Both the position numbers and the translations under genes were made by a program. Source: Lactarius indigo (Eukaryota; Basidiomycota; Agaricomycetes; Russulales; Russulaceae). Taken from it: a DNA stretch of 64,000 bases. This document shows positions 1 to 64,000 of the stretch, piece after piece. The notes below the pieces were generated by a model, which saw nothing but the letters and a program-made list of their open reading frames with translations, ran no database searches and was not told the DNA's origin. How positions within the stretch are numbered: position 1 is the first letter of the stretch; every line of letters starts with the position of its first letter. Where the stretch lies: NCBI GenBank assembly GCA_025766275.1, contig JAFKAC010000001.1:930001-994000 (forward strand), given 5' to 3'.

Positions 1-212
1 CATTTCTAGATACATCGAGAATATAGGCCCTGACCCATCGACAAAGTTGGACACTCCGTGTGACGCCTGATTAGGCGCTGACTGGGGTGGGTACTGGTCA
101 CCGCCTATACACGCGGTTGGTGAGAACGATGAAAATACAATAAGTGGGGTCAGGTAGCTGTACCTATTCCTGCATTGCGTATGTCGCTAGCGTCGTGAGG
201 AGCCCTGGACAT
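1..212 (-). CDS. DUF6535 family membrane protein, 5' part only (array copy 0), cut by the window edge
   Basis: The ATG at 212-210 opens a 49-nt first exon (164-212) that ends in a GT donor. The next exon (77 to the window edge) begins after a CAG acceptor at 78-80 and encodes the family's N-terminal block, including NFVDGSGPIFSMYLEM. The phase matches across the 86-nt intron (78-163). The block is nearly identical to the equivalent exons of the other copies at 41.4, 46.3, 51.9, 54.6 and 59.1 kb, which supports the assignment. The membrane segments and the long C-terminal region lie left of the window. DUF6535 proteins are basidiomycete membrane proteins of unknown function. This copy shows that the tandem array extends to the left of the inserted transposon. 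Confidence 0.7.
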
Positions 213-831
213 TAAAGAATATGCGGTGGGGGTGGGGTGGAGGGCGTTGAGAGAGACTAGTTACCGCGCAGCGTTTCCGTTGGCGAGTTATAAAGCACCA
301 CGAGGCCATCCATCCATAGGGTCTATCGAACCCCACTTGCACAGTACACGAGGACTGCAACTTGTTCGATCTCACATGCTGGCCTCATGACCGGTCCCGT
401 CTCCAAAGCTTCTGCAGAAAACATTGATATCGAGCTCTGATTCCATATGTTCCAAGAAGGACCAAGAGAAATGCGCCAGCGCTCTCACCCCGTCTCATAT
501 CACAGTGACCTCTTGTCCCATGAAGTATTCCCTGGCCTCGTCTCACTCATGTCGACATCTCGCCTCATGCATGCCGCGCTCGAACGGTTGCCTAGCATCA
601 TTCATAACACTTCCAAACCCTAGTAGGCCCTGGGTCCTTCCCTCTCACACTTCACAACTCATTTGAGGCATTGGCCCATCGACGAACCACTCCAGACCCT
701 GTGTTGGCTTCAAAAAGCACGTGCACAAGTAAGTCTTGCGGAATTATTCCCCTCTACCCTGAAACGCACACTCCTTAGCTTGAGCGCCCGTCCATGTCCG
801 GAGCGGACACCAACATCCACACAGTGCCACA
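213..831. other. Intergenic module R of the array, left part (split by the transposon)
   Basis: No convincing gene. From about 520 the sequence resembles 34450-34700 and so represents the array's intergenic module R. The module is interrupted after 838 and resumes at 28913, beyond the right end of the DNA transposon. Short open frames here are not conserved between module copies. Confidence 0.5.
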
Positions 832-838
832 CCTCACT
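832..838 (+). repeat. Left target-site duplication of the Tnp2 transposon (CCTCACT)
   Basis: The heptamer CCTCACT directly precedes the left inverted repeat and recurs directly after the right one (28913-28919). A paralogous uninterrupted copy of this module near 34695 carries a single CACCTCACT at the equivalent place, as expected for an empty site. Confidence 0.8.
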
Positions 839-852
839 CTCAGTAAAAAAGG
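839..852 (+). repeat. Left terminal inverted repeat of the Tnp2 transposon
   Basis: CTCAGTAAAAAAGG is the exact reverse complement of 28899-28912. Homology outside the 14 bp breaks down quickly, but AGTC motifs follow on both sides. Confidence 0.8.
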
Positions 853-854
853 TT

Positions 855-1375
855 AGTCGGCTGTTGGTCGACCGTTTACCCCAAATAGTCATCGGGTAGT
901 CAACGCGACTAAAAAACGAATATTTGCAAGAATTGTGAGTTTTGGTGACTAAGGATCGACTACGAATAGCTAGGTTGAGGGGTTTTGCCGAAGTCGAGCA
1001 AAGTCGACGCATGGGCAATCTGAGTCGTCCGACGTCAATTTTAGTCATTGGGGGACAAATTCGTAGTCGTTCTTGGTCCAATCTAGGTCAACCAACAGTC
1101 ACATCAAGTCGATTATGGCTAAATACGTAGTCAATCTCAGTCACCCAAAGTCCGATTCAAGTCGTTCCCAGTTCCGAAAAGTCACATCAAGTCATTGATG
1201 TACAATCCATAGTCGGTTGCAGTCGTCATCAAGTCGTTTTTCTAGTCGTTATTGGTCAAACTTAGTCATCCCGCGTACTTTTTATGCATTTCGCAGTCAA
1301 ATTTTTATTCATTTAGTAGTCACGCCAGGTCGAGGGGGAGTCGTATCAAGTCGTGTATGTACGTCGGAAAGTCCA
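855..1375 (+). repeat. AGTC-rich subterminal array, left end
   Basis: I count about 26 copies of AGTC in roughly 520 bp, against about 2 expected by chance. They are spaced irregularly by some 10-30 bp and often followed by G or A. The copies are almost all in one orientation. The mirror-image array lies inside the right inverted repeat. Subterminal arrays of short motifs bound by an element-encoded protein are known in CACTA-type elements such as En/Spm. That these motifs are binding sites is inference. Confidence 0.75.
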
Positions 1376-1483
1376 AATATTAGAAAAAAAAACCCCTCAA
1401 CCGAATATGAGCGAGAGCATGCCGGGATCAAGGGCAGTTGTAGCTGCCCGCGCGCAGCAGTGTATTCGATGGGCATACGCTAG
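1376..1483. other. 3' flank of the nine-exon transposon gene
   Basis: Noncoding interval between the AGTC array and the stop codon of the minus-strand gene. It presumably holds that gene's 3' end. No feature is recognised. Confidence 0.3.
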
Positions 1484-4244
1484 TCACGCAGCGAGTGGCT
1501 TTGGTGGCCCTTTTTTCGCCTTGCGCTGGCAACAGTAAGTCAGAGTTGAATGCTACGGACAATGAGGATCTTACCTTCTCGATGATTTCCTTGACGGTCG
1601 ACTCGGAAATGTGTGCTAACTCGGGGGACTTGACGATGGCATCGACGAGATCTGCCCAGGCTATAGTTAATATTACTGGGCTTAGAACACACGACATACC
1701 GTCCTTCCGCTTCCACTTCGGGGCGCTAAGCTTGTTGTCGCCGAACCAGGCCAGGAGCTCCGAGACTTGAAGGAGCTTGAGCGACGCGGCACTTGCTTGA
1801 GCACCCTAGAGGCGGTGGGTGGGAGAGGGTATAACTACAAACACCGACGCACCTCATCTAGCCCCACGGAAGGCTCTGTGGGTTCTGTGGTGGCGGGGGG
1901 CTGGGTGGTAGAGTCGGTTCCTGTAGGAACCTCGGGGATTTTGCTTGCGGCAACATCGGCGGGAAGAGCTGGCCGCTTGATCCTAATCACAGGCCCACGC
2001 GGTGGAGGTGACATTGCAACGTCGCGATACGAAGGAGTGGTGGGAAGTGGGACACGATTTTGAGAAGAAGTGAACACCTAAGATAGGTTAAAAAAAAACA
2101 GGGAAAGTGTATTGAATACGTACCCCGCCAGCGCCAACCCAGCAACTCTCGAGACACTCGAGAATCTTCTCGAGGTACGCATCGCTGATGAACCCACTCG
2201 TCTTCGGCATTCCGGCGTTCGAGCACATCGATCTTGCTTCTTGGCACGTCTTGATGGCGGCTGCCACGAGCTTGAAGGCAGTAGCGACGCTGCCAACCTT
2301 CTCCCAACTGGTAAGCGAGGATGCCGGGCTGATACCACCCGCCGTGAACTGGTAATGCCCCCAGCCTTGGCACATGTTGTCCTCGTCAATGTCGGGTGAA
2401 CACGGGTCCGTGAATTGGACACGCTCGAGGAGCGTCGCGACTTGCTCGGAAGGTTTGCCTTCCTTGAACGACGACTGCGCACTCATGGAGTAAAGAAGAC
2501 GGGGGGCGTTTGTTAGGGAAGGGAATTCGGATGTGAGGGTCGCTGTGAAGACGCAGTCAGTGGGAGCGTAAGTGCAGAGCGTTTCGACTCACCAACGAGG
2601 TTGTCGACTGGGAACACAACTTCATATCAGTATGCTGTAAGTGTACACGTGAGAGACGCACCCGATGGATCAACGTGAAGAAGACGAAGACTCGTTGGCG
2701 CAGGTTCCGCACAAGTCATCTTGGTGCGGTTGAGGAACGTGGGAGTGATCTTGCGTGCAGCAGGACGTTGGTTCTCTGTGCACAAGTACCACGTCAGCGG
2801 GTTTGGACGTTGTTGAGTAGAGTACTCACGGTTTAAGGGCCCTCTAGAGCCTATAGTCTTCTGTCCGGAAACCGCTGGCACGTGGTTGTCTTTGTTGCGC
2901 TTTTGGGCGTGCGATGCCGAAGGTGATTTGGGGCCGGGGCTCAACTCAAGAGCCCGCTTCGTCAGATTCATGGGCGCCACCTCCTGAATTTGTGGGACGA
3001 ACGCAGTCGGTGGCTCCAGGGACAGGTTGGACTGTGGGGATGTGGCAGGCGCGGCGTTCATCGCTGCCATGGCTTTCTCTTTACTTCGCCGCAGAAAGAC
3101 CTGAGTAATAAAGGCGTCAGCTTTCCAATGAGCCGAGCACAAGCGAAGGAGCTTTTGCTCTGCTTCAAGGTCAAGCACAGCTCGATAATGTTCAGCCGTG
3201 AAGTATTTCTTGATGAAGGTCTTGGTCCGCGCCTTGGGGGCGCCAGCACAGGCTGAACGGGGGTCCGAGTTGACGAAATTGATGAGCTTCTGAACGATCA
3301 TTTCCGCCGAGCGTCGCATGTTTGAGAGTTCAGCATTTGAGATCTTTGTACCATTCGGGCGGCGGATAGCAAGGCTCAATTTCGGTCGACTCTTGTTTTT
3401 GTCTGTGATGATATCTCCCTGCGACTTGTCGGTTTCACAATCTTCGAAGTCCCAAAGCACTGTTTTCGGAAGAAATTCTGGGCGCATGGGCGGCGGCTCC
3501 ACGCTTTCCAGAAGATCCTCGATGGCCTTGTCTTTCATGACGTCGGTTCATGTTTGTTGAGATGCAGAATCGCTCGGCCCCAATGATGATGCGCGAGAGT
3601 CCGCGCCACGAGAGTCCGCGCGGCAAGAATTTACACTGCGGGGTACCGCTGTCATGGGATTGAGTCAGCGATCATCCGGGTTTGAAAGCAGATTACCACG
3701 CACCTTGGTATATGTCAGAGCCCAAGCTTTCGCTCTTCGCGGTACGAAACTCCGCGAGCTCTCGTTCTACGTACGTGGTAAGGATGGAAGCCAAGTGGTC
3801 GTGATCTCGGCGCAGCTTGCGGTATTGAGGGTTATGAAGGAGTTCCGAGTCGGTGAGTGCCGCAATGGCATCAGGAGGGAGCCTTAACTGCCTTGCCAAT
3901 GGAGCCGAACCAAGAGAGGTCTTGCGTGAAAATGAAGGGGCCGTTGAAGGATGAAGACTGGAGCGCAATGTCGAGCCTGACATGTGAGAACGTGGAGGAG
4001 GGAAAGCAGCAGCCGCAGAGAAGTCGAGGTCAGTGTCAACGGTCGAGCGTCGTGCGGAAAAGTCAATTGGGGGTCTTGACCTCAGTGGGGGTTTCGGCAT
4101 GTACTGGATGCCCAACCCGTTGTCGTCCTCGTCATCACCGTTGGGTACCGAGCCTGAGTCCGGTGGGAAGAGTCCTGGAGGGGTATCGTCAATCAGATCA
4201 AAGTCGTCGTCAAAGTCGTCGTCAAGATTCTCAAAGTCAGACAT
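1484..4244 (-). pseudogene. Nine-exon accessory gene of the Tnp2 transposon, function unknown, with one in-frame TGA
   Basis: Exons on the minus strand, in transcription order: 4244-3704, 3648-2830, 2775-2662, 2607-2593 (a 15-nt microexon), 2542-2124, 2077-1853, 1805-1700, 1651-1575 and 1519-1484. All introns are 46-55 nt with GT and AG ends, and all phases agree, giving 2352 nt (783 residues) ending in TGA at 1486-1484. The only defect is an in-frame TGA at 3550-3548 in exon 2, which a single C-to-T change from CGA would explain. The N-terminus is acidic (FENLDDDFDDDFD); a charged Tyr/Leu-rich stretch follows, then a Lys/Ser/Pro-rich middle. The C-terminal part contains the motif WGHYQFTAGG. 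It resembles hypothetical proteins that recur in Agaricomycete genomes; I know no function. Its position divergent from the transposase suggests a second transposon protein, perhaps one that binds the AGTC motifs (inference). Alternatively it could be three separate short genes, but the uninterrupted phase argues for one. Confidence 0.65.
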
Positions 4245-4432
4245 CGGGAGGCGAGACAACTGTGCAAGCGTATAGAGACGGAAGAAAAAAAAGTAGACGC
4301 GAACCCGAACGTGAGCATAAGTAGAATGAACACGTGCCGTTCCCATACTCCGCACCTAAGTCCGCTTGTCCTTGTCCTCGCGTTGCCCTCACGCCCACAC
4401 AAATATACCGTACTCTCACCAACTGTGAAGCT
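4245..4432. promoter_or_regulatory. Divergent promoter interval of the Tnp2 transposon
   Basis: This 188-bp gap separates the start codons of the nine-exon gene (minus) and the transposase (plus), so both promoters must lie here or overlap the flanking first exons. No clear TATA box is seen. Confidence 0.5.
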
Positions 4433-4579
4433 ATGATGCCTCAAGCTGCTTCAAGATACACCTGCCCATGTTCTAAGTGCTATGGGAGCTCAAAAAGTGT
4501 TACCAAACGCACGATTGAGGCCCATTTGCGGCAAGATCAACTCGTTCTACAGTCCCTCCCACCTGATGCAGATTCCGCC

Positions 4580-4584
4580 CATCT
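4580..4584 (+). repeat. Left target-site duplication of element A (CATCT)
   Basis: CATCT directly precedes the left LTR and recurs at 22239-22243 directly after the right LTR. It lies within the transposase's first exon. Confidence 0.9.
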
Positions 4585-5102
4585 TGTAACGTCGTCACGA
4601 CGTTAGCTCGACTTGAGCGCGAATGGCAGTAACGACTTAGCCGTATATCGAAGCGTTGACTTGAAGACGCGAAGGTCCAAGCTTCTGTCCTAGTGAATGC
4701 GCGGAGGCACACCGACAGATCTTTCACTGTGTTGCTCACGAACGGAGTCGGAGTCTCTATCAAAAGGCAGGGAAAGGAGAAATAGAAGTGACGATTTAAG
4801 AAGACCAAGATGGCGTATCTTGGTCTTCACAAGACAGTTTAAATACAAGTCGAGCAGGCTTAGAAGCGCTGCTATGAGTCGTCGTAGGTAGCGTCCAACG
4901 TATCGCGTAAGTATCTCAAACCGAATACCACTACTACCAGTATTAGTGGCGTCCGTCATCAGTCAGCTATCGTATCGTATCTCCTATCGCACTACCGTAT
5001 CACCGTGGTTAAGTCCGCAACTAATCTACCTTACCGCCGTAGTTGCAACCGGTACAGTAAGGGTAGCCATACAACCAAGTCCGTACGAGTCGAAACGTGA
5101 CA
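4585..5102 (-). repeat. 3' LTR of element A
   Basis: 518 bp, starts TGTAACGTCG and ends AACGTGACA on the plus strand, matching 21721-22238. A TATTTAAA box on the minus strand (near 4838-4845) and a hairpin of 11-bp arms (4801-4811 and 4817-4827) with a 5-nt loop lie inside. Confidence 0.93.
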
Positions 5103-5116
5103 TCACCCTCTTTTTT
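5103..5116 (-). other. Polypurine tract of element A
   Basis: On the minus strand the 14 nt before the 3' LTR read AAAAAAGAGGGTGA, an almost pure purine run in the position of the plus-strand primer. Confidence 0.7.
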
Positions 5117-5133
5117 AGCGTGAGACCCCAGAC

Positions 5134-8100
5134 TCACCGAAAGTCTCTAGCCGGCCAGTCCCTCTGTTCGTCGGCGATGCGCTCCAGTGCGGTGGCGTGC
5201 TCCAATCTGTAGATGGAGTCTTGACAATCGCTTTGCGCGCACGCAATCATGTCCCGCAGCTGCGCCACCCTCGCCCAAAGTCGTTCCAGCTCGAAGCTGG
5301 CCGCGCGGTAGCGCGTGACCTCCGCGGTGAGTGTCTCGTCGTTGATACGGTTGAGGGCGCGGTCAGTGATCCTGTCCGCGGCGAAGATGACGAGGTCTTC
5401 GTGGGGGTACGTGGGGCGCAGCGCGGCGCTGACGTGAGGTTCGGCGTAGAGTGGCTTACCATATAGGTGGGGAGAGCCCGGTATGACTCCCAATATGAGG
5501 GGGTCCGCCCCTCCGATGAGTTGGACGTGCGATGCGTCCCTCTCTACTCCGTCGGGCCCGGTGATGGGGTATGGAATGTGATGGGGTCGTCGATTTGCCC
5601 GGAACCCTTCAGGCGCAATAATGTGCGCGGGGTCGTCAGCGGTGGTGAACGGGTGGTGATCGGCGGCGCCTGGTACACGCACACGTCCTCGGTACATGGC
5701 AGACCCGTCAGAGTTGACGAGCCAGGGTGTGATGCGGGGATTAGTAGGGTCGCTTTTCGTTCGAAGGAAGGTGTGCCGTGCCGGGTAGTAATTGTCGTCG
5801 TCATGGCCAGCCTCAGCAGCCTCCATCGCTGCCGCCGCTCGCGCATCTCTCTCAGTCGGGCCGCGGCTGAGTCTAGCTGTTCCTTCTGCCACTCCGCTGC
5901 TACTCTCCTCCAGCCGTCCAGCTCGTACTCCAGGAGAGCTTGAACGCTCGTCGTTGCGCGGGAAAACTCCGCGAACGCCGACGAGGTCGTCGCTTGGGGG
6001 GATGGCCGCGATGGGTTCGCGTTCCCCGTGTTCGTCACGGAAGACGTGGACGACGGCGGATTCGTCGTCGGGCTGTTGCGTGGGGTCGGGGAATCGGGCA
6101 AGGACGTTTGCCCATTCTTGTGCGGTGATGCGGCCCTCTGGCTCGCCGACAGGTGTGTATGGGGTGATTTGGGTGTTGGGAATCTCGGTGTCGTCGTCTT
6201 CAGCCAGGAGGGCCCGAGCGTCTTCCGCAAGGGAGTCGAGGAGGATCGCTTGGGTGACATGTCGCAGAGGGGAAGTGGGCATGAGAGTGGAGATGGTAGA
6301 GCGAAGGAATAGGGGACGACTTTCCTCTGTGCGGGCAAATCCCCTTTTAACTGTTACTCCGTGCGCTTGTGCTTCCTGATATAGGCGGAGCGCTTCCGGT
6401 GCGAAGATGTCATTTTTGTTGACCCACTGATTCTCCGAGTCCGGATACCCCTTCCATTTGACGAGGTACTGGAGTCGTCTTCCCCTGCCGAAGTGCCGGG
6501 AGTCCAGAATGGCCTCGACTTCGTATTCTTCTTCCCCGTCGACTAGCTCGGGCGGCGGTCGTGTGAAATTCTCTCCATGGAGGGTCGTTTGTTTATATGG
6601 TGTGAGAAGATCGATGTGGAACACTGAGTGAATGCTCCACTGCGTGGGAAGTTCCAACCGATAATTGTAAGGGGACATCACCTGTGTCACCCGAAAGGGT
6701 CCGTGGCGTCGCGCCGCTAATTTCGCCGTGGGCTGATTGGTGCAAAGGTGCTTGCCTTCTAGCCACACAAGATCCCCAATTTTGAACTTGGGCGTATCTT
6801 TGTTGCGGACCCATGCTTCTTGTGCCTTCTTCATGAGTCGTTGGGCGTCTTCTCTCGCTTCTTTTAGTTGTGTTAGCCGTCTCGTGACCTGAGGAAGGGG
6901 GGATGGCTTGTCAGTCCAGTCCGCTTGCGGGTTGTATCCCATCAGAAGCTGAAAAGGCGATTGCCTCGTGTGCTCATGAGGCCAGTTGTTGTGCGCGAAT
7001 TCAGCGATTGGTAGATAAGCGACCCAGTTGTCCTGTCGCTCATTTACCCAGAAGCGCAGGTATTGTTCCAGCCATTGGTTGGTGCGTTCGGACTGTCTGT
7101 CGGTGCGTGGATGGTACGCCGTTGATATGTTCTGCTGGATGCCTAAAATATGGCACACTTCCCTGGTGAACTTTGACGCGAACCGGGGGTCTCGATCGCT
7201 GATACATTTGCGAGGTAATCCGAAACGCTTAAACACGTGAGCGACGTACAGGGCTGCCGTTTCTTCCGCGGTTATCTCTTCTCGACAAGGGATAAAGATT
7301 GAGGCCTTGCTGCAGTCGTGATCTGTGACCGTCAGTATGCTGTTGTACCCTTTCGACAGTGGAAGTTTGGTGATGAAATCTATGGCGACCGTCTGGAAAG
7401 GGGTCGCCTCCAGTTCTGGCGTGATAGGATGTAGCGCGGCCCGTATGGGCCTTGTGTTGACCTTGTTTCTCTGGCATTCCGCGCAGCCCTGCACGTATTC
7501 ATATACATCTTTCCGTAGTCGCGGCCACCAGTAATGTCGTTCCAGAATTCGTTGCGTCCTCGCGATACCGGGATGCCCGTGTATCGGCAGGTCGTGGTGG
7601 TCGTGTATTAGCACCCGGTATGTGGATGCAGGCCCAGTTATTACGAACCTGCCGTCCTTATACCACTCTCCGTCTATCTTCTTGAGGCGGTGGGGGTCTA
7701 CCCACATCTTAATTACCTCGTCGTCTTGTTGGTGTCTTGGTTGCAGTAAATTTGGGTTTGTCATGAAGGTTCGTGCGGTGTTGAGGGTTCTTACGAAGAC
7801 TTCGGGCGGTAGGACCACGACTTCGCTGTTGTCGCTTACCCCTTGGTCGTAGTCTGGGCGTCTCGAAAGCGCATCTGCCCTACCGTTGTTCTTCCCCTTG
7901 ATGTGGTGAATCTCGAAATCGTACTCCGAGAGTTCGAGCACTTCCCTTGCAACTCGTCTACTAATCTTTTGTGGTGATTTCCAGTATTGCAGGTTGAGGT
8001 GATCCGAGTATATTTTGATTTTGTGTGGTGCTCCAGCAAGCAGCGGTCTCCAATTCCGTAGTGCCTTGACTATTGCGAGCAGCTCTAGGTCGTAAATGTC

Positions 8101-9879
8101 GTAGTTTCGCTCCGCTTCTGAAAGCGTGGCGGAGTAGTAGCCTATAGGATGTCGCTTTCCGTCAGACTTTCTTTGTAATAGTACGGCTCCCACCGCGTAT
8201 CCGGAGGCGTCAACCTCTAATTCGAACGGGTCTTGAAGGACCGGGTGTGCCAGCACCGGTTCTTCCGTTACTAGGCGTTTGAGGGTATTGAATGCTTTCT
8301 CTTCCTTGTCCGTCCACCTCCATTCTTCATCTTTTCGCGTCAGTTTGGTGAGTGGTTTTGCATGGTTTGCGAAGCCGCGGATGAAGAGTCGGTAAAAGTT
8401 GCAAAAGCCGAGGAATGAGCGAACGTCTTTGACCTTCGTTGGCGTTGGCCAGTCTTTGATGCCTTGAACTTTTACGGGGTCCATTCGGGTCACCCCCCTC
8501 TCAAGGATTACCCCCAGGTAATCCATCCGTGGCTGATGGAATAGGCACTTCTCGAGCTTGAAGTAGAGGTCGTGTTCCCGTGCGACGCTGAGAACATCGC
8601 GCACCGCGCTGATATGGGCTGGCAAATCGTGATCAAAATGAGTGGCGATCCCAATATCGTCCATGTAGACACGTATCGTTGTCCCCAAATGCTCGTGCTT
8701 CGCAATCGTGTCGCGATAAATGTGATTCATCATCGCCTGGAAGGTTGCAGGGGAGTTGGTGAGGCCAAAGAACATGACGGTGGGTTCGAAGAGGCCGAAT
8801 TTGGTCTTGAATGCCGCCTTCTCCTGGTCGCCGTCGCAAATGCGGATATTGTTGTAGCCCCAGCGAATGTCAAGTTTCGTGTAAATGTGTGCGTTGCTGA
8901 GGTCTAGGATAAGGTCTTGGATCAGGGGCAGCGGGTACTGGTTGCGTATTGTATGGGAGTTGATAACACGATAGTCCTGTACCGGGCGTAGTTTTCCGTC
9001 CTTCTTTTTGATAAAAAAGAAGGATGAGGCGTACGGGGACATAGATGGGCGTAGATACCCTTGCTTCAATTTTTCATCAAGAAAATCCTTTAATTCACTT
9101 TCCTCCTTTTGTGTCATCGGGTATACTTTGCAGTCGATCGCGGCTGGCGCCGAAGGTTTGAAGTCGATGGCGTGATCCCATGGTCGGGACGGAGGGAAAC
9201 GATGCGAGGCCTGCTCGTCGAATAGTGTGCTGAATTCAGCGTATACTGGGGGCAGCACGGCTGCCTTTTGCTGTTGTTTCGCGGATATGGCCAACTCTGT
9301 CGAAGTAGTGGCGCGGACGAATGTTGACTTGTCTTCTAGTTCTTGAACGATTGCTTCCTTTTCTGCGACGATTAGGGCCCGTATAGTGGGCGTCGTGAGT
9401 AGCTGTTCGGTAGTAGCCAGAACTACCGGTTGCATGTCCGGATGCATGGTTGCCGTTGCCCAACTGATTGTGGGCTCGAAGGCGCTCAGCCAAGGATATC
9501 CTAGTACCATGTCTTCGCTGCCTAGATTGGTTACCAAGAAGGTCATCTTCTTGATCTGTCCGCGTGTTTTTACTTCAAGGTTAACATAATGAGTGATTAA
9601 CCCAGCTTTGTTTTCCGTATTATCTATGTTCCATATTTTGCGAGGTGTCTCTAATGGCTGTATCGGGACTCCGGCCCGTGTTGCCATTCCTGGTTTGATG
9701 AAGTTGTCGGTGGCTCCGGAGTCCACCAATGCATTTGTTTCAGTCGTTCGGTAATTCGTATGGACAGTCACTGGAATTCGCAGAGATCGGTAGCGCGTTG
9801 TCACAATTACAGAATTACATTGTAAGGCCCTCACCCAGACTGACGGGTTCAGGCGCCCTGAAAACCCTCCTTTCCCCAC
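5134..9879 (-). CDS. pol: Element A Pol: protease, reverse transcriptase, RNase H, integrase, chromodomain and a long C-terminal tail
   Basis: One open frame of 1581 codons in the -1 frame relative to Gag, overlapping it by 31 nt. The 5' end is therefore a frameshift junction, not an independent start. Order of domains: aspartic protease (VDSGATDNF, residues 52-60); reverse transcriptase with YMDD at 405-408; RNase H (VDASG near 556, SDHLNL near 625); integrase zinc finger (His near 767-769, Cys 799 and 802); integrase core with Asp834, Asp895 and Glu931 in D-x35-E spacing; chromodomain about 1114-1170 (LVKWKGYPDSENQW). Beyond it is a further 400 residues of low-complexity and then charged, possibly coiled-coil sequence with no domain I recognise. 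No internal stop is present, so the element may be active. The chromodomain probably guides integration to marked chromatin, as known for chromoviruses. Confidence 0.93.
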   Translation of the reverse strand: MGKGGFSGRLNPSVWVRALQCNSVIVTTRYRSLRIPVTVHTNYRTTETNALVDSGATDNFIKPGMATRAGVPIQPLETPRKIWNIDNTENKAGLITHYVNLEVKTRGQIKKMTFLVTNLGSEDMVLGYPWLSAFEPTISWATATMHPDMQPVVLATTEQLLTTPTIRALIVAEKEAIVQELEDKSTFVRATTSTELAISAKQQQKAAVLPPVYAEFSTLFDEQASHRFPPSRPWDHAIDFKPSAPAAIDCKVYPMTQKEESELKDFLDEKLKQGYLRPSMSPYASSFFFIKKKDGKLRPVQDYRVINSHTIRNQYPLPLIQDLILDLSNAHIYTKLDIRWGYNNIRICDGDQEKAAFKTKFGLFEPTVMFFGLTNSPATFQAMMNHIYRDTIAKHEHLGTTIRVYMDDIGIATHFDHDLPAHISAVRDVLSVAREHDLYFKLEKCLFHQPRMDYLGVILERGVTRMDPVKVQGIKDWPTPTKVKDVRSFLGFCNFYRLFIRGFANHAKPLTKLTRKDEEWRWTDKEEKAFNTLKRLVTEEPVLAHPVLQDPFELEVDASGYAVGAVLLQRKSDGKRHPIGYYSATLSEAERNYDIYDLELLAIVKALRNWRPLLAGAPHKIKIYSDHLNLQYWKSPQKISRRVAREVLELSEYDFEIHHIKGKNNGRADALSRRPDYDQGVSDNSEVVVLPPEVFVRTLNTARTFMTNPNLLQPRHQQDDEVIKMWVDPHRLKKIDGEWYKDGRFVITGPASTYRVLIHDHHDLPIHGHPGIARTQRILERHYWWPRLRKDVYEYVQGCAECQRNKVNTRPIRAALHPITPELEATPFQTVAIDFITKLPLSKGYNSILTVTDHDCSKASIFIPCREEITAEETAALYVAHVFKRFGLPRKCISDRDPRFASKFTREVCHILGIQQNISTAYHPRTDRQSERTNQWLEQYLRFWVNERQDNWVAYLPIAEFAHNNWPHEHTRQSPFQLLMGYNPQADWTDKPSPLPQVTRRLTQLKEAREDAQRLMKKAQEAWVRNKDTPKFKIGDLVWLEGKHLCTNQPTAKLAARRHGPFRVTQVMSPYNYRLELPTQWSIHSVFHIDLLTPYKQTTLHGENFTRPPPELVDGEEEYEVEAILDSRHFGRGRRLQYLVKWKGYPDSENQWVNKNDIFAPEALRLYQEAQAHGVTVKRGFARTEESRPLFLRSTISTLMPTSPLRHVTQAILLDSLAEDARALLAEDDDTEIPNTQITPYTPVGEPEGRITAQEWANVLARFPDPTQQPDDESAVVHVFRDEHGEREPIAAIPPSDDLVGVRGVFPRNDERSSSPGVRAGRLEESSSGVAEGTARLSRGPTERDARAAAAMEAAEAGHDDDNYYPARHTFLRTKSDPTNPRITPWLVNSDGSAMYRGRVRVPGAADHHPFTTADDPAHIIAPEGFRANRRPHHIPYPITGPDGVERDASHVQLIGGADPLILGVIPGSPHLYGKPLYAEPHVSAALRPTYPHEDLVIFAADRITDRALNRINDETLTAEVTRYRAASFELERLWARVAQLRDMIACAQSDCQDSIYRLEHATALERIADEQRDWPARDFR

Positions 9880-11387
9880 AAGTCTTGTAGTATGAGGTCT
9901 TTAACCTCGTCCGTACTGTTGGCTACCTGCGTGAGCCATTCCTTTGCTTGTTCCCCCGCCGTCTTTACCGCTTTGATTTGTGGTGCGGGTGTCGCACTGG
10001 GCGCTGGTGTGGCGTATCCTGGTAGCGATGGTTCGTACTGGGAAACGGGTCCCGGGGATCCCGGCCATTGCGGTGGCCAGGCAGTCTCTGTCATCCTGCT
10101 GCTGGACGGAGGGTTCTGCCACTGTCTCTGCTGTCGAGGGTGTGGGCAGTTTCGTGAGAGGTGCCCTGGCGCGTGACAGTTATAACAAAGGACGTTCCTT
10201 AGGTCTCTCCTGGACCCGCCCCTTCCTCGCCCCCGAACCCCGGGGCTGCCCCTTGGAGGGAAGGGTGGCGCTGGCCAGTCATGATGGGGTAACTTGTTAA
10301 AATCGATGTCTTCTGATCCGGCTAGCCGTACTTTGGCACGGTCGGCGGAAGTGTCCATGGCCCATGGGTTAGTTTGAGGCAAGTTTTGCGGTAATGCCCA
10401 TCCCGCATTGCCGGTCTGCTTCTTCGGTTGCGTTGTTGTGCTCTTGTATTCATTGAGCCTTGCTTTGAGATGGATATAATTCTTCTGTCGTTTGAGGACA
10501 GCCCTTTTCCATTCGTCGAACGTCGTGGGTTCGTCAAACTGGAACGCGTTTTTGAACAGCTCCTTGGGCAAACCCGACGTAAATAAGTCAATGGTTTGCG
10601 GTTCGTTGAGGTGGTAATGAGCTTTCCGCGCTAGCTGCTCGAAGTCGTTGACGTACTTGTCAATATCCTCTCCCCCCATTTTGAAGCCCTTTCGTAGTAT
10701 GGCCTGTGCTTGCTCTCTTTCCAGCGTGTTTTCGAATCGCTGACTGAATCCGTCGGCTACGGCGTCCCACAAACCTCGAGTGTAGGGGCTAATTCCTCGT
10801 TGTATTTGTCGATTGAGCCAGTTCAGGAAGGATAGAACCCATTCGCTGACCGCTCCTCCTTTGATGTATGACAGAAACAGGAGACACCTCCGGTAGTCAT
10901 TTCGCATGATAGGGGCGTCTAGATTCATGCCCCAGTACACATGCCACTGTGTGAGAAATTGATCGACCTTAAGTCGGTCTCCGTCAAAGATAGAAGGTGG
11001 CTCGCCGGTTAGCTTTTCGCTGTGGTGCCCTCTGTCTCCTGCTCCTCCACCTCCTCCGTCGCCGCCGCCTCCTCCTCCGGGAGGGGCATGGGGCGGCCCT
11101 CTTGGTGGCTCGGTTCTTCGTAGGTCGAATGGAACACCTCCTCCAGGTGGTGGTGGCGGATCGTCTCCCGGTCCCCCTACTCCCGGGGGTAGCTCCATTG
11201 CCGGTCGTCTTTCGGACGGGGGGTCTCCCCTGTCGGAACCTATTGCTCTGAAAATTGCAGCATCGTCCGCCGTCATGCGTATCCCCGTTTCGGGATCGAT
11301 GGGCATAAGGGTAGCCCGTGCTTCTTCCTGCACTACTCGTGCTTCTTCTAACGCGACTTCTTCCATGGCTCGCGTTATTGTGGCCAT
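9849..11387 (-). CDS. gag: Element A Gag (capsid/nucleocapsid)
   Basis: 512 residues from the first ATG of the sense strand (11387) to TGA at 9849. The frame stays open upstream through 11586 and, across element B, into 21392-21583, but that extension has no ATG. Features: a Gly/Pro-rich segment in the first quarter, a Retrotrans_gag capsid region (FLSYIKGGAVSEWV to the Lys/Arg-rich RAVLKRQKNY), and a CX2CX4HX4C zinc knuckle (CYNCHAPGHLSRNC) near residues 401-414. The last codons contain the slippery heptamer G GGA AAG at 9876-9870, in the right register for a -1 shift into Pol. The protein packages element RNA in virus-like particles (family knowledge). Confidence 0.88.
   Translation of the reverse strand: MATITRAMEEVALEEARVVQEEARATLMPIDPETGIRMTADDAAIFRAIGSDRGDPPSERRPAMELPPGVGGPGDDPPPPPGGGVPFDLRRTEPPRGPPHAPPGGGGGGDGGGGGAGDRGHHSEKLTGEPPSIFDGDRLKVDQFLTQWHVYWGMNLDAPIMRNDYRRCLLFLSYIKGGAVSEWVLSFLNWLNRQIQRGISPYTRGLWDAVADGFSQRFENTLEREQAQAILRKGFKMGGEDIDKYVNDFEQLARKAHYHLNEPQTIDLFTSGLPKELFKNAFQFDEPTTFDEWKRAVLKRQKNYIHLKARLNEYKSTTTQPKKQTGNAGWALPQNLPQTNPWAMDTSADRAKVRLAGSEDIDFNKLPHHDWPAPPFPPRGSPGVRGRGRGGSRRDLRNVLCYNCHAPGHLSRNCPHPRQQRQWQNPPSSSRMTETAWPPQWPGSPGPVSQYEPSLPGYATPAPSATPAPQIKAVKTAGEQAKEWLTQVANSTDEVKDLILQDLWGKEGFQGA
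9870..9876 (-). promoter_or_regulatory. -1 frameshift site between Gag and Pol of element A
   Basis: The heptamer GGGAAAG is read G GGA AAG in the Gag frame and fits the X XXY YYZ rule. A -1 slip continues directly into the Pol frame (GGA GGG TTT), eight codons before the Gag stop. No downstream pseudoknot was assessed. Confidence 0.65.
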
Positions 11388-11586
11388 GATGGCTGGGGAT
11401 CGGATATGAATGGGTTCGGGTTCGGTAATGTGTGCGGACTCAGCTCGCTCTACTAGGAGATCTTGTATTGCTCCTCCGCTTGTTTCGGTTTGATTTGGTT
11501 CCCGTCCTTCGCTTTCTTCCTCCGATTCTTCCGATACTACTTCTCCTGTAGAGTGTTCTCGTATTTGTCCGTCAATGGGTCCCCAG
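11388..11586 (-). other. Element A 5' leader, part downstream of the element B insertion
   Basis: Minus-strand leader between element B and the Gag ATG. It continues the leader at 21392-21720. No ATG occurs on the sense strand, yet the Gag frame is open throughout and acidic (SEESEEESEG). Confidence 0.6.
11582..11586 (+). repeat. Left target-site duplication of element B (CCCAG)
   Basis: CCCAG directly precedes the left LTR of B and recurs at 21392-21396 after its right LTR, inside the leader of element A. Confidence 0.9.
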
Positions 11587-12266
11587 TGTGATGAACTCAC
11601 TGTCACTCGACAGCGAGGGGTACGGTTGAAGATGACGGCGGGCGAGGTGGAGACGGAGAGGGTGTCGACGGGGGTGAAGAAGAGGCGTTCTTGGCTCAGA
11701 GAGGATAGTGGCGCACACAAGGTGGGGCACTCGAAGGAGCTGAGAGGCAAGAGGGAAGATGTCACAAGTGGACAGTCTGAGGGACTGTCCGATAGATTGA
11801 GCTAGCTTATATACTACAGGGGGTGGTCTGTGCGTAACTTTAGGGCAGGCTTAGGGCCTGTCCACGGGTGCTGCGCAGTACTGCGCATTGGAACATTCTA
11901 GAGACATCTAACAATAGAGTCCAATCAGAAGGGGTTTAAACATAGAACGACTGCGCCGCAGTCAATGGCGCAATCTTGCGTCAAGATGGCGTGATTCCGC
12001 AGTCAATGCGGGAATCCCCGAGGGATGGTGACTTGGTTGATTATCTTCGTTGATTGATCAACAATCAACCGTTGATAAGAACGCGTGTACACAACACGTG
12101 GCTTGAGGGACGTGACTGATCACGTGACAGATCACGTGATCGTTTGAGAACAGAATTCAAACTCCGATTCGGAATTCCCCTTTAGGAAGGTGATTACATA
12201 AGACTGGGCCGACGCGGACCGGTCCTAAGCGCCCTTGAGTCACGACCGAGTTATAGGTTCGTGACA
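11587..12266 (-). repeat. 3' LTR of element B
   Basis: 680 bp, TGTGATGAAC...GTTCGTGACA on the plus strand, matching 20712-21391. It contains three CACGTG boxes (12095-12100, 12121-12126, 12133-12138). Confidence 0.93.
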
Positions 12267-12280
12267 GTATCCCCTTTTTA
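12267..12280 (-). other. Polypurine tract of element B
   Basis: On the minus strand TAAAAAGGGGATAC directly precedes the 3' LTR and overlaps the TAA stop codon of pol (12280-12278). Confidence 0.65.
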
Positions 12281-15200
12281 AGGCCGTGCTATTCCACGAG
12301 CACTAACGGTCTTTGGTCGAGGGGCGGAGGGGTTGTCCTTGTGGAAGCATTGGACAAGTTCTTGGGCGTGGGTCATTTGAGAGGCAGGGAGCCAGGAATT
12401 CTCGGAGTTGGGATACCCCTTCCATTTGATCAGGTAAAGTACGCCTTTCTTGTTAGGCGATACCTTTGACTGTAGGACCCTTTCGACTTCATAATGTTCA
12501 TCTTCCCCTTGGACAATTTCGGGGGGTGGTCGGGTGAAGTTAGGGCCATGTGTGGTGTTTTCTTTGTATGGAGAGATCAAGGAGTTGTGGAAGACTGGGT
12601 GGATGCGCCACGTCTTTGGAAGTTGGAGTTTGCAGTTAACTCCCCAGGAAGATAGGACTTTAAAGGGACCATGGTGTCGAGGGGCGAGTTTAGCTTTGGG
12701 GTGGGTAGTGTGGATGTTAGTTCCTTCCAGCCAGACTAAATCGCCTTCATTGAACTTGTGGGGGATCGTGATTGACTTGGAATTTCTCATTACTTCTGCA
12801 GCGACTTTGAGGGCTGCAGTGACTTCAGAGCGGATTCGGTTCAATGCGTCTAGTCTTTCTTCGGCTGCGGGTATCTTGCTATTGAAGTGGATGGGGGGAA
12901 TGAACTCCGGATTGTACCCATACCACACTTCAAAGGGTGACTTGTGAGTTGCACTATGCTGTCGTGCGTTGTGCGCAAATTCCATGAACGGAATTAGGTC
13001 TACCCAGTTGTCTTGTTGGAAGTTACAGAAGACACGGAGGTACTGTTCAAGTTCTTGATTTACGCGTTCGGTTTCTCCATCTGTTTGCGGATGGAAAGCC
13101 GTGGACAGGGTAGATTTGACTCCTAATTTTGTCCAGATTTCTTGCATTACTTTCGATGCAAATTGAGGGCCTCTGTCGGAAATAACCTGCCGAGGTAGGC
13201 CAGTACGTCTCCAGACGTTTTCAAGGTAAAGTTGAGCTGTTTCGTCTGCAGTGATGGTTTTGTTGCAAGGAGAAATGACTATTGCTTTGCTGAGTCGGTC
13301 GACTACTACGAATAGTGAATCGTGGTTGTGGGATAGGGGGAGGTCAGTGATGAAGTCCATTGTGATGGTTCCCCATATTTCTTCAGGTATTGCATTCGGT
13401 TGTAGGGGTACTTGGGTACGTGGTTTGATTTTAGTGGCTTGGCATGTGGCGCAACCATCAACATAGGTCTTGATGAATGTTGATATGCCTGGCCACCAGA
13501 AGTCTCGAGATATCAATTCGTAGGTTTTCCATCGCCCCGGATGTCCTGTGGCAATGTGGTCATGGTATGTTTTGACAATGTCTCTTCGTAGGTTGTCGTC
13601 TTTGGGAACGTAGACTTGTCCTTTGAACAAGATAATGCCGTCTTCTAGATTCCACTCTTCTAGACCCTTAGCTAGGGATCGAGGGCCGTTTTTTAGAAGA
13701 GATTCTAGGGCCATGCTGACCTCCTTGTCGTAAGTCTGGGTGTTTTTGATTCGTTGTCGGAGGGTGGTATCTCCTTGAATGGTTACTGCAGTTCTTTGTA
13801 CTGCGTTGATGGAAAAATACTTGGTGTCCAGGAGTACTCGCTTTTCATCTTCATCTGCTATCCCCTTTTTATGATCTGGACGCCGAGACAGTGCATCAGA
13901 TTTATTCTGTGTCCCAGGTTTGTGGATGATGATGAACTGGAAGCGAGAGAGGAAAAGGGCCCAACGGGCCTGTCGTCGGGAAAGCTTCTGCTTTGTGGTA
14001 AAATAGACAAGGTTGCCATGGTCAGACCAGATTTCAGTAATGTCATCGTGTCCTTCCAGGTAGTGGCGGAAAGCGTGTAGGGCATGGATGATGGCGAGGA
14101 GTTCCTTGTCGCAAATCTCATAGTGGCGTTCGGCAGGAAGGAGAGATTTGGAAAGGAAGGCGACGGGGTGCCATCGTTGCAAGGCATCAGGTTGTTCAAG
14201 AATGGCACCGGTAGCAAAGTCGCTAGCGTCGGTGATGAGGCGGAAAGGTTTGGAATGGTCAGGTAGGGCAAGGACAGGAGCTTCGGTGAAACACTTGATC
14301 AGGGTGCGGAATGCGCTTTCCGCCGCGGTACCCCAAGAAAAGGGAACATCTTTCTTGGTTAGGTCAAACAAGGGGCGGGCGATAGTGGAGTAGTCTTTAA
14401 TGAAGCGTCGATAGAAATTGCAAAAGCCTAGGAAGGCTTGGACTTGTTTGACAGTGCGTGGGGTGGGCCATTGAGTAATGCCCGCGACTTTTGCAGGGTC
14501 CATAGAAACTTGGCCATCGGAAATGACAATTCCGAGGTACTCAACAGAGGTTTGTGCGAAGGTACATTTTTCAGGTTTTAGGTAGAGGTCGTGGCGTTCC
14601 AGTCGTTGAAGCACATCGTGCGTCAATGCTGTGAGTGAGGAGATATCTTCTGTGAAGATCAAGATGTCATCGAGGTAGACCACTACATGTCCACCGTCGA
14701 TCAAGGACTCAAAGATTTGGTTCATGAATGTCTGGAAGGTGGCAGGGGCGTTGCAAAGGCCGAAGGTCATTACTGTGGGTTCAAAGAGTCCTAAGGATGT
14801 CTTGAAAGCTGCCTTGTACTCATCGCCTTCTCGGATGCGGATATTGTTGTAACCCCAACGAATATCTAGCTTGGTAAAGTAACGAGCACCATGAAGTTTG
14901 TCAATGAGTTCGGGGATAAGGGGGAGGGGTGCTGCGTTCTTAATGGTTATATCATTGAGGGCACGATAGTCTTGTACAGGTCGGAGTTTGCCATCCTTTT
15001 TGTCAACAAAGAAAAAGGGGGAGGCCATGGGTGACTTAGATGGTCGAATGTAACCTTTCTTTAGGTGCTCGGAAATGTACTCCTTGAGGGCATCGGATTC
15101 CTTGGGTGTAAGTCGATAAATGCCACAATTCTTCATAGTGGTTCCTGGTTTGAGATCAATTGCGTGATCCCAGGGCTGATGTTGGGGTAGTCGGTGGGAC

Positions 15201-16048
15201 GCGATTTCGCTGAATACCTTAGTATATCGTTGGAAGTGGCTCGGAATGTGGTCGGTGGAAGGCTTAGGTGCAGTGCGTGCTGCTATCTTGGTGCTTGTAG
15301 TTATCTTTGCTCGGATGGCAAGGTGGTCATACTTGCTAAAACTGTGGATCCACAGCCAGGGTTCGCAGGCATCTTGGATAAAGGCGGGCTCCAGGGTTTC
15401 AATTTCTTCCCCCACGGGGAGGCAGGTTTCTTGGTCAGGGTCAAGTTCCAGGATGTTAATAGTCGTGTGTCGTGTCTGTGGAATTTTTGAAGAGATGACA
15501 ACTGCTGAGGAGGACAGGGTACAGGTTCTTGGGCATCGTGTGAAGGCTATCTTTGGTTGATGCCAATCGATTTCAGGGTTATGTGCTTGGAGCCAATCTG
15601 TTCCTAAGATTATATCATGCTCCCCTAGAGTAGTTGCATAGAGTTCCACGGTTTCGTCGTGGTAGTCGTTATCAGAAGTTCTGATCCGTAGCTTCTGGAT
15701 CGTAGTATACCTAACAGATCCCGTTTTGTTGGGAGACCCATCCACGTTTCTAACTGGTAAGGGTTTAATTAGTGTCCTCATTGTTAGGTTGTTTGCACGC
15801 GCAAACCCATCATCCACGATGATGCCCTCCGCGCCGCTGTCCAACAGGGCACGGGCACTGATTTCTTTGCCAGACTTCTTTCCTACTAGTGTAACTCTGA
15901 GAACAATTGAAGGAGCTCTCCTATTCCGAATTGTTTCTGCAGGTACATGCTCGGCTCCGAGCGTCTCTAGTAGGGAAAGGCCGTGTACAACGCTACTGGC
16001 ACGAATACTTCCAATCGACAGTGCTACGATGGAAGAGCCTAAAAATCC
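12278..16048 (-). CDS. pol: Element B Pol: protease, reverse transcriptase, RNase H, integrase, chromodomain
   Basis: The frame is open from the gag end (about 16048) to TAA at 12278, in the -1 frame relative to gag; no ATG precedes the protease. The first ATG, at 15844, falls inside the protease motif, in LLDSGAEG, so Pol is evidently made as a Gag-Pol fusion. Counting from 15844: protease Asp2; reverse transcriptase YLDD 390-393; RNase H ITDASD near 537-542; zinc finger with Cys near 798-801; integrase Asp830, Asp890, Glu926 (D-x35-E); chromodomain about 1112-1170 (LIKWKGYPNSENSW). It ends shortly after the chromodomain, unlike element A. All catalytic residues checked are present and there are no internal stops. 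Confidence 0.93.
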   Translation of the reverse strand, partial: GFLGSSIVALSIGSIRASSVVHGLSLLETLGAEHVPAETIRNRRAPSIVLRVTLVGKKSGKEISARALLDSGAEGIIVDDGFARANNLTMRTLIKPLPVRNVDGSPNKTGSVRYTTIQKLRIRTSDNDYHDETVELYATTLGEHDIILGTDWLQAHNPEIDWHQPKIAFTRCPRTCTLSSSAVVISSKIPQTRHTTINILELDPDQETCLPVGEEIETLEPAFIQDACEPWLWIHSFSKYDHLAIRAKITTSTKIAARTAPKPSTDHIPSHFQRYTKVFSEIASHRLPQHQPWDHAIDLKPGTTMKNCGIYRLTPKESDALKEYISEHLKKGYIRPSKSPMASPFFFVDKKDGKLRPVQDYRALNDITIKNAAPLPLIPELIDKLHGARYFTKLDIRWGYNNIRIREGDEYKAAFKTSLGLFEPTVMTFGLCNAPATFQTFMNQIFESLIDGGHVVVYLDDILIFTEDISSLTALTHDVLQRLERHDLYLKPEKCTFAQTSVEYLGIVISDGQVSMDPAKVAGITQWPTPRTVKQVQAFLGFCNFYRRFIKDYSTIARPLFDLTKKDVPFSWGTAAESAFRTLIKCFTEAPVLALPDHSKPFRLITDASDFATGAILEQPDALQRWHPVAFLSKSLLPAERHYEICDKELLAIIHALHAFRHYLEGHDDITEIWSDHGNLVYFTTKQKLSRRQARWALFLSRFQFIIIHKPGTQNKSDALSRRPDHKKGIADEDEKRVLLDTKYFSINAVQRTAVTIQGDTTLRQRIKNTQTYDKEVSMALESLLKNGPRSLAKGLEEWNLEDGIILFKGQVYVPKDDNLRRDIVKTYHDHIATGHPGRWKTYELISRDFWWPGISTFIKTYVDGCATCQATKIKPRTQVPLQPNAIPEEIWGTITMDFITDLPLSHNHDSLFVVVDRLSKAIVISPCNKTITADETAQLYLENVWRRTGLPRQVISDRGPQFASKVMQEIWTKLGVKSTLSTAFHPQTDGETERVNQELEQYLRVFCNFQQDNWVDLIPFMEFAHNARQHSATHKSPFEVWYGYNPEFIPPIHFNSKIPAAEERLDALNRIRSEVTAALKVAAEVMRNSKSITIPHKFNEGDLVWLEGTNIHTTHPKAKLAPRHHGPFKVLSSWGVNCKLQLPKTWRIHPVFHNSLISPYKENTTHGPNFTRPPPEIVQGEDEHYEVERVLQSKVSPNKKGVLYLIKWKGYPNSENSWLPASQMTHAQELVQCFHKDNPSAPRPKTVSARGIARP
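16039..16046 (-). promoter_or_regulatory. Candidate -1 frameshift at the Gag stop of element B
   Basis: The end of gag reads GA TTT TTA G across both frames: Gag reads TTT TAG, and a one-base slip back reads TTT TTA into Pol, which is open on both sides. This is not a canonical X XXY YYZ heptamer; single-tRNA slippage next to a stop is the inferred mode. Confidence 0.5.
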
Positions 16049-17589
16049 TCATTAATAGGCACCGAACGCGGACGTGCGTCCGGGTCAAAAGGGAGTATCT
16101 CTCGATATATCGCTCCAATGTTTGCTGGGTGGTCAGCAGGTGCTTCCTCCTGACTTGGTTCATCAATAAAGGCGCCGCGCGCCCTAGCGTTGTTGTTGGA
16201 TTGGCCTCTTTTGGCCTTCATGGCTGCCGTCTTGGCGTGACATTCTTTAAGTACGTGGCCTGGTTTTCCACAGTACAGACAGAGTTTGTTCTTGAAGCGA
16301 TACTCTCGCTCTTCCTTGGTAAGTTTGGCTCTTGGGTTTGTAGTACGTGATGAGGAAGCGTTGACATTTACGCTATCGTCCTCTGCTAGGACGGCTCGTC
16401 CTGTGGTGGGCTTATGGGTCTTGTTAAACTGGTTAATGGCGTGACCAGCGTAGACTCGATAGACGCGGTCAAACTCCCTCGCTTTCTCTACGAGGTCATC
16501 GAAGGTCGTGGGTAAGGGGGATACGCCGAGCAACTTCATGTTCAAGGCGGTTGGAATAGCTTGTCGGAAAGCATACATCTTTGTTTGCTCATTTGCGCCA
16601 CTTCGTTGGGCATGGGTGGACCATTCTTGGAACCACTCGTTGAACGGACGAGTGCCCATTTTCATGGTATACATCTTGTTTGTGGCTTCCATAGCCGTAT
16701 GAGCGGGGACGAAGTGTTTGTTAAAGTCAGATTTGAACGTTGCCCACGTTCCAAAGGAAACGGCGGCTCCGCCGGTCGGGTTTAAGGCTTTCTTCTGCCT
16801 ATCCTGGGCCCACTCGCCCGCAGAGGTGCCCACCTTAAAGTAGGTAAGGGCCGTGGAAATCTTCTTATCATCGGTGTCGAAGATAGAACTGTTCAGGTGA
16901 AAATAATTTGCCAAATTATTCCAGAAAGCTTCTGCTTTATCAGACTTTCCGTCGAAGGGTTCGGGTGCTGCTCCTAGGATTTTTGCAGGTGCAGGGGCTG
17001 CCATTGCCGTGGGTACAGGGGGAACGGATAAAGGGGGTGCTGAGGAAGAGGCTTGAACGGTTAGGGGTGGCGATGGGAGTCGATGTGGGGGAACTGGGGC
17101 AGGGAGACGGCTAGGGCCGGAGGTACTAGGGGAAATCTGGGGTGTCGAGGGTCGGGAGGTTACTTGGGATAGTAGACCAGAGAGTTTTTTGGTAGTAGTG
17201 TCTAGGATTTGTGATACTTCTTCCGTATCACTTGTTGAATCGTCGGATTCGCTAGGTGTGTTGAAGTGGACTGGTTTGTTGTTTAGGTAGGCCCACTGTT
17301 CGTTTACAAAGTTCCAGCGGACGTTCTTTCCCTTGAAAGTGGCGTGGAGGGTGATGTAGTTTATGTTCTCAACTTTGTCGATACCCGGGAAGGCTTCTTT
17401 GAGGTCCTGAAAAACAATTTGGTGTTGGGTGGCGACAATCGTCCACGGGTGTTTCCCAGTAGGGCTGGAGATGTCTTCTTCTTTCCACTTGGCGTAATAA
17501 AGGTTGTCGGTGAGAGAAAAATAGGGGTCGAAGAAGTATACTGGGACGTTGGCTTTTTCTTCTGGTGTTAGAGGTCGCTGTGTATTCAT
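16039..17589 (-). CDS. gag: Element B Gag
   Basis: 516 residues from ATG 17589-17587 to TAG 16041-16039. The start overlaps the stop of the preceding frame as ATGA. An N-terminal region of about 190 residues ends in a Pro/Ser-rich linker. The capsid-type region follows (EPFDGKSDKAEAFWNNL to about 380), then a CX2CX4HX4C zinc knuckle at 437-450 (CLYCGKPGHVLKEC). This ATG is the first on the sense strand for some 3.3 kb. The final codons read GAT TTT TAG, a run of five T before the stop. A -1 slip of the Phe codon there would enter the Pol frame. Confidence 0.9.
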   Translation of the reverse strand: MNTQRPLTPEEKANVPVYFFDPYFSLTDNLYYAKWKEEDISSPTGKHPWTIVATQHQIVFQDLKEAFPGIDKVENINYITLHATFKGKNVRWNFVNEQWAYLNNKPVHFNTPSESDDSTSDTEEVSQILDTTTKKLSGLLSQVTSRPSTPQISPSTSGPSRLPAPVPPHRLPSPPLTVQASSSAPPLSVPPVPTAMAAPAPAKILGAAPEPFDGKSDKAEAFWNNLANYFHLNSSIFDTDDKKISTALTYFKVGTSAGEWAQDRQKKALNPTGGAAVSFGTWATFKSDFNKHFVPAHTAMEATNKMYTMKMGTRPFNEWFQEWSTHAQRSGANEQTKMYAFRQAIPTALNMKLLGVSPLPTTFDDLVEKAREFDRVYRVYAGHAINQFNKTHKPTTGRAVLAEDDSVNVNASSSRTTNPRAKLTKEEREYRFKNKLCLYCGKPGHVLKECHAKTAAMKAKRGQSNNNARARGAFIDEPSQEEAPADHPANIGAIYREILPFDPDARPRSVPINEDF

Positions 17590-18308
17590 TCACCTCTCCT
17601 GGTGAGACGGGTGACAGTCCAACTGTCCAGCTTCCAGGGGTAGTAGACCTTGTATGCAGGGAGGAGGATAGCTCTATCTGGACGATGGGGTCTTTGTGAA
17701 CGACGGATCCAATGGTATTCTTCCCAAATACCAAAGTGGGTCAGGGTTGTCTTACTTCTCCACAAGAAGTCTTGGAAATACAAGGGGCTTGTCGAAATCT
17801 CGCTTATGCGCGTAAGTGGTTGGGAAAAATACAGGGTTTCAAGATTGTGCCGGTTTTGGTACAACAGAGAACAGTGTCTTCTGAACACGTCGAGTTCTCG
17901 GGGGGTTCGGGTTGGTAAGCTCTTGGTTACTAAGATAGCCTCCGGGAGATGACAATGGATTTCCCGGGGTTGGGTCTCGAGATACTGAGCTTCGTCACTG
18001 CTTGTGGAATGCTGCCTCGCAGTCGGAGTTGCTTGGATACTGGGGTACACCGGTTCACTTGGACCGGCTTGGTTAATACTTGGAAGGGGAATTTGAGTGT
18101 TGGTAGCTCGACGAGCTCTGGGGGCCCTTCTTGGGGTAACAGGGGTACTAGGGGTAGAGGCTATGGGCCGATCGTCTACTTGGAAGCGACGATGAGTTCT
18201 TCTTTGGGCGGCGTGTGAGGATGCCAGGTTAATTGCCCAATGAATTGGATCCAGGATTTGACTTGGGAAATTGTTAAATTTTACACTCGTAAAATTTATC
18301 TCGACAAT
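17586..18308 (-). CDS. Element B pre-gag ORF3, no methionine codon, function unknown
   Basis: About 240 codons open from after TAG 18311-18309 to TGA 17588-17586. There is no ATG in it or in any other sense frame of the region. The protein would be rich in Arg, Pro, Ser and Thr, with an aromatic C-terminal part. Its stop overlaps the gag start (TGA and ATG share TG), a layout used for termination-reinitiation in other retroelements and viruses. It lies in the same frame as ORF2, separated from it by two TAG codons, so it could be reached by readthrough. No domain recognised. Confidence 0.5.
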   Translation of the reverse strand: MVEINFTSVKFNNFPSQILDPIHWAINLASSHAAQRRTHRRFQVDDRPIASTPSTPVTPRRAPRARRATNTQIPLPSINQAGPSEPVYPSIQATPTARQHSTSSDEAQYLETQPREIHCHLPEAILVTKSLPTRTPRELDVFRRHCSLLYQNRHNLETLYFSQPLTRISEISTSPLYFQDFLWRSKTTLTHFGIWEEYHWIRRSQRPHRPDRAILLPAYKVYYPWKLDSWTVTRLTRRGE

Positions 18309-18317
18309 CTATACTAT

Positions 18318-19301
18318 CTAGTCCCTTTTTCTATAAGGTAGATAGTTAACTCCAGGGGACCACAACACTACGTTGGGGGGTGTCGGAGGGGTGTCGGGGC
18401 GATAGCCGCAGGTGCAGACTTCTTGCGAGCACCAACAGGGGCCTGAGGTCAGAGTTGGTCCCCAACCGTCGTTAGGACTAGGCGGCTGGTTAGTATCACC
18501 GTTGTGCAGGGAGATGTCGGAGTCTGAAGACTCGTCTTCAGTTTCAGGGGAGCTAGGGGGAAGCCGATTTGTGATTCGGCGGAGTAGGGGCGGAGTTCGG
18601 AAAGTTTCTCTGGCGTTGAGAATTGACACTAGTTCGGGGTCGTCAGAGGTCGAAGGGGGGTAGTGCCAGATGCTAGGGTTGACAAGGTTCCGGTCAGGGT
18701 TTGATAAGGTAGTTTCCCACACAGAGGTGGCGAAGGAGTAGGTGAGTTCCGAACTATCGGAGATGACTAGACGGGGGGCGGAGTCGGGGTGAATGACCAC
18801 TCGAATTTCTTGGAAGGAAATCTGTATTTCCTGGTATGTGAGGTGGAGTCGGTCGACAAAGTGAAGAGAGAAGCCGTCTTCAAGTTGCCGGACGTAGTGG
18901 TCACGACGAGGGGGAACGTGGACAAACCAAAGATAGTCACTTTTGGTCCACACTAGGAGTTGGTCTGTTGGATGGTTGGTAGCAGAGACGGAGTTTGAGA
19001 GGTGCCAATAAAGGAGTTGCTCGTCGGCGGCCTTGACGACTTCAGAAAGATCGTCAATAAACTCGTGGTAAACCCTTTCAGGGATGACTTCTCCAAAGTC
19101 AAAGAGGTCGATAAGGGTACGTAGGGCGGTGGGGGGTTCTGTCCAACAGTCAAGACGGGGGTTATCGATGAGGTCGTAAGTGGAGGTAACGGGGTAATAG
19201 CGGTCAAGTTGCCGCTGCCTGTGGGACTCGAAGTTAACTTGGGCTCGTGCAAGCCTTTGTTCTTCAGATAAGTTGAAGGTAAATGGAGTAGAAGGAGGCA
19301 C
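18318..19301 (-). CDS. Element B pre-gag ORF2, no methionine codon, function unknown
   Basis: 327 codons beginning at GTG 19301 directly after an in-frame TAA and ending in TAG 18320-18318. No ATG is present. The sequence looks protein-like: a charged helical N-terminus (LSEEQRLARAQVNFESHRQR), aromatic-rich middle, acidic Ser/Asp segment, then a Cys-rich end (CWCSQEVCTCG) before the stop. A GTAAGT donor near 19351 and a TTTAAG acceptor just before the GTG would form a short intron, so the start may be an exon boundary. No family recognised. Confidence 0.5.
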   Translation of the reverse strand: MPPSTPFTFNLSEEQRLARAQVNFESHRQRQLDRYYPVTSTYDLIDNPRLDCWTEPPTALRTLIDLFDFGEVIPERVYHEFIDDLSEVVKAADEQLLYWHLSNSVSATNHPTDQLLVWTKSDYLWFVHVPPRRDHYVRQLEDGFSLHFVDRLHLTYQEIQISFQEIRVVIHPDSAPRLVISDSSELTYSFATSVWETTLSNPDRNLVNPSIWHYPPSTSDDPELVSILNARETFRTPPLLRRITNRLPPSSPETEDESSDSDISLHNGDTNQPPSPNDGWGPTLTSGPCWCSQEVCTCGYRPDTPPTPPNVVLWSPGVNYLPYRKRD

Positions 19302-19408
19302 TTAAATCACTCGATTTAAGTCCAAAACCCAAATAAGTAAATACTTACTTACTTGCGTTGCACTTAAAACACTCGTTTCAAGACAAGGCAATATATATAA
19401 CCACTTAT

Positions 19409-20929
19409 CTAAAGTGGTTGGTTATCGGGGAAAGTGGAAATGAAGCTAAAGGGGTCGGCAGGAATACGAGGCGAAAGGCAATAGGCAAGAAGGTGGGGGG
19501 CAGAACGAACCAAGTCCTCAAAGAAGTAGGCCTGGTGATAAGCGTAAATCTGTCCGTCGAAAGCGAAACGCAAATGTCCGTAAGTAGTCACAATCCTCCC
19601 GTCCAAGAAGTCCTGGATCTCTAGGGTTACTAGAGAGTCAATGTACCCTGCCCTGTGGACGTTAGTAAGGGGGGCGAAGGCGCGTCTCAGTCCTTCCCTG
19701 AAGTCGTAACGGATGGTCCCAAGGGGGGTGTCAGGGGAGGGAAGGTCGTAGATGGCCTTGGAACAGATGTACAGGGGTGGGAAGTCGGGGTGTTGAGCGG
19801 GGTCAACAACGCGCGGGAAAAGAGTGTAGACGTGAGGGGGAAGAAGACGGAAGGGGGTGACAGAAGGAAAGACCAGGGGAAAGTTAGCGAGGGAGGTGGC
19901 AAGGGGAACTTTACTAATCAGTTCCCGGAGGGTCGTGGAAGCGGGCCGCCAAGATTCTCCTTCGGGGGTGACGACGGCGATGTATTGGTGGGGGTGTTCT
20001 CCTTGGGAAAGGAGGCAAGGGGGCGCCTGGTAGGCAGTGGGACCGAGGGGGGGAAGGTTCTCTTGTTCGGGGTGGGGGGCCGGAGGGAAGACGGGGCCTT
20101 GTTCTGCTACTCGCTCGTAGTCAATCGGCGAGTCGGGGGTTGCAAGGCGGGAGGGGACCGGAACAGGAGACGGAGAACGACGAGGAGTCGGAGGAAGAAC
20201 AGGAGGTGGCGAAGGAGAGCCACGAAGGGAAAGAGGGGGGCGGGGGGTCGGGACTCGGAGGGGAGGCGCAGACTCAGCGCAGGGTTCAGGGGATAGGGGG
20301 ACGATGTTCCCGTTGAGGTCGAAGATCTCGAGGACCTCTTCGTAGAACTGGGCGGTGCTGGGAGATAGGGGACGAGGGGAAGGACGAGGAGTGGCTTCTT
20401 CAGCCGGAGCGTAGGGGTAGACTAGTTCGGGGGTAGCGTCCCGAACGAGGGCAACAGGGGCAGGGGGCTCGTCACCACCAAAGGTGGCGGGGGTGTAGGG
20501 GGCGGTGAAGCGGAGGCTGTCAAGACGGACAGCAGAGGTGGAGGGAACAGGGGAGGTGCGGGAAAAGTCGAGGGGGCTACCTTGGTTGTCGAACTCCGAC
20601 TGGTAGCTGGCAGAGTCTCCGTCCCACTGACCGTACTGCGAGAAGTCGTACTCGTAGGTGTAGTCAGTCACTGGGAAGCCCGAGGTCAGTCTATTGGAGA
20701 GACTGTCCAAGTGTGATGAACTCACTGTCACTCGACAGCGAGGGGTACGGTTGAAGACGACGGCGGGCGAGGTGGAGACGGAGAGGGTGTCGACGGGGGT
20801 GAAGAAGAGGCGTTCTTGGCTCAGAGAGGATAGTGGCGCACACAAGGTGGGGCACTCGAAGGAGCTGAGAGGCAAGAGGGAAGATGTCACAAGTGGACAG
20901 TCTGAGGGACTGTCCGATAGATTGAGCTA
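19409..20929 (-). CDS. Element B pre-gag ORF1, begins in the 5' LTR, no methionine codon
   Basis: About 506 codons open from a TAG near 20932-20930, inside the 5' LTR, to TAG 19411-19409. There is no ATG anywhere in it. If transcription starts near 20903, the RNA enters this frame almost at once. Composition: Ser/Thr/Pro-rich N-terminal half with strings of prolines, then a better structured C-terminal half (about 170 residues) with aromatic and hydrophobic periodicity. Initiation would have to be at a non-AUG codon. No family recognised. It could also be an untranslated leader whose coding look is relic. Confidence 0.5.
20700..20709 (-). other. Self-priming primer-binding site of element B
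   Basis: On the minus strand TGGACAGTCT lies just inside the 5' LTR (which ends at 20712). It is the exact complement of AGACTGTCCA at 20903-20894, the inferred RNA 5' end about 30 nt from the TATA box. No tRNA-type primer site is evident. Tf1 and sushi-type elements prime in this way. Confidence 0.6.
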
Positions 20930-21391
20930 GCTTATATACTACAGGGGGTGGTCTGTGCGTAACTTTAGGGCAGGCTTAGGGCCTGTCCACGGGTGCTGCG
21001 CAGTACTGCGCATTGGAACATTCTAGAGACATCTAACAATAGAGTCCAATCAGAAGGGGTTTAAACATAGAACGACTGCGCCGCAGTCAATGGCGCAATC
21101 TTGCGTCAAGATGGCGTGATTCCGCAGTCAATGCGGGAATCCCCGAGGGATGGTGACTTGGTTGATTATCTTCGTTGATTGATCAACAATCAACCGTTGA
21201 TAAGAACGCGTGTACACAACACGTGGCTTGAGGGACGTGACTGATCACGTGACAGATCACGTGATCGTTTGAGAACAGAATTCAAACTCCGATTCGGAAT
21301 TCCCCTTTAGGAAGGTGATTACATAAGACTGGGCCGACGCGGACCGGTCCTAAGCGCCCTTGAGTCACGACCGAGTTATAGGTTCGTGACA
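20712..21391 (-). repeat. 5' LTR of element B
   Basis: 680 bp, matching 11587-12266. A TATA box (AGTATATAAG, minus strand 20940-20931), three CACGTG boxes (21220-21225, 21246-21251, 21258-21263) and the inferred RNA start near 20903 lie within. Pre-gag ORF1 begins in its transcribed part. Confidence 0.93.
20931..20940 (-). promoter_or_regulatory. TATA box of element B
   Basis: AGTATATAAG on the minus strand, 28-37 nt before the inferred start at 20903. Confidence 0.6.
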
Positions 21392-21720
21392 CCCAGTCTG
21401 TTCGGCTATTGAGCTCTCGTGCGTCGATGTCGCAACGATATCTGGGTCCGGCTGGTCGTACAACGTCCCACTGGGAGTCTATGGGGTTCCACACAACTTC
21501 CACCCAACACAAGTGGTCGAAGTTGAACTCAACTGGGCGGAACCTCAAAGGTCCGTTGAATTCTACAAAATATCCGGTTTCTTCTTGTCACTCTCTCCAA
21601 CTGGCAGCTTGTAAAAAGCGCGTAGGGACGTTTCGTTCTCCCCTTCTTGGGATTGAATACGGACGAAAGCTTGTCCACTGGTCTCTGGTTGTTACCGCCA
21701 CGATGATATCTTGGTCTTAA
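21392..21720 (-). other. Element A 5' leader, LTR-proximal part
   Basis: Lies between the 5' LTR of A and the element B insertion, with the CCCAG duplication at its inner end. There is no ATG on the sense strand. A frame open from about 21583 continues in phase across element B into gag, so an N-terminally extended Gag from a non-AUG start is possible. The primer site is at 21708-21718. Confidence 0.6.
21708..21718 (-). other. Self-priming primer-binding site of element A
   Basis: On the minus strand AAGACCAAGAT begins 2 nt inside the 5' LTR and is the exact 11-nt complement of ATCTTGGTCTT at 21947-21937, about 27 nt from the TATTTAAA box. The length and position are like those of Tf1 self-priming. 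Confidence 0.65.
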
Positions 21721-22238
21721 TGTAACGTCGTCACGACGTTAGCTCGACTTGAGCGCGAATGGCAGTAACGACTTAGCCGTATATCGAAGCGTTGACTTGA
21801 AGACGCGAAGGTCCAAGCTTCTGTCCTAGTGAATGCGCGGAGGCACACCGACAGATCTTTCACTGTGTTGCTCACGAACGGAGTCGGAGTCTCTATCAAA
21901 AGGCAGGGAAAGGAGAAATAGAAGTGACGATTTAAGAAGACCAAGATGGCGTATCTTGGTCTTCACAAGACAGTTTAAATACAAGTCGAGCAGGCTTAGA
22001 AGCGCTGCTATGAGTCGTCGTAGGTAGCGTCCAACGTATCGCGTAAGTATCTCAAACCGAATACCACTACTACCAGTATTAGTGGCGTCCGTCATCAGTC
22101 AGCTATCGTATCGTATCTCCTATCGCACTACCGTATCACCGTGGTTAAGTCCGCAACTAATCTACCTTACCGCCGTAGTTGCAACCGGTACAGTAAGGGT
22201 AGCCATACAACCAAGTCCGTACGAGTCGAAACGTGACA
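21721..22238 (-). repeat. 5' LTR of element A
   Basis: 518 bp, appears identical to 4585-5102. It carries TATTTAAA (minus strand 21981-21974) and a hairpin of 21937-21947 with 21953-21963 whose arms are copies of the primer site and its complement. Confidence 0.93.
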
Positions 22239-22243
22239 CATCT
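22239..22243 (+). repeat. Right target-site duplication of element A (CATCT)
   Basis: Second copy of 4580-4584. The transposase exon continues in phase at 22244. Confidence 0.9.
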
Positions 22244-22362
22244 CGTGCGATCGCGCATTGATCTGACTATCCAACTTCTTTCCCAACTCCATGGAGTCTC
22301 TGGGCTGCATTATGCAGCCCCAGATGTTAATAGATCTCGCTCAGAGGACCCAGAAGGTACGA

Positions 22363-22392
22363 ATTATTATTATTATTATTATTATTATTATT
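22363..22392 (+). repeat. ATT microsatellite in transposase intron 1
   Basis: About ten ATT units within the 57-nt intron 22357-22413. Confidence 0.85.
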
Positions 22393-25300
22393 TTTAACCC
22401 TAAAGCGGCACAGATCCACCTATTCAGCCGGCCAACACCTACTCTGAGGACTTCAGGCAGCCCGATCACTATCAAGGGGAAGCTGCAGAGCCTGGTAAGT
22501 GTATTGCTCTAATATAAAGTGATGTCTGTGCTTACTTCTGCTGTACTTAGATGATCTTTTTAGTCCTGATATGGATATTGATCTAGGCTCTCCTGATGCT
22601 GCGGCTCAGGCTGTTGACAATCTGGCTTATCTAGGGATGGACCTCAATATCTCTGACTCAGAGATGGACCACACTGTGTTGTCTGAGGCTGGCTCTGGTT
22701 TTATGAGCTCTGACTCTGACTCTGAGGCTGAGGCTGAGGCTGAGGTTCATCCTGCTTTGGTGGCCCCCTCCATAGGGCATCCAGATACTTCTGACCCTAG
22801 CTCCTTTTCTGGGAGGGAGCCAGCTGGGGGCAGTCCTGATGAGGGCGATGACTTTGTTGGTGCTGACATTCCAGAAGTTGTGAGAAGACTTCAGACACAG
22901 CTTTTATCTGGCTATATCCCTCCTAATCACCCACCCATTGATGACCCTCGAGGTCGTACACCTACCCCAGATGAGGTGCTGTCTTTAAAGCACTACATTG
23001 CATGGGTCGACTCTCGCGGTACTGTGAAGGCATACAAGCTCCATGCACAGGTTCTTCAAGAGGCTACAGGTACTGAGATCCTCAGCCTGTATATGGTGCG
23101 AAAGCTTGCCATAGAGCTTACAGGGCTGTCATCTCAGCTAGTTGACATGTGTCCCAAGAGCTGCATGGCTTTCACTGGAGAGTTTAAGGACCTTCATTCC
23201 TGCATCTATGTTCGCAACAAACAGCTTGGGCCATGTGGCCAACAGTGCTATGACAAGAATGGTCATCCAAGGGCCCAAATGTTCTACACCCCCATTGCCC
23301 CTGTCATCCAGTCATTCTATATGAATAAAAAGATGGCAGAAGCTATGCGATACCGACATGAGCACTTACAAAGGGCTCTGGAAGAGCTGGAGCCTGATTC
23401 ATCCCCCACCACATACTCAGATTTCTCTGACTCCATTAATCATATCAATCACTCCCATTTATTCCAAGATCCCAGAGATACTGCAATAACCATCTCAGGT
23501 GATGGTGCTCAGCTCACTATGAAGAAGCAGTCTGATGTATGGGTCCTTGTTGTCACAATTCTAAACCTTCCTCCCAACATGCGATCTAAGGCTGCTAACA
23601 TCATTATTCCACTTGTCATTCCAGGGCCCTCTTCACCTGGAAATGTGGAGTCATTCATTTATGTCCTCTATGAGGAGCTTGCAAGGCTTAGTGTTGGTGT
23701 GTGGTCCTGGGATGCACTTTCAGAACAGTACTTCCTCTTGAAGGTCTTTCTTTGTGGTGTTCTTGGAGATATGCTTGGTTCTGCAAAACTTAGCAGAATG
23801 GCAGGGCATATGGCTATATATGGGTGTCGTTTTAGTATGGTGCGGGGTGCACGTGCTAGTAAAGACAGAGGTATGAGTATATCACTTGAATATTTTTGTA
23901 TCATTTTATCTTACTATTTTATATTATAGGTGCTAAATCCCAGTACTATCCCCTCTCCCCACCTCAAAAACAGGAGATCAATGGTGATCGCCCTGATTTT
24001 GACATTTTTGCCTTGCCACTGCGGACTCTAGAAGACTACTGGGAAATCATCAAGAGGCTTGAAGCTGCAAAGAGCAACAAGACACAGTATGCAGCAATTG
24101 TGAAGGAAACTGGTGTCTCTGGTCTTCCTATTTGTGCAGCCAGCCCTGCCTTCTCACATCCATTCTTTTTCCCACTTGACCCCTTCCATCTCTTCTATGA
24201 AAACTGCATGCCACATATCTGGGATATCTGGGTCTCATTTAGCTCTCAGTCAGAAAGTGTTTTTATGGGCCAAGATATGGCTTCAAAGCTTGGAGCAGAG
24301 GTGGAGAATGCTATGGCAACACTACCCCCATCCTTCTGTGGACCTATTCGGGATCCATCTAAGAAGCGACAAAGTCAATACAAGATATTTGAGTGGATGG
24401 CCCTCCTCCACTGGTACATTGTCCCTATTGCATTGGAGCTTGGATTCAATCTAGAGGTGGTCAAGAACTTTGCCATATTCTCAAATGTGGTGGAGTATGC
24501 TATGACAGCTGTCCCTCGAACACAAGATGATTTAGCCAAGCTCCATGATAAGGTTATCCTTTTTCTTCAAGGATTTGAACATCTCTATGTTGGCAATGAC
24601 CCATCCAAAATTTCTCGCTGCAGGCTATGCATCTTTCAGCTCATCCATATTCCCTTCCATATTTCATATAATGGCTCTGTCAGATTTGGCTCTCAAGCTA
24701 CATGTGAGCGGACCATTGGAGATATTGGACATGGTATAAAGTCAAAAAAGTCCCCCTTCAAAAACATTGTCTCATACAAGACAGACAAGCAGTCTGTTAG
24801 AATCCTACATCTCTCCTACCCAGCACTCTCCCCAGGACCTGAAGCAAAGGCTCAAAGGACTTCACTGTTCAAAGAATTTCCTGTCACCAAGAAGCAGAAA
24901 AAGGAAGACCCTAACTTGAAGGCCCACTTACAAGCAATTCTATCTTATCCTGGAATAGGGCCAGATCCCACATATACATGCTGGGGAAAGTGCCCTCTTC
25001 CTGGTGGTATTACCCTTACAAGCCAGCTCTTTGAGCTTTCAAAAAGGTCCCCTTCACGCTCCTCAAGGTACTTTGAGGCTCAGCTAGAGCTGTTACAGTC
25101 AAAAGATGAGCCTGTAGATGAAACACAGATAGAGGTGGAGAAGACCAAACCAATTTTTGGAGAGGCCTTAGCCTTCTATACTGTTTCTGGCCTCTCCCTT
25201 GTTGTCTATCATCCATTGATAGAGCGCCACCAAAAGTTTGGAAGGTGGTCTGGGAAGTGGTCATCAGCAGTATATGCCCTTGAGACATCAGCAATAGTCG

Positions 25301-25425
25301 GCCTTATTGGGATTTGGACTTACCAAGATCATGTCCATATTCTGAGAAGACACCCAGGACTTACCCTACTGACTCCAGCTGAATGTGGTCTTGATGGTGA
25401 AGTTGACTTGGAGATGTCGTACTAG

Positions 25426-25789
25426 ATTCACCTGTACTTAAAATACCAATGTATTTAGTTACAGAAACAGCGACAATTGAAATACATACCAAATCGAACT
25501 TCCAAAGTACGAGCGTTGATGGTGGCGCCATCCAAATTTCGGGGAGTGGCCTGTAAGTACATGTAAGTGCTAGTGTCCTAACACCGGGAAGAATTGACGC
25601 ACAGTCGGTTCCTCGGCAACCTGAACGCGACGGCGCGGTGCCCATTCCTGCGCTGGGTTTCGCGCTCGTCTTCCGCGCCGGCACCGCGTGAAGCACCGTC
25701 TCACCTGCTCCGACCGTCACGTACCCGACGACGACACAGGCCCGGATGGTCTTGGAGGAAGGACGTGGACGCGTTGCGGACCACGCCGT
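25426..25789. other. Transposon interior, 3' of transposase; degenerate
   Basis: Holds the transposase 3' end and possibly the decayed downstream part of the EXPERA fragment. No frame gives the family's expected continuation after LSTA. Nothing else is supported. Confidence 0.35.
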
Positions 25790-26052
25790 TTGGCCGTGCT
25801 GAGTGTGATGACCGAATAGTGCCGTACAAGATCGCGCCGCACGATCCGGTACACGATAAAGACAGCCAAGGGGCCGGCGCCAAGCATGGCGAACAGTTCG
25901 AGGGAGACAACGGTTGGGCCAGCGATGCCCCAGCGTGGATCCACCGCGGCGTATTCGCACCTATCCATATTACGTGAGGATCATTGAAGCAGGAATGGGG
26001 GGGGGATCGTGACGCACACACCTGGGCGAAGGCACCCAAAGACACGTTCACT
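25790..26052 (-). pseudogene. EXPERA/emopamil-binding-protein gene fragment captured in the transposon
   Basis: Minus-strand exon at 26052-26021 (VNVSLGAFAQ), a short intron ending in TAG, then a longer exon encoding EYAAVDPRWGIAGPTVVSLE and a membrane-spanning stretch (MLGAGPLAVFIVYRI), ending in VITLSTA. This order and spacing match the core of fungal EXPERA proteins, the sterol-isomerase EBP relatives. The family's following motif, with Tyr-Gly-Gly-Trp, is missing or frameshifted, and there is no N-terminal part. It is only a piece of a gene and not functional as such. Its place between a transposase and the right inverted repeat suggests capture from the host genome. Confidence 0.6.
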
Positions 26053-26149
26053 TGAAGAGTGTAGTGAGCGTGTAGCGGGTGTGAACAGAAGGATCAACGA
26101 CTCGTACGTACCGTCGTTTCCGGTGCCCAGAGGGATCCTCGAATCGAGA

Positions 26150-28160
26150 CCGAGGAGCTAGACAAAAGTCGACGCGATGAAATAGAGCCTGGCGTAGACT
26201 CGATAGCCGATGATAATGGTGTCATCGTTGGTAGCAAGGGTTCGACAATGACAGAATACTTGATAGAGAGGAACGTGAAGTGTGCGCGTAGTTGGGCACA
26301 TCCCGACCATAGGTCGCCTAGACCTTGAACAATCTATCGGACATCAATCAGCACATGTACACCACCAAGACGACATCGCAGACTGTACCTGATTGAATAG
26401 GAGACGAGGCTAACCGTTGCCGGGCCACTTGGATCGTCGGGTCAGTAAAGCGGGGGAACTGATCTTTCAGTCTGAGGGGAATGTTTTCTGTCTTCGCGAT
26501 CCATATTTGGCCCCTCAAGGACTTGAACCCGACGCAAGAAATATGAACACGGAAGCGGGAGGCATATACAAATTCGAATAGATCAGGCTGAATCCGACTA
26601 GTGTGCCAAAGATTTAGCTCTTCCAACGAGGCTAACTCCTCTGCACGTCGACGATGGTGAAAAAAAACGCCCTCAAGACCTCCCCGAAAGACATACCTTT
26701 CAACCTCAAAGCCTCAGTTCGGGTGCTGTTCTCCAGGATATGTAGCTTTTGCTGAGAGGCCTCGATAGATGCCATTGTTTCGGCCTTTTCTGTTTCGAGG
26801 TTAATGAGCTTCTAAGTTCTAACGGTTTTAGTTTCGCACTTGCCTCTGAGACTTCTGTGCGAAACTCGTTCAGAGCAGCACTGATCGCTCGCGTTAGTCG
26901 CTCGTCTGCTACTAGGAACGAGGTTACGATACCCTTGTTCTGCAAGAGTGGCCTTCAGTTCGGTCAGGTATTCCTGATCGTATTTTGCGATTTCGGCGGC
27001 GATGCTCTCCTCTTGCTCCAACTCTTTCATGACTTGTGCGTGCTCTTCTCGTAATGACGGTAAGAGGCTTCGGCTTCCTGAATCACGGACTCTAAAATAC
27101 TGGCGTCCTATGCGACGGTCAGACCAAGCTGTTACTAGCGCTGGGTGTAGTCTTACTTACTGAGCTCCGCGAAGCCCTGGTTGGCAACATCGTACAGCTG
27201 TTCTACCCACTGCAGCCTACAATCGTACCGCTGAGATCTTGCGGTGGCGTGATTGTCGGTTCTGATAAGTTTGGGTCATCGCTAAGAGCACGCCAGCTGT
27301 CATGAAATAAGTAGAATGAAAGAAGACATACCGGCAATTCTCCCTGTGTCTGTTCGTCCACTGTCGTATATTCTCGGAACAACATGGGGGTAACTTTTAG
27401 CGCTTCTGCCTCTGCTTGATGGTAAATTTCCTTGCTGTGTTCGACCCGCCTTCGTAAGTCAGCCGCGACACGGAAATACAGTTCGAGTTGACGCACGTCA
27501 ACAGCCATCGTCACCACGTAGTCGGCCAGTGTTGTTCTTGCCCTTTGAGAAGAGGCCTGATGCCGCGTAGATTGGAGCTGATGTATCATGAGCATCGGGG
27601 AGCAGCAAGTCGTCCAGGAAACGGATACCGGTCTCATTGAGGGATTGCTCGATGTCAGGGTCAGGGACAAGCTCAGGACAACCGCAAAACGTACTTTCGA
27701 AGTGTCCGCAGGACATGAACACCAAGGGTAGTCAATACGAGATCTGAGCCGTTCGCGACCAAACTCCTCCGCATCGCGCATCGGCCGTAGGTTTCCCTGA
27801 TGTTGTGCGGCGGCTACTCGATCGTGGCGTAGACGTGGAAGCCCAGTGATACGATCGATCGACCGTACTGCACCCTTCAGCAGCCAGTGGGTATCTCGAG
27901 GTTGCCAAGATACTTGAGAAAATTCAGGATCAATATGATTATCGGCGGTTGTGAGAAAGTATCTGGAGAACTTACCCGGGGTGTCGCGACGGGCACAGGA
28001 CCAGTACCTGGGTCTCCTCCGCAGCGGGTTGAGGGACATCTTCAACGACCTCCTCGGCAGATTGAGGGGGAGTGACTTGGATGGCCTCTTCTATGAGCGG
28101 TTGGGGAGCAATTGGGACAGGCTCTTCGACAGGCCTGGGGATAGCCCGAACTTCCTCGTC
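26150..28160 (-). pseudogene. SPC7/SPC105 (KNL1) kinetochore gene fragment captured in the transposon
   Basis: Minus-strand blocks in the order of fungal Spc7. An acidic repeat-like region (VEEPVPIAPQPLIEE, about 28135-28010) comes first. Next is IEQSLNETGIRFLDDLLLPD (about 27660-27590). Then TLADYVVTMAVDVRQLELYF through LFREYTTVDEQTQGEL (27535-27334). Coiled-coil blocks LAEQGY and ALNEFRTEVSEASAKL follow (27030-26830). Last comes the C-terminal globular part, LNLWHTSRIQPDLFEFVYAS (26626-26348) continuing to CAQLRAHFTFLSIKYSVIVE (about 26320-26240). Frameshifts and stops interrupt it. Spc7 scaffolds the outer kinetochore. The N-terminal MELT-type region was not seen. A pseudogene copy is much more likely than the functional host gene, given frameshifts and location inside transposon ends. 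Confidence 0.7.
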
Positions 28161-28730
28161 AACGGGCCATATGATGATGGCACGGGTTCCTCAACTGGAT
28201 GAGGAACAATGACGCAAATGGTTCCTACACAACGGAGTGAACCCTATTCAACACGCTTAATGAGAACCTACCGGTCTCGATAATGCTGTCGGAGATGATG
28301 CTCGAAGGGAAGGAAAAAGAATGGTTGGAGGAACGGTCGGGTGGCCGATGGAGAGACCAATATCGATGCTGCGACAATGCAGCCCCCAGAAATACGGACA
28401 CCAACATCGATACGACATGCGTAAGACGATTCTGCCTAGAGAGATAAGAGAAATAATAGTTGAGCGAGCTAGCAGCATCGCTCCAGGGAAAGGGAAAGAC
28501 TCACGCTGCCTCTGCCACTGGGCCGCCTATGTCCCCCCAGCCATCGTTTCCAACCGCCTTGCCATTTCCATCGCTGTCCTTGGTGTCATTGGGATTGGAC
28601 GTATTGTAGCATCGGGTTGTGCAGATAATCGAAAATGACCCGGATTCGGATTACAGCAAGGCAATCATAACCGAGTTTCATTATGTAAGAAAAAATACAA
28701 TTTCTCGATCTCGTGTCCTAACTATCGCCA
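28161..28730. other. Transposon interior between SPC7 fragment and right AGTC array
   Basis: Both strands have only short frames without recognisable domains. It may hold more N-terminal SPC7 sequence beyond recognition. Confidence 0.3.
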
Positions 28731-28734
28731 GTTT

Positions 28735-28890
28735 TCTGTGACTATGTCCGACTTGATCTGACTACCAAATGACTCTGATCCGACTTGGCCGGACTTTGCA
28801 GAATTTTTGACTACCGGCAGTCTCGGCTCGACCTGAATTGGACCCACAGCGACCCACGGCTGACAACTCCGGACTGCCGATGACTAATTC
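28735..28890 (-). repeat. AGTC-rich subterminal array, right end (GACT on plus strand)
   Basis: Nine GACT in about 150 bp, against fewer than one expected. This is the mirror image of the left array relative to the inverted repeats, but shorter. Confidence 0.7.
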
Positions 28891-28898
28891 CGGATTTT

Positions 28899-28912
28899 CC
28901 TTTTTTACTGAG
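28899..28912 (-). repeat. Right terminal inverted repeat of the Tnp2 transposon
   Basis: CCTTTTTTACTGAG, exact reverse complement of 839-852. Confidence 0.8.
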
Positions 28913-28919
28913 CCTCACT
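28913..28919 (+). repeat. Right target-site duplication of the Tnp2 transposon (CCTCACT)
   Basis: Matches 832-838. The sequence after it continues the array module R, homologous to 34697 onward. Confidence 0.8.
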
Positions 28920-29400
28920 TTTTATGACACTCCGTCCACATCCACTATAGACTCTCACATTTGAGAAACACGCTTTCTCATTATACATGCACCTTCGCCG
29001 TGCCTCCCTCCCACGCCGACCTACTCCGGGTAGCCCCCACGTGGCCTTATGCATGCACTGGCAAGCGCCGTGCATACGACTTGTGGAAGCTGCGAAGAAT
29101 GCACACGAGAGTTCGGTAGAAAATCACGAGATTAGGCGATAATGGCGATGGTAATGGGATGGGTTGGAGGCGGAGGACATCCGTCGGTACTTTCACACGT
29201 GAGGCAGGCTTGCGTGAGTTACTGTGTCGGTTTCTCGCTTCAACGGCTCACGCCCTTATGGATTTATGGTCCTGGCAAGGGCATGCACGGTCCAGCGCGG
29301 GCTTACCTTCACCATGCATGAGAGCCGTTGGTTGTTGGTCCATACAGTACAGTATTGTGCCACAGACCCTCTCGCGAAAATTCGCATAAGGCGCCTTTGA
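28920..29400. other. Intergenic module R of the array, right part
   Basis: Continues the module interrupted at 838; the stretch at 29090-29170 closely matches 34850-34920. No gene supported. Confidence 0.45.
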
Positions 29401-29409
29401 AGATGACAT

Positions 29410-30792
29410 ATGTACTTTGAGCGAAATACAGGTCGCCCAGCTCACAATTTATATGCCGTGGGAGACTGTTCGACAACTTGTCCGTCTCACGCTCTTTGGC
29501 TTCGTGTGCTCCCGACTTCCCACTGCCGAACTCACCTTCCTCTCCGCATGCCATACAGCGCTGATGAAGGACAGAAACGTCGCTGACGAGGCGCTCCAAC
29601 TCACTCCGTCAGTGCAGCATTTATTGCCGATTTCGAAGCATGATTGAGACGGTACAGGCCATTGCAGACATGGACAGACAGGACCTTGCAGAGTGCTTCT
29701 ACACGCCAGTGTTCCCGCCCAATGGGTAAGGCGCCGCCCTGTATTGGAAATAGGCGGAGGCGCTTCGTGGTGAAGAAGCAAGCGTCAGGTGAACTTCATA
29801 AATTACGGAGCGTGGCACATTGTGAGTGGTCCGGTCTCTTGCGAACCAAAGGCCTATTTTTCGCTCATGTTCGAACTGGGTGAGGAGTGGGTCTACTGGA
29901 CGTGCTAGCGGGTCAGAGCCATCTGGCGCCTCAGTCTACGCCGGCGGTAGTGGTAATTCAGCACGCCCATTTCGAGTCAACGGCCATGGCGCCTGAGGCC
30001 TGAGGGCTGTTAAGAACCTGGCAGATATCTGGCGAAAGAGAATGCGAATTAATCTACGAAGTCTAGTGGATGTCATTGGTTGAGCCACGAACAAAGGGCT
30101 ACGTGGAAGCGGCGAATTCACTGACACACCAACCTGAGGTTGATGCAAGAAGGGAGAAAGCGTAGCACAACATGCGAAGTAAAGTTGCTATTTGTGTCTG
30201 CGCACCTCAACGCTCGACCTTCGGTACTTCATTGGCAGTGACTCATCACCTTATCCTCTTCGTCTGCGAAGTATATTCTGCACCTAAGTGAGACCCTGTT
30301 CTATCCTCGAAGTTAGCCTGGGGTTCCCAAGATCTCGTAGACGGAGGCGGGAATGTATCAGGGTGATTTGAGGTCCGTCACATAACTGGGAGCTAAACTA
30401 CACCCTCATTTATATCATCTCATACGGTGATGTGCCTTGGGGTTCTACATATCTTCCGCCACGGTAATTGTAATGGGTAATAGGACGACGTACACATAGA
30501 TGGTGGGGAAAGGATCGGATAGTATCAGTATAGTGGTATCGAGAGCCCAGTAGGAATATGTATCTAAAAGGTTAAACAATATCATACCGGTGATGTGAAG
30601 GGTGAGGGGAAGGATCTCCTGTACGCCCCAGTTTTGGTTCCTTCAGCGAATGACTCGTGGTGGCTACGTTAAAGTCAGTGATCGACGGTAGTGATGAGGA
30701 TTGTGGTGGAAAATCTAGGGAGGGGGGGTCAAGATTGTCCTGTTCCTTACGCAAATCAGGGTTTGGGCTACCAACATCTTTGGGAGTTGCAC
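29410..30792 (+). other. Intergenic module P, copy 1
   Basis: Diverged repeat shared with 37450-38922, 55010-56470 and 59500-60621. Conserved plus-strand blocks encode short protein-like segments: ELTFLSACHTALMKD, then MDRQDLAECFYTPVFPPN before a GTAAGG donor. The copies differ by frameshifts, so this is probably a decayed multi-exon plus-strand gene convergent with the DUF6535 gene. No family recognised. Confidence 0.4.
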
Positions 30793-33351
30793 TCAGATCA
30801 GGTGGAGAGGTCGGCCCCGGAGGAGCGCTGGGAGCGGTGGTGACCAGTACCGAGCGATAGGATTCTGAGAAAGACAGTTAAAGTTGTATCGAGTCTTTGG
30901 GGAGTGTGAAAACCACGGCGCACCTGTAGGAAGTATATTACCAACTAGGTCATAGGAAGCTGAAGATGGGGGGCCAGGTTCCAGGGGGTCTTCGCTGTGC
31001 CGAGGGGAAATGATAACGGGTGGGGAGGTAGGGGAAAGAGGGGACGTGGAGGTTTCGGGAGTGGGATGGGGCATTGTTGCACTCGGGTTGACGGTGCCCT
31101 GTATGGCGCCAGCGGTGGCTGAATTGGGTGAGGAAACAGGACTGCAGAGGCTTTGGATAATTGTCTGATGAGCGGGATGGACGTCGTCGAGCGGCAGGTC
31201 TGTGAGGTTCTCGACAACACGAAGCGTGGCGGTAAAAGACGGGGAAGGTGCATCGGGGCTGGCGAGGGAAGTAGGGACTAGCGGAGCGTTATCGCGCAGA
31301 GCAGTGCGAGTAGAGGTGGGGATATGACCAGCGATGTTGCACACTGGATAGTAGGACAGCTCGCCCAGAATGTCGTTCCAATTGCGCGTGGAGGCGGAGA
31401 CCCGCGTCGGCGCAGAATCGATATCTCGATGTAGAGATACGTAAATCTTGCGAATCGGTTCGAGGATCCAGGACGCCATCCTACGATCATCGACATTCTG
31501 CACTCTGTGAACGAGTTGATTCCAGAGAGCACAGAACTCGTGCTGCAGCTCAGGTGACGTATGTCGTACATCGAATTTAGAAGCTGCTTCTAGAACGTCC
31601 AAGAACCTAAAAAATGGCCAGAATGGTTTCCTGAAGTGGTCTAATTGCTGGCGTACAATGTGAATCAAAATGGCAAGTGACAGGCTATCACCTTTTGCAG
31701 CGTAGTCTCGAAGGACAGATTCCTGGATGCCCAGCACACTAGAGGTGAGAATGAACCACGAGTCATCACGCCGTTGCACCCTCGCAACAATGTTCGTAGC
31801 GATAGCTTGCGTGGCTAATGCAGTGCCTTGATTTCCGCCATTGCCCCAGCCTCTCACAATACTGCCAAATTTGCTCGTTTGCAGTCCCCTGCATATGTTT
31901 GAGACCATGATAGAGTTCATGAGCCAATCATATTCGTAGGAAAATAAAACCGGATCGAGAGCCCTCGCGCAGATGATAGCTCTCCAATTTTTGACTGAAT
32001 CTGGAAGCAAATCCGATGAGAACGTGCGACGAAACAACCCCGTTAGTGCCGCTGAAATCTTCTCCATTTGCTCTTCGGTGAGGCGGGGCAGAGGATCATT
32101 GACAACTTTCGAGCTGCGGAAGCCAGGCAGGCCGGAAAAAAAGCGCTCGAGTTCGTGGTCTTCGTCTAAACTGTCGAACGTCCACAGAAATGCGCGAGTG
32201 TCAATCTCCGAAGGTGATTCCAGAGCAGTTTTCTCGATCGTCTTCTGCACGCCTTGCGAGAGTAATCTGTGATAAGTTTGCTCCAAGGAGTCAAAGCGAC
32301 GGAAGGCTTTTTCAGCAAAACGCTCAAGAGCAACGCGCCCAAAACAAATGCACGGGAAACAGAAGACAGTAGAAAGAGCGAACCATCGAAGGACCCGAAA
32401 TGTGACGAGTGATATTGCAGCAACAATGTGCCACGCCGGCAACGAAAGTGGAGTGTTGTAGGGGCTGTCATGACGAAAGATCGGGAAAAACGTGATGCAC
32501 CCGTACAGAGCAGTGCAAATCCCGATCCATGACACCACCGCCTTGAAAATAGTCAGGTCGACGTTCCAAAGGAACACAGATATGCCGGCAAAGAATAGGA
32601 ACAGGGAAACGTGCAATAGCGTCGGAAGCGCTTCAACTGCCCACGGAAGGAGAAACTTGTCGACGCCTTCAGAAAAGAATGCACGGATCCTCGCTCGCTT
32701 GTGTAGACTGTAACGCGGCTGAGTAACCTTGAGGTATCTTCGTGCCCACTGTTGAAGCAACGTCGCAAGCAGAGCGCAACTGATGCTGATGACCAGGCTC
32801 AAGAACAAAAGCGCGTTCACCCAAATGGCATAGTTCGGCGGAGAGAATGGAGGCGGGGAAGCAGGGAGGGAAGTAGAAACGTTGGATGCAGGGCCGGCGA
32901 GAGTAGCCTGATAGATATTTGCGAGGTAGAAATTGGAAGTGTCCTGTGGGTTTGGTCGAATGTCTTGAATGGATACTGAGATCAACGAGGCGACAGCAGC
33001 AGAGAATAGACCGGTCTGTGAGAGATCAGTCTGTGTGAAGCAGTAGGAAGACAAGGACGCACAAAGATGAGAATGCCATCTGCGTCCGCTTTCCAACTTT
33101 CGGCCATCTTCTTGTCCTCTTCCGTCGCCATTTCTAGATACATTGAAAAAATGGGTCCTGATCCATCGACAAAGTTGGACATCCCCCGTGGTTCCTGAGT
33201 CGACGCCGACTGAGGTGGATATTGGTGGACACCTATGGGGTCGGCAGCGGCAGGTGAGAACGGGAAGGACAGAGCCAAGTAGGAGTAAGGTACCTCTGCT
33301 CATGCCCGTATCTACCCCGGTTGCATCGGCATTTTCGAAAGCTTGTGACAT
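30793..33351 (-). CDS. DUF6535 family membrane protein, array copy 1
   Basis: ATG at 33351 (MSQAFENADATG). The N-terminal exon block ending ADGILIF is at about 33200-33063. A 47-nt intron (33016-33062) separates it from the main exon starting TGLFSAAVASLI. The main exon encodes the DUF6535 core. Its membrane segments are TGLFSAAVASLISVSIQDI; WVNALLFLSLVISISCALLATLL followed by QQWARRYLKVTQ; LLHVSLFLFFAGISVFLW; AVVSWIGICTALYGCIT; and a further hydrophobic stretch ending FCFPCICFG. A soluble region of about 450 residues follows (WTFDSLDEDHELERFFSGLPGF motif) and then a Ser/Thr/Pro-rich tail. A last intron near 30870-30905 probably precedes the final exon. The splice from exon 1 to the N-terminal block is uncertain because the acceptor used in copies 0, 2 and 5 reads GG here. 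Function unknown; probably an integral membrane protein. Confidence 0.75.
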   Translation of the reverse strand: MSQAFENADATGVDTGMSRGTLLLLGSVLPVLTCRCRPHRCPPISTSVGVDSGTTGDVQLCRWIRTHFFNVSRNGDGRGQEDGRKLESGRRWHSHLCASLSSYCFTQTDLSQTGLFSAAVASLISVSIQDIRPNPQDTSNFYLANIYQATLAGPASNVSTSLPASPPPFSPPNYAIWVNALLFLSLVISISCALLATLLQQWARRYLKVTQPRYSLHKRARIRAFFSEGVDKFLLPWAVEALPTLLHVSLFLFFAGISVFLWNVDLTIFKAVVSWIGICTALYGCITFFPIFRHDSPYNTPLSLPAWHIVAAISLVTFRVLRWFALSTVFCFPCICFGRVALERFAEKAFRRFDSLEQTYHRLLSQGVQKTIEKTALESPSEIDTRAFLWTFDSLDEDHELERFFSGLPGFRSSKVVNDPLPRLTEEQMEKISAALTGLFRRTFSSDLLPDSVKNWRAIICARALDPVLFSYEYDWLMNSIMVSNICRGLQTSKFGSIVRGWGNGGNQGTALATQAIATNIVARVQRRDDSWFILTSSVLGIQESVLRDYAAKGDSLSLAILIHIVRQQLDHFRKPFWPFFRFLDVLEAASKFDVRHTSPELQHEFCALWNQLVHRVQNVDDRRMASWILEPIRKIYVSLHRDIDSAPTRVSASTRNWNDILGELSYYPVCNIAGHIPTSTRTALRDNAPLVPTSLASPDAPSPSFTATLRVVENLTDLPLDDVHPAHQTIIQSLCSPVSSPNSATAGAIQGTVNPSATMPHPTPETSTSPLSPTSPPVIISPRHSEDPLEPGPPSSASYDLVGNILPTGAPWFSHSPKTRYNFNCLSQNPIARYWSPPLPALLRGRPLHLI

Positions 33352-35689
33352 TGAATACTTTGGCGTGAGTTGATATGGAGAGGACCGTGTTCAGGGCGAC
33401 TGCTCTCAGTCAACTGACGGGGTCGGCCGAACCACAAGCGCTCGATGCTCAACGGTTTGTCATTACGAAATTAGTCATTTCGTGCGCTTTCCTAAATCGT
33501 TTTTTGTACTGCCGGTGTCGATGCGAAGCACCTCTAATTGTACCGTGAGTAGTATGGGATCTTTTACATGCCTCTTCAATAAGACTCTCGTCCGTTCAGG
33601 TGGTTTCCTGGCCTGCAGGTCTTCCACAAGAAAGCGCATTGAGGACGACAACGATGCTTGATGATGGGCGCGTGTCTTATGATACGGTTGATTGGGCGGG
33701 CGCTCCAGCTTCTCGTTCCAGAGGCATCTATCCTAGGCGGTGCCAGCTATTGGTGTAACCGTGCACATGCGTACATACTCCAGGCTCATATCAACGTCTC
33801 GCTCCACGCACACTACGCCCCGGAGATTACCCTGCGTGAATGATCGATGAACGACGATCTTCCGCCGGGATAACTGCAGCTTCATCACAGATCCGAAATG
33901 CCAGCTTCGCCGAAGTACCGCCCTCCTCCTGCGCTTCACAAACATGTACAAATGTACACAAATATTACCATACGTGACACTTGTATGCTTCAGGCTTTCG
34001 CCACAGCCTTCCTGGGAGTGCAGTACCCGGCAGCCCACTCTCATCTAACCATCCAAAAATGACCGTGTTGTGACAATGCCCCGCTTCTCGAAACTCTTCT
34101 CAGCCGACTCTATCCAGCCGCTCAACACCTGTCCCCTAGGCCGCCGCGAAAGTGTCTTTGTCTACGTATCTGGCTCTACCTACATTTGTGCCAAGAAGGA
34201 TCGAGAGAAATGAACTGCCTATGGGGTTCGTTCCATCGGAGCGTGAAGACCAACTTCGAATTCGAAAGGTGTCACTCGAGCTTGGGCGGTCCCCCTGGTC
34301 CGAGCGCGAGTCGACTGACTCTTACTTCTTGTCGTAAGCGAGCTGATCCAGCGCTTTAATTTGTGCGTTCTCACACCTCCTGCTCTACTACGTATCTTGC
34401 TATTTCGTATCACTGATTACTCACAGCGGTGACGTAGGAATATGGTACCATGAAGCATTCCAAGCTTCGCTCATCTCATCTCATGCATACTGTTCGAACG
34501 GTTTTCCCCAGCACCATTCATGACCCTCTATGCCTTCAATTTACAGCACCGAAATCGCACACGCATCAGACTCATTCCACTCTGCGTCGATCCCACCACC
34601 AACTGCCGCCTAACCGCGTGTCGCTGAACAATATCTGAAATGAGCGCCCGTGTGGGTTCAGGGTCGACTCCGACGCGCGCATAGTGCTGCACCTCACTTT
34701 GCACGGCCCGACACCCTCTATGCTCGTGCATTCGAGCTAAATTCTTTCTCAGTATACATGCGCGCCTCTCCCACCTTCGTTGTTCCTCTATCCTGCGTTG
34801 CTCTGCTCCGTAACCCCTGCCTCACTCACGCAGGCGCCGTGTGCACAGCCATGAAGAAGGCACACGAGACTTCGGTAGCAAGTTGCGAGGCTAGACGATA
34901 ATGGCAACAGCGATGGGACGAGTCGGCCTCGCTGCCGAGCGAGTTGGACGCAGAGGATATGTGTCAGTACTTTCGCGCTTGAGGCGGGCCCGCGTGAGTT
35001 TCTGTGTCACTTCCTCACTTCGATGGTTTTCGTGCTTACGGTCCACGGCAAGCGCATGCACGGTCCAGCGTGGGTGTACCTTCACCTCGCCTGGCAGACC
35101 CAGTCCGCGAGTCTTAGCAGCCCTGAAACGGCTTACTAGGTCTCACTGACACGCAGTCGTCTTCGGCTTGTCACATACGTCCTGTCATAATAACGTGTTC
35201 TGTTGTGGATCTCTTCTCTCTATTGTAACGCGCTCCTGAGACGATACTGATCGTTCGTCTGACAATATACCTTATGCTGTGTGACCTTTCGGCCAAGGTT
35301 CCCGCGCATTTGCACACTGGCCTCTGATAGATCTGATAGCCCACCCTTTCTGCTGCTTCAACGTTTCAGCACCCAGCACCTATGAGCCCACTTCTGGTAG
35401 GACACAGAGCTGAGGCTAGCATGATGCTGCAAGCGTGCGGCCAAAACACTCAAATTTGCCTTAGGTATCACGATAGCTCAGGCTCGCTCACATTTCTCAC
35501 TCGCATTACGTGTACTCGCCGCACCATTCGTATCTTGAAAATATATGTCAAAAATTACCTGAATGACGATTCGGAGAAGAGTGAAGCTTTACACGATATC
35601 ATACTAGCCATGAGAAGGGCACGAATGATCTCCAGTGTGCTCAGCATCGAGAGAGCGTCGTGATGGCCCCGCGATCGTCACGTCATTGA
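33352..35689. other. Intergenic module R, copy with paralogous empty site
   Basis: No supported gene. Segments match 52700-54130 (module R beside copy 4) and both flanks of the Tnp2 transposon. Near 34688-34705 it carries CACCTCACT uninterrupted, the equivalent of the transposon's target. Confidence 0.5.
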
Positions 35690-36600
35690 CTGAGAGCGGG
35701 GACAGCGACTGTGACAGAAGCTCTTGGGTGGACATATTATTTTCGCGAATCACCGAAAGTGGGTAAATAGCATCCTTTTCCTTGTTCGGAGCAGCCTCCG
35801 CGCTGCCACCTCCCTCAGCAACAACGCCTAAATCAGTTGCAGAAGATGGTCATTGACAAGATGGGACGGGGACAGCGGGGGTAGCGGGAGCTGAGATTGG
35901 TGAATGAGATTCTGACGATGATGTGTGATCAGGTCTAGTCGCGGGAGAGTTGGAAGACGACAGCAGACTTATCGGGAGCATATCGTCGACAATCGGAGCA
36001 GAAGGTGATGACGAAAAGTATGGACTATCCGAAGAAGTGCGGCACTCTGCGGCGTACCGAATGTGAACAGCACCGATTGCTTTGGGGGCAGGAAGGGTGG
36101 ATTCCAGAGTTCCCAGGGTCGAGGGGGCACCGTTGTTGTGGTGTCAACTCCCGCTTATATTACCTGAGCGGTGACTAGATCCGGGGGAGTATCAAGAATA
36201 CGGGAAGTTTGTATGGCTATGTGGTGAGAAGGAAGGATTGACCCTGGAACATATGTATCGTCATCGATTGGTGGTCCATCAAGGCTTTCGACGAGACGAA
36301 GCGGGTGGAGCATAGACGAGGAAGGAGCATTGGGACTGTAAAGGGGAGCAGAGACCGGTATGTTGTTATCGTGTGGGACAGTGCAAACAAGACTGGTGGA
36401 TGCAGAGTCGTCATGAATATGGAGTATGTCAAGGAAATAAAAATTGTCGAGGATCCAGGCCCGAATGAGTATAGACTTGTTGTGCGTCGTGCGGTGCTGA
36501 CCAGGTCCTACTTCTCTCAATAGTTCCACACACAGTGGGGGGGAAGGCGACAGGTATGGGTTGCTTGCAATCGGGCTGCGGTCACTGGCATTGAGCAATA
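35690..36600 (-). pseudogene. DUF6535 gene relic, C-terminal tail only
   Basis: A minus-strand frame at 36598-36155 resembles the family's C-terminal tail: SPNAPSSSMLHPLRLVESLD aligns with tails of copies 1-6. Further Ser/Pro-rich sequence continues to about 35690. The membrane core and N-terminus are absent, so this is a remnant of a former array member. Confidence 0.5.
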
Positions 36601-37449
36601 TTATTTGGCCTTGTTGTGTCGATGTCCGAGTCTACAAATCTGCAACCGCTACTGTATTATAGAGTGTACGTCCGGTCGGTCGCTGGGCCTGGTGACGGCG
36701 CTGGTGACGGGCGGTCACGTCACCGGGGGGTCACCACCGCGGGACCCCTGAGATACGTGCACCCAAGCCTTTGCTTACGATAGCATGCTCAGCACTTAGC
36801 GTCCTTAGGACGTTTCGAACGTTTTCCATTTTCGTCCTGACTGTCCTTAGCGCCCTTAGGGCTCTTTGCACATTTCGACTTTTCAACGTTCCCCCTCGCG
36901 TTCCCCGGTTTCCCCAGCGTGCCGCACCCACGCGCGGCCTTACCGACTCTAGCGCGACCCATCAAAGACCGAGGAGGCTATCTCCGCGAAGTTTCGCGTC
37001 CCGCGGAAGCGTGCATGACCATTTCCGATCACTATTGACCATAGCCCACTGTTCATATTCCCGATCTCGCCACACTTGCGCGCGGCCTTAGGAAATTGCG
37101 CATGACGCGTCTACGACCAAGGCACCCACGTCTGTGAAGTCTTGCATTGTGCGGAAGCATGCACGACTGTTTCCGATCACCTGCAACCACCCAATCCAGC
37201 GGGGCTCCATGTAGCTCACCATTCCCTTTACCGACCCTGCAGCACTTGTGTGCGGGCTTAGCTATTCAACACGGGCGCGGCCACAACTGCCACGGACCTA
37301 CATACGACATCTCTTGCCCCGCGGAAGCCTGCGCGCCCACTTGCGCCGTACTCCACCCAGAGGTGGCGTCACCACGCGTGTATTTACACTTGCGTCACGA
37401 CATTACCAGTCACGGGCACCCAGATCACCCAGGTGATCACCACGACGCA
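36601..37449. other. Intergenic, no gene seen
   Basis: Begins with a stretch like the sequence 5' of copies 5 and 6 (near 54920 and 59400), then unrelated sequence rich in CCTTAG-type motifs around 36800-36880. Nothing supported. Confidence 0.3.
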
Positions 37450-38922
37450 GGGACATCAGAATGGATGCTGTGGCGCAATCGATGGAAAATAGCTTTCGAA
37501 GAAAACGTACATCGGCGCTTAGCCATGGTTTGCAGAGACGCTGATTGCCCAGTTCGCAGGACACATTTCGTCGGGCAGACCAAGAGCCAGAACTTGCCAG
37601 TGCACCTCATGTTCAGTCGGTTCCACACATGCTCTTGGGGTCGGCACTGGTCGCGTGCGTGCCAAAGTTTTCTCCCAGGGCGCTCTCGTCACACTACCGT
37701 CTTCAAGCTATCATATGCCCACCTATTAAACTTGTGAACGATTCTCGAGAATCAAAAGCGCATTCGCCGATCGAACTGTTGCCTATCGTCACACCACGGC
37801 CCTCAGTCTTTTGAAGCTAGAGAGACCATTCGATGCCTCGTCCAAGCTTCACAACGCCGTTTGCCCCACGCCTCATGACATCTCACACTCCCAACTTCCC
37901 ACTGCTGAACTCGCCTTCCTCTCCGCATACCTTACGGCGCAGGTGACGGACGGAAGCGTTGCGGATGATGCGCTCTACCTCACTATGGCGATGCGGCATT
38001 GACCATTCCGATGCTTGATTTGAACGGTGCTGACGACGGGACCGCTTCTACACGCCAGTGTTTCCGCCCAACAGGTAAGACGCCCACACTTATGAGAAAT
38101 AGGTGGACGGGCTTCGTGGGGAAGAAGCGAGCGTTGGGTAAACTTCGTATCTTACGGAGCGCATTCGATGGTCTGTTTTGGGCACCTTTGTGAGTGGCCC
38201 GGTCTCTTGCGAGCCTCGTTTAAAATCTTATGGGTTTCTCACGCTTGAAAAGGCGAGGAGTGGTCTACGGGACGTGCAAGCAGGTCGTCTGACGTCTCAA
38301 AAACTCGACGCTGGTGGCAGAGTTAATTCAGCACATCTTTTTCAAGTCGATGGACGAGTTGCCTGAAGGTGTTGAGAACCCGGTAGCAATTGGAATGCGG
38401 TGGGGTTTGCGAAGCCTGGTGGGTGCCATGGGTGGAGTCACGAACAAAAAGCTACAAGGAGGTGGAGAATTGACTGACGTTAACCCGAGTGGGAGAAGGG
38501 AAAACACGTAGCACAACTTGCGAAACAAAGTCACTATCCTCGTTTACCCCCCAACGTTCGGTCGTCACCTTCTCCCTTCGTCTAGCCCCGCGAAGGATAT
38601 ATTGTACTGAAGAGAGGCCCTGCTCTGTCCTCGAATTAGCCCGGGGTTCCCAAGATCTTGCAGACCGAGGCGAGAAATGCATTGGGTGGGCTGGACATGC
38701 CATCAGTCGCGCAAGTGGGAACTGATGCTGTGCCCTCGTCGATAGTCTCTCATACAGAGGTGGCTTGTGGTTCGCGAATTGCGTCTATACATCTTTCGCT
38801 ACGATATTTGTATTACGCAATAGAACAGTGTACACATCAGATGGTGGGGAAGGAATCGGATAGTATCAGTATGGCGGTATCGAGGGCCCAAAAGGAATAT
38901 GTAACTAAAAGGTTAAACGATA
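37450..38922 (+). other. Intergenic module P, copy 2
   Basis: Same module as 29410-30792. The best block encodes ELAFLSAYLTAQVTDGSVAD (about 37908-37967) and, further on, ELIQHIFFKSMDELPEGVEN (about 38315-38375). Close matches stand at the same spacing in the other copies, but frames are broken. Possibly a decayed gene. Confidence 0.4.
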
Positions 38923-41713
38923 TCATACCGGTGATGTGAAGGATACAGAGGAGGATCGACAATCTCCTGTACGCTCGGCATTTGGCTCCCACCCTGAAGG
39001 ACCCGCGGTGACTACATCCGGGTCAGTAACAAACGATAGTGATAGGGGTTGTGGTGGACGGTCTGGAGCGGGCATAGTGTTTGCGTGGATTGTCCGAGTC
39101 GAGGGGGTGTCAAGAGCGTCATTTTTATCGTGAAAACCAGGCCTTTGGCTACCGTCGTCCTCGGTAGCAGCACCCAGATTAGGGGAAGAAGTTGGTCCAG
39201 GAGAAGCGCTATAGGTAGCGGTGACTATTCTCGGGCCAGTGAGATGTAGGATTGGATCGTCGGAGAATAAAGACAGTGACACACCTGTAGCAAGTATATT
39301 GTCGAGAACTGGACCTGAAGCAGCCGAAGGTGGGAGATTTATTAGATCAGAGGACGTCGGGGGTTCTGCATGTTGCTTAAGGGCAACGGCAGCGGGTGGG
39401 GAGGTAGGGGAAAAAAGAGGGGATGTAGAAGTTTCGGGAGTTGAGCGGAGCGTGGTTATACTTGAGTTGACAGTGTCTTGTAATGCACTAGCGGTGGCTG
39501 GAGCTGATGAGGCAACAGGAGTACGGAGGCTTTCGATAGTTGACTGATGAGCGTGGTGGAAGTTGTTAAGCGGTGACACATCGGTGAAGCTTCCGATGGC
39601 ATAAAGTTGGGCAGGTACGGACGAAGAAGGTGCATAGGGACTGGGAATGGCAGGGACCACTGGCAAGGCGGCATTATCATGCAGGACATTACGAGCAAAA
39701 GTGGAGATAGGGTTATGTGTGTGGCCAGCGACGGTACACACTGGATACGTGGATGTCTCGTACAGAAGGACATCGGGCGTGGAGGCGGAGAAGCGTGTTG
39801 GCGTAGAATCGGTATCTTGATGAAGAGATGCGTAAATATTGCGGATCGGTCTGAGGATCGAGGCCGCAATCCACCGATCGTCGTCATTCTGAGCTTTAAG
39901 AACGACTTGATTCCAGAGAGCACAGAACTTGCGCTGCAGTTCAGGTGACGTATCTTGTACATCGAATTCAGAAGCTGCTACTAGAACGTCCAAGAACCTA
40001 AAAGATGGCCAGAATGATTTCCCTAAATGGTCAAATTGCTGGCGAACGACGTGATTCAAAACTGCAAGTGACAGGCTGTTACCATTTGCGGCGTAGTCTC
40101 GAAGGACAGATTCCGGGACGCCGAGTTCACTTGAGGCGAGAATGAACCACGAGTCATCGTGCTGTTTCGACGTTGCAATGATATTGGTAACGATAGCTTG
40201 TGTAACCAATCCAGTGCCTTGATCTCCGCCATTGCCCCAGCCTCTTACAATACTGCCAAATTCACTCGTTTGAAGCCCCCTACATTTTTTCGAGAGCAAG
40301 ATACTGTTCATGACGACACGAAATTGGATGGGAAATAATTCCGGATCAAGGGCCCTGGCGCAGATGATAGCTCGCCAATTTTTGACCGACTCCGGAAGCA
40401 AATCCGATGAGAATGTGCGGTCAAACAACCCTTCAAATACCACCGAGAGCTTCGTCTTTTGCTCTGAGGTGAGAAGGGGAAGAGGATCTTTGACGACTTT
40501 TGAGCTACGGAAGCCAGGTAAGCCAGAAAAGAAGCGCTCGAGTTCGTGGTCTTCGTCCAAACTGTCAAAGGTCCACATAAGTGCACGAGTGTCGATCTCC
40601 GAAGGTGATTCCAAAGCAGTTTCCTCGGCTGTCTTCTGCATGCCCTGCACAAGCCGTTCGCGATATCTCTCCTCCAGGGATTCAAAGCGACGGTAGGATT
40701 CAACACTGAAATAGTGCAACAAAGTGAGTCTCCGAAGAGCTTGAAAAATGAAATACGATATCCCAGTGACGATGTACTGGGCTGGTAATGAGAGTGGGGT
40801 GTGGTATGGGCTATCATGATGAAAGATCGGGAAACATGTGATGCACCCATACAGAGCAGTGCAAATCCCGATCCATGAGACCACCGCCTTGAAAATCGTC
40901 AGGTCAACGTTCCAAAGGAACACAGAGATGCCGGAAAAGAACAGGAACAGGGAAACATGCAACAGCGTCGGCAATGCTTCGACTGCCCATGGAAGGAGAA
41001 ACTTGTCAACGCCTTCAAAAAAGAACGCACGAATCCTTGCTCGCTTGTGTAGACTATAACGTGGCTGGGTGACCTTGAGGTATCTTCGTGCCCACTGCTG
41101 AAGTAACGTCGCGAGTAGAGCACAGCTGATACTGATCACCAAGCTCAGGAACAAGAGCGCGTTCACCCACATGGCATAGTTCGGTGGAGAAAATGGGGGC
41201 GGTGAAGTAGGAAGGGAGTTCGAAATGTTTGATCCAGGATCGGCGAGAGTAGCCCGATAGATATTTGCGAGGTAGAAATTGGAAGTGTCTTGTGGGTTTG
41301 GTCGAATGTCCTGAATGGTCACTGAGATCAACGAGGCGACGGCAGCAGAGAATAAACCAGTCTATGGGAGACAGGTCTGTCACACAGTGCATTGAATCAG
41401 AAGACAGGGACGCACGAAAATGAGAATTCCATCGGCGTCCGCTTTCCATCCTTCGACCATCTTCTTGTCTTCTTCTGTCGCCATTTCTAGATACATCGAG
41501 AATATAGGCCCTGACCCATCAACAAAGTTAGATGTCCCCCGTGGCTCCTGAGTCGGCGCTAACTGGGGTGGATACGGGTGATCACCTATGGGGGTTGCGG
41601 TGGCAGGTGAGAATAGTGAAGATCACGACGGAGCCGAGTGGGAGCACAGTACCTCTGCCTGGGCCAATATCGGCCGATTCGGCCCTAACCACATTCTCGA
41701 AAGCTTGGGACAT
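38923..41713 (-). CDS. DUF6535 family membrane protein, array copy 2
   Basis: ATG at 41713 (MSQAFENVVRAESADIG); exon 1 ends in a GT donor after GPGR. The next exon starts after TTAG near 41555 and encodes the GSGPIFSMYLEMATEEDKKM block up to GILIF. After a short intron the main exon (41331 downstream of the first Met; 802 codons to 38923) holds the membrane core and soluble region. Compared with copy 1, the fourth hydrophobic stretch is shorter and the segment before RYRERLVQGMQKTAEETALE differs. A donor near 39285 may lead to a different final exon. Reading frame intact. Confidence 0.78.
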
Positions 41714-42640
41714 TGAATATTCTGGAGTGAGTCTATATTATGGAGAGTAAGATCTGGGAAGTGGAATGGACTAATGGTGACCGGTGACTGATCTCAGGGA
41801 GCCGGAGAGCGCCATAAGTGCACCATGAGGTAACGGGGTTGGCCGAACGCAAGCGCTCGTTGCTCAGCAGTTTGTGATTGCGCCTCATTTCGTGCGCTCT
41901 CGTAAGTTTCAGTTGTATTGCAGGGGTCTACAATGTGAAAACCTCTGCCAGTGAGATCCCCAGATCGCACCGTGAGTCGAAAGTAACAGACAATTTTTCG
42001 CGACATTGACGACAACTCCATCCCTGCTCACTCTATTCTCCCTCACTTTCCTTATCATCCAATTGCCCCGCCTCTCCTCAATTTCCATACCGATGCGATT
42101 GAGATGCACAACGCCACTCTCAACGAGGGCCAAGTAGCACAGTTGAAGCTTGAACTCGAGACTTAGAAATGGTTACGCAGGTGCACGCAGACCCCTCCAT
42201 GTCACTCCCAAGCACGCTCACAAATCTCTTGCAGCTCAAAGATTAATGTTGAGGCCCCTCGTCACATACCTCCTGCACCTCTAATTGTCTTTCCGAGATC
42301 GTCAGCACCTCTCCGCAACGGTCTATCACCATCTACCCAGCAGCCGACCTTTGCTCAATGGCGCATGGATCGCATGATCCTTGTACGTGGACCAGACCGG
42401 CCCAGAGTTCATTATTGTCTCCCACCCTGCGGCACATTCAATGAGATCAGGAACATCGACCCTGTCGGGGGCACTAGCCGAGGTGCGTGCATGTGGCAGC
42501 TTCCTTTTTTCCCATTCCTCGGTGCTTTCATCTCACTACTGTCTTTTCAGCAGAGGTGATTCGACCCTTTATATCTCCACGTATTAAACTTACGGCCGAT
42601 CTATTCTCCGTAATCTATATCGTCACGTCCGCGACCACAG
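41714..42640. other. Intergenic, upstream of copy 2
   Basis: Contains a stretch similar to that upstream of copies 1, 3 and 4 (promoter region). No TATA box or further gene supported. Confidence 0.35.
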
Positions 42641-43822
42641 ATTTCGCGATCAAGTACAACATGTACGTCTTCGCCTCAGTCGTCTCCTAACCATCATTTA
42701 TATTCCATTGAAGCCCGACAAATTTCCTAAACACGCTCCAATGTTGACATACTCTTCACCTCCCTATCTACAACACGCCCCTATATACTGCCAGTGCAGA
42801 CGACGTACTGCACGTGTTGCGGGTCTCCCGCGCAGACGTCAGGAACTAGTCGAAGGAGAGGGAGATCATGCCGTCAGAAATGTGTCCGCTTTCCTGGAGC
42901 GCCTTGTCGTTGTAGGGGAAACCATACGTCCTCTATCTCTTTCTCGGCTTCATTTGCTGATGCGCTTCGTTCTACGTGCAGCGATAAGGTTTTCCACTGC
43001 GAACTCACGCACGTCTACCCTCTAGACCCTACATCGCGATTGCCATGGCCCTGTGAGACTTTACCACCCTCGACTTTGACAAGCGGTCTTCGCTGAGCAA
43101 GCGCACCAGCTCTTCGTTCTCACCCTCTGAACATTCTTAAGTGGGGTGCCGGACGACCTGCACGCTTGGCAGCAGCGCACCCAGACCCCCAGGAAACCTG
43201 GCACGTGACCGCGACCCAAGTGTAGTGCTGGCTCGTCGACGGTAAGTCTTCTACCAAACACTTTTCTTCCAACAGAACGACCCCACGTCGATGCTGTCCT
43301 AAATAAAAAGCGATCCGCGTTGGCTTTTCACTACTGAACCACGCAGACGTTGTACGCCTACCCGGTCCGCAGGAGTCAGCCTTGTTGGTCGGGCGCCTCG
43401 CGAGGACCATGGAAAGTGGCGCGTCTGGATCTCGACGTTGTCGCAATCGCCTGGCGCTCCGGCTGTAACGAAGCAGTCACGATGTCAGTAGCACCGGGAG
43501 CGAAGCAGTCTGAGGCACCTGTGGTGGGATGGTGTGCGCACGTAGGCTTCAAACGTGCCTAAGGATCTGTCGTTTTCGATGTTGACGCCAGCAGCGTTCT
43601 ATTGACCATGCGCCACGTACATCTCTACTCGTGCTGACTCTGACCTCTCACTCAGACCTCCCGCTCTATTCAAGTTTACACATATTTCGCCACAATATTG
43701 TACCGCGTAATAGGGTGACATACACACAAGATGAGAATGGGGTATTGAATCTATCAGTATGGTAATATTGAGGGCCCAAAGAGAATATATACCCTACCGA
43801 ATCTAACACAATGGGGGATGCG
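42641..43822 (+). other. Intergenic module Q, copy 1
   Basis: Homologous to 47890-49350: shared blocks at 42780-43020 and 48050-48310, and at 43460-43640 and 48770-48960. The related copy encodes protein-like plus-strand segments, so this is probably a decayed gene. Family not recognised. Confidence 0.4.
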
Positions 43823-46542
43823 TTAAACGATATTGTACTGGCCATGCGAAGGATCCAGAGGAGGACCTCCTGGATGCTCGGCGTTTGGCTCCCACGTCGA
43901 AGGACCTATGATGACTACATCCAAGTCAGTAACCGACTGCAGTGACGGGGGTCGTGTTAGAAGACCTATGGGGTTTGCGTAGATCGCCTGATTCACTGAG
44001 GGTGGGTCAAGAGCGTCCTTGTCGTCGCGCAAACCAGCACCAAGGTTATGCGCAGAGGTCGGTCCTGGAGAAGCGGTGGGAGCAGCGGCGGCTAATGTCG
44101 GGTGACGGGATCCCGGAAGGATAATCAGGTGTAAGATTGGGTCGTCGGTGAGAGTGAAGACAGTGACGCACCTGTATGAAGTATATCATCGAGAACTCGA
44201 CCTGAAGAAGCCGAACGTGGGAGGTTTGGTAGATGGGAAGCCGTCGAGGGTTCAGGGTTTTGCTCGAGGGCAGCGATAGCGGGTGAGGAGGTAGGGAAAA
44301 GAGGAGGGGATGTAGAGTTTCAGGAAGAGAGCGGGGCGTGGTTATACTTGAATTGACAGTGTCTTGTAATGCACTAGCGGTGGCCGGAGCCGGTGAGGCA
44401 ACAGGAATGTGGAGGCTTTCGATAGTTGACTGATGAGCGTGGTGGGAGTTGTCAAGCGGTGGCACATCGGTGAAGCTTTCGATGACACAAAGTGGGCTAG
44501 GTAGGGACGAGGAAAGTGCTTCGGGACCGGAAATAGCAGGGACTAACTCGGGATTATGATGCAGGACAGCGCACAATGGATACGAGGATGGGTCGTCCAG
44601 AATGTCATCCAAAAAGTGCGTGGAGGCGGAGAAGCGTGTTGGTGCAGAGTCGGTGCCATGATGTAGAGACAGATAAATGTTGTGAATCGGTCTGAGGATC
44701 TGAAACGTCATCCTCCGATCGTCGTCCTTCTGAGCTTTGAGAACGAGTTGATTCCAGAGAGCACAGAACTCGTGCTGCAGTTCAGGTGACGTATCCCGTA
44801 TATCGAAATTAGAGGCTGCTTCTAGAACGTACAAGAACCTGAAAGACGGCCAGAATAATTTCTCGAAATGGTCAAATTGCTGGCGAATGACGTGGATCAG
44901 AACGGCAAGTGACAGGCTGTTACCATTTGCGGCGTAGTCCCGAAGGACAGATTCCGGGACGCCGAGTTCACTTGAGGCGAGAATGAACCACGAGTCATCG
45001 CGCTGTTTCGATCTTGCAATGATATTGGTTACGATAGTTTGTGTAACCAATCCAGTGCCTTCATTCCCGCCATTTCCCCAGCCTCTGACAATACAGCCAA
45101 ATTTGCTCGTTTGCAGTCCCATACATCGGTCTTCGTGCATGATACTACCCATCATGTCATCATATTCGTAGGGAAACTCTACTGGATCAAGGGCCCTGGC
45201 GCAGATGATAGCTCGCCAATTTTTGACTGACTCTGGAAGCAAATCTGATGAGAATGTGCGGTCAAACAACCCTGTCAATGCCCTTAAAAGCTTATCCTTT
45301 TGCTCTTGGGTGAGAGCAGGAAGAGGATCATTGACGACGTTTGAGCTGCGGAAGCCAGGTAAGCCGGAAAAAAAGTGTTCGAGTTCGTGGTCTTCGTCCA
45401 AACTATCGAACGTCCACAGGAATGCGCGAGTGTCAATCTCTGAAGGTAATTTCAGAGCGGTTTCCTCGGCTATCTTGAGCATGCCTTGCAAGAGCAGTTT
45501 GCGATATCTTAACTCAAGAGATTTACACGTCCTGTAAGTTTCAGTACTAAAACAGTCCAAGAAAGTGAGCCTTCGAAGAGCCCGAAATATGAGCCATCGT
45601 GTTCCGGCGACAATATGCCAGACCGGCAACGAGAGTGGGGTGTGGTATGGGCTGTCGTGGCGTAAGATTGGGAAAAACGTGATGCATCCATATAGTGCAG
45701 TGCAAATCCCGATCCATGACACCACTGACTTGAAAATCGTGAGATCAACGTTCCAAAGGAAGACAGATATGCCGGCAAAGAACAGGAAAAGGGAAATATG
45801 CAGCAGTGTTGGCAATGCTTCAACTGCCCACGGAAGGAGAAACTTCTCGACACCTTCAAAAAAGAATGCACGGATTCTCGCTCGCTTGTGTAGACTGTAA
45901 CGAGGCTGAGTGACCTTGAGATATCTTCGTGCCCATTGCTGAAGTAACGTTGCGAGTAGAGCACAGCTGATACTGATGACCAAGCTCAAGAACAAAAGCG
46001 CGTTCACCCAGACTGCATAGTTCGGTGGAGAAAATGGGGGCGGAGAAGCAGGGAGGGAAGTGGAAATGTTGGATGCGGGGCCAGCGAGAGTAGCCTGATA
46101 GATATTTGCAAGGTAGAAATTGGAAGTGTCCTGTGGGTTCGGTCGAATGTCCTGAATGGTCACTGAGATCAATGAGGCGACAGCAGCGGAGAATAAACCG
46201 GTCTGTGCGAGATGAGTGTGTGAATTAGTCAGAAGATAATGACGCACAAAGATGAGAATTCCATCGGCGTCCGCTTTCCATCCTTCGACCATCTTCTTGT
46301 CTTCTTCCGTCGCCATGTTTAGATACATCGAGAAAATTGTCCCTGACCCATCGACGAAGTTCGACATTCCTCGTGGCTCTTGAGTCTGTCCCGACTGAGG
46401 TGGATACGGGTGGTCACCTATGAGGATCACAGTAGTAGGTGAGAACGATGGGAACCATGATGGGACCAAGTGGGAGTACGGTACCTCTGTCTGGGCCAAT
46501 ATCTGCCCCGGTCGCATTGACATCCCCGAAAGCTCGGGACAT
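43823..46542 (-). CDS. DUF6535 family membrane protein, array copy 3, tail frameshifted
   Basis: ATG at 46542 (MSRAFGDVNATGADIG). The main frame is open from 46523 to 44046 through the N-terminal block, the membrane core and the soluble region. The intron after GILIF (46203-46247) is 45 nt long, a multiple of three without a stop, so retained and spliced forms would both be in frame. Near 44310 one base is missing relative to copies 2 and 6, which shifts the Ser/Thr-rich tail out of frame. The expected tail is still readable down to 43823. Probably still encodes a full membrane core with altered C-terminus. Confidence 0.7.
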
Positions 46543-47889
46543 TGAATATTCTGGAGCGAGTCAATACTATGGAGAATAAAATCTGGGAGAGTGGAACACG
46601 TTAACAGTGACAGGTGACCGCTCTCAGCCAGTTACAAAGCGCCACGAGCTTGACCATGAGTGCACCACGAGGCAACGGGGTCGGCCGAATGCAAGCGCTC
46701 GAAGCCCAACAAATTGTGATTGCGAAATAAGCTGCAGCGCCTCATATTTGCATTGCAGGCGTCTACAATACGAAGACCTCTGTCGGTGGTAGTCTCTACA
46801 GTAATTGCATCGTGAATCGAGATGTTTTATCTGACCGCGTACTCTTCTCTCCCACAAGTTGTCATTCAATTGCCCCGCCTATTCGCGATGTCCATACCGA
46901 CGCGAATGAGGCCTAACACCGCTCCTTGGCCATGTCATTATCTAAATTGCACACGCATAAGTCGATTTCGTGAGCTCATTCCACTCTGTATCGACTCCAC
47001 GGTCCGGCGTGTATCCGACAAAAATATAGTTGCCCCTGCACGGCAAGCTTTCGACATCCACAATCAAGTCCACAATGCTCGCGCATTCAAACCACAACGC
47101 TCTCTCAGTATACAATCCACGCTGAGAAAATGTTACGTGCGTTATATCATCCACGCGTGCACATCTCGGAGATAGTCACGGGGAGGGAATAGGAGGTCGC
47201 TGGGGAAGGGTCGGCGCGGGACGAGTCTCGACTTGGTATGTTCAGACTTTCAGACTGACTCGGAACTGGCTCAGACCTTGTCACATGACCTGTTCTCTCG
47301 CGCCGGTACTCATCCCAACCTCTCTGGCACTTGACACCACCGTCATGGTGGCGAACATGCCGTTCACCAGAACACTTTCGCTCCCTCTTGAATCTTTGGA
47401 CGAAATTACATACTATGTGGAAACTCCTCTACAAATCCTTGTCCTGCAACTTGGATGAAATAGCGAAAGCAGATGCTGTCATATTCGCGAAGGGAACATT
47501 GAAGATTAGGTATGTGGGAATTTCGTTGTGTGCTGCAACTTCTGCCTGATTGACGACGAAGTACAGGTCGCCGGGCCCTCAAGTATCTCTGTGGATAAGG
47601 CAGATCTGGGACGTGCACTTTGGATCCGATCGATTTGGCAGAAACGCGTGGTCGAAGAGAACCGAACTCGTCTATATTGTGATGTTGTGCAGAGAAGAGA
47701 GGTCTTTTTTGTCATATTTGGAGTTTTCAAGATGCTAGACAAATCTCAGTGCACCAACTGAGGTGCGTGCATGCGTTTTTTTTTCCCCGATGCTCTCGTC
47801 CCACCACCGTCTTAAAATGATGGAGATTGTAGCTTGCCATTGAAGGATTCGCCGAGTATCTGACTTGTTCGCAGATATATTCTCTGGAA
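46543..47889. other. Intergenic, upstream of copy 3
   Basis: Promoter-proximal part resembles that of the other copies. From 46800 to 47890 no gene or known repeat is supported. Confidence 0.35.
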
Positions 47890-49350
47890 ACCACATTTGT
47901 GACCGCAGAGTCCGTGATCAAATACCGGATGTACGTTTCCACCCCAAATGTCCCCTAACTCTTATTTATATTCTACTGCAGCTCGACAAACTTCTTCAAC
48001 ACGTTTTCACAACAATCTGCTCTCGGTCTCCCAGTCTACAACCCACTGCTAGAATGCGCCAGCACAAACGACGAGCTACATGTGCCGCTGGTCTCCCGCG
48101 CTAAAATCAAGAAATGGTCGAAGGAGAGAGAGGTCATGCCGTCAGAGAGAGAGAGATGCACTTTCTTGGAGCGCCCCTTGATGGCATCTTTTCCAAAGCG
48201 GAAGCCATACGTCCTTTGCCTTTCCCCGCCTCACCTACGGACGCACTTCTTTCTCAGTGCTGAGACAAAGCCTACCACTACTGGCTCGTGCAAATGCGTT
48301 TCACTAGACCCCGCATCATAGTCGCCATGGCTCTGTCCGACCTGACTGTCATTGACTTTGACCAGCCCTTCAAACTCGACGCCGCTCTTGCTATGCAAGC
48401 GCACCCGTTCTTCGCCTTCCTCCTTCAGAAGGTCTCAAGTATCGGGCCAGACAACTTGCACGCCTGGCAGGAAGCGCACGCAGACACCCTCGAGCAATTT
48501 GGTGCGCGACCGTGATCCAAGTAGAGCGGCTGTGCCATCGACGGTAAGCCTTCCACCCGTCCTGCCTCCTATCAAACTCTTTCTTTCTTTTTTCCGGGAG
48601 AACGACCCCACTTCGACACTATCATAAATAAAAGTGATCCGTGCCAGCTTTTGAACTTCCGATCCCGCGCAGACATTGCGCTCGTATCCGGTCCACAGGA
48701 GTGAACTATATTGGTCAGATTCCTGGGGTTGTAGCGCATCTGGGCCTCGGCATCGTCACTTTCGCCCAGGGCTGTAACGAGACAGTCACAGCGGCGGAGG
48801 CACCGGCGGCGAAGCAATCCGAAATCCATGTGGTAGGATGGTGTGCTCACCTAAGTTTCAAACATGCACAAGGATCGGTCGTTTTCGACGTTGACGCCAG
48901 CAGCATTCTCTCGACCAAGCGCCACGTACGTGTCTACTCGTGCTGACACATTAGGTGACTTACTAAGGGGCCCTGCGACTCCCACCCTCCTGCAGCGTTG
49001 TTCTTGCTCATCTAGGAGCCACTTCCCAGTGTCGACTCTGAAGAGGGTTGACGCTGCTCTTAATAAGAGACCTAAGCAACCAGATTTGCGGACACTATCG
49101 GGGCTGCGGAGATGGGGATGGCCGGTCGGATGCGTGGAGAGGCTTCTGGGTTACTTTTAGGAGCGCTCCCAACCCGCATTGTGCCAAGACCCATTCAAAT
49201 CACCCTACTTTATTCGAGTTTACACAGTATTGTACCGCGTAATACGACAGCATGGACATGAGAGTAGAAAAAGGATTGAAGGGATCGGTATGGTAGAAAG
49301 CCTAACAAGAATATATATTCTCTATTGAATCTAACAGAATGTGGGATGTG
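47890..49350 (+). other. Intergenic module Q, copy 2
   Basis: Better preserved than 42641-43822. Plus-strand exonic-looking segments encode YNPLLECASTNDELHVPLVS (about 48043-48102) and DFDQPFKLDAALAMQAHPFF (about 48355-48414). They could be exons of one gene, but I do not recognise it, and the intervening frames are broken. Confidence 0.4.
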
Positions 49351-52116
49351 CTAAACGATATTGTACTGGCCATGCGAGGAATCCGGAGGATGACCTCCTG
49401 TATGCTCGGTATTCGGTTCCCACATTGAAGGAATTGCGATGACTACGTCCGAGTCAGTAACCGACGGCAGTGACGGGGGTTGTGATGGAAGATCTATGGG
49501 GTTTGCATAGATCGCCTGATTCACTGAGGGGGGGCCAAGAGTGTCCTTGTTGTCACGCAAGCCAGGCTCCTGGCTACTATCGCCCTCGATAGCAGCACCA
49601 AGATTAGGTGCAGAGGTCAGTCCTGGAGAAGCGGTGGGAGCGGCGGCGGCTATTGTCAGGTGACAGGATCCTGGGAAAGACAGTGAGGTGTAGGATGGGG
49701 TCATCGACGAGAGTGAAGACAGTGGCGCACCTGTAGGAAGTATATTGTCGAGAACTGGACCTAAAGAAGCCGAAGGTGGGAGGTTTGGTTGATCGGAAGC
49801 CGTTAGAGGTTCGGGGTTCTGCTCGAGGGCAACGACAGCGGGTGAGGAGGTAGGGAAAAGAGGAGCGGATGTAGATGTTTCGGGGGTTGGGTCGGGCGTA
49901 GTTACACCTGAGTTGACAGTGTCTTGTAATGCACTAGCGGTGGCCAGAGTTGATGAGGCAACAGGAGTGCGGAGGCTTTCGATAGTTGACTGATGAGCGT
50001 GATGGAAGTTGTCAAGCGGTTGCACATCGGTGAAGCTTTCGGTGACGCAAAGTGGGGCAGGTAGAGGCGAGGAGAGTGCTTCGGGACCGGAAATGGCAGG
50101 GACCAACTCTGGATTATGATGTAGGACAGCGCACAATGGAAACGAGGATGGGTCGTGGGAGAGGCGTGTTGGTGCTGAATCGGTACCACGATGTAGAGAC
50201 ACATAAATGCTGCAAATCGGATTGAGGGTCCAGAGTACCATCCCCCGATCGTCGTCCTTCTGAGCTTTGAGAACGACTTGATTCCAGAGAGCACAGAACT
50301 CGTGCTGCAGTTCAGGTGACGCATCCCGTACATCGAATTTAGAAGCTGCTTCTAGAACATCTGCGAACCACATAGACGGCCAGAATGATTCCCCTGAATA
50401 GTTAAATTGCTGGCGGATGACGTGAATCAAAATGGCCAGTGACAGGCTGTTGCCATTTGCGGCGTAGTCCCGAAGGACTGATTCCGGGACACCGAGTTCG
50501 TTTGAGGCGAGAATGAACCACGAGTCATCGCGCTGTTTCGACGTTGCAATGATATTGGTAACGATAGCTTGCGTAACCAATCCAGTGCCTTCATTTCCGC
50601 CATTGCCCCAGCCTCTTACAATACAGCCAAATTTGCTGGTTTGAAGCCCCCTACATTTGTTTTCGAACATGATATTGTGCATGACGACAAGAAATTTGTA
50701 GGGAAATAATTCCGGATCAAGGGCCCTGGCGCAGATGATAGCTCGCCGATTTTTGACTGACTCCGGAAGTAAATCCGATGAGAATGTGCGGTCAAACAAC
50801 CCTGTCAATGCCACCGAAAATTTCTCCTTTTGCTCTTCTGTGAGAAGGGGAAGAGGATCTTTGACGATGTTTGAGCTGCGGAAGCCAGATAAGCTGGAAA
50901 CAAAGCGCTCGAGTTCGTGGTCTTCGTCCAAACTGTCGAACGTCCACATAAATGCACGAGTGTCGATCTCTGAAGGCGAATTCAGAGCAGTTTTCTCAAT
51001 CGTCTTCTGCATGCCTTGCAAGAGCAATTTTCGATGACTTTCCTCCAAGAATTCAAAGCACTCGTAGGCTTTATCAACAAAGCGATCAAGAGAAAAGGGC
51101 CCAAAACAAAAGCACGGAAAACAAAGGATCGTAGAAACGGTGACCCATCGAAGGGCTCGAAATGTGACAAATAGTATTCCAGTGATAATGTGCCACGCTG
51201 GCAACGAGAGAGGGGTGTGATATGGGCTGGCATGACGAAAGATCGGGACCAATGTGATGCATCCATACAGAGCAGTGCAAATCCCGATCCAAGACACCAC
51301 CGACTTGAAAATCGTCAGATTAACGTTCCAAAGGAAGACAGATATGCCAGCAAAGAACAGGAACAGGGAAATGTGCAACAGTGTCGGCAGCGCTTCTACT
51401 GCCCACGGAAGGAGAAACTTGTCGACACCTTCGAAAAAGAACGCACGAATCCTCGCTCGCTTGTGTAGACTGTAACGTGGCTGGGTGACCTTAAGATATC
51501 TTCGTGCCCACTGCTGGAGTAACGTTGCGAGTAGAGCACAGCTGATACTGATCACCAAGCTCAAGAACAAAAGCGTGTTCACCCAGACTGCATAGTTTGG
51601 CGGAGAAAATGGGGGTGGGGAAGCAGGGAGGGAAGTGGAAGTGTTGGATGCAGGGCCGGCGAGAGTAGCCTGATAGATATTTGCGAGGTAGAAATTGGAA
51701 GTGTCCTGTGGGTTCGGTCGGATGTCCTGAATGGTTACTGAGATCAACGACGCAACAGCAGCGGAGAATAAACCGGTCTATGGTTGGTGAGTCGATTTAA
51801 AGCACGGGATACCAAGTCAGGGACTAACAAAGACGAGGATCCCATCGGCATCTTTTTGCCAGCTTTCGGCCATCTTCTTGTCCTCTTCCGTTGCCATGTC
51901 TAGATACATTGAAAAAATAGGCCCAGATCCATCGACAAAGTTTGACATCCCCCGTTGTTCCTGAGTCGGCGCCGATGGGGGTGGGTACAGGTGGTCACCT
52001 AAGGCGGTGGCAGTGGCGGGTGAGAACAGTGAGCATCAAGGTGAGCATGGTGTGAAGGCACCTCGGTCCGGGCCCATATCTGCCTCGGCTACACTGGCAC
52101 TCTCGAGTCGGGACAT
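49351..52116 (-). CDS. DUF6535 family membrane protein, array copy 4
   Basis: ATG at 52116 (MSRLESASVAEADMG). The N-terminal block is at about 51960-51835 and is followed by a roughly 60-nt intron. The main exon (first Met 51747) is open for 798 codons to 49351. The membrane core, the WTFDSLDEDHELER motif and the Ser/Thr/Pro-rich tail are all present. The tail includes DNILPTGAPLSS, where a GT donor may start a last intron. The exon-1 acceptor position reads GG, as in copies 1, 3 and 6. The hydrophobic stretch FCFPCFCFGPFSLDRF is shared with copy 6. Confidence 0.75.
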
Positions 52117-54477
52117 TGAAGATCTGGAGTGAATAGATTATAGAAAGTACAACGAGGGTGGAGCGTGTCGCGAGTGACCGCTCTCGGCCGATTGCAATGA
52201 GCACCACGAGGCGGTAACGGGGTTGACCGAACCGCAAGCGCTCGATGCTCGGTTTATTATTGCAAAAGTCGTTTTGTGCGCTTTCATGAGTCGGGTTTGT
52301 GTTGTAGATGTTGATGCGACGTTGATGTGAAGACCTCTGACAGCCCCTAGTTGTCATTAGGCTTTTCTCGACGGCAACCGCGTCCCGGTCTCTCACCACG
52401 ACGCTTAACTGACGCTTATAATGTCCTTATCGTTCAATTGCCCCGCCTCTCCAAATCTTCTAGACCGATGCTATTGGGACGCTAAATGCCACTTTCAACT
52501 TATCCTGTCGCAGCCAGAGAGATAGAAATGTTTAGGTGCGTGCAGATACTTTTGTCTTTTTGTTCTTGGACACATATTTATTCTGGGGCACAAATCAAAG
52601 ATACAGACCGGTCTCACCGAAAGGCCGATATACTTTTGACTTACTTCCAAGTGCTTATCAGCCCGCGATCGCTCAAAGCAAAATATTGAAGTGCCCACAT
52701 TATACACACCTCCTGCACTACACGTACCTCAAAGTATGTTTGCAGTAATGTCGGTGCCTCTCCACACTGGCTCCCAACACCTACCGAACGTGAGGCCGGA
52801 GCTCGTCGCCTATCCCAAATTTTTTCCCGGCTTAGATCCCCTTATTTTCTTTTCGCCGGTCGAGGATACTCCTGGAAGAGCGTTCTCATGATTGGGGACA
52901 TCGTCGTCCCATTCATGGCTAGCTTGCAACCAACGACCTCCACAACCAGACCGTCTTCTGTTTCTCTTTCGAATACTCGGTGCAAGTCTGCAGGTCCCCC
53001 ACAGGAAAGCACATCGAGGACGACAATGCGGCGGTGCGTACGTGTCTCATTGTGGTTGATTGGGTGGGCGCCGTCCAGCTTCTCTCTCCGGAGCCATCTC
53101 TGCTAGGTGATGCTAGCAGTTGGTTGAACGGTGACGCATGCACATATTCCCACGTGTAATCCAGGCCCAGCTTAGGTCTTCTCATCCTGCAGGTCCCGTA
53201 TCAACATCTCGTTCCACACGTGCCACGCTCTGGCGATTGCCTCCTGCTCCAATGTACAAACGACGACCTTCCACCTGCTTACTCACGACGTCGCCCCAGA
53301 TCAAAAATTTAGGCTTCATTGATGTACCGCCATCGTGTTGTGCTTCCCTCGAGCTCGCACATGGACAACCCGAGTTCATGCACATGTTCATTCCTTGCCG
53401 CCGTGGCTCCTACTGAAGACCTGTAGTGGGCCCCTGCCCGTGGGCTTTTGGGCTACACACCCATCCCGAAGACTTGTGAGTTAATACTCCAGGCTCGTCC
53501 CAGGGAGACCGACGATTTACAGGGTTAATTTGGGGACGCGGAGTGCTACTGTTCGCCTTCTCCGGAATTCGTATACCAGGAGATACGCATGCAAACAACG
53601 ACAAAGACGTGCAAACATTACCATACATATACCGGCCGTAGCAACAAATGGGCTCTCGCCAGGGCCATTAGTCCACTTTACCCTTCAGAAACGCCCCTGT
53701 CTTTCCAACGAACCACTTTTCGGAACTCTTCTCCACCGACTCTATCGAGGTGCTCAACACCTGTCCCCTAAGCCGCTGCGAAAATGTTAACGGTTTTCAT
53801 CTTTATATCTAGCTATAGCTACATTTACGCCAAGAAGGATGAAGAGAAATGAACTGGTTAATATGAGGTTTGTTCCATGGAGGTGAAGGCCAACTCGGAG
53901 AATTCGAAGGGCGTCACTTGAGCTTAGGCGTCCATCCTACCACTCCTCCTGTTGTGTTGTATTACCGATTAATCTCTTAACGTGACATAAGAATGCGTCA
54001 CCCCATGCACGCCGGCGCCATACGCACGGGATGGTGGAAGTTGTGGACCAGGCACAGGAGACGTCTGTAGAAATACATGCGATAGGCAGCAAGTATGACA
54101 GCGACTGGGACGAGGTGAGAATCTTGCTACCGGGAAAGTTGGAGGTGAAGGGCATGGATTGGAATTTTCGCGCCCGAGAAGGACTGGTGTGAGTCGTTGT
54201 GTCTGATATGGCAACCTACCTCGATGACATACAATCCGCACCGAGGTTCTGCGAGGCACACGTTTTCCCTGCCCGTCCACTGGATGCGCCACAAGTATGC
54301 GCTGGGTTAATCGCAGCTACTTCAGTACATCGCGCTAGGTACACTTATTCTTTTCCGTCTTGTATCACCCTGTTCCCGATCAATTCATGCACCATCTCTA
54401 CCCATTTGGCATCCCGTCAATGTACTGTTTTTAGTTCCGGGCAGTTGATGGAACTCCACGTAACTCCATGGTTCCTG
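52117..54477. other. Intergenic module R, copy beside array copy 4
   Basis: The region 52940-53240 matches 33600-33830, and 53990-54220 matches 34850-35010. No gene supported; small frames are not conserved. Confidence 0.4.
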
Positions 54478-54828
54478 TCAATCTTTTGAGCACCTTGCTG
54501 AGGTCACAGTGTATGGCTTCGGAAAACAGTGACGCACAAAGATGAGAATGCCATCGGCGTCCGCTTTCCATCCTTCTACCATCTTCTTATCCAATTCCGT
54601 CGCCATTTCTAGATACATCGAGAAATTGGGTCCCGACCCATCAACAAAGTTAGACACCCCTGATTGTTCCTGATTCGGCGCTGACTGTGGATACTGACGA
54701 CCACCTACGGGGGTGGATGTGGCGGGTGAGAAAGGTGAGGATAGAACCAAGTGGGAGTAAGTTAAAGTACCTCTGCCTGGGGCTATGTATGCCTCGGTCA
54801 CGTTGACATCCTCAAGAGCTTGGGACAT
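54478..54828 (-). pseudogene. DUF6535 gene, truncated copy 5 (N-terminal exons only)
   Basis: ATG at 54828 (MSQALEDVNVTEAYIAPGRG). A donor, a CAG acceptor near 54681 and the block up to ADGILIF are present, followed by GTGCGTCAC, the usual donor. The sequence then departs from the family at about 54490; no membrane core follows. The copy lost everything after intron 2, probably by unequal recombination or deletion. Confidence 0.7.
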
Positions 54829-55009
54829 TGAATACTTTGGCGTGAGTCGATTATGAATGTGGGAGGGTGGAACGCGTTACGAGTTGTAACTGAAAGTACC
54901 ATAAGGCAGTAATGGATGGGTTTACTTGCAGTTGGGCCACGGTCATTGAGCGATCTTATTTGACCTTGTTGTGTTGATTGTCGATGCCCGAGCCTACACA
55001 TCCGCAACC
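54829..55009. other. Upstream region of truncated copy 5
   Basis: Resembles the 5' flanks at 36550-36660 and 59290-59500. No separate feature. Confidence 0.35.
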
Positions 55010-56473
55010 GCTATTATATCAGAACGGACGCCGAGGCAAAATCAGTGGAAAATACATTCGAAGAAAACGTCCGTGGGTGCTTGGCCACGCTTTTCAGACA
55101 CGCTGATTGCCCAGCTCGCAGGACACATTCGTTGGGCAGACCAAGAACCGGAACTTCAAGTTGTCAGTGCACCTCATATCCAATCGATTCCACACGTGCT
55201 TTGGGGGTCGACTCTAGCCGCGGTGCGTGTCAAAGTTTTCTCCCAGGGTGCTCCGTCACATACCGTCTTCAAGCTATTGTATGCCCACCTATTGAACCTG
55301 CGATCGACCCTCCAGAATCAAAAACGCATGCGGCCGAACTGTTCCCTGTCATCATACCATGACCGTCGGTCTCTTGAAGCTAGAGAGACCGTTCTATGCC
55401 TTGTCTAAGCTTCACCGCACAGTTTGTCTCACACCCCATGACATCTCGCACTCCCGCTCCCGAACTTGCCTTCTTCTCCGCATATCTTACGGCGCAGATG
55501 ATGGACGGAAGCGTTGCCGACGATGCGCTCTACCTCACTACGGCGATGTCATTAACGATTCCAAAGCTTGATTTGAACGGCGTGGGCGGACAGGACCGCT
55601 TATATATGCCAGTGTTTCCGCCCAATGGGTAAGACGCCCCACTTACGAGAAATAGGCGGATGGGCTTCTCGAGGATGAAGTGAGCGTTGGGTAAACTTCG
55701 TATCTTACGGAGCGCATTTGATGGTCTGTTTTAGGCACATATGTATGTGAGTAGGCTGGTCTCTTGCGAGCCTTGTTTGAAATCTTATCTGTCACTCACG
55801 CTCGAACAGGGGGGGGGGGGGGGGGTAGTCTACGAGAAGCGCGAGCCTGACGTCTCAGAAACTCGACGCCGGTGGCAGTGTTAATTCCACACATCCATTT
55901 CGAGTCAATGGACGAGGCGCCTGAAGTTGTCGAGAACCTGGGAGCTATTGGCGAGAGAGAATGCGGAGGGGTTTGCGAAGCCTAGTGGATGCCATGGGTT
56001 GGGTCACGAACAAAAGGCTACGAGGGAGTGGAGAATCGACCGACGTTGATGGGAGAAGGGAAAACACGTAGCACAACCTGCGAAGCAAAGTTACCATCCT
56101 CATCTGCACCCCAACGTTCGGTCATCACCTTGTCCCCTTCGTTTACCACCACGAGGAATATATTGTACCGAAGAGAGGCCCTGTTCCGTCCTCGAAGTTG
56201 GCCTGGGGTTCCTAAGATCTTGCAGACCGAAGGGAGAAATGCATTGGGTGAGCTGGACGTCAGTCGCGCAAGTGGGAGCTAATGCCGTACCCTTGTTGAT
56301 ATTCTCTCGCACGGAGATGTGGCTTGGGGTTCGCGAATTTCGCCATAATATTTGTACTACGCAATAGGACAGTGTACACATCCAATGGTGGGGAAGGAAC
56401 CGGATAGTATCAGTATGGCGGTATCGAGGGCCCAAAAGGAATATGTAACTAAAAGGTTAAACGTTAAACGATA
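55010..56473 (+). other. Intergenic module P, copy 3
   Basis: Matches 37450-38922 closely. It contains a run of 17 G at 55809-55825. Same protein-like plus-strand blocks (SAYLTAQMMDGSVADDALYL), broken by frameshifts. Confidence 0.4.
55809..55825 (+). repeat. Poly-G run
   Basis: 17 consecutive G within module P copy 3; the other copies do not have it. Confidence 0.9.
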
Positions 56474-59286
56474 TCATACCGGTGACCTGAAGGATGTGGG
56501 GGATCGACAATCTCCTGTACGCTCGGCATTTGGCTCGCACCCTGAAGAACCCGCGATAACTACATCCGAGTCAGTAACAAACGATAGTGATAGGGGTTGT
56601 GGTGGACGGTCTGGAGCGGGCATAGTGTCTGCGCGGATTGTCCGAGTCGAGGGGGGGTCAAAAGCGTCATTGTTATTGTGCCAACCAGGCTTCTGGCCAC
56701 CATCGTCTTCGGTAGTAGCACCCAGATTAGGGGAAGAAGTCGGTCCAGGAGAAGCGCTAGAGGTAGCGGTGACTATTATCGGGACAGTGAGATGTAGGAC
56801 TAGATCGTTGGAGAACGAAGACAGCGGCGCACCTGTAGCAAGTATATTGTCGAGAACTGGACCTGACGAAGCCGAAGGTGGGAGGTTTGGTAGATCCGAG
56901 GGTGTCGGTGGCTTTGCATGTTTCTTGATGGAAACAGAAGCGGGTTGGGAGGTCGAGAGAAGAGGAGGGGATGTAGAAGTTTCGGGAGTTGAGCGGGGCA
57001 TCTTTATACCTGAGTTGACAGTATCCTGTGATGCACTAGCTGTGGCCAAAGCTCTTGCGACAACAGGAACGCGGGGGCTTTCGGTAGTTGACTGTAGAGG
57101 GGAGTGGAAAGTGTCAAGCGGTGGCACATCGGTCAAGCCTTCGGTGACACAAAGTGGGGCAGGCAGGTACATGGAAGGTACACCAGGACTGGAAATGGCA
57201 GGGACCAACGCAGGATTATCATGCGGTACAGCGCGAGCAAAGGTGGAGGTAGAGTCATGAATGTGGCCAGCGACAGTGCACACTGGAAACAAGGATGGGC
57301 GCAACGGAAAGTTATGCCAATTGCGCCCGGAGGCGGAGAACCATGTTGGCGGAGAATCGGTATCTTGATGTAGAGATACGTAAATGTTGCACACCGGCAT
57401 GAGGATCTCAGTCCCCATCATCTGATCGTCGTCGTTCTGAGCTTTGTGAACAATTTGATTCCAGAGAGCACAGAACTCGTGCTGCAGTTCAGGTGACGTA
57501 TCCCGTACATCAAATCCAGAAGCTGTTCCCAGAACGTACACGAAACAGCCAGACGGCCAGAATGATTTCCCGAAATGGCCAAATTGCTGGCGAATGATGT
57601 GAATCAAAATGGCAAGTGACAGGCTGTTACCGTTTGCGGCGTAGTCCCGAAGGACAAATTCTGGGACGCGCAGTTCACTTGAGGCGAGAATGAACCACGA
57701 GTCATCGCGCTGTTTCGACGCTGCAATGATATTGGTGACGATAGCTTGTGTAATCAATCCAGTGCCTTGATTTCCGCCGTTGCCCCAGCCTCTCACAATA
57801 CAGCCAAAACTGCTGGTTCGCAGCCCCCTACATTTATATTCGAACATGATACTATGCATGACGTCATAATATTGGTAGGAAAATAATGCTGGATCAAGGG
57901 CCCTGGCGCAGATGAAGGCTCGCCAACGTTTGACTGCTTCCGGAAGTAAATCCGATGAGAATGTGCGGTCAAACAGCCCAGTTAATGCCGTTGAAAGTTT
58001 CTCCTTTTGCTCTTCAGCAAGACTGGGCAGAGGATCTTTGACGAATTCTGAGCTGCGAAAACCAGGTAAGCTGGAAAAGAAGTGCTCGAGTTCGTGGTCT
58101 TCGTCCAAACTGTCAAGTGTCCACAGAAATGCGCGAGTGTCGATCTCCGAAGGTGAATCCAGAGCTGTTCTCTCGACCGTCTTCTGCATGCCTTGCAAGA
58201 GCAATTTCCGATAACCTTCCTCCAGGGATTCAAAGCGACCGTAGGCTTTTTCAGCAAAACGACGAAGAGAAAAGGGCCCAAAACAAAAGCATGGAAAACA
58301 AAAGAGCGTGGAGATGGTGAACCATTGAAAGATCCGAAATGTGACAAATGGTATTGCAGCAACGATGTTCCATGCCGGCAATGAGAGTGGGGTGCGGTAG
58401 GGGCTGTCATGACGAAAGATCGGGACGAAGGTGATGCATCCGTACAGCACTGTGCAAATTCCTATCCATGACACCACTGCCTTGAAAGTCGTCAGGTTGA
58501 CATTCCAAAGGAACACAGATATGCCGGCAAAGAACAGAAACAGGGAAACGTGTAGCAGTGTCGGCAGTGCTTCTACTGCCCATGGAAGGAGAAACTTGTC
58601 AACGCCTTCAGCAAAGAATGCACGAATCCTCGCTCGCTTGTGTAGACTGTAACGTGGCTGGGTGACCTTGAGATATCTTCGTGCACACTGCTGAAGCAAC
58701 GTCGCAAGTAGAGCACAGCTGATACTGATCACCAAGCTCAAGAACAAGAGCGTATTCACCCAAACTGCATATTTTGGCGGAGAAAATGGGGGTGGGGAAG
58801 AAGGGAGGGAAGCCGAAATGTTGGATGCAGGGTCGGCGAGAGTAGCCTGATAGATATTTGCGAGGTAGAAATTGGAAGTGTCCTGTGGGTTCGGTCGAAT
58901 GTCCTGAATGGTCACTGAGACCAACGAGGCGACAGCAGCAGAGAATAAACCAGTCTACTATAGATGAGTCGGTGTGAAACAGTGGGAAGATTGGGACGTA
59001 CAAAAACGAGAATCCCTTCAGCGTCCGCTTTCCATCCTTCGACTATCTTCTCGTCTTCTTCCGTCGCCCTGTCCAGGTACATAGAGAATATGGGCCCTGA
59101 TCCATCGACAAAGTTGGAAATTCCCCGTGGCTCCTGAGAGGGTGCCGGCTGGCGTTGATACGGGTCACCTATGCGAGTGGCAACTGTGGGTGAGAACAGC
59201 AAGGATAGAACCAAGTGTGAGTAGGTACCTCTTCCCGGGCCTATATATGCCCCGGTTACATCGTCATTCTCGAGTGCTTGGGACAT
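56474..59286 (-). CDS. DUF6535 family membrane protein, array copy 6
   Basis: ATG at 59286 (MSQALENDDVTGAYIG). Here the sequence between exon 1 and the N-terminal block is open in frame, so the first intron could be retained. The block ends in EGILVF; a short intron then leads to the main exon (first Met 58924), open for 816 codons to 56474. The membrane core has CARRYLKVTQ where the other copies have WARRYLK. The soluble region and tail are intact, with a GT donor at GPVLDNILATG where a last intron may start. Best preserved copy. Confidence 0.78.
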
Positions 59287-59499
59287 TGGAGTGAGTTGAT
59301 TATGGAGGTAGTGGAACTTGCTGAGGGAGTGACTGTTCTCGGTCAAATGCAAAGCCGCAAGGCGATAGCAGGGTCGGACTCGGACGTATTAGCGCGCTAC
59401 TGGCAGTTGGGCCACGGTCATTTAGAGGCGGTATTATTTGGCTTTGTTTTGTCGAGGTCCAAGTCCACCCATCCACAACCGGTGCAATGGACCAGAACA
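59287..59499. other. Upstream region of array copy 6
   Basis: Resembles 54830-55010 and 36550-36660. No gene supported. Confidence 0.35.
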
Positions 59500-60621
59500 G
59501 ACGCCGTCGCGGATTCGCAGAAGAAACTTTTGAAGACAACGCACATAGGTGCTCGGCCGTGCTTTACATGAAATACAGATTGCTGAGCTCGTAAGGTACA
59601 TCTCGTTGGGCAAACTAGAACCGGAACGTGCAATATGCGCGCCCAATCAATTTGATGGAGGCCTGTGGTCGAGACGGTCAGACATCTCTATCTTTATGAC
59701 GTTCCGTAGAAGAGAGGTTTCGTCGTATTTGGGGATGCCGAGGCTTGAGACAAGTTCACTGGCTGTGGTACGTGCCAATTTTTTTCCCATGACACTCTCG
59801 TCTCTATACCATCTTACAACAGGGATTATTCAACCAAAAAACGCATGAGACCGAACTGTTTCCTATCGTAAAACCACGGTCGTCGATGTGTTAGAGCTAT
59901 GGGGACCTTTCGACGCATAGTCCAAGCTCCCCGCCGCGGATTGTCTCACGTTCATCGACATCATGCACTCCTGACTTCCCGCCGCCGGATTCGCCTCCCT
60001 CTCCTTTCCATATACGATGGACGGAAGTGTCGCCGACGATGTGCTCTATCTCACTGCGGCGGTGTGGTTTTCCTGGATTCGAAGCAGGACCGGAAGGTGT
60101 GTGTAATCGCGGACATGAACGAACGGGACCTCGCAGGGCGCTTCTATATGCCAGTGTTTCTCCCCAACTAGGGTAAGGCGCCGCCTTTTATGAGAAACGG
60201 AGGCGTAGCGCGACGAAGATGCAGGCATTTTGTGAGCTTCATACATTACGGAACGCGTTCGATGGTCGGTTTTAGGCTCCTTTGTGAGTAGTCCGGTCTC
60301 TTACGGGCCCTGTTTGAATGCTTATCGATTATCTATCTCTCATGCTTGAGCAGGGCGAACAGTAGGTCTACGTGTCGTACCTTCGGGTCGTCTGGCGTAG
60401 CAGAAACTTGACGCCGGCGGTGGTGTTGATTCAGCACATCCATTTCGAGTCGACGGACGTGTTTAAGAAGATCGTCGAGAACCTGATTGGCGAAAGAGAT
60501 CGCGGATACCTGGTGGATGTCATAGGTTGAATCACGAACAAGAAAGCTGCGAGGAAGCGGAGAATTGACCGACTAGTCAACCTGAGGACAATGCGAAAAA
60601 GGAAAAGACGTAGCACAACAG
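59500..60621 (+). other. Intergenic module P, copy 4, cut by the copia element
   Basis: Shares RFYMPVF and LIQHIHFESTDVFKKIVENL blocks with the other copies. It stops at the LTR in GTAGCACAACA, a string also found uninterrupted in the other module copies near 30160, 38515 and 56070. Confidence 0.45.
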
Positions 60622-61163
60622 TGTTGAAGCGCAGAACTAACAAGCAAAGGATAAGCTTGAACAGCTAAAGATAGACAAGTTACTTCAGAGGTAGAAGGAA
60701 CTCTAATACCATTACTACACACCTAAAGATAGACAAGTTCTATAGAACGTCTTATAAGTAAAAGGTGAAATGAGTAAGGTAAAGGAAAGAACTTACACTT
60801 CAGAGGTAGAAGGAACTCTGAAGTGTAAAGGCGAAAACAGCAGTCCTTATATACAGGACGCTTAGCTAATAATGGTCTGTGCGCACTGGTGACCCAAACA
60901 CAATACAGGTGGTCTGTGCGTCAGAGGGAGAAACGCCATTGGATGGCAAAGAACAATAGCTGCCTAAAGCAGACAAGTCCGGTATCTTAACTATAGAAGA
61001 ACAATAAGAACCATATATGGATCTATTAATAAAGATAAACAAAAGCGGTCCGTATGAGTCCGGAGTGTCCATAAGTCCATAAGGGACAGATACTGTATAT
61101 AGTATGTGGGCTGACTCAATCAGATCCCACGAGACATGTGACTTTAACAGTCGCGTCTCAACA
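60622..61163 (-). repeat. 3' LTR of the copia element
   Basis: 542 bp bounded by TGTTGA and TCAACA. Inside are direct repeats (60682-60704 and 60797-60819; 60666-60681 and 60724-60739) and a 13-bp perfect hairpin, 60793-60805 with 60816-60828, with a 10-nt loop. Confidence 0.85.
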
Positions 61164-61510
61164 TCCCTCCATGATAGAGACAGTCCACAAAAGTGGTACA
61201 AGCATTGAGTGGAAGTGCCTTGGCAGGGCACTTCACTGCTTTACTGTTCTATGAGAAATGTTTCGATTCTCTGGTTAGAAAGAATCTATGTAGGCAGAAG
61301 TCCTGATAAAGGACAACCTCTTGGAGGTCTTCATGCACTGCTCTATGAGGATAATGTAGTTCAGAGAACTACTTTTTGAAGAGCCGTGAGCTGGGAGATA
61401 AGATGGAACAGGTCCAACTTCTTCAGTTCTCTAAGAAGGGTTTTTCTTAGCTATTAAACTAGGAGGTCTGTTGCAAGTATACACAACAGTTCGACGTCCT
61501 AGAACCCATC
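61164..61510 (-). other. Copia element 3' untranslated region
   Basis: Between the Pol stop and the polypurine tract; no frame of interest. Confidence 0.6.
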
Positions 61511-64000
61511 TTACATCATTCCTAGATCAGCAACCATTTTTTCAAAGGGTTCTCTGGGCAGTGACTTAGTGAGTCCATCTGCAACCATTTCCCCTGTGGG
61601 TGTACGTATCAGGTGTATGACCTTGTTTTCTACGTATTCCCTGACTACATGGTGCTTGATCAGAATGTGTTTTGAACGTCTCCCAGTGACAGGGTTGAGA
61701 GCTAAGTCCACAGTGCCCTTATTGTCACAGTGCAGAGGAATGGGGGAGGATACCTCATACCCCAGTTCTCCAAGGAAAGTAGCATACCACTGAGCCTGAT
61801 TAGAGGCGTCTGAGAGGCTCATGTATTCTGCCTCAGTGGTAGACTGTGCAATTGTCTTTTGCTTTCTGGTGCACCAAGAAATGGCTCCATTTGCAAGCAG
61901 GTAGACAAAACCAGAAGTGGAGTGCTTTTCTTCCTGATCTCCCCAGGAAGCGTCGCAGTAGCCATGAAGGCCTTCTCCACCATTGCCATTCCCTCCAGCA
62001 TAGCGTAACGAGTAGTCCTTGGTGCTATTAAGATAAGCCAGGACATACTTGGCTAGGCGTAAATGCTGAGGTGAGGGGTTGGAAGCGAATTGGCTAAGGC
62101 GCGCAACAGCGAAGGAAATATCAGGTCTGCTTCCAATCTGCGCATATAGCAGAGACCCAATAATCTGTTGATACTTCTTAATCTCAGAAGTAGAGGCCTG
62201 ATCTGTGTACTTGATCAAGTGTGCCTCGGCGCCAGAGGGAAGAGGGGTATATACTGGATTGGAATCAGACATTCCAAAGCGTTCCACTACATTGCGGATG
62301 TAGTCTGACTGGTTGATTTCCATGGTGCGATTAGCACGATCTCTGGTGATGTTAACACCAAGATAGGACTGGATCTCTCCCAGATCGGTCATCTCATATC
62401 GACTAGATAGAGAGGCCTTCAGATCTTTAATCTTTGATAAGGAACTTCCGAGTATAGTGATGTCATCTACATATAAGATCACGAAAAGTGTATCACCCCC
62501 CTCTTGAAGATGATACACGTATACTCCTGCATCAGAGTACGTCCGCGTGAAGCCTAGGTCAACTAGGACCCCATGGAACTGCACATTCCATGCGCGGGAA
62601 GCTTGTTTCAGGCCATAGAGGGCCTTCTGTAGCCGGCACACAAGGTGCTCGGAGCCAGCTGTGACGAAACCGACTGGTTGCTCCATATAAATTTCTTCCT
62701 CCAGTTCCCCATGAAGGAATGCTGACTTGACATCCATCTGGTGAATGTGCCAGTCTTCAAGCGTAGCCAACGCGAGAAGGAGTCGCAAGGACTCAAAGCG
62801 GGCAACTGGGGAGAAAGTTTCGTCAAAATCCACCCCCTCTAGTTGGGTGAACCCTTTTGCCACTAGCCTAGCACGAAAGCGTCCATCTGCTTTCTTCTTA
62901 AACACCCATTTACACTTAACCACCTTCCTTCCTTCAGGAAGGGGTTCAAGCCTCCAGACATCAAGCTTGTCGAGAGCGTCCAGTTCATACTGGCACACTT
63001 CAAGCCAATCGACAGCTTGGTCAGACTCCATGGCTTGCTTAAATGTCTGCGGGTCCTTGTAGCCAGGAACCTCGGCAGCATTCAGCAGGTCCATCATTCC
63101 CAGCCTACTGCTCCCAGGCACAAATTCATCATTCTCCTCTGTGTAGTAGTGAGGATTTGTGAATCGTACCCTTGTCCCACGCCTTGGGCGAGGAGGTGAG
63201 ATAACTTGCCCATTCCTCGGAGATCTAGGTGTTTCCCTAGGAGGAGAGATATCCCTATTGAAGTTGGGGGCAGGGATTGGGGCAGTTACTACAGGCGGTC
63301 TCCCTTGCGATCGAGTGCGAGGGTGCCTTGGAGTTGTAGGAGCTGGGGCTTGGGAGGGAGGAGTGTGATATATTGTCTGGTCGGCGGGGTTTGGAGAGGT
63401 GTTTGGGGGTGTGCTAGGCTGTTGTTCGGGTACTGCGGGCACCTGGACAGGTGGTAAGACAAAGACTGGTGTCTGAGGTGCCGCAGGGGCAACAGCTGGC
63501 GTAGGCTGACTAGGCACTACAAAGAATATCTCACCAGCAACAGCAGCCCCTTTAGCAGGTTCGCCGGACACGGGAGAAGTGATAGGTTGATTGGAATGAC
63601 TAGTCAGGTCACTCAGGGATGGGAAGGTAGCTTCGTCAAATGTAACATCTCGTGAAGAGACGAAGCACCGGCTATGTCTATCCCAGAGTTTGTAACCCTT
63701 TGAATTGGGTTCATAGCCCACAAATACGGCTTCCTTTGATTTAGGGTCTAATTTGCGCCGATTGTGTTCTGGTACATGATAGTAGGCTTTGCAGCCAAAT
63801 ACTCTAAAGTAAGAGACATCTGGGACTGTACCATCCCAGAGCTCCAGCGGAGTTTTCCACTCATTAGAACGGGTGGGAGTGCGATTATAGATGTGCACTG
63901 CAGTTTGAACTGCTTGTTCCCAAAAGCCGAGGCTAAGACCTGCATGATGAAGCATGCTGGTGCCTTTTTCCATGATGGTGCGGTTAAACCGCTCGGCTCT
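61511..64000 (-). CDS. pol: Copia Pol, C-terminal part: integrase end, reverse transcriptase, RNase H
   Basis: The open frame enters from the right edge and ends at 61511; counting from the Met at 63973 it has 820 codons. The end of integrase (HIYNRTPTRSNEWKTPLELW, then FRVFGCKAYYHVP) is followed by a Pro-rich linker of about 150 residues. Reverse transcriptase begins near 320, with KARLVAKGFTQ-type motifs and YVDD at 501-504. RNase H has GYCDASWGD near 671, an STTEAEYM motif near 711 and LHCDNKGT near 747. All key residues seen are intact and there is no stop, so this half is apparently functional. Order integrase before reverse transcriptase marks Ty1/copia. Confidence 0.93.
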   Translation of the reverse strand, partial: RAERFNRTIMEKGTSMLHHAGLSLGFWEQAVQTAVHIYNRTPTRSNEWKTPLELWDGTVPDVSYFRVFGCKAYYHVPEHNRRKLDPKSKEAVFVGYEPNSKGYKLWDRHSRCFVSSRDVTFDEATFPSLSDLTSHSNQPITSPVSGEPAKGAAVAGEIFFVVPSQPTPAVAPAAPQTPVFVLPPVQVPAVPEQQPSTPPNTSPNPADQTIYHTPPSQAPAPTTPRHPRTRSQGRPPVVTAPIPAPNFNRDISPPRETPRSPRNGQVISPPRPRRGTRVRFTNPHYYTEENDEFVPGSSRLGMMDLLNAAEVPGYKDPQTFKQAMESDQAVDWLEVCQYELDALDKLDVWRLEPLPEGRKVVKCKWVFKKKADGRFRARLVAKGFTQLEGVDFDETFSPVARFESLRLLLALATLEDWHIHQMDVKSAFLHGELEEEIYMEQPVGFVTAGSEHLVCRLQKALYGLKQASRAWNVQFHGVLVDLGFTRTYSDAGVYVYHLQEGGDTLFVILYVDDITILGSSLSKIKDLKASLSSRYEMTDLGEIQSYLGVNITRDRANRTMEINQSDYIRNVVERFGMSDSNPVYTPLPSGAEAHLIKYTDQASTSEIKKYQQIIGSLLYAQIGSRPDISFAVARLSQFASNPSPQHLRLAKYVLAYLNSTKDYSLRYAGGNGNGGEGLHGYCDASWGDQEEKHSTSGFVYLLANGAISWCTRKQKTIAQSTTEAEYMSLSDASNQAQWYATFLGELGYEVSSPIPLHCDNKGTVDLALNPVTGRRSKHILIKHHVVREYVENKVIHLIRTPTGEMVADGLTKSLPREPFEKMVADLGMM

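Follow-up and report, generated by a model that had tools for sequence, protein, structure and literature searches.

Organization of the element

The window, a 64,000-nucleotide stretch of a Lactarius indigo contig, carries on its minus strand a Ty3/gypsy retrotransposon of the chromodomain type that has three additional genes 5′ of gag. Its main parts, in the 5′-to-3′ order of that strand, are listed by position in the window.

20712 to 21391, minus strand: 5′ LTR, 680 bp, TG...CA
20931 to 20938, minus strand: TATATAAG box, read from the sequence
20700 to 20710, minus strand: TTGGACAGTCT, candidate self-priming site just 3′ of the LTR, within predicted intron 1
19409 to 20671, minus strand: ORF1, 420 codons from a GTG or split AUG
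18318 to 19301, minus strand: ORF2, 327 codons
17586 to 18254, minus strand: ORF3, 222 codons from CTG
16039 to 17589, minus strand: gag, Retrotrans_gag match, weak CCHC match; first AUG on unspliced RNA
12278 to 16048, minus strand: pol, with protease, RT, RNase H, integrase and chromodomain
11587 to 12266, minus strand: 3′ LTR

The two LTRs differ by one mismatch, suggesting a recent insertion, and are flanked by a 5-bp target-site duplication, CTGGG (21392-21396 and 11582-11586). Pfam domains in pol follow the Ty3/gypsy chromovirus order (RVP_2, RVT_1, RNase H, H2C2, rve, Chromo, the chromodomain being C-terminal), and the LTR pair with its short duplication is likewise that of a Ty3/gypsy chromovirus. 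The closest type is the Tf1/sushi-like chromoviruses of Ty3/gypsy (Metaviridae), with which the element shares a Gag-Pol order of PR-RT-RH-IN, a chromodomain, LTRs and a 5-bp target duplication. It differs from them in its three extra conserved genes, which occupy an AUG-free 3.3 kb before gag, and in predicted introns at start codons. The RNA would begin near 20903 (AGACTGTCCAC), about 30 nt downstream of the TATATAAG box. Tf1 uses a self-primer, and a possible counterpart here is the complementarity between TTGGACAGTCT after the LTR and AGACTGTCC at the predicted RNA start.

Three conserved genes without methionine codons

Three long frames of about 506, 327 and 240 codons had been reported upstream of gag in an earlier note on this DNA. 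The frames are present (505, 327 and 240 codons from stop to stop), but two of the likely genes are shorter: codon 86 of the open frame is the probable start of ORF1, and the CTG that of ORF3. Across seven chosen copy pairs, dN/dS for the three ORFs ranged from 0.035 to 0.274. Codon evolution is thus not neutral, so one of the outcomes that the earlier note had named as refuting did not arise, and we conclude that the frames are genes under purifying selection. None of the three contains a Met codon, and their homologues, which for ORF1 and ORF2 occur in Lactarius and otherwise in many further contigs, nearly lack the residue as well: among homologues from sources other than the NCBI set, Met accounts for 4 of 4,974 residues in ORF2, 0 of 2,855 in ORF3 and 28 of 22,255 in ORF1. 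The ORF3 stop overlaps the gag start (ATGA); in a second lineage of the element it lies two codons upstream of gag.

Similarity searches did not attach these proteins to described families. Pfam returned no match for ORF1, ORF2 or ORF3, nor for 15 aligned ORF1 proteins, and PDB sequence searches gave none for ORF2 and one chance-level match for ORF3 (E of 0.66). At E ≤ 0.001, Foldseek found nothing in PDB for the models of ORF2 (pLDDT 74) or ORF1 (pLDDT 52), nor did the ORF2 model match a viral structure library; its best VIA Z score was 3.7, which rules out no fold. DNA of relatives was absent from viral_contigs searched with ORF2 and ORF3 profiles and from genome_contigs searched with the ORF2 profile. 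Shared ancestry of ORF1, ORF2, ORF3 and the Gag N terminus was unsupported in five profile comparisons, which covered pairs other than ORF1-ORF3 (best E of 0.013, ORF2 versus ORF3). In one copy (L056), ORF2 is joined to ORF3 by a deletion between short matching sequences, and the junction is not GT-AG.

Absence of ATG from the sense strand

Between 17590 and 20903 the minus strand has no ATG and the plus strand has 30; the same triplet count (0 ATG against 30 CAT) holds for the minus strand from 21010 to 17590. The ATG-free run measures 3,424 nt and is bounded by an ATG beginning at 21013 and by that of gag at 17589; the second-longest such run on either strand of the window is 771 nt. By comparison, 2,000 dinucleotide-preserving shuffles had a mean of 18.8 ATGs and a minimum of 8, and ATG alone among the 64 triplets is missing from the region. 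In the 5′ LTR, five ATGs (21324 to 21013) lie in U3 and none follow the predicted RNA start, indicating that the depletion concerns transcribed sequence. All of this agrees with the earlier note, which had described about 30 ATGs on the complement and none on the sense strand, an imbalance beyond composition, and a depletion ending at the gag ATG.

The absence is also conserved, as that reading demanded of related copies. From the predicted RNA start to gag, ATG is lacking in 22 of 43 aligned copies and in 18 of the 31 with three intact frames. The other 21 copies have at least one ATG before gag, and 13 of these keep all three frames intact. Such ATGs are few and sporadic, and 31 of the 47 fall on sites where the majority of copies read ACG. 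ATG absence is kept in the second lineage too, whose full-length ORF2 copies are 51 to 57% identical.

Predicted introns at the starts of ORF1 and ORF2

Two short introns are predicted, each ending where an ORF begins (slashes mark splice positions).

20671 to 20725, minus strand: predicted intron 1, A/GTGAGT ... CTGAC ... CAG/TG, 54 to 56 nt among copies
19301 to 19352, minus strand: predicted intron 2, A/GTAAGT ... AAG/TG, 47 to 53 nt among copies

Removal of intron 1 would join A (20726) to TG (20670-20669), forming an ORF1 AUG, and removal of intron 2 would open ORF2 with AUG CCU CCU. Donor and acceptor of each intron are conserved in 43/43 copies, as is the GTG that stands at each ORF start in unspliced sequence. 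The ORF2 GTG is immediately preceded by an in-frame TAA in 43/43 copies, and a stop lies six codons upstream of the ORF1 GTG in 35/43. Since ORF1 and ORF2 begin exactly at AG/TG acceptors paired with A/GTRAGT donors, their AUGs are likely created by splicing. On both strands of the window, the pattern A/GTRAGT..[ACT]AG/TG with 42 to 70 nt occurs four times: once at ORF1, twice at ORF2, where tandem donors (19352 and 19348) are each preceded by A, and once elsewhere without a branch motif. Intron 1 has the branch motif CTGAC; in intron 2 the motif is weak (CTTAT or CTTAA). The GT-AG ends are conserved and the lengths host-like, host length being drawn from few candidate introns: two actin-family loci gave six that leave an open frame when taken out, 52 to 85 nt long and including a 52-nt candidate with GTGAGT and a 58-nt one, in a search that demanded CTNAY and [CT]AG and so is informative for length and frame alone.

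Some gene models in NCBI use the same junctions. Among 33 NCBI proteins matching ORF1 or ORF2 (32 named Lactarius), 17 read (S/L)SD-M-SDY, in agreement with the predicted intron 1 junction (CTG TCG AGT GAC A/TG), and eight have NAT-M across that of intron 2; these proteins are gene predictions, and many of the 16 and 25, respectively, that lack a junction do not extend there. One model (P0042) continues from ORF1 into ORF2. An initial M or V in the non-NCBI homologues may reflect source conventions and is no sign of a spliced AUG. A search for intron-less copies with patterns of the spliced junctions gave no match for intron 1 and four for intron 2, two of them unrelated sequence and the other two dismissed from their letters only. 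Both introns are kept in all 43 aligned copies, which fits replication through unspliced RNA and equally fits no splicing.

ORF3 falls outside this splice scheme. Its CTG has A at −3 and G at +4 in 43/43 copies, and from this conserved context it is likely a true non-AUG start.

Hairpins around the predicted splice sites

Several hairpins, most with a CGAGTG loop, lie at the predicted junctions and ORF boundaries.

20721 to 20742, minus strand: CTCGCTGT-CGAGTG-ACAGTGAG, intron 1 donor in the 3′ arm; 8-pair stem, with just 4 pairs in some copies
19399 to 19419, minus strand: AACCACTT-TAGAT-AAGTGGTT, ORF1 stop codon in the loop
19363 to 19382, minus strand: H1, CTTGAAA-CGAGTG-TTTTAAG, 5′ of the intron 2 donor
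19301 to 19320, minus strand: H3, CTTAAAT-CGAGTG-ATTTAAG, within intron 2
18275 to 18298, minus strand: TAAATTTTA-CGAGTG-TAAAATTTA, 5′ of ORF3, lineage 1 only

CGAGUG-loop hairpins stand over or beside splice sites in both lineages. The segment 19288-19427 folds 4.7 standard deviations below shuffles; the other two regions folded were unremarkable (z of −0.8 and −1.9), and Rfam gave one sub-threshold match. In H3, both partners of two pairs have changed, either from one lineage to the other or inside a lineage. At the ORF1 stop, CCAC/GTGG has become CCCC/GGGG in 3/5 lineage 2 copies, the remaining two being imperfect; H2, at the intron 2 donor, is poorly kept in that lineage, with one pair broken in 2/5 copies and another in 3/5. 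We speculate that the hairpins control splicing, or the packaging of unspliced RNA.

A model for expression from one transcript

We consider it likely, judging from the sequence features above, that splicing creates the start codons of ORF1 and ORF2 and that unspliced RNA is scanned through to the gag AUG. Removal of the 55-nt intron would join A and UG and open ORF1, and removal of the 52-nt intron would open ORF2 in the same way; with both retained, 40S subunits would scan the AUG-free 3.3 kb to the gag AUG and yield Gag-Pol. Splicing would be partial and determine which gene holds the first AUG. The purifying selection, the conserved absence of ATG and the almost Met-free homologues lead naturally to a reading in which ribosomes scan on to the gag AUG. 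ORF3 would start at its CUG, which has a good context, and most ribosomes would bypass it. A point against scanning is that depletion of near-cognate start codons was looked for and not seen, and TTG is in excess, which would drain ribosomes over so long a scan. Splicing of intron 1 would also remove the putative primer-binding site, so an ORF1 mRNA would not be a replication template. We give about even chances to the broader proposal that the retained micro-introns form a multi-way switch choosing the protein made from one transcript, in which accessory starts exist only after splicing, the CGAGUG hairpins serve as control (perhaps packaging) elements, and unspliced RNA with the primer site serves Gag-Pol and replication.

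The earlier note had proposed scanning together with non-AUG translation of all three proteins. The three proteins, scanning to gag and the ORF3 CUG all fit the present data, but the ORF1 and ORF2 starts are more probably splice-made. A version in which the ORFs start directly at GUG, GUG and CUG on unspliced RNA, with gag reached by leaky scanning, can call on the conservation of all three triplets (43/43) and on rice tungro bacilliform virus (RTBV, Caulimoviridae), in which, according to excerpts of PMC5902531, about 900 nt are AUG-free, ORF I starts at AUU, and upstream ORFs without internal AUG let ribosomes reach a downstream AUG. We nevertheless think it unlikely, because both GTGs lie in poor context, the listed ones having a pyrimidine at −3 (ORF1, 39/43; ORF2, 43/43), because signals nearly absent elsewhere in the window fall exactly on them, and because 17 and 8 of the 33 NCBI models use the two junctions. 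The ORF2 GTG is immediately preceded by an in-frame TAA in 43/43 copies, and a stop lies six codons upstream of the ORF1 GTG in 35/43.

Constitutive removal of both introns, with ORF2, ORF3 and Gag translated by reinitiation aided by hairpins and the ATGA overlap, would account for the ORF1 stop in a hairpin loop and for an ORF3 stop overlapping or closely preceding the gag AUG in both lineages. It appears improbable, since a translated ORF needs no freedom from in-frame AUG, yet AUG is missing from every frame, and since genomic RNA has to remain unspliced for copying. Slimmer still are the prospects of one large intron with its donor in the leader (20725) and its acceptor just 5′ of gag, giving gag a short-leader mRNA and the extra genes other RNAs: 16 of 17 copies inspected have a CAG a few nucleotides 5′ of the gag ATG, but that AG is lost in a lineage 2 copy (L051), the 3.3-kb AUG absence would be unexplained, and introns of 3.1 kb are unusual in fungi. 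Stop bypass fusing ORF1-ORF2-ORF3-Gag, prompted by the stops in hairpins, was dropped because translation of a fusion would not require AUG-free frames.

Comparison with other elements

The likeness to RTBV lies in upstream ORFs that are AUG-free in all frames, here in this copy and in 22/43 copies. The excerpts on RTBV give about 900 nt and AUU/AUG starts; the L. indigo element has 3.3 kb and two starts that are likely splice-made. In RTBV it is the first ORF that has a non-AUG start; here a start of this kind would fit the CTG of ORF3, and the GTGs of ORF1 and ORF2 fall on predicted acceptors.

Ogre, a plant Ty3/gypsy family, carries one more ORF 5′ of gag (PMC2533021) and has spliced transcripts (PMC3735527), so the earlier note's view that such an arrangement is undescribed in Ty3/gypsy holds only in part: additional coding sequence ahead of gag has a precedent. 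The L. indigo element has three such ORFs; the excerpts describing Ogre give one, with a pol intron, and mention no AUG-free design. In BARE, a plant Ty1/copia element, excerpts of PMC3735527 describe a small alternative intron (104 nt) that sets the coding content of the RNA, translation and replication drawing on separate pools. In BARE the frame is closed after gag by splicing, which in the present element would give rise to start codons. In the titles and abstract openings surveyed in the open-access literature, neither splice-made starts nor a block of AUG-free genes was described for a Ty3/gypsy element.

The element adds three protein families that are not named in Pfam and are easily missed because they have no Met codons. 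Junctions, start codons and proteins are specified to the base, so RNA-seq can test the model directly. If true, it would represent a new way for one retroelement RNA to serve several genes as well as replication: instead of downstream AUGs being hidden, every AUG before gag would have been lost, and splicing would install one where it is wanted.

Element structure and setting

The chromodomain Ty3/gypsy retrotransposon carries on the minus strand stop-to-stop frames of 505, 327 and 240 codons (ORF1, ORF2 and ORF3), which are the three long frames reported in an earlier note, followed by gag and pol. Features used below are as follows.

11582-21396, minus: the element, including its target duplication
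17590-20903, minus: pre-gag region, from the predicted RNA start to the gag AUG at 17589
20671-20725, minus: predicted intron 1, at the ORF1 start
19301-19352, minus: predicted intron 2, at the ORF2 start

A domain search identified protease, RT, RNase H, integrase and chromodomain in pol, and a retrotransposon gag domain with a weak CCHC match in gag. Since the 680-bp LTRs of the window copy differ at one mismatch and are flanked by a CTGGG target-site duplication, we judge its insertion to be recent. A second chromodomain Ty3/gypsy element (about 9849-21600, minus) encloses it; once the flanks are joined, 642 codons read through the insertion site without a stop, in the gag frame of that other element. 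Elsewhere in the window lie the remains of a DNA transposon (22523-23929, plus; a frame with a tnp2-type Transposase_21 match), a frame that matches the Spc7 family of kinetochore proteins (27203-28090, minus) and five gene copies (30793-59388), mostly about 75 to 89% identical in 300-nt blocks, the first with a DUF6535 domain.

Absence of ATG and its conservation

The pre-gag region contains 0 ATG on the minus strand versus 30 on its complement, as the earlier note had stated. The ATG-free run measures 3,424 nt (second longest in the window, 771 nt), and 2,000 dinucleotide-preserving shuffles gave a mean of 18.8 ATGs and a minimum of 8. The claim that depletion begins below the TATA box and ends at gag also held: U3 of the LTR keeps five ATGs, and none lies past the predicted RNA start.

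At least 40 DNA matches to the element were scored in the host genome, together with 126 ORF2 protein matches (fragments counted) in two lineages; ORF2 identity is about 82 to 100% in one and 51 to 57% among full-length copies of the other. Of 45 pieces retrieved, 42 span the whole pre-gag stretch and, with the window's copy, form the set of 43 analyzed here. Counted from GTG, GTG and CTG, respectively, ORF1, ORF2 and ORF3 are each open over their full length in 38/43 copies, and all three together in 31. The dN/dS check suggested earlier indicated purifying selection on all three frames (NG86, seven chosen pairs: ORF1, 0.083 to 0.207; ORF2, 0.05 to 0.274; ORF3, 0.035 to 0.128, with dS between lineages of 0.98 to 2.6, near saturation). 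By this evidence ORF1, ORF2 and ORF3 are genes, with no Pfam match for any of them and no confident match in a fold search with the ORF1 and ORF2 models. Decayed element fragments occur at the same coordinates on G000 contigs C17 and C279, perhaps a contig duplicated in the assembly.

Between the predicted RNA start and gag, no ATG occurs in 22 of the 43 copies, and CAT averages about 32 to 33; among the 31 fully intact copies, 18 are ATG-free and the other 13 carry one to five. When the count begins at the TATA box, the ATG-free copies number 20/43, with three copies having an ATG at 20917, between TATA box and predicted RNA start. Three of the five scored lineage 2 copies, the divergent group, lack ATG. 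Over all copies, 31/47 ATGs fall at majority-ACG sites, which we read as the mark of CpG decay. Homologues from outside NCBI lack internal Met in 13/17 cases for ORF2, 13/13 for ORF3 and 40/56 for ORF1, a count of in-frame AUG only, the ORF1 search having scored just the candidates with most shared words. The absence of AUG, whose conservation in related copies the earlier note suggested testing, is thus conserved.

Starts of ORF1 and ORF2 at predicted introns

Frame conservation in ORF1 and ORF2 sets in at a GTG in 43/43 copies; indels of lengths not divisible by three lie upstream of that point in the alignment, and a stop immediately precedes the ORF2 GTG in every copy. The base before each GTG is A, giving AG/TG. 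All 43 copies have a donor A/GTGAGT 54 to 56 nt upstream of the ORF1 GTG and A/GTAAGT 47 to 53 nt upstream of the ORF2 GTG, and 38/43 have tandem ORF2 donors, each preceded by A. Splicing would therefore join A to TG. The exon base before a eukaryotic donor is usually G; before both predicted donors every copy has A, the base that a split start codon would need there. A blind search of both window strands for this donor/acceptor combination returned these two sites and one other without a branch motif. Intron 1 has a conserved CTGAC, a candidate branch motif, and intron 2 only a weak one. Six candidate host introns at two actin-family loci, whose removal would open the frame, measure 52 to 85 nt; they support length only, because the script demanded branch and acceptor motifs.

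Among ORF1 and ORF2 matches are 33 NCBI proteins, 32 of them from Lactarius sanguifluus, L. hengduanensis or L. deliciosus. (S/L)SD-Met-SDY, the predicted intron 1 junction, occurs in 17/33, and NAT-Met at the intron 2 junction in 8/33, preceded by NRV, the translation expected of the CGAGTG hairpin loop. The others lack these strings, and many stop short of that point. These proteins, which are gene models, lend independent support to both predicted junctions. In one annotated L. sanguifluus protein (P0042) the last ORF1 residues run straight into ORF2, which may reflect another spliced form or a faulty gene model.

Hairpins

CGAGTG closes stems of at least 4 pairs at 5 of 32 occurrences on both window strands, all 5 inside the element. 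One is in the 3′ LTR and four are pre-gag: across the intron 1 donor, before the intron 2 donor (H1), holding the intron 2 acceptor (H3) and before ORF3, the last seen in lineage 1 only. The ORF1-ORF2 junction folds with a z of -4.7; two further folded regions were unremarkable (-0.8 and -1.9). H1 changes solely from G-U to A-U between lineages. H3 pairing is kept by double changes at two pairs (in 5/5 and 1/5 lineage 2 copies). In H2, at the intron 2 donor, one pair is altered on both sides in 3/5 lineage 2 copies and broken in 2, and another is broken in 3/5. We propose, speculatively, that the hairpins act in splice control or selective packaging.

ORF3 and the gag start

ORF3 has no AG/TG start; 43/43 copies have a CTG whose -3 base is A and whose +4 base is G. 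Of ten aligned homologues, two begin past this point, and the eight reaching it have Leu-Glu at or near it (two in a different column); residues upstream are not conserved. Non-AUG translation, one of two options raised earlier for all three ORFs, is likely for ORF3, while the GTGs of ORF1 and ORF2 coincide with the AG/TG of predicted introns. No NCBI protein was among the 13 ORF3 matches, as expected if ORF3 offers gene finders no usable AUG, although the search's length limits could also account for this. In lineage 1 the stop codon of ORF3 shares bases with the gag AUG (ATGA), and in lineage 2 it comes two codons ahead of that AUG; in the window copy the gag AUG is the first in the unspliced RNA.

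Within ORF3, about 20 to 40 nt 5′ of gag, GACAGTTGGACTGTCACC (17610-17627, minus) is self-complementary, resembles the predicted RNA start sequence and is identical in 16/17 copies inspected, both lineages represented. In one lineage 2 copy (L056, G000:C256:74600-78400), a deletion joins the ORF2 N terminus to ORF3 in one 297-codon frame, and ORF1 has an insertion.

Proposed expression

Removal of intron 1 would yield ORF1, removal of intron 2 alone ORF2, and unspliced RNA Gag-Pol plus some ORF3. A putative primer site lies within intron 1, so the ORF1 mRNA would not be copied. Three observations count against the model: a spliced-junction pattern search found no intron-less copy of the element, near-cognate start codons in the pre-gag region are not depleted, and away from the two junctions the NCBI gene models disagree with one another.

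The element's combination of features was not met in the literature searched (titles and abstract openings in an open-access library). RTBV likewise has AUG-free upstream ORFs, with an AUU start, across about 900 nt (PMC5902531), compared with 3.3 kb here; Ogre elements have an ORF ahead of gag (PMC2533021), where this element has three; and BARE splices out a small intron to make a Gag-only RNA (PMC3735527). In the element described here, partial splicing would share one RNA among the ORF1, ORF2 and Gag-Pol products.
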